38,694 bases of DNA from an uncultured Verrucomicrobiales bacterium. Its GTDB lineage: Bacteria > Verrucomicrobiota > Verrucomicrobiia > Verrucomicrobiales > DEV007. The position numbers and the translations under genes are program-made. Below are positions 1 through 38,694 of this stretch, in pieces (position 1 is the stretch's first letter; every line of letters starts with the position of its first letter). The notes below the pieces were generated by a model that saw only the letters and a program-made list of their open reading frames with translations, was not told where the DNA came from and made no database searches. The stretch spans positions 1-38,694 of the forward strand of contig CALAHF010000196.1 in NCBI GenBank assembly GCA_937891465.1, written 5' to 3'.

Positions 1-238
1 CCTCTCCCTTGCCAATCGAGAAATCAGCCCAGTTGATGATCGCTTTGTCAGTGCTCTGCAAAATCGACAGGTGACCATTCAAACCATCACCAATTTCAGC
101 GGCACCATTAATCACGACTCCACCGGAGGGATTACCGTAGCTTAACATTGGATAAAATAGCAGTCCGGGAGTCAACGATACCAGGGTCAGTATCTGAAAC
201 CAGAATGCCTTTCTTACGGAAAATAAGAGATTTTTCAT
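1..238 (-). CDS. TPS exoprotein (TpsA-like), N-terminal fragment cut by window edge
   Basis: The reading frame starts at ATG 236-238 and runs off the left edge. It encodes a hydrophobic signal segment (MKNLLFSVRKAFWFQ...) and then GNPSGGVVINGAAEIGDG, with STDKAIINWADFSIGKGE at the edge. This is the same mature N-terminus as the two full-length exoproteins further right (ANPSGG...DKAIINW.DFSI.KGE), which marks the start of the filamentous haemagglutinin N-terminal (TPS secretion) domain. It is therefore a third paralogue, expected to be exported by Sec and passed through the TpsB at 1309-3831. No Shine-Dalgarno sequence is visible upstream; the leader is pyrimidine-rich. It lies in the same orientation as the rest of the TPS locus, about 920 bp past the terminator of the TpsB gene. 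The family is secure, but its length and repeats cannot be seen. Confidence 0.85.
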   Translation of the reverse strand, partial: MKNLLFSVRKAFWFQILTLVSLTPGLLFYPMLSYGNPSGGVVINGAAEIGDGLNGHLSILQSTDKAIINWADFSIGKGE

Positions 239-1160
239 TAAATAAGCAGGGAGTTTTGTAAAAAGGAGGGAAAAACATCAAACGTCCTCAGAAAACCATC
301 GATCAAATGAAATCGCCGGAATCGAGTCGCTACAATGTTTCTAGGAGGATATAATTTTATTTCTGTCAGGTTTTGCGTAAAATTCGCAGATCCGACACGC
401 AATTATGTCAACTTTTACCCCTCTAAGTCAATCAAAATCCGCCCCCTAACAAAACCCTTAATTTCCATGGCTGATTACGATCCCCTGCTGAGGTGTAATC
501 CTGAAAAATACGAATTGCCCGGATCCGACGATTACGGCCAAAACCGTTCGATTTCGACTCGAAATAAAGCCGTTATTTCTTATGGTGATTATGAATTTAG
601 TCGTTATTTCTCAATGCAAATGAGTCAATTTCTTCACCGCAAAACTATGCCGGGAGGAATTTAAGAATTCGCGACATTCAGGCGACTTTGACCGTATTTA
701 TCGTGGCTCTGCCGCCCAGCTCATGACCTTGTATCATTCGAACCAACAGGGGCTGTTCGATGAACCAACAGGGTACGATCGAATCAACGCCGCGATCTAT
801 AAGATCATGCGCCTAAGCGACCTGCCAAACAACAAAGAAATGGGGGTGGGACCGGATGGCACGGTGTTAACGCTCTAAAGCGCAGCCCATATTGTCTCTA
901 ATTCGCAGGTGACCCGTTCGTCGGAAGATTTGGCATCTTTCGCTACAAGAGGTTCACGCAGCCGAACCTGCAAAAAGTTCCGGCGATTGGAATTTGTGAT
1001 TTAGATTTTCTAAAACCCCTGCCTTTCGGGATGGGCATCTCAAAACGTGGGATCCAAAGCCCGCTGACAACCCGACTGAAGTCGAAGATTAACCCGATTT
1101 GTTCATCAGAGAGCCTTCAACGCCGCATCGCCGCCAGTCTGACAGTCTAACCGCCTTCCA
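239..1160. other. Long intergenic region without a convincing gene
   Basis: The left part (about 240-660) is AT-rich and holds an open frame at 335-664 (+) with no recognisable domain. The right part has two short plus-strand open stretches. One is 723-878, 51 codons from ATG, beginning MTLYHSNQQGLFDEPTGYDR, whose first half is simply the dispersed repeat at 738-786 read through. The other is 902-1150, about 82 codons with no ATG near its start and the phrase DPFVGRFGIFRYKRF. They are in different frames, and I recognise neither; they may be remnants of a decayed gene or chance. The promoter of the exoprotein at 1-238 should lie at about 239-340, but I cannot pick out convincing hexamers. Confidence 0.5.
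738..786 (+). repeat. Dispersed repeat, locus A (two direct copies of GAACCAACAGGG)
   Basis: GAACCAACAGGG occurs at 740-751 and again at 762-773, 22 bp apart, separated by GCTGTTCGAT-like sequence and followed by TACGATCGAATC. The same core plus TTCGA spacers recurs at 11249-11345, 25153-25173 and 37317-37428. Unlike those copies, this one is not next to the stop codon of a recognised gene. Confidence 0.6.
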
Positions 1161-1195
1161 AAAAAAATGAGATGCGTCGGTTCGACAGCATCTCA
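1161..1195 (-). terminator. Intrinsic terminator after the TpsB gene
   Basis: On the minus strand, TGAGATGC (1188-1195) pairs with GCATCTCA (1168-1175). The stem can extend inward by GTCG/CGAC with a one-base bulge. It is followed directly by a run of eight T (plus-strand A run 1161-1168). It lies about 113 nt past the TpsB stop codon, so the TpsB transcript probably ends here and does not run into the exoprotein gene at 1-238. Confidence 0.8.
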
Positions 1196-1308
1196 AATAT
1201 TTCGCGATGTCCTACCGCATCAGCCCGGTTTTAAATGGGTCTCTCCAAAAATAAAATGGCAGCCCCCATGTCCAGCCTTCGGCCACTCGCCGGAGGCTTC
1301 ATTTTCGA

Positions 1309-3831
1309 TTAGAATGTTGCGCGCGCGCCGACGTGGAATCGGCCACTCTCACCATCCTCGAAGCCTTCTTCGACGATCTGAGCTCCATAATCAAGTCGAA
1401 CAGAAACATTGTCATCAAGCTGGTAGCGAATTCCCGCGCCGGCACTGCCCAAATTCAAATTCTCTTCGTTCGGAAGTTTGTCAGCACTGGAAAGAGCTCC
1501 ATAATCAAGGAATACAAGCGCCACTGCAGCATCACGAGCGTTGTAAAATCCCAACCAACGAGCGGGAGAAACCGGCGGCGTCCGCAATTCGAGAGTTCCG
1601 ATGAAGCCATTGTCGCCCCGGGCAATTCGTTGCTCAAATCCGCGAACTGAATCGTAGCCACCCGCACCCAACGTCTCACTTGCTAGCAAGTTTGTATTGG
1701 AAGTCTGAGCCTGAACCCGACCGATCAGCTGCCATTGTTTTGGCAGGCTCTGCTGACGCTCCGCCATGACTCTTGCGTAGGTGTAATCTGAGGTCGCTAA
1801 ACCACGCTGCTCTCCATAAATCTCATCCGTCCCTTTTCTGGTAATATCTCCGGGAGAGAGCACCACCTCTGAATCCAGCGACCATTGGCCTGAAGAATCA
1901 CGTGCCGTGGCGTTGTATCCGATAGAGAACTGGACGATCTCGGACGTTGAATCAAATACTTCAAGCGTATTAAAATCAAGAGCGCTGTTGCTGGATTTGA
2001 AATCCATCCCGACTTCAAATTCGTGCGTCCACTTTCCAAGTGACTTCATCGGAATGGCATAGCGCCCACTCAACTGCTTGTTGAGGCCGCCCGTAACGAG
2101 CTCCTGTCCATCAATATCGAACATTGCCTCAGACTCAACATAGGCCCCAAGCACAGTCAGTTGATGGCGCCAAGGCAAATACGAGGCAAACACGACGGAA
2201 TGACCAACCAAATCGGCCTCAGATTCAAAGTTGGTCGTAAACTGATAGCTTAGGAGGTTTTCCTCACTGAAGAATAGCGGCCCTGCCCAACTGCCACCCG
2301 CGGTAAAACGTTCCTGACCGAGAATCTCGTTTCCGGAATTATCAACACCAACATATCCAGAAAGCGCTTTAATCTGTTCCGCACGAAGGATGATATCCGT
2401 GGTTCCGTAGTCAGCACCGGGGCTGTAAACAAGATCCACCCGGCGAAACGAATGCTTATTCATCCAGTTCAAGTCGTCCAGTAAGGTGCTTCCCTTGATC
2501 ACTTCACCCCGGCTCAATCGAACCTGACTTGCAAGCAATTCAGCAGTCGTTCCTTCAACACCTTCGACCAAAACATCTCCGACACGGCCTTCAATAATTA
2601 CCAACTGAAGAACACCCGTAGTGACCTCTTGCTCCGGAACCAAAACGTCAATTACCGGCATGTCACTTTTGCGGTAGGCGACAACCACATCCCGAACGAG
2701 CATGTTCAAATTCTCCAGAGAGAGCGGAGTCCCCAAATAGGCGGCAAGTGCATCATTGGCTTTCTCAGGCAGGGTTACGCCATCCGCAACGATCCCGCTG
2801 ATGCCGCCCAAACCTGTTTTTGTAACGGCCCGTGTTCCGGAAACAACCCGAATTCCACGAAGACTCGATACCAGCGGGGTATCATCCACCGCTTCCGCAG
2901 CTGAAACATCCCCTTGAATGCCAGTGCCTCCTCCAAGTGGAGTCATTTCCAAATCCTGGTTCGCACCACCTGCTGAGAAAGGATTTTTCCATTCCCACTT
3001 TCCATCATTATCTCCTGGATACGCAGTTGGGTTGACTCCCCGATCCAACCAGCGTGTCTGCGCCCGGGTCGGAACCGATCCAGTGTAAACCAGCTGGTTA
3101 TCCTGAACGTAGCGTGATCCCTGATTAAATGCGCGGAGCTTATTTCCTGTCGGAGTTTCCGGATTGATCGGTGCCCCGTTGTAACCATACATGGCCTTTT
3201 GCCGGGAAACCTGAACCAATGCCGTTGAAGGGTCCAAAGGAACCTTCTTAATCATCATCTGATTCGCCGCTTTTTCCTTGGCCTCTTCCTGAGCAACAAT
3301 TGCTTCGTGTCGTGCTTCGCTTTTCGCGACTCGTGCCTCGCGGATCCGCTCTATCCGTGTCTTTTGCTGAGGCGTCCGGAAATCAGGAAGGGGTGGAAGT
3401 TCAATAATTCGTTCCTCTTGAACCAATTCTTCCTGCCAAAAATCGTCAACCCCGAAAGGCTTCAAACGTGATCCACTTGGAGTCACCGAATCCTCGGGTG
3501 CGACCAACTGACCGGGTGCCCCTCCCATTCGACGTGGAGCCTGCGCAGGAGGCTCACCCTGCTCGACTGATCCAACTCGTCGACTGACTTTATCTTTCCC
3601 TTTAGCGGCGCCACTCTTGCGCGCTTCCTGCCGAGCGATCAACTCACGCTTCTGAGCATCATCTGTCGCTTTGCGTTTTTTGCGAATGCGTTCCGCCATC
3701 CCTTCGTCCGAGCGCGAACTTCCGCTACCCAGATTAGGCACGGGCGGCAGTCCACCAAGAGGTGAATTTTGAGCTTGGATTGAGCTTAGGCTCATTCCAC
3801 AGAGGAGTAGGAAAGTCAGATAAAACTTCAT
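1309..3831 (-). CDS. TpsB-type outer-membrane transporter (ShlB/FhaC family) with long N-terminal extension
   Basis: This is the probable exporter of the large exoproteins encoded around it: a 16-stranded outer-membrane barrel with periplasmic POTRA domains. The 840-residue protein starts with a signal peptide (MKFYLTFLLLCGMSLSSIQA). An atypical low-complexity, highly charged stretch follows (about 35-200, rich in Arg/Lys/Glu/Ala and predicted helical), then an unassigned segment (200-320). POTRA-like domains are at about 321-415 and 416-488 (LRGIRVV...VIIEGRVGDVLVEG). The barrel covers about 490-840, with the conserved VRGF loop-6 motif at 729-732, FIGTLELRTP just after it, and a terminal Phe as expected for BAM substrates. 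FhaC-like proteins are usually about 550-600 residues, so roughly 300 residues are extra. No Shine-Dalgarno is obvious. TTAAC-AAGAG-GTTAA at 3851-3865 lies 20 nt upstream of the start and could be an operator. The gene has its own downstream terminator. Confidence 0.9.
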   Translation of the reverse strand: MKFYLTFLLLCGMSLSSIQAQNSPLGGLPPVPNLGSGSSRSDEGMAERIRKKRKATDDAQKRELIARQEARKSGAAKGKDKVSRRVGSVEQGEPPAQAPRRMGGAPGQLVAPEDSVTPSGSRLKPFGVDDFWQEELVQEERIIELPPLPDFRTPQQKTRIERIREARVAKSEARHEAIVAQEEAKEKAANQMMIKKVPLDPSTALVQVSRQKAMYGYNGAPINPETPTGNKLRAFNQGSRYVQDNQLVYTGSVPTRAQTRWLDRGVNPTAYPGDNDGKWEWKNPFSAGGANQDLEMTPLGGGTGIQGDVSAAEAVDDTPLVSSLRGIRVVSGTRAVTKTGLGGISGIVADGVTLPEKANDALAAYLGTPLSLENLNMLVRDVVVAYRKSDMPVIDVLVPEQEVTTGVLQLVIIEGRVGDVLVEGVEGTTAELLASQVRLSRGEVIKGSTLLDDLNWMNKHSFRRVDLVYSPGADYGTTDIILRAEQIKALSGYVGVDNSGNEILGQERFTAGGSWAGPLFFSEENLLSYQFTTNFESEADLVGHSVVFASYLPWRHQLTVLGAYVESEAMFDIDGQELVTGGLNKQLSGRYAIPMKSLGKWTHEFEVGMDFKSSNSALDFNTLEVFDSTSEIVQFSIGYNATARDSSGQWSLDSEVVLSPGDITRKGTDEIYGEQRGLATSDYTYARVMAERQQSLPKQWQLIGRVQAQTSNTNLLASETLGAGGYDSVRGFEQRIARGDNGFIGTLELRTPPVSPARWLGFYNARDAAVALVFLDYGALSSADKLPNEENLNLGSAGAGIRYQLDDNVSVRLDYGAQIVEEGFEDGESGRFHVGARATF

Positions 3832-3930
3832 AGCGGGATTTTCAGCCCAATTAACAAGAGGTTAATCTTGAATACTGAAAGATTTCAAGGGGTTGCGCAA
3901 GCTCAATATTCACTTTTTTCACTCAAAAAT

Positions 3931-3967
3931 GAAAAAGCCTCCAATCTCTGCGATTGGAGGCTTTTTC
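3931..3967 (-). terminator. Strong intrinsic terminator, 16-bp perfect stem
   Basis: GAAAAAGCCTCCAATC (3931-3946), loop TCTGC, GATTGGAGGCTTTTTC (3952-3967). The stem is perfect and has A/T tracts on both sides, so it could work in both directions. It begins 41 nt past the stop of the exoprotein gene (4008) and separates it from the TpsB gene that starts at 3831. TpsB therefore probably has its own promoter between 3832 and 3930. Confidence 0.9.
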
Positions 3968-4007
3968 GAAGATTACTACTTTAATGGCCGGTTAAGGCCC
4001 GGAAGAA

Positions 4008-7000
4008 TCAATTTCCAGAACCAGCAACACCCGCACCGAACACCCGGTGACTTGAGTATTTGTTGCCCTGAGGATCGAACACGTAATAAGTCAGTCCAAT
4101 GTTTCCAACAGGTCGGGAAGCCCGTTCACGTCTGCGGCGCTTTTCCTCGTCTTCCTCGCCTTCTTCGTCCCCGTCAGTACGAGAGCCGAAGATATTATCC
4201 AGAGCTCGCTCAGCATTTTTAAATCCATTTTCTTCTCCGCTTTCATCGCCTTCGAACAGTCCAAGCGCAGCCAAAAGTCCGCTTCCTTCGCCGGTAAGGC
4301 CGTCAAGCCCTTCATCGTCACGATCAAAAGAATCAAACTTGTCGGAAAACAAGAACTGGAGGAAATTGATTGGAATCACGACAGGCACAATCTCAGACTC
4401 AATCTCAGGAATAAATGGAGCAACCGGCAACGCCTTCGGAACTTTGGAAACGGGTCGGATGGCATCGTAGTAGATGGTATATAGACCAGCTCCACTCACA
4501 CCGTTACCGTCACGGTAATCAGGTGCACTGCTTCCCAACACCCCTGCATTGTTCGCCACAAGATTTGGAATCCCACCAGGATCACTGACTGCTGTAATTG
4601 AGCCTCCCTGAATTTCAGCCAAACTCGTTGGGAAAGGATTGCTCCCTGGAACGGTCGAAATCGCTCTATTGTCCCACCAGAGATCCGGCGTGAGATAGAT
4701 TTCATCTTCGCGACCGGCGTAAATCCCGCGAGAACGATCGAAAATCGCTCCTGTTGTGGCAACTGAATCAGCAAAGTTTGCCTCCGTCCCAACATAGGTA
4801 GCGGTTGCTTCATTGATTCGAGTGCCCATTCCCATCAGATTGTTATCACGCTCTGGAATGTAAAACTCAACGTTTCCGTTGCCCCCATACAATCCGCTGG
4901 AAAACACCGAGCCACCCAGGGTCTCAAGGGTTCCCGTTCCACCGTAGAACGGAAAGTTCCGTGCAACAGCAACCCGCGTCTCACCAAACAAAATCGAGAT
5001 TGCCTGAGCTTGGACTGCTTTGTCAGCATGTCCGACAAGAACCGGACGATTCGCAGCACCGAAGGTTCCATTCCCACCAATTGCAATATTGATGTCGCCT
5101 GAGCGAAGCCCCAAACCAGGTCCCTGAAAAGATCCAGCGGGTGAAAAACCATCCCGAAGCCAATCACCGTTTCCGATCATTGTGTAATTGTTAAGCTCCT
5201 GCCCGGGATTGGTTGGCTGCCCTCCCGTAGTGGAAAAGTTATTTCCTACGAGCAATGTGATATTTCCCGCCTTATCTCCGCTAACCCCGGGGCCACCATG
5301 TCCGATTTGGTTGATTGCACCCACGATTGGCTCATCGACACCATTTCCGGATACCGTTGAACTACCCGTCATTGTCAGATCGTTCGTAACAACAATCAGG
5401 ATATCACCTTCCATGTCAGACTCAGTCACTGGCCCCTGCCCAACTACACGACCAATCTCGTTGCTGTAGTGACCAATCTTGACGGTATTAAGCACGGATC
5501 CCAAAGCGTTTGAAAGGTCATCATCGGCCCGCACCTCAGTCCGCTGACTTCCGACCATCGTCAGGTCATTGCCAGTGAAGATTGAAATATTCCCGGTTGA
5601 AGGCGCATCCAAAAGTGTTCCGCCGTGACCAATCACCGCAGAGGCACCAATGACAAACTCTTCGACTGCAGTAATTGGAGCTTTGATATACGCATTCGGA
5701 CTTGCCTCCATGTAGAGGTCATTGCCCACATTGATTATAATATCACCCGTGAATCCCGTTGGGACGTTGTTCAGTCGAGAACGATCGTTTGCAGCATCAG
5801 ACGCAAAACCATGTCCGACTTGAGTATGAGACGCCCGATAACCGTTTCCTGCATACATCGTCATGTCATTGCCAACATCAATCGTGATGTCTGCAGTTGA
5901 ATCAATCCCATTCACGGTGCCTTCAACAACAACCACGTCGTAGGCGTCGAGGACCGCGCCATGACCAATCTGGATTGCATTTTGCTGAACTGGATCCGCA
6001 AATTCGGAAACTCCGACATTTTGATCATTAGGATCATTCTCTCCTCCGGCACGCCCGTCCATCATGAGGTTACCACCAACCGTAACATCAATCGTTCCGC
6101 TCAACTCCATGGCTTCATTTCCTCCAACACGATCTGCGTTGTCGGCTCCACCATGACCAATGCGGGTCCATTTTCCGTCATAAGCACCGTTTTCCATCAG
6201 GAGGTCGTCAACCGCTGTCACGATGATGTCGCCAACTTTGTCGTTGAAGGTGCCCGTCTGTCCCGTGGTCGATACCTGATCAACATTGCGACCCCCATGT
6301 CCAATCTGAACAAATCCATCAGTCGCATTGCTGCTCCCGCCGTCGCCGTCGTACACAACCTGGTTGTCTGTTTTCGAATCACCCGGCTCGAGATGAGTCA
6401 TTGTGATCGAGCTTCCTGAATCCACCGTAATATTCGCGGTGTTAACGCCGCCATTGGTATTATTGACGCCGATGCCCCCCTTGATAAAACGGTCTGTAAT
6501 CCCTGCAAAAGTAGGATTTGCATCCTGAGAACCGTCACCATTGGTGTCAATTAAGCCACTCGTGTCAGCAACTCCGGTATATTCCACATCCAAAACTCCA
6601 CCGGCATAGCTGATCGTGATATCAGTGCTGACGTTGTCAAAAGTGAAATTCTCTGTCCGGGAAAAATCACCACCAACCTGGCCATACGACTCAGTTCCGT
6701 CATGCCCGATTTTTGCATAGTTGTTCTGATAGGCGCCTCCAACCATCGTGATCCCATTCGCAGTAATCGTCGTTCCAAAAACAGTATCAAACACAGGCGC
6801 AGGCCCGGCAGCTCCCGCCACAACATTGATATCCCCACCGCGGTAAAGGAATCCATTCCGCCAACCGCCATGTCCAATCTGGGCAGGAGAGCGCATATCC
6901 TGATTGCTATCACCGGTGTAATCAACCAATCCACCTCCGATGACCGAAATATGCCCGGCCGCTACGACATTGATATCTCCGGCCATGACGCCTGATGTCT

Positions 7001-10000
7001 CCATATCAGCCAGCTGTCTTCCGTTGTGTCCAATGGAAGCGTGGTTGAACTGATTATTTCCGGCAATCACATTGACATCACCGGCGGTCGCCTGAACATC
7101 GATATCACCCGTGATATTCATAAAGGTCAGGGAACGGTCAAATCCGCCGCCAGACTCCAGGCCAATCGACATACTGGAAGTTTGCGTCGTTTCGTTAGCT
7201 CCCTGAATCCGCCATCCGACCAATTCACGATCACGATCGGTGCGGTTCGAAACATATCCGTTTTCTTCGGCCCACACCGCAAATCCGCGTCCACCGTGAC
7301 CGATCATTGCCCAGCGATCTTCCCGGGCGTTTCTCGCACCGTTTTCAACTGCCGGCAACGCACCAATCAACGCGGTATCGCGGGTATCTGCGGTTTCATA
7401 TCCTTTTACGGTCACTCCATTCAATCCCTTGCTGATCACCGTGATACTTCCGTGAAACCCTTTCATGGTGTGGCCATCGAGAGCCTCAACCGCTTGCGGC
7501 CCGGCATAGGAAAATTCGAGTTCACGACCACTTCCATCAGGTCGCGCAAGGTCACCGGTTACCAAGTCGACCACCGCTGATGTATGAGTGTCGAGGCGAG
7601 GGTCCATAATCGAGTGGACGGGAACAAATCGATCGGCACCATTTGAGTCTAGTATAGTACTGCCACCCACTCCGTTAAACAACGCTCCCCGTCTCAAATT
7701 CGGGTCGTTGAAATCACCACTGTTTGCAAAGAAGCGAATTTGCTGATCCTGATTATCATTTGGATTCCAAAAAGCGTAGCCATTGGCAATATGCCCAATG
7801 GCAGCCGCCCCCCGGGTGTTCGATCCTGCCAGAACCTTGACATCTCCCCCGGCTTCGACATAGATATCTCCGACAAACAAACCGGCCTGACCCGATCCAC
7901 CATGACCGATGAAAGCCGGAGCAAACTGTCCGTCATTTTGGTTATCATTACTGGGGTTATTTGAAGAACCCATGCGCTGATTACCCTGAATGGTCACGGC
8001 ACCCGCCGCGTTGTCGACAGTCGCCGTCAAATTCTGGGTCGCCGCATTTTGATGGTAAATAATCGCCTCGGAAGTGTTCACCCCGGCAAGCACATTGATA
8101 TTTCCATAAACCGGAGCCAAACGACTGATACTGGTTGCGACCCGATCATTGGTAGCTCCGTTGATTGACCACCGGCGAACGAAAGAACTTCCATTGTTAG
8201 TTTCGGTGCCGCCATTATTCAGCGAACGGTTGTCCGCCCACCCTGCGGCATCGCCACCATGGCCAATCTGGGCAGCGCCACTATGACGACCGCCTCCGAA
8301 GAGATTCACGGAAGCCGTTGTGATCACATTGATGTCAGCGCGATTAAATTCATCCCGCCCCGCACCGTGTTCCGGTCTCAAACCACCCAGTCCGAGAGCA
8401 TCATGATTATTAGCGATTCCATCCGCACTATTACCCGGATCGAGTTGCTGCCACCACCAGCCACCCGCACGCGCGCTGTTGAAATGGTTGGCATAGCGAA
8501 TCACCGAACCGGCGACAACTCCGGTGCTGTTGATTGCCTGAACGCCATCCGCAACTCCATCAGAATCCACATCCACTTCAAATTGACCGGCGATAGCCAC
8601 GACCGGGTCACCATCCCGGGTTGCAGCCATCACGAACCCTGCATTGTCAGCCCGAGGCGCAAACACCTGTCCCGCATCGCGAAAGCCGAGTTGAGTAAAG
8701 CGACTTTCACCGTTGGTGTCTGCAGCAATAATAAACAGGTTTTGCGCGGCAACATTGGTGTTCCCGAAACGACTTCCCACTTCAATGTTATTGTCCATTG
8801 AAGCACTTCCAATGAAAGTCGAACCGCCACTTCCGAACTGCCCGTTCTCTACGTAGTAATCCCAGACACGCTCCGGCCCAAACAAGCCAAGTGCGCCGTC
8901 ATCATCGAAGAAGCGAGCTCCACCTGGGTCATCGCCGGCATTCGGATTGTAATCAGCGTCAAACAAGCCACCGGTCTCGAAGTCTGACTCAAACCCGGTC
9001 CAACCGGAGATCAGGTTGATTGATCCCGCACCCGAAGTGCGGATGTGAGTGTTCACAAAAATATTACCTCCAGCCAGCGCACCGAAGTCCGCTGCTGAGT
9101 TGGTCCACTGAACCGCATTGTGCCAGTTACTGTTATTGAAATCTTGAGTTGCTGAATTAGGAAGCAAATCTTCGAAGGTAATGTCACCATCTTCAGTCAT
9201 GATCAGAACCGAGGTTCCCGCCTGAAGAATTGTATTGATATTCTGGATTGGAATATCGGATCCATTACCCCCTACGGAAACGTCACCCGGATCAAACAGA
9301 ACCGTTCCGGACCGTCCACCGATTGAAGTAGCAGCTACGGTCCCGCGAAAAGCCAATGTCTCCAATCCGGAAACCTCAATCAAACCGCCGTTGCCTTCAG
9401 GTCCCCGTGCTGAGGCCGTCACGTCACCGCGGAAAATCGTATCTCCATTCGACCAGATCACTGCCAGACCGCCATCACCGTTGAGGCCGTCTACATTGAT
9501 TTTGGTTCCAATCTCAAACGTAGTCGCGTTGGACTCACGCAAGTCGTTGGCGTCATCACCTCGAAGATCACCACCCACTTTTACAAAACCACCTTTGAGA
9601 TCACCCGTTGCCGAAAAACTGGATCCGAACCGGGCAACAACGTCTGCTCCCGTCGCAATGACGGAACCACCAACGCCTGTCGCGCCATTCGCGCTCAGTG
9701 AACCTGAAACAGAGGTAAGCCCTCCTGAATCCACGAGAATACTACCGCCATCTGAAAAACCACCGGCATCGATCGTCGAACTCCGGGCAACTGATACGCG
9801 GGCTCCGGTAACTGAAACGGCACCGCCAGCTCCCGTAGAACCGGTTGCTTGAAGGTTACCATTAATAACAACACTATCGGAAGAATTCACGTTCACCGCA
9901 CCACCAGTCGCACCATTTGCGCTGACCAGACCGTCCACAAGAACCGCCGTCGTATTCCCATTTCCGATATTCACAATACCGCCTTCGTTCTGTCCATTGG

Positions 10001-11024
10001 CAGAAACCACCGCAGTAGCGCCTACATTAATTTCACTTCCCAACACCGTAACCAGACCGCCATCAGTTCCGTCCGCACTCACGGTGCCGGAGTTGATATT
10101 CACGACACCCTGCTGGCCGCCATCGATCATGACTTCGCCGACGGTTCCATCCGCATTCTCCGCTGAGATGTCGCCGGTATTTGTAATGTCACCACCGACA
10201 TCACCCGCAGACAAAATCACCCGTCCATTGGTCCTCTGAGACCCTGTGGCCCGAATCGTTCCCGAATTGTTAATCGCAAGCGCGTAGACGTTCCCGTGAG
10301 CCTTCAGCTCAACCGCAGCGCCCTTAATTGAACCCGTATTGGTAATTCCAGTTCCACCGCCCACTCCGCCAGCCACAACCGAAATTTTCGAATCACCCGA
10401 GCTGTGAACGATGATGTCACCGCCAGCACCCAATGCAACCTGACCGTTCAATGCCCCGATTGAACCATGGTTCTCAACAAAATTACCAAGAATAATCACA
10501 TCACCCTCCGAAGATGAGATCGTTCCAAAGTTAGTCACCCCGGCAGCAGAACTGCCACGGAAGCGGTTATCTCCGCCATTAAGGAAATCGTTATCGTCGA
10601 TGTCCAACGTCGAAAGCGTCAAATTACCCGCAACATCAACCACACCACCGGCTCCAACCAAAATCCCGTTCGTGTTGATCAACATCACTCCGCCGTTCGC
10701 CTTCAGCGTTCCGAAAATCGCGGAAGGATTCCCGCTAACAACCCGGTTCAATACCGAAGAATTTTTTCCAGGCTGAACGAACTGAGTCAGCTCACCTTTC
10801 GCAATCGAGAAATCCTGCCAGTTGATAATCGCCTTATCACTCCCCTGCGTGATCACCAGATTTCCGGTATCAAGCCCTTCAAAACCGATCGCACCGTGTA
10901 CCACAACGCCGCCACTGGGGTTAGCCAGGGCAGTATCCTGCATCAGCATTAGCGCCGGCATCAACAGAGCCATGGTGGCTCGCTGGATCCAGACCGCTTT
11001 TCGAAATCGTTCGGTAATTTTCAT
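4008..11024 (-). CDS. Giant TPS exoprotein (TpsA) with IGHGG repeats, 2338 aa
   Basis: This is a probable secreted or surface beta-helix protein exported by the neighbouring TpsB. I chose ATG 11024 because GGAAAG lies about 8 nt upstream and a normal signal peptide follows (MKITERFRKA...DTALA, cleavage before NPSGG); a TTG at 11099 would add 25 residues ahead of it. The TPS/haemagglutinin N-terminal domain covers about 35-320, with NPSAIFG at 99-105 and NTNGI at 117-121 standing in for the classical NPNL and NPNGI motifs. Gly/Ala/Ser-rich beta-helix repeats follow (about 320-680). A long region (nt about 5020-8280) then has about 16 copies of [AVT]xIGHGG, each generally followed by GDI.V.AG-type strands. 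The C-terminal ~120 residues contain KFDSFDRDDEGLDGLTGEG, an acidic then basic tract, and YVFDPQGNKYSSHRVFGA, all shared with the other large exoprotein. The ligand and function are unknown. Confidence 0.88.
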   Translation of the reverse strand: MKITERFRKAVWIQRATMALLMPALMLMQDTALANPSGGVVVHGAIGFEGLDTGNLVITQGSDKAIINWQDFSIAKGELTQFVQPGKNSSVLNRVVSGNPSAIFGTLKANGGVMLINTNGILVGAGGVVDVAGNLTLSTLDIDDNDFLNGGDNRFRGSSAAGVTNFGTISSSEGDVIILGNFVENHGSIGALNGQVALGAGGDIIVHSSGDSKISVVAGGVGGGTGITNTGSIKGAAVELKAHGNVYALAINNSGTIRATGSQRTNGRVILSAGDVGGDITNTGDISAENADGTVGEVMIDGGQQGVVNINSGTVSADGTDGGLVTVLGSEINVGATAVVSANGQNEGGIVNIGNGNTTAVLVDGLVSANGATGGAVNVNSSDSVVINGNLQATGSTGAGGAVSVTGARVSVARSSTIDAGGFSDGGSILVDSGGLTSVSGSLSANGATGVGGSVIATGADVVARFGSSFSATGDLKGGFVKVGGDLRGDDANDLRESNATTFEIGTKINVDGLNGDGGLAVIWSNGDTIFRGDVTASARGPEGNGGLIEVSGLETLAFRGTVAATSIGGRSGTVLFDPGDVSVGGNGSDIPIQNINTILQAGTSVLIMTEDGDITFEDLLPNSATQDFNNSNWHNAVQWTNSAADFGALAGGNIFVNTHIRTSGAGSINLISGWTGFESDFETGGLFDADYNPNAGDDPGGARFFDDDGALGLFGPERVWDYYVENGQFGSGGSTFIGSASMDNNIEVGSRFGNTNVAAQNLFIIAADTNGESRFTQLGFRDAGQVFAPRADNAGFVMAATRDGDPVVAIAGQFEVDVDSDGVADGVQAINSTGVVAGSVIRYANHFNSARAGGWWWQQLDPGNSADGIANNHDALGLGGLRPEHGAGRDEFNRADINVITTASVNLFGGGRHSGAAQIGHGGDAAGWADNRSLNNGGTETNNGSSFVRRWSINGATNDRVATSISRLAPVYGNINVLAGVNTSEAIIYHQNAATQNLTATVDNAAGAVTIQGNQRMGSSNNPSNDNQNDGQFAPAFIGHGGSGQAGLFVGDIYVEAGGDVKVLAGSNTRGAAAIGHIANGYAFWNPNDNQDQQIRFFANSGDFNDPNLRRGALFNGVGGSTILDSNGADRFVPVHSIMDPRLDTHTSAVVDLVTGDLARPDGSGRELEFSYAGPQAVEALDGHTMKGFHGSITVISKGLNGVTVKGYETADTRDTALIGALPAVENGARNAREDRWAMIGHGGRGFAVWAEENGYVSNRTDRDRELVGWRIQGANETTQTSSMSIGLESGGGFDRSLTFMNITGDIDVQATAGDVNVIAGNNQFNHASIGHNGRQLADMETSGVMAGDINVVAAGHISVIGGGLVDYTGDSNQDMRSPAQIGHGGWRNGFLYRGGDINVVAGAAGPAPVFDTVFGTTITANGITMVGGAYQNNYAKIGHDGTESYGQVGGDFSRTENFTFDNVSTDITISYAGGVLDVEYTGVADTSGLIDTNGDGSQDANPTFAGITDRFIKGGIGVNNTNGGVNTANITVDSGSSITMTHLEPGDSKTDNQVVYDGDGGSSNATDGFVQIGHGGRNVDQVSTTGQTGTFNDKVGDIIVTAVDDLLMENGAYDGKWTRIGHGGADNADRVGGNEAMELSGTIDVTVGGNLMMDGRAGGENDPNDQNVGVSEFADPVQQNAIQIGHGAVLDAYDVVVVEGTVNGIDSTADITIDVGNDMTMYAGNGYRASHTQVGHGFASDAANDRSRLNNVPTGFTGDIIINVGNDLYMEASPNAYIKAPITAVEEFVIGASAVIGHGGTLLDAPSTGNISIFTGNDLTMVGSQRTEVRADDDLSNALGSVLNTVKIGHYSNEIGRVVGQGPVTESDMEGDILIVVTNDLTMTGSSTVSGNGVDEPIVGAINQIGHGGPGVSGDKAGNITLLVGNNFSTTGGQPTNPGQELNNYTMIGNGDWLRDGFSPAGSFQGPGLGLRSGDINIAIGGNGTFGAANRPVLVGHADKAVQAQAISILFGETRVAVARNFPFYGGTGTLETLGGSVFSSGLYGGNGNVEFYIPERDNNLMGMGTRINEATATYVGTEANFADSVATTGAIFDRSRGIYAGREDEIYLTPDLWWDNRAISTVPGSNPFPTSLAEIQGGSITAVSDPGGIPNLVANNAGVLGSSAPDYRDGNGVSGAGLYTIYYDAIRPVSKVPKALPVAPFIPEIESEIVPVVIPINFLQFLFSDKFDSFDRDDEGLDGLTGEGSGLLAALGLFEGDESGEENGFKNAERALDNIFGSRTDGDEEGEEDEEKRRRRERASRPVGNIGLTYYVFDPQGNKYSSHRVFGAGVAGSGN

Positions 11025-11060
11025 GGCTTTTCTTTCCAATTGGAGGGTTGGAGAAAGGAA

Positions 11061-11080
11061 GATTGCTGAAACCAGCAATC
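11061..11080 (-). promoter_or_regulatory. Perfect 8-bp hairpin in the leader of the exoprotein gene
   Basis: GATTGCTG-AAAC-CAGCAATC is a perfect stem with a 4-nt loop, 36 nt upstream of the ATG at 11024. On the minus strand the hairpin is followed by TTCCTTTCTCC, which is pyrimidine-rich but not a clean T tract. It could be a leader structure that affects stability or attenuation. No promoter was confidently placed. Confidence 0.4.
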
Positions 11081-11195
11081 GAACCTTCTTTTTTCGCAAT
11101 TATTCGTAGCGTTGTAAACCCAAAAGTAAGGATTTTCTAAACAGCGATATTCACTAAGGGTTGTCGTAAATTGAGGGGGCGTGACGTTTTTTCCC

Positions 11196-11233
11196 AAATA
11201 AAAAACCTCGGTTCTCTGTTCAAAACCGGGGTT
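11196..11233 (-). terminator. Intrinsic terminator after the 2402-aa exoprotein gene
   Basis: On the minus strand, AACCCCGGTT (11224-11233) pairs with AACCGAGGTT (11204-11213), a 10-bp stem with one G-U pair and a 10-nt loop. It is followed by TTTTATTTGGG. It lies about 120 nt past the stop at 11357, and the dispersed repeat 11249-11345 lies in between. Confidence 0.75.
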
Positions 11234-11248
11234 CTAAAAATTTCGTTT

Positions 11249-11345
11249 TAACAGGGTTCGCTCGTCAATTCAATAGGGTTGATTCGTAAATAAGAAATGA
11301 TCCAACAGGGTTCGTTCGATGATCGCACCCTGTTGGATCGAAATA
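11249..11345 (-). repeat. Dispersed repeat, locus B (3'-end array with 13-bp perfect inverted repeat)
   Basis: GATCCAACAGGGT (11299-11311) and ACCCTGTTGGATC (11327-11339) form a perfect 13-bp inverted repeat around a 15-nt spacer containing TCGTTCGA. Two further degenerate cores follow at about 11250-11260 (AACAGGGTTCG) and 11269-11280 (TTCAATAGGGTT). The array starts 11 nt past the stop codon of the exoprotein gene ending at 11357 and ends before its terminator, so it is transcribed in the 3' untranslated region. Confidence 0.75.
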
Positions 11346-11356
11346 GTTTAAAAGAA

Positions 11357-14300
11357 TTACCGGGCGCGCTGGATTCCACCACGGCTGGCACCGAAGACTT
11401 TGAAGCTTGAGTATTTGTTGGTGTCGGGATCGAACACGTAGAAGACCACATCAGATCCGCCGATCGGAAGTCCGAGGCGGGCTTCGCGACGCTCCTGCTC
11501 TTCCTCTTCTTCGCCTTCTGTATAATCCGCTTCTCCGTTACCGAGAGACTCGTCGAGAAGCTCTTCAAGGAAGAACGGTCCGTCACCTTCAGTCTCCTCT
11601 TCGTTCGCTTCGAACAGTCCGATCGCAGAGAACAATCCGCCACCTTCACCGGTGAGGCCATCAAGACCTTCATCATCACGATCAAAGGAGTCAAACTTGT
11701 CGAGAAAGAGGAACGGGAAGAAGTTGAAGAGCGTTGGGACCAACACCACTTCAGGAATTACCACTTCGACCGGGACACCCACTGCACGAGGAGGGGTCAC
11801 TGGAACTACCGTTGAATCGAAAAAGTAGATGTTATACAAACCAAATCCGTGGAAAGGATAAACTCCTTCTGCCGGAGTCGCGTAGTCACCGGTCGGCTCA
11901 CCGAAAGCTCCCACTCCCAGAGTATGCTCGGTTGCGATGTGCTCATCGGCACCACCACGAGTTCCCGGAGTTGGTGCCCGGGTGTAGCCCGCGTTATTCA
12001 ACCACGCGCCTTCCGCGATCCGATCCTGGGCCGGAGTCGGCATGTAGAAACGCAATTCAGTGAGGAATCCGCCGTCAGCACTGGAAACCACCGTTTGATT
12101 GGAGAGAGTGATCGTCCCGGATCCACCGGTTGGATTATTGCGGCTCGCCGCAATGTAGGTGTTGCCTGGAGTAGCGATCGCCGGATTGGTACTTCGCTTG
12201 GTATCCACGTGACCAATTTGGGCACCGTAGACATTTTCAGCTCCGTCGGCATCCACCCCGTTCAACGTGGTGATGTCTTCCCCAACACTGATAGTGATGT
12301 CTCCTTCAAGGCCACCGGAACCGTTATTGGCGTTGCCCTGGTTAATCGATGAACCATGACCAATCTTGGCATCGGCATCACGAACAACCACACCATTTGT
12401 GCTGGCAACTGAGCCGTGCTGCATCAACAGATTATTTCCTACCTCAATATCGATTAAGCCAGAGACTGCTCCGATCGCTTGGTTACCACCATGACCAATC
12501 TGAGCAAAAGAACGAAGACCTGACCGTCCCCCGGTGATCGTAAGATCAACCCCGGCGGAAACTCGGATATCACCCGTTGAATCGCCGTCCGAATAGGGAC
12601 CTCCGTGACCAATCTTCACAGACAGGTTACGCATGTTATCGTTGTCGATATTCAATGCATCGGTTCCTCCACCCGTAAGACTAACCGAACCTGCCGCCGC
12701 AACGACCGTGATGTCACCACTGTAACCACCGTTGCCCGCAGAGTTATTCTGATTTCCACCCTGCGCATCGGTATCAAATCCTCCATTGCCAATTTGAACA
12801 AAGGATTCGCGGGCGGTTTGGAGATTCCCGTCATTCGCCGGACCGGAAAATCCGTCATTCACGCCGTCATCAAGAACTGGCTTGGCACCAATCAGATCAA
12901 TATCGCCTGTCTCAGCAACGACTGAAATGTTTCCGGAAAGGGTTTCGCTGCGTCCCCATGTTCCACCACTTCCGATGATGCCATAGGCTCCACGATGACT
13001 GTTACCGGCTTCAATTTCAACACCCGTTCCGGTGGTGATGTCGATATCAGCATGGTGACTTCCACCATTGGAAAGTCCGCCTGAACCGATTTGAGCGTAT
13101 GAGCCACGAACGATGTCGTTATCAGTCGTAACCGTGACAATATTTGTAGCGGTATCGATCGACGCAACATCACCCGTGGTATCTCCATTCTGGAGTCCGC
13201 CACCTTTCATAGTGAGCTTGCCATCAATATCGATGCCAATGGTAGTGGTCGCGCCGGTGTCCCCATCACGCTGACCATCGTTATTAACCCGATCTGAATC
13301 ATAACCACCGTTTCCGATTTGCGCGAATGCCTGACGGCCTTCACCGGCAATGAGATCCAGATCGCCGCCGCCCGTAATGGTAATCGTTCCTGAATGATCT
13401 CCCCGGGCGGTATCGCCACCTAAGCCGATCATTGCGTAGTTCCGGGTTCCCTGAGACGGATCATCCTGACTGTCATCACCACCGATAAAGACGGTTACAG
13501 ACGGCCCTACAAAATAACTACCGGTTCCATCACCGTTGCTTACACCGCCCGGATTAGGAGTGACGTCATTGAAACTGGTTACGGTGATCTCCAGCGCCTG
13601 CCCCGTGGACACCGCTTGTTTGATGTCACTCGCTTCGACGCGGATATTTCCGCCGGCATCGATCGTGATATCGCCACGATGCCCGCGAGTGTCAACAATG
13701 CGCTCCGATTGCCCTCCGCCGTTGGCGAGTCCACCGGAACCCCGGTAATCCGTCGCGCGACCACCGTTTCCGATCTGAGCGTAAGAGTCTTCCGAGGACA
13801 ATACAGGATCAGGCAGGTTCCAAACTTCACCATCACTTCGAGTCACTGTCTCCAACCTTCCGTTGAACTGGCTAAACCCTGCTCCCGGAGTCACTGAATT
13901 CAGCGCCTCGTCGAGATAAGTATTCTGGACATCTGCAATAATTGGATTGCCCGCGCCGTTGTCTTCAATAATCCGAATCGGCATGACTTTATCAATCGTC
14001 GTCGCTTTTGGAGCAGCCAGAACGGTCAGATCACCCCCGAGAGTGATCGTGATATCGGACGTCTGGGCCGTTCCGATTCCATCCCCGTTTTTACCGGAGT
14101 TATTCCAGTTCTGCGTGGCGTTGGTATTGACGTGCTCAGAGTCGTGCCCGCCATGTCCGATCTGGGCAAAGTTCCGGTATCCGGTGCGACCATTGTCAGC
14201 CGTGTTGTTCAAAAACGGGTCCTGAGTAATATCTTCGTTGGTTCCGTCAATCGTCACCGCATCCCAACCACCGCGGGATTCCAGGTATAGATTGCCGGTT

Positions 14301-17300
14301 GCCGTGATATCAATCGTCCCGGAATGGTCTCCTTTTGTATACCGACCGCCGTGTCCGATCATGGTGAAGTTGTCACCGCCGTTCATTTCCATAAACGTTT
14401 GACCGGTCAACAAATAATCCTGACCTGCGATAAAGCTGATGTCGCCTCCGGAACTCACCGTAATATTGCCATTGTGACCTTCATCAATCGCAGTCACGGC
14501 ACCGTCGGTTCCAATGACGCCATCACCAACCTGTGCGGCATTGTAAACAATCGCCGGATTATAAATTGCATCAGCGGGCTGATAATAACCACCGTGACCG
14601 ATCATGGCGTGAGCCTGAACGTCGGTGAATCCAGCACGGAACCGAATATCGCCACCCGCAACTACATTGATATCACCCGAGTGAGTTCCGTTGGCGTGCT
14701 CGTTCCGCTGACGGCCACCTCTCCAGGTTGAACCATCTTCGCCACGTCCACCGTGACCAATCATCGCGTAAGCTTCACTGCGACCACCGTCGAATTGAAT
14801 ATCTCCCCCGGCATTCACATCTATATCACCCGTGGCGCCGCCCTGATAACGGGTACCACCATGTCCGATTTGGACGTGAGCTCGATGCCCGCGGTTCGTG
14901 ATGTCACGTCCCCGCTCATTTACCTGAAAGGCTTCGCGGGTAAATGTGACGTTTCCTCCGGCATTCACCGTAATATTCCCCCGGTGATCACCGTGAGTGG
15001 AACGGCCACCATGACCAAGCATCGCATAGGCATCGGCTCCGTTTGAGGCGACGAACTCGACACTGCCTACAGCTGTGACTGAAATATCGCCACTATGTCC
15101 GTAGGACTGCCCCGTCTCCGGATTGATCGCAATCCCATCTCCCACAAAACTGGAGTTGGTTACCGAGTTCGGACCAGCAACCAGAACTCCACCACCATCG
15201 GGATCTCCGGTATTTAAAGTTACGGTCCGGCGAGGACGAGCATCCAAATGAAACCCGGTTCCATCGGAAGCTGCCAGAGGAGTGTTTCCGCTGGTATCGT
15301 AAGCACCGCGTCCGCGAACATTAGCGAGAACAGCCTTCCCTGCAGCATCACCATAAGCACCGACCTCTCCCAGTGAATCAACAAAGATGAAATCAGAATC
15401 AAAACCGCCATGTCCAATCTGCGCGTGAGATTGATCGCGGTTATTCCGCCAACGCCAGTCGTTGGAGTTTGCAGGACCTCCTGAAGCTGAATTCGGCGCG
15501 GCCCGAGCCCGAACATCACCAACCGTAGCCTCGACCGTAATATTTCCAGAGTGCTCACCGCGAACCCGCGTTCCGCCATTGCCAATCATGACAGGCACGT
15601 CGTTCAAAAGCCCGCCCTCCAGCTCAATGCTCCCGGCGATCACGGTGATGTCACCGCTCATGTTTCCGAAGATATGAGTATTCCTGAAGTTGTTATCACC
15701 AAGACCGGAATCAGAAACGGTATTCGCACGATCCGCATCCGGATCGTCGTTGGCGTATCCACCATGACCGATCTGAGCATGCGACTCAGCACGCCCCGCC
15801 TGAAGATAAACCACCAGGCCGCCCATCACCACGATATCACCGCTGTTGTTTCCGTTGCCGACAGAAACGTTTCCGCTGTCTGAACCATAGTCAGTCAAAT
15901 CAAGAGAATCGTTGGTAACGGCACCCCGGTTATCGATATCATTATCCTGCTCGCGCATCCCACCATGACCGATCATCACATAAGCGCGGTCATTGGACTT
16001 TACGCCATCAGAGCTATTCTCGTTGGCATTCTGACGCAACAGCACTCCCGTGATTGCATGCACATTAATATCCCCCGTCACCCCGTTATGAAAATCAAGA
16101 TCCAATCCGGTCCTAATGGTTCCGCCGGCAATCCGAGCCCTGCCCCGCACGTCATTCTCACGACGATAGCCAAGCTGGGTAAACTCGCCTTGACCGTTAC
16201 CTGAGGTCACCCGGACCTGATCACCAAACGCATTGGTTTCACCACGGGCACTGCCAACCTCAACCGGTTCAAGCGCTGCGTCATTAAGTAGGACTGACCC
16301 CCCGTTTTGACCCCATGCACCGTAAGTGCCGGCAAGAACGTCCGCAGCAGTAATTACTGGATTGGTCGAACTCGGAATCCCGGTCGCGGCCGTTGGGTCA
16401 AACGCGAAATTCGCTGCCCCTGTTCCATCCCAACCCGCAACCAGAGTAATGTTTCCTGTGGTCGTCCCATTGGCAGCAACCGTCGTATTTTCACTCGTTC
16501 CATGGTTCTTAATATCCCCATTTACGCTGATGTTGCCATGGGCAAAGAATGCCAGAGAATTGGGGCTGTCATACTGAATATCAGATCCCGCATCAATGAC
16601 GATGTTACCAACATCACTTCCAGCAGATGAGGTGTGAATCACCACATTGTTCGTCAAGATGGCTTCAACCAAAGCCGAGTCTGAAATCGTTACTCCCGCT
16701 CCAGGCCCGATCGAAACATCCGTAGGATCAAGCAAAAGGGTTCCGTTCGCACCCGACACTGCGGATGCATTGACCCGACCGCGATACTGAAGCTGGTCTT
16801 TTCCGGAAACTTCCATGAAGCCACCGTTTCCAATCGCACCCAACGCACGGGCACTGATACTTCCAGAGAAGGTGGTATCACCATCTGACCAAACAATAAC
16901 GCGTCCAGCATTGCCACCTTCGGAATCAGCCACAAACTCCGCACCAGCCTCAATAACGGTAGACTTGGAATTCAACATATCGGATTCATTCCCCTGAAGT
17001 CCGCCACCTGCGCGAATTTGTCCCGCACTGGTAAATCCGGACACATCGGCGCTCGCATTTGCAGTCACCGCGACCGCCTCGCGAGAGACCACATCAAAAT
17101 TACCACCCTTACCGAGCAGGCTGTTCACTGCGGCAGTTCCTCCAAAAGTTGCATCCCCCACAAGCGAGCCAACCGTTACTGAACCGGCATCACCGGAAAC
17201 AGACGACGCATCCAACGTTCCGTTTGCCGTTACGCTTTGCAATCCATTCAAATTAATCACGCCGCCGGATCCGGATCCGCCCGCCGCATTGATCGTCGAG

Positions 17301-18565
17301 GTGCCGAACTGATTAACGGTTCCACCAATAACACTGACGGTGCCGCCATTAACGGATCCGTTTGCAAGGAGATCGCCACGAAGATTGATCACTCCATCAG
17401 CACGTCCATTCACATTGATCGTTCCACCGTCACCCGATGAACCCACCGTGCTAACGGTTGAGCCCGCACCGATGTTGACGGATCGCGTATTGCTCTCATT
17501 TCCAATGGTAATCACACCACCAGTTTCGCCGTCAGCACTGATCACTGCACCGCCATCGATGTTAAAATAAGCACCCTGAACATCAATCACTCCACCAGCG
17601 CGATTTCCGTCTCCGCTGGCATCCACTTCGCCACCTTCGAGATTCACCGTGCCGGTGCGTCCTGCATTGATATTGATTGTTCCACCGGAACCGTCCGCGT
17701 TTCGTGCCCGAAGCGTTCCTGTATTGGTGATCACTCCGCCGGTACCCGCATCCAACGTCAAAATTCCACCCGTGTAGTTCGCGCCGTTCGCTCGAATCAT
17801 TCCGCTGTTATTAATAGCGAGCGCATACACATTGCCGTGAGCCTTCAGTTCAACGGCCGCACCTTCGATGGTGCCTTCGTTGTTAGTTCCCACCTCACCA
17901 CCCCGGCCAGCTGCTTTAATCGAAATCTTAGCATCGCCCGACTGGTGAACAATGATGTCGCCACCTGCTCCCATCGCAACGGTTCCATCAACCGAACCAA
18001 TCACCCCGCGGTTATCAATGAAATTACCGAGCAAAACAACATCCCCACCTGCGCTGATGGTTCCGTAGTTCGTCACCCCTGCCGAACTGTTTCCACGGAA
18101 ACGATTATCACCACCATTCAAAAAATCATTGTCATCAATGTCGAGCGTTGAAAGCGTCAACGCCCCCGCAACGTCAACGACACCACCAGCTCCTACAAGA
18201 ATGCCGTTGGTATTGACAACCATCACTCCGCCATTGGCTTTCAGTGTTCCGAAAATCGCAGAAGGATTTCCGCTGACCACCCGGTTCAAAACCGATGAAT
18301 TTTTACCCGGCTGGATGAACTGAGTGAGTTCGCCTTTTCCAATTGAGAAATCCTGCCAATTAATGATCGCTTTATCAGTGCCCTGCGTGATCCGCAGATT
18401 TGCTGTATCAAGCCCTTCAAAAGTGACGCCACCGTGGACGACTGCACCTCCAGATGGATTCGCTTGTGTGATGCCCGGCATCATCGCAAACGCAGGAATG
18501 AGAAGGCTCAGCACGAATTGCTGGAACCTTTTTCGTGATCTGATTTTATTGATCATTGTATTCAT
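11357..18565 (-). CDS. Giant TPS exoprotein (TpsA) with IGHGG repeats, 2402 aa
   Basis: This is a paralogue of the 2338-aa exoprotein encoded next downstream and shares its whole design. It begins with a signal peptide (MNTMINKIRSRKRFQQ...GITQA, cleavage before NPSGG), then a TPS secretion domain with NPSAIFG and NTNGI, then Gly-rich beta-helix repeats. A long block (nt about 12200-15990) carries about 20 copies of IGHGG or close variants (IGNGG, IGSGG, LGHGG). These are typically followed 6-12 residues later by (S)GDI.V.AGGD strands, for example RGDHSGTI and RGEHSGNI. The C-terminus again has KFDSFDRDDEGLDGLTGEG, an acidic tract (EGEEEEEQERR) and YVFDPDTNKYSSFKVFGA. A second in-frame ATG at 18556 is an alternative start; neither has a clear Shine-Dalgarno. 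It is probably exported by the TpsB at 1309-3831. An adhesin or biofilm role is only a family-level guess. Confidence 0.88.
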   Translation of the reverse strand: MNTMINKIRSRKRFQQFVLSLLIPAFAMMPGITQANPSGGAVVHGGVTFEGLDTANLRITQGTDKAIINWQDFSIGKGELTQFIQPGKNSSVLNRVVSGNPSAIFGTLKANGGVMVVNTNGILVGAGGVVDVAGALTLSTLDIDDNDFLNGGDNRFRGNSSAGVTNYGTISAGGDVVLLGNFIDNRGVIGSVDGTVAMGAGGDIIVHQSGDAKISIKAAGRGGEVGTNNEGTIEGAAVELKAHGNVYALAINNSGMIRANGANYTGGILTLDAGTGGVITNTGTLRARNADGSGGTININAGRTGTVNLEGGEVDASGDGNRAGGVIDVQGAYFNIDGGAVISADGETGGVITIGNESNTRSVNIGAGSTVSTVGSSGDGGTINVNGRADGVINLRGDLLANGSVNGGTVSVIGGTVNQFGTSTINAAGGSGSGGVINLNGLQSVTANGTLDASSVSGDAGSVTVGSLVGDATFGGTAAVNSLLGKGGNFDVVSREAVAVTANASADVSGFTSAGQIRAGGGLQGNESDMLNSKSTVIEAGAEFVADSEGGNAGRVIVWSDGDTTFSGSISARALGAIGNGGFMEVSGKDQLQYRGRVNASAVSGANGTLLLDPTDVSIGPGAGVTISDSALVEAILTNNVVIHTSSAGSDVGNIVIDAGSDIQYDSPNSLAFFAHGNISVNGDIKNHGTSENTTVAANGTTTGNITLVAGWDGTGAANFAFDPTAATGIPSSTNPVITAADVLAGTYGAWGQNGGSVLLNDAALEPVEVGSARGETNAFGDQVRVTSGNGQGEFTQLGYRRENDVRGRARIAGGTIRTGLDLDFHNGVTGDINVHAITGVLLRQNANENSSDGVKSNDRAYVMIGHGGMREQDNDIDNRGAVTNDSLDLTDYGSDSGNVSVGNGNNSGDIVVMGGLVVYLQAGRAESHAQIGHGGYANDDPDADRANTVSDSGLGDNNFRNTHIFGNMSGDITVIAGSIELEGGLLNDVPVMIGNGGTRVRGEHSGNITVEATVGDVRARAAPNSASGGPANSNDWRWRNNRDQSHAQIGHGGFDSDFIFVDSLGEVGAYGDAAGKAVLANVRGRGAYDTSGNTPLAASDGTGFHLDARPRRTVTLNTGDPDGGGVLVAGPNSVTNSSFVGDGIAINPETGQSYGHSGDISVTAVGSVEFVASNGADAYAMLGHGGRSTHGDHRGNITVNAGGNVTFTREAFQVNERGRDITNRGHRAHVQIGHGGTRYQGGATGDIDVNAGGDIQFDGGRSEAYAMIGHGGRGEDGSTWRGGRQRNEHANGTHSGDINVVAGGDIRFRAGFTDVQAHAMIGHGGYYQPADAIYNPAIVYNAAQVGDGVIGTDGAVTAIDEGHNGNITVSSGGDISFIAGQDYLLTGQTFMEMNGGDNFTMIGHGGRYTKGDHSGTIDITATGNLYLESRGGWDAVTIDGTNEDITQDPFLNNTADNGRTGYRNFAQIGHGGHDSEHVNTNATQNWNNSGKNGDGIGTAQTSDITITLGGDLTVLAAPKATTIDKVMPIRIIEDNGAGNPIIADVQNTYLDEALNSVTPGAGFSQFNGRLETVTRSDGEVWNLPDPVLSSEDSYAQIGNGGRATDYRGSGGLANGGGQSERIVDTRGHRGDITIDAGGNIRVEASDIKQAVSTGQALEITVTSFNDVTPNPGGVSNGDGTGSYFVGPSVTVFIGGDDSQDDPSQGTRNYAMIGLGGDTARGDHSGTITITGGGDLDLIAGEGRQAFAQIGNGGYDSDRVNNDGQRDGDTGATTTIGIDIDGKLTMKGGGLQNGDTTGDVASIDTATNIVTVTTDNDIVRGSYAQIGSGGLSNGGSHHADIDITTGTGVEIEAGNSHRGAYGIIGSGGTWGRSETLSGNISVVAETGDIDLIGAKPVLDDGVNDGFSGPANDGNLQTARESFVQIGNGGFDTDAQGGNQNNSAGNGGYSGDITVVAAAGSVSLTGGGTDALNIDNDNMRNLSVKIGHGGPYSDGDSTGDIRVSAGVDLTITGGRSGLRSFAQIGHGGNQAIGAVSGLIDIEVGNNLLMQHGSVASTNGVVVRDADAKIGHGSSINQGNANNGSGGLEGDITISVGEDITTLNGVDADGAENVYGAQIGHVDTKRSTNPAIATPGNTYIAASRNNPTGGSGTITLSNQTVVSSADGGFLTELRFYMPTPAQDRIAEGAWLNNAGYTRAPTPGTRGGADEHIATEHTLGVGAFGEPTGDYATPAEGVYPFHGFGLYNIYFFDSTVVPVTPPRAVGVPVEVVIPEVVLVPTLFNFFPFLFLDKFDSFDRDDEGLDGLTGEGGGLFSAIGLFEANEEETEGDGPFFLEELLDESLGNGEADYTEGEEEEEQERREARLGLPIGGSDVVFYVFDPDTNKYSSFKVFGASRGGIQRAR

Positions 18566-18772
18566 TTTGGCGCAAGGGTTGGGGTGTTAAAGAGGGATTT
18601 CTACTCGTGCCTATTTTGCATTTAATTGCAATCCCCTATGGAATGGCAGCATATGGCCCGTATGTAAATGCAAAAATCATTTAATTTTTGCGTCCTATTT
18701 CACCCCAAGTTGTCATCGCGAGTTGCCGCGTGACAAAAAATCACGAAATTGTCATCAATTTCAGGCCGCTTT
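18566..18772. other. Intergenic region upstream of the 2402-aa exoprotein, with two hairpins
   Basis: No gene is visible. GCAAAAAT-CATTTA-ATTTTTGC (18670-18691) is a perfect 8-bp inverted repeat. TGTCA(T)CGCG-AGTTGC-CGCGTGACA (18711-18735) is a 9-bp stem with one bulge. TTGCATTTAATTGCAA is also palindromic at its ends (about 18617-18632). One of these may end the menC transcript or act as an operator for the exoprotein gene. None has a clear T tract on the minus strand, so I do not call a terminator. Confidence 0.4.
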
Positions 18773-19738
18773 TTACCGCTCTCCCGAATCCGGTGCGTCG
18801 CAATCTCGCGATTTGAGTTCCTCCCAATCAAGCGATTCCAGGAGTGTTTGGGATTTTTCGGCAAATGCACTTCCTTCTTTGAAGTACGCCCCTCGGGTTT
18901 CGATGGCGTCGAAAAATGGCTCACGCTCAAAAAGTTCGTGCGTCAACAACCCGCAATCCACCTGAATAGCGCACTTTCCAGCCCAATAGGCCGCCCGGAG
19001 CTGCCCAATCGCATGGTCCATGTAACTGGTGATAATCACGTCCTTTCCTTCCCGTCTGGCCGCTTCAACCAGGGAAGCTGTGTCAACAAGCGCCGGTTTG
19101 ACCACCCACCAATCTGAAATCGCGGCTTTTTCGGGGATCTCGAGCCCTCGATCTGCAGCCAGCGGAATATTAGCATCTTTTAATAATCGCCATTCCTTAG
19201 AATTCCACAAAACCGGATCTTCAAGAAATTCAATGCGATCTCTAATTTCCAGACTTTTCCACCACTCGACCAATTCGCTCGCCGATTTCCCGGTTTCATT
19301 AAAATCCACTCGAATTCGAAATCCCGCATCCGACCACCGCAACATTTCCGCTTTCAAAAAATCCAGCTGATTCCCGTCACCTTTCAATTTTACGGTTCGG
19401 AACCCTTTTTCAAAAATGGATGCTGGATCGGTGCTTTCCGAATCCACGCAGGTAAAATGGCTTTTTGGAATCGAAACGCTCCCCAATTCGCTCAGCCAAT
19501 CCACATTCGCCGCCCGAAGCGCTTGTTCGATCAGTGGGGTCGAATTTCCATTGCGCAATTTTTCCAACTGCCCTTCCAGCGGATCGTCCCCCAGCTCAGG
19601 CCATGGATGAATGCACCCGACTCCCGGTCCGCTATCAAACCGAATCAGGACGCCGCAATGGCCTCGGCGATCGCTCTGCGCATTCAGACCCGTCCGGCTG
19701 AACAACTCGTATCGATGAATTTGAAGATTCCCGTTCAT
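18773..19738 (-). CDS. menC: o-Succinylbenzoate synthase (MenC), enolase superfamily
   Basis: The enzyme dehydrates SHCHC to o-succinylbenzoate in cytoplasmic menaquinone biosynthesis. The 321-residue length is normal for MenC. The enolase-superfamily set is visible in order: TVKLKG with the catalytic K-x-K (K117/K119), metal ligands D145 (RVDFN), E173 (FLEDP) and D196 (AADRG), and the opposite-face lysine K214 (WWVVKPALV). The N-terminal capping domain is short and divergent. Its start overlaps the menA stop by one base (TAATG), so the two are translationally coupled. An N-succinylamino-acid racemase activity is possible in this family, but the direct link with menA favours OSB synthase. Confidence 0.9.
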   Translation of the reverse strand: MNGNLQIHRYELFSRTGLNAQSDRRGHCGVLIRFDSGPGVGCIHPWPELGDDPLEGQLEKLRNGNSTPLIEQALRAANVDWLSELGSVSIPKSHFTCVDSESTDPASIFEKGFRTVKLKGDGNQLDFLKAEMLRWSDAGFRIRVDFNETGKSASELVEWWKSLEIRDRIEFLEDPVLWNSKEWRLLKDANIPLAADRGLEIPEKAAISDWWVVKPALVDTASLVEAARREGKDVIITSYMDHAIGQLRAAYWAGKCAIQVDCGLLTHELFEREPFFDAIETRGAYFKEGSAFAEKSQTLLESLDWEELKSRDCDAPDSGER

Positions 19739-20637
19739 TAAATTCTCCAGAAAAACAGGGTGATCACCACCGCAAAGCCAATCAGCATCAGACCGCTCAG
19801 CGCCAGATACTTGTTATAAATCGGCCCCGGCTCGTTTTTTCGAACCCCTTTCGCGATGCCCTGACCAACGATTAGCAGAATAACAAAACCAATCTCTCCA
19901 AAATGGTTCCGCGTCTGAAAAGCCATCAAAAAACCGATGACAGCTGGAGTTACAACTAGCAGAAAAATTTCAATCCTCGCAAATCGCTTTCCGAAACGCA
20001 CCGCCAGCGTTCGTTTGCCCGTGCCCGAATCCTCCGCGACATCCCGCAGATTGTTGATCGCAATCAACACGGTCGAATACAGCCCCGTCATCAGCGCCAG
20101 CAACCAGACTTGCAGAGGAGCCGGCCACTCGCCGGTTTGAACCCAATACGAGCCGACCACCGCGACAAATCCGAAAAACAGAATCACGAACAATTCCCCC
20201 AATCCCCGATACGCCAACGGCACCGGCCCGCCGGTATAGCCATAGGCCAAAAAGAGCGCGATCACCCCGATCACGATAATTACCGGCCCCCGCTCCATGA
20301 TCATCGGAATCGAAATCAGCGCCGCCAACAGACAAAATCCCATCGCAGCGCCCAGCACCATTTTTTGCGACAACATCCCGCTCGCCGTCACCCGAATCGG
20401 CCCCAACCGCTTTTCCGTGTCCGCCCCTTTTTTGAAATCAATCGCATCGTTAAAAAAATTCGTCGCGATTTGAATGCAGATACAGCTCAGCAGCGTACAC
20501 CTCAGCAAGAGCCACGAAAAATCACCGTCGCCGAACAGGACCGGTACATTCCCCACCCACACCGGCACAATCGCCGCCGGCAGGGTTTTCGGACGAGCCG
20601 CAAGCAGCCACGATTTCAGCGAATTGGTTTCAACCAT
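19738..20637 (-). CDS. menA: 1,4-Dihydroxy-2-naphthoate polyprenyltransferase (MenA)
   Basis: This integral-membrane UbiA-family enzyme prenylates DHNA to demethylmenaquinone. It has 299 residues from ATG 20637, the usual family length. The start was chosen because GGTGAGGAG directly precedes it and SWLLAARPKTLPAAIVPV is the typical MenA N-terminus; an upstream ATG at 20853 would add 72 residues with no membrane or family character. The two prenyl-diphosphate/Mg motifs are present: NFFNDAIDFKKGAD (60-73) and NNLRDVAEDSGTGKRTLA (about 195-212). Hydrophobic segments fit about nine helices. It is the first gene of menA-menC and diverges from the hydrolase gene starting at 20844, so its promoter should be in 20638-20843. 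Confidence 0.92.
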   Translation of the reverse strand: MVETNSLKSWLLAARPKTLPAAIVPVWVGNVPVLFGDGDFSWLLLRCTLLSCICIQIATNFFNDAIDFKKGADTEKRLGPIRVTASGMLSQKMVLGAAMGFCLLAALISIPMIMERGPVIIVIGVIALFLAYGYTGGPVPLAYRGLGELFVILFFGFVAVVGSYWVQTGEWPAPLQVWLLALMTGLYSTVLIAINNLRDVAEDSGTGKRTLAVRFGKRFARIEIFLLVVTPAVIGFLMAFQTRNHFGEIGFVILLIVGQGIAKGVRKNEPGPIYNKYLALSGLMLIGFAVVITLFFWRI

Positions 20638-20683
20638 CTCCTCACCGTTGCCGCAGATATCGTCGCAATCTAGAATTTTCTGC

Positions 20684-20704
20684 GATCCAACCCTGCCGGT
20701 TCGA
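20684..20704 (+). repeat. Decayed copy of the dispersed repeat, locus E
   Basis: The 21-nt stretch beginning GATCCAACCCTG and ending GGTTCGA matches the minus-strand unit at about 37326-37346 (GAACCAACCC...GGTTCGA) at 17 of 21 positions. It lies in the divergent menA/hydrolase intergenic region. A weaker similar stretch (GAATCAACGGGATTGG) is at about 20757. Confidence 0.35.
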
Positions 20705-20843
20705 TGAAGACACTTTAAATACACCTCTTCAGCAGAACATGATCGCTGCCGCCTCTGAATCAACGGGATTGGTGCTTCAAATAATTCCAGTAATGGGAAC
20801 CAGCCTTGCAAGGGTTCGGCTTCCTGCCACACTTGGCGAAGAA

Positions 20844-22862
20844 ATGAAGACACTCATCTTTGGAATTTTAACTCTCATCTCGTTCAGCGTCTTTGCGGAG
20901 AATGAGGCTGCGCCTGCCAAAAAGCTCCCCAAGGTTCTTCTTATAGGGGATTCGATATCAAAAGGCTACACGCCCTATGTGGTTGAGATGATGAGTGAGC
21001 AGGCGCTTGTCACTCACAATAAAGGCAACGCGGGACCCGCGATGCGGGGGCTGGAAAATATCGATGAATGGTTGGCGGTAGACGAATGGGACGTGATTCA
21101 TTTCAACTGGGGTCTGCATGACATGTATTTGTGGAACTATAAAGAATCCGACCGGGCGCCGGCCGCCTACGAAAAGAGGCTCGACACTCTGGTGCAACGT
21201 CTGAAAAAAACCGGAGCCAGACTCATCTGGGCGACGACCACACCGGCTTGTCCCGGGGCGGAAAAAAAATGTAAGGTGAAAATTGATCCGGCAACTGAGC
21301 AGCAATTTCTGGAGGCAGCAATGCGGGTCATGAAAAAACACGAAATCCAGGTGAATGACCTGCATGCGTTTATGGCGTCGAAACGGGGAGCCTATTCGAT
21401 TGCGGATAATGATGTCCATTACACTCAGGAAGGCTCCCAAAAACTGGCTGAACAAGTCGCGGCAGCCATCAGACCGCTGTTAAACGCCGAATCGCCAATT
21501 GAAGCGACTATCAGCAGGAACATTGTGGGTTATGAACTTTATCAAGCCTCCAAAACGTTTTCGGTGAATACAGGCAGCGTAAAAGTGAAGCCCTTCAATG
21601 ATCTGGGATGGCACCTGGTTATCATTCCCGGCAAAGACGCAAGTGAATCCAAAGTGACTCTGAAAGTGGAGGGAGCAGCCACATTGGAGGGCTACACTTT
21701 TTCCCCCTGGAAGCCCCGATACAATTATTGGAAAGCAAATGGGGACTCGATTGAAGTGGACATTATGCCCGAAGGCTGGGGCTGGTATTTTCTGCGCAAA
21801 CCATTGCCGCTTTCCACCCTGAAAAGAAATGACCCGGAACACATGATCGTCACCAAAGAGACGGTGGTGGAAAAGGCAAAATTCCCGGTTGTTGATATCC
21901 ATACTCATGTTGCCCTGTATGATCGTGATCCGAAAGAATATTTGAAAATTCTCGATGAGACGGGCGTTGCGGTCATCGTCGATTCACCAATGGCCAGCTT
22001 TGGTCAAACCACAGAAGACGGTTACCAAATGTTGGAGAAGGTTTACCCTGATCGCTATTTAACTTTTGGCACGATTGATTTCAACAGCAGGCATCAGGAC
22101 GACTTTTCGAAGGAGGCGATCACAAAGTTGGAAGCGGATGTGAAAACAATGGGGATCCCGGGGGTGGGGGAAACTCATGACAAAGGCGCGGGAGTTTTCG
22201 GTCATGCGTTGCGACCTGACCGCCGGGGGCCGGTGCATATTAATGACGAACGGTTCATGCCGCTGTGGCGTGCGGCCGCTCGATTAAAACTGCCGGTTCT
22301 GCTACATATCTCGGAGCCTTTTGGTAATTATGTTAAATTCGAGGAACACCCGAATGCGCGCTGGGGGAGAGTTTCGAGGAAGTATAGTCTGTGGGGAACG
22401 CGGGTGTTGTCGCACGCTGAAATGATGGAGCGGAGGAACTCTCTGATGGATGAAATTCCCGACCTGATTCTCATCGGGGCGCACATGGGAAGTCTGGAGT
22501 CGGATTTGGCTGAGCTCGGTAAGACACTGGATAAGTATCCGAATTTTTATGTCGAAATCGGTCAGCGACATACGTGGTTTGGTCAGCAACCGAATCTGGC
22601 CCGGAAGTTTTTCACCAAATACCAGGACCGAATTTTGTTTGGCCAGGACGGAACCAAAACCGTGGCAGAGTATCGCCTGCATTTCCGATTTCTTGAGACC
22701 GATGATGATCTGATCGTCTTTTCCAAGAACCGTCCTCCTGTTTACGGTCTCAACCTGCCGGATGAAGTTTTGAAGAAGGTCTATTATGGCAACGCTGCGA
22801 AATTGATGCCGCGTGTTAAAAAAGCTCTGCAGAATCAATACCCGGATCTCACGTTCCCCTGA
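20844..22862 (+). CDS. Secreted fusion of SGNH/GDSL hydrolase and amidohydrolase-2 domains
   Basis: A 672-residue, probably exported protein with two catalytic domains. I start at ATG 20844 because a signal peptide follows (MKTLIFGILTLISFSVFA); an upstream ATG at 20739 has none. The N-terminal SGNH domain (about 28-215) has IGDSISKGY (S37), a block-III NWGLHD where GxND is usual (Asn replaced by His92), and DNDVHYTQEG with His192. A middle beta-rich stretch of about 240-340 is unassigned. The C-terminal amidohydrolase_2-like TIM barrel (about 348-672) has metal/catalytic residues H353 and H355 (DIHTH), H488 (LLHISEP), H547 (GAHMGS) and D602 (FGQDGT). One protein may remove an ester group and then hydrolyse or decarboxylate the product; the substrate is unknown. 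It is transcribed opposite to menA. Confidence 0.8.
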   Translation: MKTLIFGILTLISFSVFAENEAAPAKKLPKVLLIGDSISKGYTPYVVEMMSEQALVTHNKGNAGPAMRGLENIDEWLAVDEWDVIHFNWGLHDMYLWNYKESDRAPAAYEKRLDTLVQRLKKTGARLIWATTTPACPGAEKKCKVKIDPATEQQFLEAAMRVMKKHEIQVNDLHAFMASKRGAYSIADNDVHYTQEGSQKLAEQVAAAIRPLLNAESPIEATISRNIVGYELYQASKTFSVNTGSVKVKPFNDLGWHLVIIPGKDASESKVTLKVEGAATLEGYTFSPWKPRYNYWKANGDSIEVDIMPEGWGWYFLRKPLPLSTLKRNDPEHMIVTKETVVEKAKFPVVDIHTHVALYDRDPKEYLKILDETGVAVIVDSPMASFGQTTEDGYQMLEKVYPDRYLTFGTIDFNSRHQDDFSKEAITKLEADVKTMGIPGVGETHDKGAGVFGHALRPDRRGPVHINDERFMPLWRAAARLKLPVLLHISEPFGNYVKFEEHPNARWGRVSRKYSLWGTRVLSHAEMMERRNSLMDEIPDLILIGAHMGSLESDLAELGKTLDKYPNFYVEIGQRHTWFGQQPNLARKFFTKYQDRILFGQDGTKTVAEYRLHFRFLETDDDLIVFSKNRPPVYGLNLPDEVLKKVYYGNAAKLMPRVKKALQNQYPDLTFP

Positions 22863-23153
22863 GGTCGTATTCATCGGTCTCGCTCATGAGCAGGACACTG
22901 CTCTCGATGTGAAAGGCCGCCGATTTCTTATCGGCCGAAAATAAACCATTTCGTAGCGGTCCAGCAATTCCCCGGCCCGCAGCATTGACTCCAAACCGTT
23001 TTCATGGCCCACTCTTGCCATGTAGACAAGAATTCACCCTTTCTCCCCCAGCGCCGTTAAAAACCATTGAAAAAGGAAATTCCGATCAGCCCTTTATGGA
23101 AACCGAAGAACATCCTATGGAGTCCCCCGGCCCTCTGAAAGCGATAGGTATCA
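22863..23153. other. Intergenic stretch with a possible minus-strand gene tail
   Basis: No plus-strand gene is convincing. On the minus strand a 50-codon open frame (22849-23001) ends in a TGA inside the preceding gene's 3' end and reads ...KSAAFHIESSVLLMSETDEY. It looks protein-like but has no start of its own, so it may be the tail of a decayed gene. A GCCGAT/ATCGGC hairpin at about 22920-22940 has no T tract. Confidence 0.3.
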
Positions 23154-23720
23154 ATGTCGGAATCGTCGTGGTGGTCGGCGTTCTGGTTGGGGAATCCATT
23201 CCAATTTTCCAGCGCAGGCGAAAACCTGAGTTCGTACGAGCACAATGGCGTTCACCTCAATGACGGTGATGGCGAATTCATTGACATGTCATTTCTGACG
23301 GGTGCGGACAGCCCGGGCGATGGGAGGTCCGTGGTTTCGTGCGACATCACCGGTGATGGCATGCCGGAACTGCTAGTGCGTCAGGTCGGAGGTGGTTCGT
23401 TGATTGTTTATGAAAACCGTTTTCCAAAGGCAAACTGGCTGCGCGTTTCTCTTCGGGGAACCAAGAGCAATCGTCAGGGAATCGGGAGTAAAGTGGTTTG
23501 CGAAGTTGAAGGACGAACCATCCGCCGGGAATTGTATCCAGCGACAAATTTTCAATCTCAGTCCCCCGCTCTGGTCGAGCTTGGATTGGGAGACGCTAAA
23601 AAAATTGAAACATTGAAAATCAGTTGGCCCTCAGGAATTGAACTGGAGCTTGATGATTTGCCGATCAATTCGCATATCGAAATCGAAGAATCGGGTGCGT
23701 TTCGGATCGTCAACGATTGA
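23154..23720 (+). pseudogene. Truncated FG-GAP/VCBS protein with ASPIC/UnbV C-terminal domain
   Basis: Only the C-terminal part of a usually large secreted propeller protein is present. GENLSSYEHNGVHLNDGDG followed by DMSFLTGADSPGDGRSVVSCDITGDG corresponds to the last FG-GAP-type calcium-loop repeats. It is followed by the ASPIC/UnbV domain (NWLRVSLRGTKSNRQGIGSKV, RRELYPATNF, LGLGDAKKIETLKISWPSG). The 188-residue frame can start at ATG 23154 but has no signal peptide, and the upstream ~290 bp contain no matching propeller blades. I read it as a 5'-deleted remnant. The coding frame over the preserved part is intact, so the loss may be recent or it may be a short expressed protein. Confidence 0.6.
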
Positions 23721-23746
23721 AAAAAGAGAGCGTTCTTACAACGCTT
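23721..23746 (-). terminator. Intrinsic terminator after the sulfatase gene
   Basis: On the minus strand, AGCGTT (23741-23746), loop GTAAG, AACGCT (23730-23735), followed by CTCTTTTTTC. It lies 37 nt past the sulfatase stop codon, just before the convergent ASPIC remnant. The stem is short (6 bp plus a wobble pair) but the T run is good. Confidence 0.6.
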
Positions 23747-23782
23747 GATGGACGTGTGGTGCACCTCGGAGAGTGACCGGGA

Positions 23783-25135
23783 TCACTTGTCTTCGTGGCT
23801 ACCACGCCACTTCAGCAAGTCGCTCATCATGGTGGATTCGATCGCTTCCAATTCAGGAGTTCCCGTCAGATTGTTGAGTTCATAGGGGTCTATCGACAAA
23901 TCGAAGAACTGTTTTTCGTCCGTCAGCAAATGATGAATCAACTTGTGATTTTTCATTCGCATCGCCCGGGTCACCGTTTCGCGATTTGGATCGTGGTAGG
24001 AAAAAAACAATCGGTCGCGGCCTCCGCGCCGTCCCTCGTATTGCCCGAGTAAACTTTCCCCTTCGACCTCTTTGGGAATCTCCAGTTGGCCGGCGTCACA
24101 AATCGTTGGCAGGATGTCCATCGTGCTGACCAGTGCTGAATTTATTTTTGAAAACCGCTTTAAATTCGGATGCCTCACAATCAGTGAAGTCCGCAAGCCC
24201 TCTTCATACATCGTCTGCTTGCCGATGATCCCGTGAGATCCCATCGACATGCCTTTTACGCTGGAAAAAATCACCAGCGTATTTTCGGCGAGGCCTTTCT
24301 GATTGAGCGTCTCAAGGATCCGCCCGATGTGAAAATCCATGTGCTCGATCATGGCGTAATATTCCGCCAACGTTTTTCGAATGTCAGACTCGGTCCGCGG
24401 AAGTGGCAACACCGTCTCGTCACGGATCGCTGGATTGAATTGTTTGAACGGCGGCTTCGCCATGAAATTCGGCGGAAGCTGAATCGTTGCCGGATCGTAT
24501 TTCCCCTCGTAGCCCGGCGGCGCACGAAACGCGTCATGCGCGACAGTGTAGGCCACGACAAGGCAAAATGGCTTGGGGTGATTTTTATTGAGATACTTCA
24601 CCGCGTCATCAGAAAACGCCGTTGTTGAATACACCTTCGAAATCTCCCGGTCTTCCGCTTCACCGCCAAAGGGCGTCAACGCCATCGCAAACTGATCGAA
24701 TTTTCCGCCCGCCCAACAGCGCCCACCGGATGTGTAACCGCGCGTCCACGGTTTGCCATCGTTGTGCCATTTTCCAATGAACGAGGTTTCGTATCCCCCC
24801 GCCGACAACAGTTTTGGAAGCGTCGGCGCGTCGTCAGGAATTGTTTTCCCATTAAAAGTGACACCGCTCGACCAGCTATCCTGACTGGTGTAAACACACG
24901 CGCGACTTGGTGTGCAGATCGGATTCGGCGTAAAACAGCGATTGAAATAAACGCCCTCGCTGGCGAGCCGATCCAGGTTCGGCGTTCGAATCACCTCATT
25001 GCCGGAGCATCCCAGCGCCCGGTAATTGTGATCGTCGCTGAGAAGCAAAATCACGTTTAACGGATCCCCTGCCCGCGAATTCTGAGGGCACAAAACCAGC
25101 AAGAAAATAGACAGATAGAAAATAGTTCTCATCAT
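23783..25135 (-). CDS. Exported FGly-type sulfatase with altered second metal-ligand pair
   Basis: A 450-residue secreted sulfatase of the alkaline-phosphatase superfamily, expected to remove sulfate esters from polysaccharide. It has a signal peptide (MMRTIFYLSIFLLVLCPQNSRA). D34/D35 (LLLSDDH) are the first metal pair. CTPSR with Cys74 is the site converted to formylglycine. IGKWH (K122/H124), VAH (H200) and GKQTMYEE (K306) are normal active-site positions. However, the usual SDNG/SDHG motif that supplies the other two metal ligands reads SSVKG, so V293-K294 replace Asp-Asn/His (codons at 24254-24259), with no frameshift around it. The enzyme may be inactive, bind metal differently or have another role. 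It lies 39 bp downstream of the SGNH esterase and is probably co-transcribed. No sulfatase-maturating enzyme is in the window. Confidence 0.9.
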   Translation of the reverse strand: MMRTIFYLSIFLLVLCPQNSRAGDPLNVILLLSDDHNYRALGCSGNEVIRTPNLDRLASEGVYFNRCFTPNPICTPSRACVYTSQDSWSSGVTFNGKTIPDDAPTLPKLLSAGGYETSFIGKWHNDGKPWTRGYTSGGRCWAGGKFDQFAMALTPFGGEAEDREISKVYSTTAFSDDAVKYLNKNHPKPFCLVVAYTVAHDAFRAPPGYEGKYDPATIQLPPNFMAKPPFKQFNPAIRDETVLPLPRTESDIRKTLAEYYAMIEHMDFHIGRILETLNQKGLAENTLVIFSSVKGMSMGSHGIIGKQTMYEEGLRTSLIVRHPNLKRFSKINSALVSTMDILPTICDAGQLEIPKEVEGESLLGQYEGRRGGRDRLFFSYHDPNRETVTRAMRMKNHKLIHHLLTDEKQFFDLSIDPYELNNLTGTPELEAIESTMMSDLLKWRGSHEDK

Positions 25136-25152
25136 CGCTGGATTGTCGAAAC

Positions 25153-25173
25153 GAACCCTATTGGATCGTAAAA
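25153..25173 (-). repeat. Dispersed repeat, locus C (half element)
   Basis: On the minus strand TTTTACGATCCAATAGGGTTC starts two bases past the stop codon of the SGNH esterase (25175) and continues as GTTTCGAC. It matches the core at loci B and D, including the TTTTTACGATCCAA lead-in of locus D, but has no second arm. It occupies most of the 39-bp gap before the sulfatase gene. Confidence 0.6.
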
Positions 25174-25174
25174 A

Positions 25175-27403
25175 TTAGAAAATCCGGACGGACCACGTTT
25201 TAACCGGAGTTCGGCTCAGTCGCAGGGTTTGGAGCGACAATGCGTTTTTGTAATACAAACCGGCAAGGTGCGCGCCATCTAGATTCATCTCGGGGGCAGT
25301 CAAAACGAATTGCGACTCTCTAGGATACTCGACCGCTCCGGTTTTCGGGTTCAACCGCCCAAGTAAGATCACCGTCTGCAAACCCAAAATGGAATCCGGC
25401 GAGCCCGCTTGCCATTCGTGACGAAAAAGATAACTCCGCGGAATCCGAATTTCGAGCCGCCGGGTATCCGCATTTACCGTTTTCATTGTTGATGTTATCC
25501 CGCGCGCATCAAGAATCATGTTGTAGCCATTTCCAAAAGAGCCCAGCTGAATGGGATGCGTGATTCCCGGCCCACCACGATAGAGCGCACCAATCCGAAC
25601 GGCTTCGACAAAACCAAAGGTGCGAACTTCACTTTGTGGCCTCGCATCAACATAAACCTCTGCCATGACCGCCGCCTGGTCGCCCAGGTCCTGCAAATTG
25701 AGGCCTTCCAATTCCGCCACGATAAACAGGGCATCGGCATCGGCATCGGCACGAATCGTGACCCCGGGCTGCCCATTCAGCGACTGTGCTCCAGCAGATG
25801 GATTCCCCACCGCATATTGGCCGTGGGGCGACAACGCCACTTTCTCACCGATCACCAAATCCTTACTAGCTTCAACTTCGCGATCGAACCGAATTTTTTT
25901 TCCATCCACTTCAACTTCCACAAACAAGCCTTTCTGAAAACGAGCTGCCCCAGCGGGTGGTCGAAATGGAAACTTCGCCTCGAACTTCTTATCTCCGAGC
26001 GGCGGAAGCGAAAACGGGATGGCTGGCGCAATCTCATCTCCCATTCCAACACGATACTTTCCGCTTACCGCTTTCTGTGTGCCGTTCAGGAGGTTCCATT
26101 CAATTCGCAAGGTGTCACTGACTTGCTCAACAAATCGGCTTCGCCAGGCGACAGTGATTGGAGAGAGCTTGACGCGGCGAGGCTCAAGAATTTCGGTTCG
26201 TTTTCCATCAGAAAGCACATAGGACAGACGCATTTCGGTGTCATTCACACTCCACGGACCATAAAAAACGCTGCCATCAGGATGCTTACCCACCACGTGA
26301 CGATTGTAGATAAAATCGATGAGCTTGTTTTTTCCCGCAGGTAAAATGAATTCCGTTTCGGTAAATTCGGGATCCAATCTTCCTTCCCACGCGAGCGCGC
26401 CGAGAGTTCCGACTCGAAGTTCATTGCTCTGATTTCGAAGCGACAATGTCACTTTGACTTGCCGCTCATTCACAAATTCGGCATTCCCTGTGATCGTGTA
26501 ATCCGATGCCTCGGGCAAATTCATCAACTCATCAAACATCGCCAACCCCATGTACTCATTGGCCTTATGGTTTGGGTGGAGCTCCTCCAGCGTCAGCATT
26601 TTCGGTCCCCAGTCCATGATCCGCTCCAATCGGGTATTCACAATCTTCATGGCTTCATCCGGCTCCACGTCCAACTCCTGAGAACCGCCCCAACGGGAAA
26701 GTGACTGTCCCAAGTCGATAAAAAGCACGCCGTTGGCGTCCGCCACATCCCTGGCCGTCATTGTATAAGGACGAGTCAGTCCCCAGTTGATCGCGCCTTT
26801 TCCGCCCATACGAACGATGTTCGGCCCGAGAACAATCACATCAGCCTGACGAGATTTTGCGGCATCGATAAGATATTGAAGGGCCCGCCGATACTGGTCC
26901 AGCGGCACTTTTCGCAACGCGTCGTTGATGCCATAATTGATCGTGATCAGATCAGGATCGTGGACAAACACCTCCGTCGTCATATTTTGAATGCCATCGA
27001 TCATGCAACGTCCCGGTTTTGCCAGGTTTTCGAAAAGAATTTCATCGCCCAGATACGGAGTCGGCTTCTGCGGAATCTTGGCAGGCGGATTGACCAACCG
27101 CACGCCCCCTGGATAAAAGAACTCCTTCGCAAGCTTGTTCAAAAAGATCCCCGGATATCCGATGTGCGAATTGCCGTGATTCTTGGAATCATTTGGCAAA
27201 ACCGAATTCCCCCACGTCACGCTATCGCCCATTGTGACCACGTAAACGGGACTTTTTGCCTCCAACTTCGCAGCGGTTCGCGGGATATATTTTTTCAGTC
27301 GGGCACTTTGTTGGGGAGTACGGGGAAATGCATCCGCCGACGTCCCGGAAAAGAATCCAGCAGCCAACACTATGAGTGTCGCGATTTCGCAATACTTTCG
27401 CAT
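25175..27403 (-). CDS. Secreted SGNH/GDSL hydrolase with C-terminal binding-type beta domains
   Basis: A 742-residue exported esterase-like protein. It has a signal peptide (MRKYCEIATLIVLAAGFFSGTSADA) and an SGNH hydrolase domain at about 50-295. That domain has GDSVTWG (S61), a long insertion rich in Pro/Lys, INYGINDA (N160), and LHPNH with His276. Residues about 300-480 resemble beta-sandwich domains. About 520-742 (ADALFIVAELEGL...YVDARP...LEIRIPRSYL) resembles a CBM9/DOMON-like carbohydrate-binding fold, but that is weak inference. The role may be deacetylation or de-esterification of a complex glycan alongside the sulfatase that follows 39 bp later. A good sigma-70-type promoter lies 35-63 nt upstream. 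No Shine-Dalgarno is visible. Confidence 0.78.
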   Translation of the reverse strand: MRKYCEIATLIVLAAGFFSGTSADAFPRTPQQSARLKKYIPRTAAKLEAKSPVYVVTMGDSVTWGNSVLPNDSKNHGNSHIGYPGIFLNKLAKEFFYPGGVRLVNPPAKIPQKPTPYLGDEILFENLAKPGRCMIDGIQNMTTEVFVHDPDLITINYGINDALRKVPLDQYRRALQYLIDAAKSRQADVIVLGPNIVRMGGKGAINWGLTRPYTMTARDVADANGVLFIDLGQSLSRWGGSQELDVEPDEAMKIVNTRLERIMDWGPKMLTLEELHPNHKANEYMGLAMFDELMNLPEASDYTITGNAEFVNERQVKVTLSLRNQSNELRVGTLGALAWEGRLDPEFTETEFILPAGKNKLIDFIYNRHVVGKHPDGSVFYGPWSVNDTEMRLSYVLSDGKRTEILEPRRVKLSPITVAWRSRFVEQVSDTLRIEWNLLNGTQKAVSGKYRVGMGDEIAPAIPFSLPPLGDKKFEAKFPFRPPAGAARFQKGLFVEVEVDGKKIRFDREVEASKDLVIGEKVALSPHGQYAVGNPSAGAQSLNGQPGVTIRADADADALFIVAELEGLNLQDLGDQAAVMAEVYVDARPQSEVRTFGFVEAVRIGALYRGGPGITHPIQLGSFGNGYNMILDARGITSTMKTVNADTRRLEIRIPRSYLFRHEWQAGSPDSILGLQTVILLGRLNPKTGAVEYPRESQFVLTAPEMNLDGAHLAGLYYKNALSLQTLRLSRTPVKTWSVRIF

Positions 27404-27423
27404 TATTAACTATCGAGAATTAG

Positions 27424-27450
27424 AAAAATTAAAGGGTATTATTAATTTTT
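27424..27450. promoter_or_regulatory. AT-rich inverted repeat overlapping the SGNH promoter
   Basis: AAAAATTAA (27424-27432) and TTAATTTTT (27442-27450) are perfect 9-bp arms separated by 9 bp. The repeat brackets the predicted -10 box (27438-27443) and transcription start (about 27431). That is where a repressor operator would be expected, though AT-rich palindromes can occur by chance. Confidence 0.35.
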
Positions 27451-27466
27451 TACCCTCATCTGTCAA
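27438..27466 (-). promoter_or_regulatory. Sigma-70-type promoter for the SGNH hydrolase and sulfatase genes
   Basis: Minus strand: TTGACA (27461-27466, 6/6 match), 17-bp spacer, AATAAT (27438-27443, 5/6 match). Start of transcription would be near 27431, giving a leader of about 28 nt before ATG 27403. This is the best housekeeping promoter I can find in the window. Confidence 0.6.
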
Positions 27467-27511
27467 AGCAAACCTTAAATCCCGCCAATTTTATAAAAAA
27501 ACCACCCCACT

Positions 27512-28543
27512 TCAATCTTGTCCGCTGGATTCTTTTGAAAGAATGAAATCACAAATCACGATTTTGTGATCGGTCTGCGAAGATCGTTTCGATTCTATCT
27601 TAATCGCTTGTATACCATCGGTATGCCAAATCTGATCCAGCCTCAAAAGCGGGAAGGATGCCGGATATGTATTGCCACTTCCATCACCGCTGGAAACCGA
27701 AGCATCTTCCAGTTCAGCAATTTTCAACATCCGAAACACATCATCGCCCGGAGGAGTGGCGAAATCGCCGGCAACGATCAAAGGCGGAATTTCGTTGGCG
27801 CTGCTGATTGACTCCGACCGATACCTGACCAGATGCCGCAGCGTCCGGCGATTCTCAATGCGGTTTTCCAAAAATTCAGTCCATGCCGCCTGCTTCCAAA
27901 GATCAAACCGGGGAATGGAGCGCTGCAAATGTACATTGGCCAGATCGATCACCTCTCCGTCAGGCATTTGCAGACGGGTGCGAAAGGTCGACTTTTTCTT
28001 AACAACCGGCTCGGTATTTTCAAAACGCCCGCGGGCGATGATCGCATTGCCCGCGTTGGCCACGTAGCTTCCCTGCCCTTCGAAAAGCTCCACGATCAGA
28101 GCATCCAGCTTTGCCTTTTCCGGAGCTTCCTGGAGAAACACGATATCCGGCTTTAAATCACGCACTTCGTTGGCGGCTTCAATCCGACCCAGACCGCAGT
28201 TTACCGTAATAATCCGAAAAACGCGCTCCCCCTCCTTTGGAACGGTTTTTCCACCCAACACAGCCACTTTAAATTCGCGGCCGAGAGATTGCGTCTCGTC
28301 CGACATCAAAACTCCTATAAGAAGCCAGAGAAAAAACAGCACGATGCAAACTCGCGATTTGAATTTCGCTCCGAAAATTATGGACGACAGCATCCCTGCC
28401 ATCGCCCACGCCCAAATCGGAATGAGCGTGATCACGACGAATGAATCCCACCGGTTCAAATAGCACAACAACACCGCCACCAAGATCGCTCCGATGGTTA
28501 TCGGAGCGCCTATTGAAATCAAGGAACGGAGGTGTCGGCGCAT
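27512..28543 (-). CDS. Membrane-anchored endonuclease/exonuclease/phosphatase (EEP) family protein
   Basis: 343 residues. Two or three hydrophobic helices at the N-terminus (about 10-80) are followed by an EEP (DNase I-like) domain that should face the periplasm. The family residues are N115 (TVNCG), E139 (LQEAP), H205 (NVHLQ), D260 (VAGDF), D303 (RLDQIW) and the terminal D325-H326 (QTDHK). The usual GDFN motif reads GDFA, so the conserved Asn is Ala262. The family cleaves phosphodiesters or phosphomonoesters (nucleic acids, inositol phosphates, sphingomyelin); I cannot tell which. It lies 72 bp after the PQQ-propeller gene on the same strand and 108 bp before the SGNH gene, which has its own promoter. 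Confidence 0.8.
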   Translation of the reverse strand: MRRHLRSLISIGAPITIGAILVAVLLCYLNRWDSFVVITLIPIWAWAMAGMLSSIIFGAKFKSRVCIVLFFLWLLIGVLMSDETQSLGREFKVAVLGGKTVPKEGERVFRIITVNCGLGRIEAANEVRDLKPDIVFLQEAPEKAKLDALIVELFEGQGSYVANAGNAIIARGRFENTEPVVKKKSTFRTRLQMPDGEVIDLANVHLQRSIPRFDLWKQAAWTEFLENRIENRRTLRHLVRYRSESISSANEIPPLIVAGDFATPPGDDVFRMLKIAELEDASVSSGDGSGNTYPASFPLLRLDQIWHTDGIQAIKIESKRSSQTDHKIVICDFILSKESSGQD

Positions 28544-28615
28544 GAAAGAAACGGAACAATAAATTTAGTCGGCGTTCTTTCGCCCAGAGTGTTTATTCGA
28601 TCCAGCAAAGAAGCG

Positions 28616-31306
28616 TCACGGCGCAGGAAATATTTCCACTCCACTGACATCAGTCGGTTTAGAAAACGAGATCGTCAGTGTACCGTCTGTCACCGCAATT
28701 TTCTGAAATGATTCCGTAGCCGCCGTCATTGGTTTATCCAGAACCACTTCGCGATCTTTCGCCACACCTTGCAGTGAAATTCCGGCGATCGTATTGCTTT
28801 TATCCATCGAGCCAAATGTAAGCCGCACTTCGTAGTTCCCGTTTTTCAGGCCCGATATTTTCGCCTCCGTAAGCCCGCGCGCTCCCGAAGCCGCCACCCA
28901 CGGCCACATCCCTTCCTGGACTTCGCCTTCCATAAAAATCGAATGCCGATAGAAAAACTCCGGCTTTTCCGGAAGGGTCGAAACCTGAACCGATGGCGAC
29001 GGCCCACCCACATTGGGCACGTCCAACCACAGCGTCCCGCCCTCCGTTTTGCGATCCCCCGGCGCTCCGAAATTGATCCCGATCCGGTTAAGCTTTCCGT
29101 TTAATTTTTCCGCAGAAACCGCTCCCCACGAAGTCCATTGCTCGAACGTCTCCGGCATGGAAATGAGCGACAACGCGCTCGGCAACGGGTAAGCGCAGGT
29201 GCAGCCTTCGTAAAAATACGGCAAGTTCAGCAGACCGTTTGCCGGGATCACACTGTTCGTGCAACCACTTCGAGGACCGGCAATATTGATCGTTCCGCTC
29301 TCCGTTTTCTTATCGTAAAACGCGGCTGTTCCCGAACGCATCGTGAAGACATTTCCGTAATCGAATCCGCCATCGCACCCGTAGCTCTTTGGAAAAACCC
29401 GATCTTCCTTTTCACCCGTCAGCGGACTGATTCGCGTTCCCGCTTTCGGCGCATCCGGCTTCCAATCATCCTTTTGATTTGGCGGCCGATACTGACTTGG
29501 CTGCACTGTTTTTAAATCGGTCTCCGAAAAACTCTGCCGCAAAACCGGCACTTCCTCGGCCGCAAAGGTCCGCCCCGTGTAGACATCCGTGAACATCGGT
29601 TCCAACAGCCGGTAATCCACTTTTCCCTTTCGAGTTGAAGCATCCAACCAGTCTTTCGACTGAGAAATCATCACTCCATCGATGAATTGAGGCTGAGGCG
29701 ACCGTTTAAAATGCTGGGTCGCATCACCATACCACTGTAAGCCCACCGGCGAGCGAACCAACTCATCGGCACTCTCTGCCCAGCCTCCCGTGTAGTTGGT
29801 CGTTCCAGCAATCGCGCCATTCCGAACCGTTGATTTCCCTTCAGTAAACACGACGCCGCCGTACGGCCTAACCGATTTAAAAACGGAATCTGAATCAACC
29901 TTCGAATCAAAAACCCCCACCAGATCGGCGAAGTATTTCGGCATTTCAAACGCAGCCGGATTTGCATTTTGAAAAGACAATCGCTCAGCAGAAATCGAGT
30001 CGAAAAGTTCCGATCTAAGCTTCGAAATCAACGCGTCATCATCACCTACAATCACAAAATTCATCTTCGATTGTGAGACCAGTGATCTGCAAAAGTCTGC
30101 ATCAACTCCCTCCAGTCCCAGGATCACGCCAAACCCATGTTTCTTTCCACTGCCGCGCAGAACTTCCATCGACCGCGACTCCACAACCTGATCCATCATC
30201 GAACGGGAAGTCAGCTTTGTCCCCTCGCCTTCCGCCGCAAAACAATAGATTACCCCTTCAACTGTCGACGCAAAAATTTTGTCGTCACCAGCAATGATGG
30301 AATGCACTTCACCCTCGATACCCGGCAGTTTTGAATCTGCAAAATTTAACTCACGATCCGCTGTTCGAATCGTCGTCCGAATATCCGGAAGACCTTCTGC
30401 TCGCGGCTTATCTTCATGCCGTTTCATATTCACTTTGTCATCGAAAAGCAAACCGCGTCGCCGTAACTTTTGTTCCTCTTTCGCCGAAGGAGTTGAAGCA
30501 AACCAACCACCCGTCAATCGCCCCGGCGCAGGCAGATCAAATTCCTTCAACGCCCCCGTTTTCAAATCCAACCGAGCCGGATACGCATTGCTGCTCGGAA
30601 CAATCAAATCTCCACTTTCCACCAAAAGATAGCCCTGCGGGGCAAGACCACCAAACGCCTCCGCGTTGTGCGGGGCGATTCCGTATTTGTAACTGCAGCG
30701 ATCATTCAGCCAAATCACCTCGCCATTTTCCACATTCAGGCAGTAAACAAAAACCCCTTCCAGCGGCCAAACACCTGCGGCAAAATAGACCCGATCGTCT
30801 TTCAAAACCGGTCCCCCACGAACCGGCCACACCGAAATCAACCGTCCATTCCCAATCACTTTTCGTTCCGATGGAACGGCTTTCATTTTCCAGACTAACG
30901 AACCGTCGGACGCCTTTACGCAATAAAAGTTCCCGTCATCCGAACCAAACATGACCCGTCCTTTTCCACCGACCGGAGCCATTCGAACTGGCCCATTCGT
31001 AAAAAACTTCCAGATCTGTTTACCCGTCTCTGAATCAAAAGCTGTCACCGAATCATCCCACGTCGAACTCACGAAAAGCCGTTTACCGAGGAGGATGGGT
31101 TTGTAGCCTTTATCGAATTGAAGCCGTCCATCATTCCACGCTGGAATTTGCGGTTGAAGCTGATGCACCCATTTTAATTTCAATTTCTCCGATAGCTTTT
31201 GTTCCGTTGTCGCCGTTCGCCCCGGATCATGACGCCACATCGGCCAGTCTGCCGCAGACAGATTCAAAACGAAAAATAGACTGCCAATAAAAAAACCAAA
31301 TCGCAT
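28616..31306 (-). CDS. Secreted PQQ-type beta-propeller protein with internal methyltransferase-like segment
   Basis: 896 residues with a signal peptide (MRFGFFIGSLFFVLNLSAA) and then DWPMWRHDPGRTA, the start typical of large planctomycete/verrucomicrobial PQQ-propeller proteins. Propeller blades show the PQQ-repeat pattern (VTAFDSETGKQIWKF, FYCVKASDGSLVWKM, VYCLNVENGEVIWL). At about 390-490 (nt about 29837-30139) a Rossmann-like stretch interrupts the propeller (GFGVILGLEGVDADFCRSL, MNFVIVGDDD, VRPYGGVVF). It resembles a class I SAM-methyltransferase core, but its glycine loop is eroded. More blades follow to about 740, and the last ~140 residues look like a malectin/CBM-type beta-sandwich. 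The substrate and any PQQ use are unknown. It is 54 bp downstream of modC on the same strand, so read-through is possible. Confidence 0.75.
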   Translation of the reverse strand: MRFGFFIGSLFFVLNLSAADWPMWRHDPGRTATTEQKLSEKLKLKWVHQLQPQIPAWNDGRLQFDKGYKPILLGKRLFVSSTWDDSVTAFDSETGKQIWKFFTNGPVRMAPVGGKGRVMFGSDDGNFYCVKASDGSLVWKMKAVPSERKVIGNGRLISVWPVRGGPVLKDDRVYFAAGVWPLEGVFVYCLNVENGEVIWLNDRCSYKYGIAPHNAEAFGGLAPQGYLLVESGDLIVPSSNAYPARLDLKTGALKEFDLPAPGRLTGGWFASTPSAKEEQKLRRRGLLFDDKVNMKRHEDKPRAEGLPDIRTTIRTADRELNFADSKLPGIEGEVHSIIAGDDKIFASTVEGVIYCFAAEGEGTKLTSRSMMDQVVESRSMEVLRGSGKKHGFGVILGLEGVDADFCRSLVSQSKMNFVIVGDDDALISKLRSELFDSISAERLSFQNANPAAFEMPKYFADLVGVFDSKVDSDSVFKSVRPYGGVVFTEGKSTVRNGAIAGTTNYTGGWAESADELVRSPVGLQWYGDATQHFKRSPQPQFIDGVMISQSKDWLDASTRKGKVDYRLLEPMFTDVYTGRTFAAEEVPVLRQSFSETDLKTVQPSQYRPPNQKDDWKPDAPKAGTRISPLTGEKEDRVFPKSYGCDGGFDYGNVFTMRSGTAAFYDKKTESGTINIAGPRSGCTNSVIPANGLLNLPYFYEGCTCAYPLPSALSLISMPETFEQWTSWGAVSAEKLNGKLNRIGINFGAPGDRKTEGGTLWLDVPNVGGPSPSVQVSTLPEKPEFFYRHSIFMEGEVQEGMWPWVAASGARGLTEAKISGLKNGNYEVRLTFGSMDKSNTIAGISLQGVAKDREVVLDKPMTAATESFQKIAVTDGTLTISFSKPTDVSGVEIFPAP

Positions 31307-31360
31307 TGCAAAGTTTCACGAAAACTGAACCAAAGTGCAATGGCAGGATCACGACCATTT

Positions 31361-31999
31361 TCACACTCCAATAACCCGTCCGTCTTCAATCCGAAACTGA
31401 AGGTCCCCTACCAATTCGGCCTCGCGGCGACTGTGCGTGATGTGCAAAACGGTGATTCCATTTTCAGCTGTGACGCGCTTCAAGAGCTCAACCATCTCCG
31501 CATGGGTGTCTTCGTCCAAAGCAGAGAGCGGTTCATCGAGACACAACACGGCAGGTTTCACCGCCAACGCCCGACCGAGCGCGACCCGTTGCCGTTCCCC
31601 GCCGGAAAGCCCGTGTGGTTTACGATCCAGTAAATCGGTCAATCCCAATTCAGCGGCAAGTTCATCAACCCGCTTCGCAATCGCATCGGATTTCCACCCT
31701 CGAACTTTCGGGCTGAATGCTAAATGCTTGCGCACCGTTTTCGTAGTGAAAAGCGATCCATCCTGAGGCACAAAACCAATCCCCCGCCGACCCGGAAGTT
31801 CGTTCGTCACGTCGCGATCGGATACAAAAATTTTTCCGCCGGTCACGTTTTTCAATCCACATACAGCTTCAAGAATCGTCGTTTTTCCGCACCCTGTTTT
31901 TCCCATGAGTACTCCATATTTCCCTTCCGGGATCTCGAAATTCACATCCGTGATTTCAAATTCGCCGGCGCGGACTGTGAGGTTTTCAATCCTAACCAT
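31361..31999 (-). CDS. modC: Molybdate/tungstate ABC transporter ATP-binding protein
   Basis: A cytoplasmic ATPase that powers the ModB permease. It has 212 residues from ATG 31999; this start has GGAGGA 9 nt upstream and overlaps the modB stop by 8 nt, whereas an earlier start would add 16 Cys-rich residues inside modB. Walker A GKTGCGKT (33-40), Q-loop Q79, signature LSGGERQ (131-137), Walker B VLCLDE (151-156) and switch His189 are all intact. It ends right after the nucleotide-binding domain, with no C-terminal TOBE/MOP molybdate-sensing domain, unlike E. coli ModC. Substrate assignment rests on the ModA-like protein and the moaD/hesA genes in the same operon; tungstate is an alternative. 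Confidence 0.85.
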   Translation of the reverse strand: MVRIENLTVRAGEFEITDVNFEIPEGKYGVLMGKTGCGKTTILEAVCGLKNVTGGKIFVSDRDVTNELPGRRGIGFVPQDGSLFTTKTVRKHLAFSPKVRGWKSDAIAKRVDELAAELGLTDLLDRKPHGLSGGERQRVALGRALAVKPAVLCLDEPLSALDEDTHAEMVELLKRVTAENGITVLHITHSRREAELVGDLQFRIEDGRVIGV

Positions 32000-32846
32000 G
32001 GTACAATCCTCCTTCGTTTTTTCGGTCCCACATCCGCACCCCGACAAGTACGACTACCGCAATCGTCACCATCATCAGCGAAACAATAACCGCAGTTTCA
32101 AGGCTGCCTGTGGTGATTTCCAGAAATACGGTACTGCTGAGGACTTCCGTTTTGTTCGGAATCGTTCCCGCGAAAACAAGAATGGGACCAAACTCTCCCA
32201 TCGATCGCGTCCACGCCAACGTTCCCGCCGTTGAAATTCCGCGCCAGGATTCAGGGATCACCACACTGAAAAATGCCCGTGCTCGACTGCAGCCTAATGT
32301 CTGTGCTACCTGCTCTGTTCGCGGGCTGATCTGATCAAACGTGTTCCGCATCGTGCGAACACTGAACGCACAAGCAACCGAAAACTGGGCAATGATGACG
32401 GCGGCAACATTGAAGGTGATTTCGATTCCCAAACTGTTCAGCATGTCCTCGAAACTCGTTCCGCCAGGAGGCATTTTATTAAATAACAACAGCAGGCTGA
32501 GCCCCACCACCAGGGGCGGCAAGACGATCGGAATGTCCAGAATCGCATCGACCAGCAGCTTCCCCGGAAAGTTATAGCGGGACAGCAGATAGCCCGTTGG
32601 AACCGCCACAATGAGCGACAGAATTGCCGAAACAGTGCACGAGAAAAGGGTCAATTTTATCGAATTGATAACGGCCTTGTCCGTAAAAATTTTCACCAGA
32701 CTGGCTTTATCAGGATCGTCAGACGAAAACGGAACGGCCCGAAAACCATAAATTGCATCCGCGACTAACATCAGCACAATCAAGAGCAGGTAGATCGCCG
32801 CGAGCGAACTGATTGCTGCGAGAAATGGCTTGTCAGATTTGCTCAT
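31992..32846 (-). CDS. modB: Molybdate/tungstate ABC transporter permease
   Basis: An inner-membrane permease of 284 residues with about six hydrophobic helices and the cytoplasmic EAA loop that docks the ATPase (EQVAQTLGCSRARAFFSVVIP region, about 180-200). DIPIVLPPLVVGLSLLLLF is characteristic of the ModB/CysT family. The first helix is followed by a periplasmic loop of about 30 residues (FRAVPFSSDDPDKASLV). It begins 27 bp after the binding-protein gene and overlaps modC, consistent with a single transporter operon. No Shine-Dalgarno is visible. Confidence 0.88.
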   Translation of the reverse strand: MSKSDKPFLAAISSLAAIYLLLIVLMLVADAIYGFRAVPFSSDDPDKASLVKIFTDKAVINSIKLTLFSCTVSAILSLIVAVPTGYLLSRYNFPGKLLVDAILDIPIVLPPLVVGLSLLLLFNKMPPGGTSFEDMLNSLGIEITFNVAAVIIAQFSVACAFSVRTMRNTFDQISPRTEQVAQTLGCSRARAFFSVVIPESWRGISTAGTLAWTRSMGEFGPILVFAGTIPNKTEVLSSTVFLEITTGSLETAVIVSLMMVTIAVVVLVGVRMWDRKNEGGLYHG

Positions 32847-32873
32847 AAAAACGTTGCGACGAAAGATACCGAC

Positions 32874-34355
32874 TCAATTTTCTTCCGCCAATTCCCACCG
32901 AAAACCATACTTCAAAAACTCCGCTTTGCCCGCTTCGGAAACGAATGTTTCGTAAAATCGACGCACCAAATTGGGATGCGCCGACCCTTGCCCAATCGCA
33001 AATGGCTGCACCGCAATCGACTTCGGCCTGTTGATTTCGATGATGTCGACATCTGCCGTGCTACCTGTATTGGCCATCGCGTTGCTTCGATAAACGATCA
33101 CCACATCAAGCGCGTTGCTGCGGATTTGATTCACCAAAAAGTCCCCCGTTGCAGACGCCGGAACGACATTTCCGGTGTCCATGATCTCCTTGTAAAGCCC
33201 CTCAGATTCAAGCAGCCTCTGCGTCAGCGCGCCGAGCGCCGATTTCTTGGGATGCGAAAACCCGATCTTGAGTCCGTCTTTTTTTAGGTCCGGCAGTGTC
33301 AATACACTTTCCGGATTTCCTTTTTTTACAAGCATCACCATCTCGTTCGCGGATACGGTGGTCGGCTTTGAAAAGCGTTCTTCCACCATCGTCATGAACG
33401 ATTGATCGCATGAGAAATAGGCATCCGGAGTTTCGCCGGCCTTCATTTGGGAAACCAGAATTCCGCAGCCGTTATACGTCGGATTGATCTTTACGCCTTC
33501 GCGAGCTTCGAATTTTTCAATCGATTTTTCAATCGCCGGACGCAACATCGCACCGCTGAAAAGCGCCACCTCAGGAGTCTTTGCCCACATATCAGCGGTT
33601 TCAACCGGTTCGTAACCATCTGCTGCAAAAACCATTAACCCTTTGTCCTTCGCCGTCAGGTAGCGACAAAATTTCAACGCTTCAGTTGGCTGCTTCGAGT
33701 CAGTCAATACCCCAACCGTGATGTCTTTTTTCTCGGCTTCGAATTCCGGCACATTCACAAAATCCAGATCCGAATATTGCGACGCGACCGCATCCCAAAT
33801 AATCCCCGCATCGACGGTTCCAAGTTTCACCGTATTCGCAATTTCATTCACCGTCGGAAACGTCACCGTCGGCTCGAAGCCATCCCACAACCCATGTTTC
33901 GAAAGAATTTTCTTCGTGAATTTCCCAACCGAAGCCGCTCCGGGATTGCCGATCGCAATTTTCAGGTCTGATCTCTTCACGTCTGCCAACGCAGCAATTC
34001 CCTTCGGATTCCCTTTCGCAACCGCAAACCCAGCCCGCATGTAGGCAACCCCCATCGTCTCCGCAACATGACCTTTTTCCTTCGCCAAATCGGTGTAGCT
34101 CGAGTCGCCCGCCAAATAAATATCGCCCTTACCGATGTCCAGTTTCGCCAAAAGCGTGCCTGAACCACCGAACTGAATTTCGACAGGAATGCCATACTCC
34201 TCCTCGTATTGCTTCGCGATTGCCGTAACTGGTTTCTTCATTCCCGCCGCGCAAAACATCACAAGCGGTTTGGTGTCGGTCCCGTCTTTTTTACCACAAC
34301 CGGCGAAAGCCAGCGCCGTTAAGACTAGAAAAAAGTTTCGCAAAATTGGGTGCAT
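32874..34355 (-). CDS. modA: Lipoprotein with two tandem molybdate-type substrate-binding domains
   Basis: This captures oxyanion outside the inner membrane for the ModBC transporter encoded next. I start at ATG 34355 because a lipoprotein signal follows at once (MHPILRNFFLVLTALAFAGC, Cys20); an ATG at 34436 would add 27 polar residues ahead of it. The 493-residue mature part is two copies of a ModA-like domain. Domain 1 (about 31-255) has LVMFCAAGMKKPV, FGGSGTLLAKL and LKIAIGNPGAASVGKF. Domain 2 (about 262-490; nt about 32886-33572) has VALFSGAMLRPAI, YNGCGILVSQM and LKIGFSHPKKSALGAL. A single ModA is about 230-250 residues. The copies have diverged strongly, so they may bind different ligands. 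It lies 93 bp after hesA. Confidence 0.88.
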   Translation of the reverse strand: MHPILRNFFLVLTALAFAGCGKKDGTDTKPLVMFCAAGMKKPVTAIAKQYEEEYGIPVEIQFGGSGTLLAKLDIGKGDIYLAGDSSYTDLAKEKGHVAETMGVAYMRAGFAVAKGNPKGIAALADVKRSDLKIAIGNPGAASVGKFTKKILSKHGLWDGFEPTVTFPTVNEIANTVKLGTVDAGIIWDAVASQYSDLDFVNVPEFEAEKKDITVGVLTDSKQPTEALKFCRYLTAKDKGLMVFAADGYEPVETADMWAKTPEVALFSGAMLRPAIEKSIEKFEAREGVKINPTYNGCGILVSQMKAGETPDAYFSCDQSFMTMVEERFSKPTTVSANEMVMLVKKGNPESVLTLPDLKKDGLKIGFSHPKKSALGALTQRLLESEGLYKEIMDTGNVVPASATGDFLVNQIRSNALDVVIVYRSNAMANTGSTADVDIIEINRPKSIAVQPFAIGQGSAHPNLVRRFYETFVSEAGKAEFLKYGFRWELAEEN

Positions 34356-34448
34356 CACAGAGCTGGAATTTGTTGGATTCAGAACTCTATTCTGGGACCG
34401 CATCGCTGCGGAATCAATGAAATCGTGAGGTTTCATTGCGCCAGTGAT

Positions 34449-35192
34449 TCATGCTCCTCCACAAACCTCACATTCAGGATTCCGCTTCAACGCAATGGTT
34501 TGAAATCGCATCGACGCGCTGTCGAAATAAATCATCTTATTCGCATTCGCCGTTCCCAAGCCTGCTAGCAGCTTAATCCCTTCCATCACCCCAATCTGAG
34601 CAGCCAATGCGGACACCGCACCGATCACCGGAAAACGACGTTTCCAGTTCGGCGGAATTTCAGGATACAGACACGCCAGACAGGCTGATTCGCCCGGCAC
34701 GATCGTAATGATGCGACCTTCCAAATTATACATCGCAGAATCGATGAGCGGTTTTCCCTGTCGAACGCATTCCCGATTCATCAAAAATCGTTCTTCAAAG
34801 AGAGGTGCCGCCCCAAAAACGACATCGGCTTTTGAAACCAAATCTGCAGCGTTCGCTTCCGTAATATTTTCGTCGATCGCTTCAACTTCGACATTCGGGT
34901 TAAACGCCTCAAGCGTCGCTTTTGCGCTCGCCGCCCGCGGTTTCCCGACATCATCGTGACGCATCAAAATTTGCCGGTTCAAATCATCCAGCCGCAGATT
35001 CCCCGCGTGAGCGATGATGATCTTTCCAAAACCCGCTGCCGCCAGCGATTGACAAATCGGCCCGCCAAGCCCGCCGCAACGGGACACCAGCGCCGTCGAG
35101 TTTCGTAAAATGCGCTGGCCTTTTTCACCAAAACCCGGCACATCCAACTGCCATTCATAAATGGCCCGATCCAAATCCGTGAGCTCGTTCAT
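34449..35192 (-). CDS. hesA: HesA/MoeB/ThiF-family E1-like enzyme
   Basis: This probably activates the C-terminal Gly-Gly of the MoaD-like protein encoded 6 bp upstream, for molybdopterin or another sulfur-transfer product. 247 residues. The nucleotide fold has SRCGGLGGP (about 37-44), and DDLNRQILM (69-77) is the Arg-containing E1 motif. Two CxxC pairs (CLAC and the terminal CEVC) would bind zinc. Compared with E. coli MoeB, the leading RYxRQ reads IYEWQ, the acidic ribose-binding strand reads AHAGNL, and the CTDN segment with the catalytic Asp reads AAPL. As I recall, cyanobacterial HesA proteins share several of these (GGDLRLDDMNRQ, FTERDLLN, CLSCLFPE), so I place it in the HesA branch rather than calling it a broken MoeB. 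The divergence still makes the adenylation activity uncertain. Confidence 0.8.
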   Translation of the reverse strand: MNELTDLDRAIYEWQLDVPGFGEKGQRILRNSTALVSRCGGLGGPICQSLAAAGFGKIIIAHAGNLRLDDLNRQILMRHDDVGKPRAASAKATLEAFNPNVEVEAIDENITEANAADLVSKADVVFGAAPLFEERFLMNRECVRQGKPLIDSAMYNLEGRIITIVPGESACLACLYPEIPPNWKRRFPVIGAVSALAAQIGVMEGIKLLAGLGTANANKMIYFDSASMRFQTIALKRNPECEVCGGA

Positions 35193-35198
35193 GTCGAA

Positions 35199-35480
35199 TT
35201 AGCCACCCGCAATCGGAGTCATCAGCATGACCGTCTTCACGCCATCCAACACGATGTCAGAGGGTGAGCCTGCCGCCTGTTCTCCATCGAGAATGACCAG
35301 GGTGGACGGACGCAAATTCCCCTCCGCATTGACGAGCAGATCTGCATATTTTCCGCCATGACGAGTACAGAGCTGCGTAATCAAAGCCGGCAATGCGGTA
35401 CCTGAGTCCACATCGATCGATTCATCAGTCTCGCCTGTAAGACCCGCGAGCTGGCCCGTGTATTGAACGGTAATTTCCAT
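35199..35480 (-). CDS. moaD: MoaD/ThiS-like sulfur-carrier protein
   Basis: A small cytoplasmic ubiquitin-like sulfur carrier, 93 residues, ending in IAGG. The C-terminal Gly-Gly is where adenylation and thiocarboxylation take place. The fold pattern is typical of MoaD: MEITVQYTGQLAGLTG, SIDVDSGTALPALI, STLVILDGEQA and VMLMTPIAGG. It is the first gene of the moaD-hesA-modA-modB-modC operon, and the molybdate transporter supports a molybdopterin role over thiamine. Molybdopterin synthase large subunit (moaE) is not in the window. The start at 35480 has no Shine-Dalgarno; the predicted promoter would give an almost leaderless mRNA. Confidence 0.85.
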   Translation of the reverse strand: MEITVQYTGQLAGLTGETDESIDVDSGTALPALITQLCTRHGGKYADLLVNAEGNLRPSTLVILDGEQAAGSPSDIVLDGVKTVMLMTPIAGG

Positions 35481-35487
35481 TGTAATT

Positions 35488-35516
35488 GTTTTACCAGATC
35501 AACGCGAAGGAATCAA
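35488..35516 (-). promoter_or_regulatory. Candidate promoter for the molybdenum operon, near-leaderless
   Basis: Minus strand: TTGATT (35511-35516, 4/6), 17-bp spacer, TAAAAC (35488-35493, 4/6). Transcription would begin at or within a base or two of the moaD ATG. Both boxes are only fair matches. No molybdenum-cofactor riboswitch can be fitted into the 94-bp divergent gap. Confidence 0.3.
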
Positions 35517-35574
35517 CCACCGCGACGACACCTTTGCGTTATCCCATTTTCCGGCAACATTCCCCTCACAACGC

Positions 35575-36366
35575 ATGCAGCAACACTCCATCGGCATTCT
35601 CGACTCTGGACTCGGCGGGCTCTCCGTCCTGCGGGAAATCCGTGCCCTGTTGCCGAATGAAAACCTGCATTACATCGCCGACTCCGCGTGGTGCCCCTAC
35701 GGCCCGCGCAGCTTCGAGGAAATCATCCAGCGCACTAGCTTTCTCTCCGATCACCTCATCCATCACGGAGCCAAAGCCATCGTCATCGCCTGCAATTCCG
35801 CGACCATTGCCGCGATCGGCTCACTCCGCGCCACTTATCCTCTGCCGTTCGTCGGGATGGAACCGGCCGTGAAACCCGCTGCCGCCCATACCAAAACCGG
35901 AACGATCGGCGTTCTCGCAACCGAAGCTTCCCTCGCAGGAGAAAAATTTCACCGACTCGTCAGCAGCCACGCCAGCGGCGTGCGCGTCATCACTCGCCCC
36001 TGTCCCGAATTCGTCGAGCTCGTCGAAGCAGGAATCCTCGACGGCCCCAAAGCCCAAGCCGCCGTTAAGTTTCATATAGATTCGCTCCTCGCAGAAGGAG
36101 CCGACGTGCTCGTTCTCGGCTGCAGCCACTACCCGTTTCTCCGTCCGCTGATCGAACGCGCTGCCGGAGAAAACATCGAAGTCATCGACACCGGCAGTCC
36201 CGTTTCAAAACGACTCAAAGGAATTTTGGAGACCGAAAATCTCATCTCAGCCGAAAACGCAGATTCAAAAGTCATCATCCAAACCACAGGTGATCTGGCG
36301 CATTTAAAAAACCTGCTACCAACCCTCTGCCCTGGCTTGGACGCAGAAGTGTCCGCATTTGAATAA
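35575..36366 (+). CDS. murI: Glutamate racemase
   Basis: A cytoplasmic, cofactor-independent enzyme that makes D-glutamate for peptidoglycan. 263 residues, a normal length. ILDSGLGGLSVLR at the start contains the Asp10-Ser11 pair. The two catalytic cysteines are C73 (ACNSATIAA) and C183 (LGCSHYPF). DTGSPVSKRL is the usual substrate-binding motif near the C-terminus. The gene diverges from moaD with a 94-bp gap and faces the LolD-like gene, with a 63-bp convergent gap. No Shine-Dalgarno is evident, but an ATG at this position gives the typical family N-terminus. Confidence 0.95.
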   Translation: MQQHSIGILDSGLGGLSVLREIRALLPNENLHYIADSAWCPYGPRSFEEIIQRTSFLSDHLIHHGAKAIVIACNSATIAAIGSLRATYPLPFVGMEPAVKPAAAHTKTGTIGVLATEASLAGEKFHRLVSSHASGVRVITRPCPEFVELVEAGILDGPKAQAAVKFHIDSLLAEGADVLVLGCSHYPFLRPLIERAAGENIEVIDTGSPVSKRLKGILETENLISAENADSKVIIQTTGDLAHLKNLLPTLCPGLDAEVSAFE

Positions 36367-36429
36367 ACTCCCTCAGCAACCCCAAAAAATCCCACTCCTA
36401 ATTTTTGCGTTTTTTGAGCCTTTTTGCGG

Positions 36430-37098
36430 CTATGAAACCAGCTTTCCAGCCGCCAGTTCCATTCCACGCTTCGCGGCAGCTCGCGCCCGATCATCGTGCG
36501 TCACCATCAAAACTGCACCACCCGCTTCCGCAAACTCGGCGAGGTGATCGAGAATAATTTCGGAATTTTCTGTATCCAGATTCCCTGTCGGTTCATCGGC
36601 AAGAATCAATTTTGGCTCACGCATCAACGCCCGCGCAAGCGCTGCCCGCTGCTGTTCACCGACACTCAAACGCGACGGCACGTGATGTTTCCGATGACTG
36701 AGTTGAAATTTTTCGAGCAAAGCATCAGTCCGCTCCGACAAGTCTTCACCCGTCGGCGATGCCAGTTCATTCACCAAAATGTTGTCTCGAATATCGAGAT
36801 AGGGAATGAGATGAAACTGCTGGAATACAAAACCAATGTGTTCGCCCCGAAAAGCCGCGCGCTTCTCCGGACTCAGCAAATACGGATCCTGATCAGTGAT
36901 CGTTACCGAACCGCTCCCCGGCGAAAGCAACGCGCCCGACATCAGCAACAGCGTCGATTTTCCACAACCACTCGCCCCATGCATCGCCACAAAATCACCC
37001 GCATCAAGCGTGAACGACACATCATCAACAGCCCGAACATCGCCATCTTTGGTCGCGAACGTTTTGGCTAAATTCTCGGCTTTTAAAATTGTGCTCAT
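36430..37098 (-). CDS. LolD/MacB-type ABC transporter ATP-binding protein
   Basis: The cytoplasmic ATPase partner of the FtsX-like permease encoded upstream. 222 residues from ATG 37098; a TTG at 37110 is an alternative. Walker A is GASGCGKS (41-48), the signature is [15 protein letters not shown] (an LSxGEQQ form typical of LolD/MacB), and Walker B is [12 protein letters not shown] with switch His in VTHDD. The family moves lipoproteins or drives periplasmic mechanotransmission rather than ordinary import. It is separated from its permease by 339 bp of repeat-rich DNA, unusual for a pair that is normally adjacent. Which of the LolD, MacB or FtsE-like roles applies cannot be decided here. Confidence 0.88.
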
Positions 37099-37135
37099 AG
37101 CGGATTTCAAGATGCAGGCGTAAAAGTTGTTTCAA

Positions 37136-37270
37136 GGTGGGGCGAAGCGTCCCGCTGAGCCGCGTGGTCCGAGATGAACTCTTCTAACCCAATCGCTTCG
37201 CGGCGAAGCTGGAAGGTGGTTTCCGCGATTTTTTGGACCACGCGGCTCGGCAGGGACGCCTCGCCCCACC
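37136..37270. repeat. MITE/REP-like element with long terminal inverted repeats
   Basis: The arms at 37136-37170 (35 nt) and 37235-37270 (36 nt) are inverted copies of each other that match at 33 of 36 aligned columns (two substitutions, one indel). Both end inward in GAGCCGCGTGGTCC or its complement. The 64-bp centre has its own palindrome, GCTTCGC-G-GCGAAGC (37195-37209). There is no coding capacity, and I see no clear target-site duplication at the edges. In RNA it would form a very stable long hairpin between the permease and ATPase cistrons. Confidence 0.75.
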
Positions 37271-37316
37271 CCGAATGCTCTTCTAAAATTCTACTATTCT
37301 CGAATTTCTGCGCCCT

Positions 37317-37428
37317 CACGTTTCGAACCAATAGGGTTGGTTCATCGAATATACTCTGTTGCTTCGTGAAGGCGTTTCGATCCAATAGTATACGTTCGCC
37401 GAACAGACCCTGTTGGATCGTAAAAATG
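37317..37428 (-). repeat. Dispersed repeat, locus D (3'-end array)
   Basis: Minus strand from 37426: TTTTTACGATCCAACAGGGT, then TTCGGCGAAC, then CTATTGGATCGAAA. The outer GATCCAACAG/CTATTGGATC arms pair over 10 bp with one mismatch, with GTTCG-G-CGAAC inside. Further along, ACCAA-CCCTA-TTGGT lies at about 37328-37342 inside TTCGAACC...GGTTCATCGAA. The array starts about 12 nt past the stop codon of the FtsX-like permease, the same placement as loci B and C. Confidence 0.7.
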
Positions 37429-37437
37429 GAAATTGGG

Positions 37438-38694
37438 TTAATCATTTCGCAAAATATCGGCGGGATCTTTTTGCGCGGCAGCGAGCGCCGGAAGCCATGC
37501 GGCGGCGGCGGCGAGAATCGGAGCCACGACCAGCGGAACGATCCAAAACTTGGTCGTCATCAAATCACCGAGGGATTGTTGTTGGAATATTCGATCGCTG
37601 AGCAGCGGAAAAATCACGGAAAACAGAACCAACCCCAAAATGGCTCCCAGCAATCCAGCAAGCCCCGCACGAGTCAAAAATGCGGCGAAAATTTTTCCGC
37701 TCTTCACGCCAACCGCTCGCAGAATTCCGATCTCGTTGACGCGTTCGCGAACGTTGAGCAGCGCAAGCAATCCAATCCAAATCATTGCGGCAAGCATTGC
37801 CAGCGGCAGCAAAATCCCCGCAAAGCGCTCGCGCTCGGCCCCCAGCGTCGCCAATTCGCGTTCCGTATCAGCGAGCTTTTTCTGAGCGGTCGCTTTGGCG
37901 AGATTCCGCGCTTCGGCCCGCGCTAGCGCGGTACTTTGAGTTTCGACAATTTGTGTGTCCGGCAAAATTTGCATCAGCTCCGCCCGAATTTCGCCGAGTC
38001 GATCCAGTGTCGCGCAATTGCATTCAAGCGCTTGAATCGCATTGATTTGCCCTGGTGCATCCGCCAATTCCTGCGCTTCAGAAAGATTCAGCCACATCGT
38101 AATATCATCTTTGGAACCACGCTCCCCGTGAACCTTCGCGACCTCAAAATCGCGTCCGAGAAACGTCGTCTTGTCTCCGACCTTCAACCCTGCGCCTTTG
38201 TGCAATTCAAAGCCGAGAACAATTTTCCCAGGCTCAACGGGATCAATCAGCGGGCTTTTAGGATCGCGATGAGCAATCGGAACTTCGCCACGAATTCCTA
38301 TCGCAATCACGGTTCGGTCGTTTTGCTCCGTCCATTTGAGTTTTCTCGTCAGGCTCGGAAGCAAATGATTCACCGTCACAATTTTGCTTTCGGCGAGCTT
38401 GGTAGCGTATGCTTCCGGCATCGTTTTTGAAGCAAAACCATCAGCATAGACTTCGGCCATTTCCTGATCTTTTGGGAAAATGTAGATGTTGAAACCGAGG
38501 CCTTTCATCGATTTTCGAATCTCATCCTCGAGCTTTTTCATATCCGCTTCGGTCTCGGCACGCATGTCATCGAGAATTGAAACCGTTTGCTTTTGATGCG
38601 CGCCAAGAAGACAAATCATCGCAATGACACAGCCAACCGCGAGCGCAACGCCCAGAAGCGACAATGCAAAACTGATTTTCCGATGCGCGATCTC
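37438..38694 (-). CDS. FtsX/MacB-like ABC transporter permease, N-terminus beyond window edge
   Basis: The frame is open to the right edge, where it reads EIAHRKISFALSLLGVALAV. The visible 418 residues therefore lack only the very start of the protein; TTG 38664 is not the true start. Topology is one N-terminal helix (about SFALSLLGVALAVGCVIAMICLL), a large periplasmic domain with a coiled-coil-like stretch near its end (about 255-285, ALARAEARNLAKATAQKKLADTE), then three C-terminal helices. NVRERVNEIGILRAVG is the diagnostic FtsX/MacB cytoplasmic coupling motif. It should pair with the ATPase at 36430-37098 to form a LolCDE/MacB-type complex; the substrate is unknown. Confidence 0.88.
   Translation of the reverse strand, partial: EIAHRKISFALSLLGVALAVGCVIAMICLLGAHQKQTVSILDDMRAETEADMKKLEDEIRKSMKGLGFNIYIFPKDQEMAEVYADGFASKTMPEAYATKLAESKIVTVNHLLPSLTRKLKWTEQNDRTVIAIGIRGEVPIAHRDPKSPLIDPVEPGKIVLGFELHKGAGLKVGDKTTFLGRDFEVAKVHGERGSKDDITMWLNLSEAQELADAPGQINAIQALECNCATLDRLGEIRAELMQILPDTQIVETQSTALARAEARNLAKATAQKKLADTERELATLGAERERFAGILLPLAMLAAMIWIGLLALLNVRERVNEIGILRAVGVKSGKIFAAFLTRAGLAGLLGAILGLVLFSVIFPLLSDRIFQQQSLGDLMTTKFWIVPLVVAPILAAAAAWLPALAAAQKDPADILRND

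What the first reader, a model, noticed from the sequence alone, without database searches (positions are those of the whole stretch)
4008..18565. Two giant TPS exoproteins built on an IGHGG-type repeat
Both exoproteins carry many copies of [AVT]xIGHGG or close variants (about 16 and about 20 by eye), spaced irregularly at roughly 45-110 residues. Each is commonly followed by a loop and then (S)GDI.V.AGGD strands. The motif block covers about nt 5020-8280 and 12200-15990. I know of no named TPS repeat with this signature. A conserved His-Gly-Gly at fixed helix turns could be a metal site or a turn-stacking element.
Basis: partly seen in the sequence, partly recalled or inferred. Interest (0 to 1): 0.68.

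Follow-up and report, generated by a model that had tools for sequence, protein, structure and literature searches.

The report
His-ladder beta-helix repeat in giant exoproteins
Two very large proteins that this uncultured verrucomicrobial bacterium probably pushes onto its surface are built from a roughly 37-residue repeat ending in Ile-Gly-His-Gly-Gly; no curated family tested covers it, each copy most likely forms one turn of a long rod, and the histidines probably stack on each other to hold the rod together rather than bind metal.

Summary
The repeat is real. A profile built only from other genomes finds 19 units in one exoprotein (E 1e-113) and 14 in the other (E 2e-37), none in reversed or shuffled copies. 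No Pfam or NCBIfam model covers it. The unit is YAQIGHGG-xxxxGxxS-GDITVxA-GGDIxFxGG, 36-38 residues plus loop insertions. It is widespread in the window's own family, with open frames to 8,899 aa, and sporadic in Proteobacteria, Chloroflexota and Ca. Theseobacter. A regular 7-unit stretch of a relative is predicted as a beta-helix with three strands per unit (pLDDT 95, pTM 0.93); best structural match: the TPS adhesin EtpA (Z 13.8). Among 3,123 units the His position is H 76%, N 13%, D/E 0.4%, C none. H/N correlates with the next unit (phi 0.36) but hardly with the one after (0.08), although unit similarity does not depend on distance; core columns couple likewise. Best reading: one unit is one coil of a surface rod with a His/Asn corner-stacking ladder. 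'Turn-stacking' is supported, 'metal site' disfavoured. Fold and secretion system are known kinds; the repeat family appears undescribed.

The parts
11357..18565 (-). Exoprotein 1 (TpsA-like, 2402 aa, P0002): signal peptide, TPS domain, IGHGG rod, C-cap, C-terminal tail
   Evidence: ORF; TIGR01901 at residues 68-142, E 2.9e-17
18140..18364 (-). TPS secretion-domain core of exoprotein 1
   Evidence: TIGR01901 residues 68-142; Pfam PF05860 not reported for this protein
16166..16423 (-). N-cap element of the IGHGG module in exoprotein 1 (VEVGSARGETN...FTQLGY)
   Evidence: Same element precedes the repeats in many proteins of other genomes; boundaries approximate
12263..15988 (-). IGHGG repeat array of exoprotein 1, residues 860-2101
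   Evidence: 19 units above 8 bits with a leave-window-out profile, E 1.1e-113
11984..12262 (-). C-cap of the IGHGG module in exoprotein 1 (YGAQIGHVD...ELRFYMP)
   Evidence: Conserved in 26 proteins; part of the model of nt 11984-13447
11381..11464 (-). C-terminal tail motif YxFDPxxNxYSSxRVFG, exoprotein 1
   Evidence: Profile hit E 6.6e-16; only two such hits in the whole genome
4008..11099 (-). Exoprotein 2 (TpsA-like, 2363 aa, P0001; ATG near 11024 more likely than TTG at 11099)
   Evidence: ORF; Pfam PF05860 E 1e-23 and TIGR01901
10164..10865 (-). TPS secretion domain of exoprotein 2
   Evidence: PF05860 residues 79-312
8685..8942 (-). N-cap element of the module in exoprotein 2 (IEVGSRFGNTN...FTQLGF)
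   Evidence: boundaries approximate
5070..8273 (-). IGHGG repeat array of exoprotein 2, residues 943-2010, more degenerate
   Evidence: 14 units above 8 bits, E 2.1e-37
4800..5069 (-). Degenerate C-cap of exoprotein 2 (VGHADK...VEFYIPERDNN)
   Evidence: By eye against the C-cap, sequence; inference
4026..4109 (-). C-terminal tail motif, exoprotein 2
   Evidence: Profile hit E 3.2e-17
1309..3831 (-). TpsB outer-membrane transporter (840 aa) with POTRA_2 and ShlB barrel and about 340 extra N-terminal residues
   Evidence: PF08479, PF03865; tpsA-tpsA-tpsB order kept in other genomes
1..238 (-). Start of a third TpsA-like exoprotein, cut by the contig end
   Evidence: MKNLL...GNPSGGVV...IINWADFSIGKGE; a further tpsA also follows tpsB in the same-genus locus L065

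Best explanation
Both genes encode TPS-secreted surface proteins whose central part is a right-handed parallel beta-helix rod. Each 36-38-residue IGHGG unit makes one three-stranded coil: strand YAQI, corner G-H-G-G with a variable loop, strand GDITV, tight GG turn, strand DIxF. The His at the corner (Asn as second choice) faces the inside edge and stacks on the equivalent residue of the next coil, a side-chain ladder like the asparagine ladders of alginate lyases but mostly His. The GG pair makes the tight corner from which loops of any length can leave. Dedicated N- and C-caps close the rod. The TpsB encoded next door exports both proteins, which fold outside the cell and act as stalk-like adhesins or surface fibres. 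Shown from sequence: the repeat, the TPS domain, the tpsB neighbour, the caps, and the lag-1 coupling. Shown by prediction only: the beta-helix. Inferred: inward orientation of His, hydrogen bonding, adhesion.
For: TPS domain and TpsB; tpsA-tpsA-tpsB order conserved in L057, L113 and L128, tpsA-tpsB-tpsA in L065. A regular 7-unit array is predicted at pLDDT 95.1, pTM 0.93 with three strands recurring every 37 residues and the His just after the first strand; the window segment 11984-13447 gives three strands per unit at lower confidence (pLDDT 72, pTM 0.82). Structural neighbours are beta-helix adhesins: EtpA Z 13.8 over 167 residues at 2.6 A; Vag8 Z 17.2 and pertactin Z 14.6 for the window model. 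Residue coupling between successive units is strong in hydrophobic columns 7, 22, 24, 30, 32 (z 8-26) and in the His column 9 (z 10.6), weak or absent in most alternate columns. H/N correlation is 0.36 at lag 1, 0.08 at lag 2 and between 0 and 0.08 beyond, while unit identity is flat at 0.19-0.21, so tandem duplication does not explain it. Asn-Asn neighbours: 125 observed, 64 expected, permutation maximum 84 of 1000. His-to-Asn is the substitution expected for a hydrogen-bonded ladder; known Asn ladders lie at beta-helix corners (PMC6879350).
Against: No coordinates were returned by the structure tool, so His side-chain orientation was not measured. The high-confidence model is of a gammaproteobacterial relative (L081); the window's own segment is less certain in its loops. 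Foldseek gave no PDB match at E <= 0.001, so the fold assignment rests on the strand pattern and the re-alignment. In the window itself the arrays are interrupted: the longest run of closely spaced IGHGG units is 4 (P0002) and 2 (P0001), so a continuous ladder there needs the degenerate coils in between. Column 4 (Tyr/Phe), of the opposite parity, is also coupled (z 7.7), so coupling alone does not prove an inward position. Adhesion has no direct evidence.
Confidence: 0.77

Rival explanations
1. The His-Gly-Gly array is a functional metal-binding surface: regularly spaced His residues collect Zn, Cu, Ni or Fe at the cell surface or cross-link rods.
For: His is at a fixed position and up to 28 closely spaced motif-positive units follow one another; a second His is common at column 18 (about 36% of tight units).
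Against: Substitution is to Asn (13%), then Ala/Leu/Ser; Asp+Glu 13 of 3,123 and Cys none. H9 and H18 do not co-occur. The His column couples across coils like the core columns, which suggests an inner-edge position.
Confidence: 0.08
2. The corner loop (YDxDGDHSGD) is a calcium site and the His is incidental; calcium drives folding outside the cell as in RTX proteins.
For: D/N are frequent at columns 13, 15, 17, 21, and D13 with D15 co-occur (phi 0.25).
Against: The other Asp pairs are independent (phi about 0) and the four-position combination is present in 3.5% of units against 2.6% expected; no RTX or calcium-repeat family matches.
Confidence: 0.1
3. The proteins are interbacterial toxins of the CdiA type, with the IGHGG region as the delivery stick.
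For: CdiA proteins are also TPS-secreted giant rods (established knowledge; PMC5371414 listed); the exoproteins lie beside a TpsB gene.
Against: No toxin domain is recognised in either protein; the C-terminal tail motif is shared by both exoproteins and by orthologues, unlike a variable toxin; only about 250 bp separate the two tpsA genes, so no usual immunity gene.
Confidence: 0.07
4. The like-with-like coupling of the His position reflects local duplication of units rather than physical stacking.
For: Repeats do spread by duplication, and columns 7 and 32 keep some correlation to lag 3 or beyond.
Against: Unit identity is independent of lag (0.205 at lag 1, 0.199 at lag 10), while the H/N correlation falls from 0.36 to 0.08 in one step.
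Confidence: 0.06

Closest known systems
TpsA exoproteins with beta-helix rods (FHA of Bordetella, EtpA of E. coli, HxuA of Haemophilus)
   Same: N-terminal TPS domain, partner TpsB with POTRA domain encoded next door, repetitive beta-helix body; EtpA is the best structural match of the regular model (Z 13.8)
   Different: FHA units are about 19 residues (PMC3756990) and EtpA modules 228 residues (PMC11463764); IGHGG units are 36-38 residues with a conserved His-Gly-Gly corner and own caps, and match no Pfam repeat model
Asparagine ladder of alginate-acting parallel beta-helix enzymes (BcelPL6, family PL6)
   Same: A polar residue at one corner of each coil, stacked coil on coil; Asn is the second commonest residue here
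   Different: Here the ladder residue is mainly His; up to 28 closely spaced motif-positive units follow one another against a 10-step ladder called the longest reported in 2019 (PMC6879350); no lyase domain matched
Autotransporter passengers Vag8 and pertactin
   Same: Right-handed parallel beta-helix (Z 17.2 and 14.6 with the window model)
   Different: Secreted by their own barrel; here a separate TpsB; no credible sequence match in the PDB
Giant genes of the PVC group (Omnitrophota and others)
   Same: Very long open frames coding for probable surface proteins
   Different: Those are described with transmembrane helices and carbohydrate-degradation domains (PMC12057145); here the length comes from one mainly TPS-borne repeat

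Membership tests
Two-partner secretion exoprotein (TpsA) | N-terminal TPS / filamentous haemagglutinin secretion domain | tested here: met
   PF05860 E 1e-23 in P0001; TIGR01901 E 9e-18 and 3e-17 in P0001 and P0002
Two-partner secretion exoprotein (TpsA) | Cognate TpsB transporter with POTRA domain and ShlB-type barrel nearby | tested here: met
   P0003: PF08479 and PF03865; order conserved
Two-partner secretion exoprotein (TpsA) | Repetitive beta-helix body | tested here: met
   By prediction only: models, matches
Two-partner secretion exoprotein (TpsA) | Secretion depends on the cognate TpsB | not testable with these tools
   Needs a deletion experiment
Any named Pfam or NCBIfam repeat | Profile match over the IGHGG array | tested here: not met
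   No match on the arrays at E <= 1 nor in three relatives at E <= 0.1 except a sub-threshold PRC hit; InterPro's other member databases not available
FHA-type haemagglutinin repeat | Unit of about 19 residues per coil matching the haemagglutinin repeat models | tested here: not met
   Period 36-38; no such Pfam match
Corner side-chain ladder (asparagine-ladder type) | Same polar residue at one corner of successive coils | tested here: met
   H/N at one position, lag-1 coupling, position just after a strand in the model
Corner side-chain ladder (asparagine-ladder type) | Inward-facing side chains hydrogen-bonded coil to coil | not testable with these tools
   No coordinates returned; inward direction inferred from alternation with core columns
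His metal-binding array | Ligand-type residues conserved; substitutions to other ligands (D, E, C) | tested here: not met
   D+E 13 of 3,123, C none, N 397
RTX / calcium-driven repeat | Co-conserved acidic positions in each turn, or RTX model match | tested here: not met
   Asp positions mostly independent; no model match
CdiA contact-dependent toxin | Variable C-terminal toxin domain and immunity gene | tested here: not met
   No toxin match; conserved C-terminal tail; about 250-bp gap between the tpsA genes

The most novel reading that the evidence does not exclude
The rods carry a continuous internal column of stacked imidazoles, tens of coils long, whose protonation or metal loading switches rod stiffness or lets charge move along it, so that the giant proteins work as pH- or redox-responsive surface springs or wires.
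Probability: 0.05. Interest if true: 0.85.

Novelty: new variant of a known kind. Interest (0 to 1): 0.52.

Why it matters
A repeat family without a Pfam or NCBIfam model accounts for most of the length of giant genes (open frames to 8,899 aa) in one verrucomicrobial family and recurs in several other bacterial groups, once without a TPS domain. A model for it would annotate these genes. The coil-to-coil coupling is sequence-only evidence for a side-chain ladder in a beta-helix, mainly of histidine, and possibly much longer than the asparagine ladders described. It is directly testable with a short fragment and could serve as a design element for protein rods.

Tried and rejected
Metal site: substitution spectrum and lack of H9-H18 coupling speak against it. 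Calcium loop: Asp positions nearly independent. Known repeat: no match in Pfam or NCBIfam. PDB relatives by profile: none credible, best E 1. Foldseek against PDB and viral models: no match at E <= 0.001. Viral carriage: no confirmed relative in IMG/VR. Plasmids: the listed matches end by about query residue 690, so they cover the N-terminal part and not the repeat. Literature: 'IGHGG' occurs in three unrelated papers only. Two collection scans failed because the alignment was too diverse and were repeated with a closer set. One alignment for the model had a start-codon artefact and a poorly aligned row and was redone. A script stopped on an empty last column after printing all results used here.

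Full report
1. Observation. Two large minus-strand frames, P0002 (11357-18565) and P0001 (4008-11099), start with signal-peptide-like segments and TPS secretion domains, and the gene after them encodes a TpsB transporter with POTRA_2 and ShlB barrel. Exact IGHGG occurs 10 and 8 times, against about 0.01-0.02 per shuffle. A profile trained only on other genomes finds 19 and 14 units, E 1e-113 and 2e-37; reversed and shuffled sequences give none. The window spans agree with the finding.

2. The unit. From 1,309 units the consensus is (A/S)(Y/F)AQ(I/L)GHGGxxxxGxxSG(D/N)I(T/S)VxAGGDIx(F/L)xGG, with the three motif glycines at 100, 97 and 96% and His 78% / Asn 14%. Gaps between motifs peak at 37-38 residues with a long tail from loop insertions. 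Pfam and NCBIfam do not cover it.

3. A module with ends. In many proteins the array starts with a recurring element (VxVGSRxGxTN...YAQLGF), and in 26 it ends with another (AxIGHG...GxxIGHVD...ELRFYxP). Some polypeptides hold several start elements. The Caldilineaceae protein L114 has a signal-peptide-like start, start element, repeats and end element but no TPS domain; a DUF7507/DUF11-type region follows. The module is therefore separable from TPS secretion.

4. Distribution. In the window's order 43 of 289 sampled genomes match, 40 of them in the window's own family, with open frames to 8,899 aa; in a sample of 387 genomes of its phylum, beyond the own genome, only two marginal hits. Elsewhere it is rare: 1 of 251 genomes of the phylum of L114, 3 of 289 of the class of Roseibium L094, 1 of 274 of the class of L081, the query genomes being among these. 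The genome-contig scan, capped at the best 80 of 190, gave mostly Verrucomicrobiales plus Gamma- and Alphaproteobacteria, Chloroflexota and Ca. Theseobacter. Most are metagenome assemblies, so single cases could be misbinned; L114 lies on a 1.16-Mb contig.

5. Gene order. tpsA-tpsA-tpsB is kept in L057, L113 and L128; in the same-genus locus L065 a further tpsA follows tpsB, just as the window's left edge (1-238, minus) holds the start of a third TpsA. The gammaproteobacterial L081 and the Roseibium L094 also have TpsB next to the IGHGG protein.

6. Fold. The window segment 11984-13447 (9 units and C-cap, 12-row alignment) models at pLDDT 72, pTM 0.82 with three strands per unit. A regular 7-unit stretch of L081 (period exactly 37) models at pLDDT 95.1, pTM 0.93: strands YTQL, IAI and VINFS recur about every 37 residues and the His follows the first strand. 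Structural re-alignment gives Vag8 Z 17.2 and pertactin 14.6 (window model), and EtpA Z 13.8, tapirins 12-13, HxuA 10.6 (regular model). Foldseek alone was not significant.

7. Role of the His. If one unit is one coil, side chains of equivalent positions touch in adjacent coils. In 89 non-redundant proteins (3,590 units) residues at hydrophobic columns 7, 22, 24, 30, 32 resemble the next unit more than expected (z 8-26), most alternate columns do so weakly or not at all, and column 9 (His) does (z 10.6); column 4 (Tyr/Phe) is also coupled (z 7.7). The H/N correlation drops from 0.36 at lag 1 to 0.08 at lag 2, while unit identity is the same at all lags. Asn-Asn neighbours are twice the permutation mean. 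Replacement is mainly by Asn, almost never by Asp or Glu and never by Cys. This is the behaviour of a side-chain ladder at a coil corner. The known precedent is the asparagine ladder of alginate-acting beta-helix enzymes, where a 10-step ladder was called the longest reported in 2019 (PMC6879350). Here up to 28 closely spaced motif-positive units follow one another. In the window the runs are shorter (4 and 2), and the ladder there would pass through degenerate coils.

8. What is shown and what is not. Shown: repeat, absence from the two curated libraries, caps, gene order, coupling statistics. Predicted: beta-helix, one unit per coil. Inferred: inward His, hydrogen bonding, surface rod and adhesion. 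The statistic treats units within a protein as exchangeable and pools related proteins; the sharp lag dependence is the main safeguard.

9. Verdict. A real, apparently unnamed repeat family; the secretion class and fold are known kinds. The turn-stacking reading is favoured, the metal reading is not.

Noticed in passing
1-238, minus strand: Start of a third TpsA-like exoprotein cut by the contig end; other TPS fragments of this genome (C7, C185) also end at contig edges, suggesting assembly breaks in similar tpsA starts.
   Followed up: partly
4026-4109 and 11381-11464, minus strand: C-terminal tail motif YxFDPxxNxYSSxRVFG shared by both exoproteins and by orthologues in related genomes, found nowhere else in this genome; a possible anchoring or sorting signal.
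   Followed up: partly
1309-3831, minus strand: TpsB has about 340 residues before its POTRA domain, rich in charged residues and proline near the start.
   Followed up: no
L114 9347-13024: Caldilineaceae protein with the complete IGHGG module but no TPS domain, followed by DUF7507/DUF11-type and DxDxDG-rich sequence; the module has moved to another export route.
   Followed up: partly
18773-20853, minus strand: O-succinylbenzoate synthase and UbiA-type prenyltransferase genes, as in menaquinone synthesis, lie just upstream of the exoprotein genes.
   Followed up: no
20739-22862, plus strand: A 707-aa frame joining a GDSL/SGNH hydrolase region and an amidohydrolase region, an unusual pairing.
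   Followed up: no
L113 genome (G439): An open frame of 8,899 aa with many IGHGG units on contig C32 of the NAT23 assembly.
   Followed up: no
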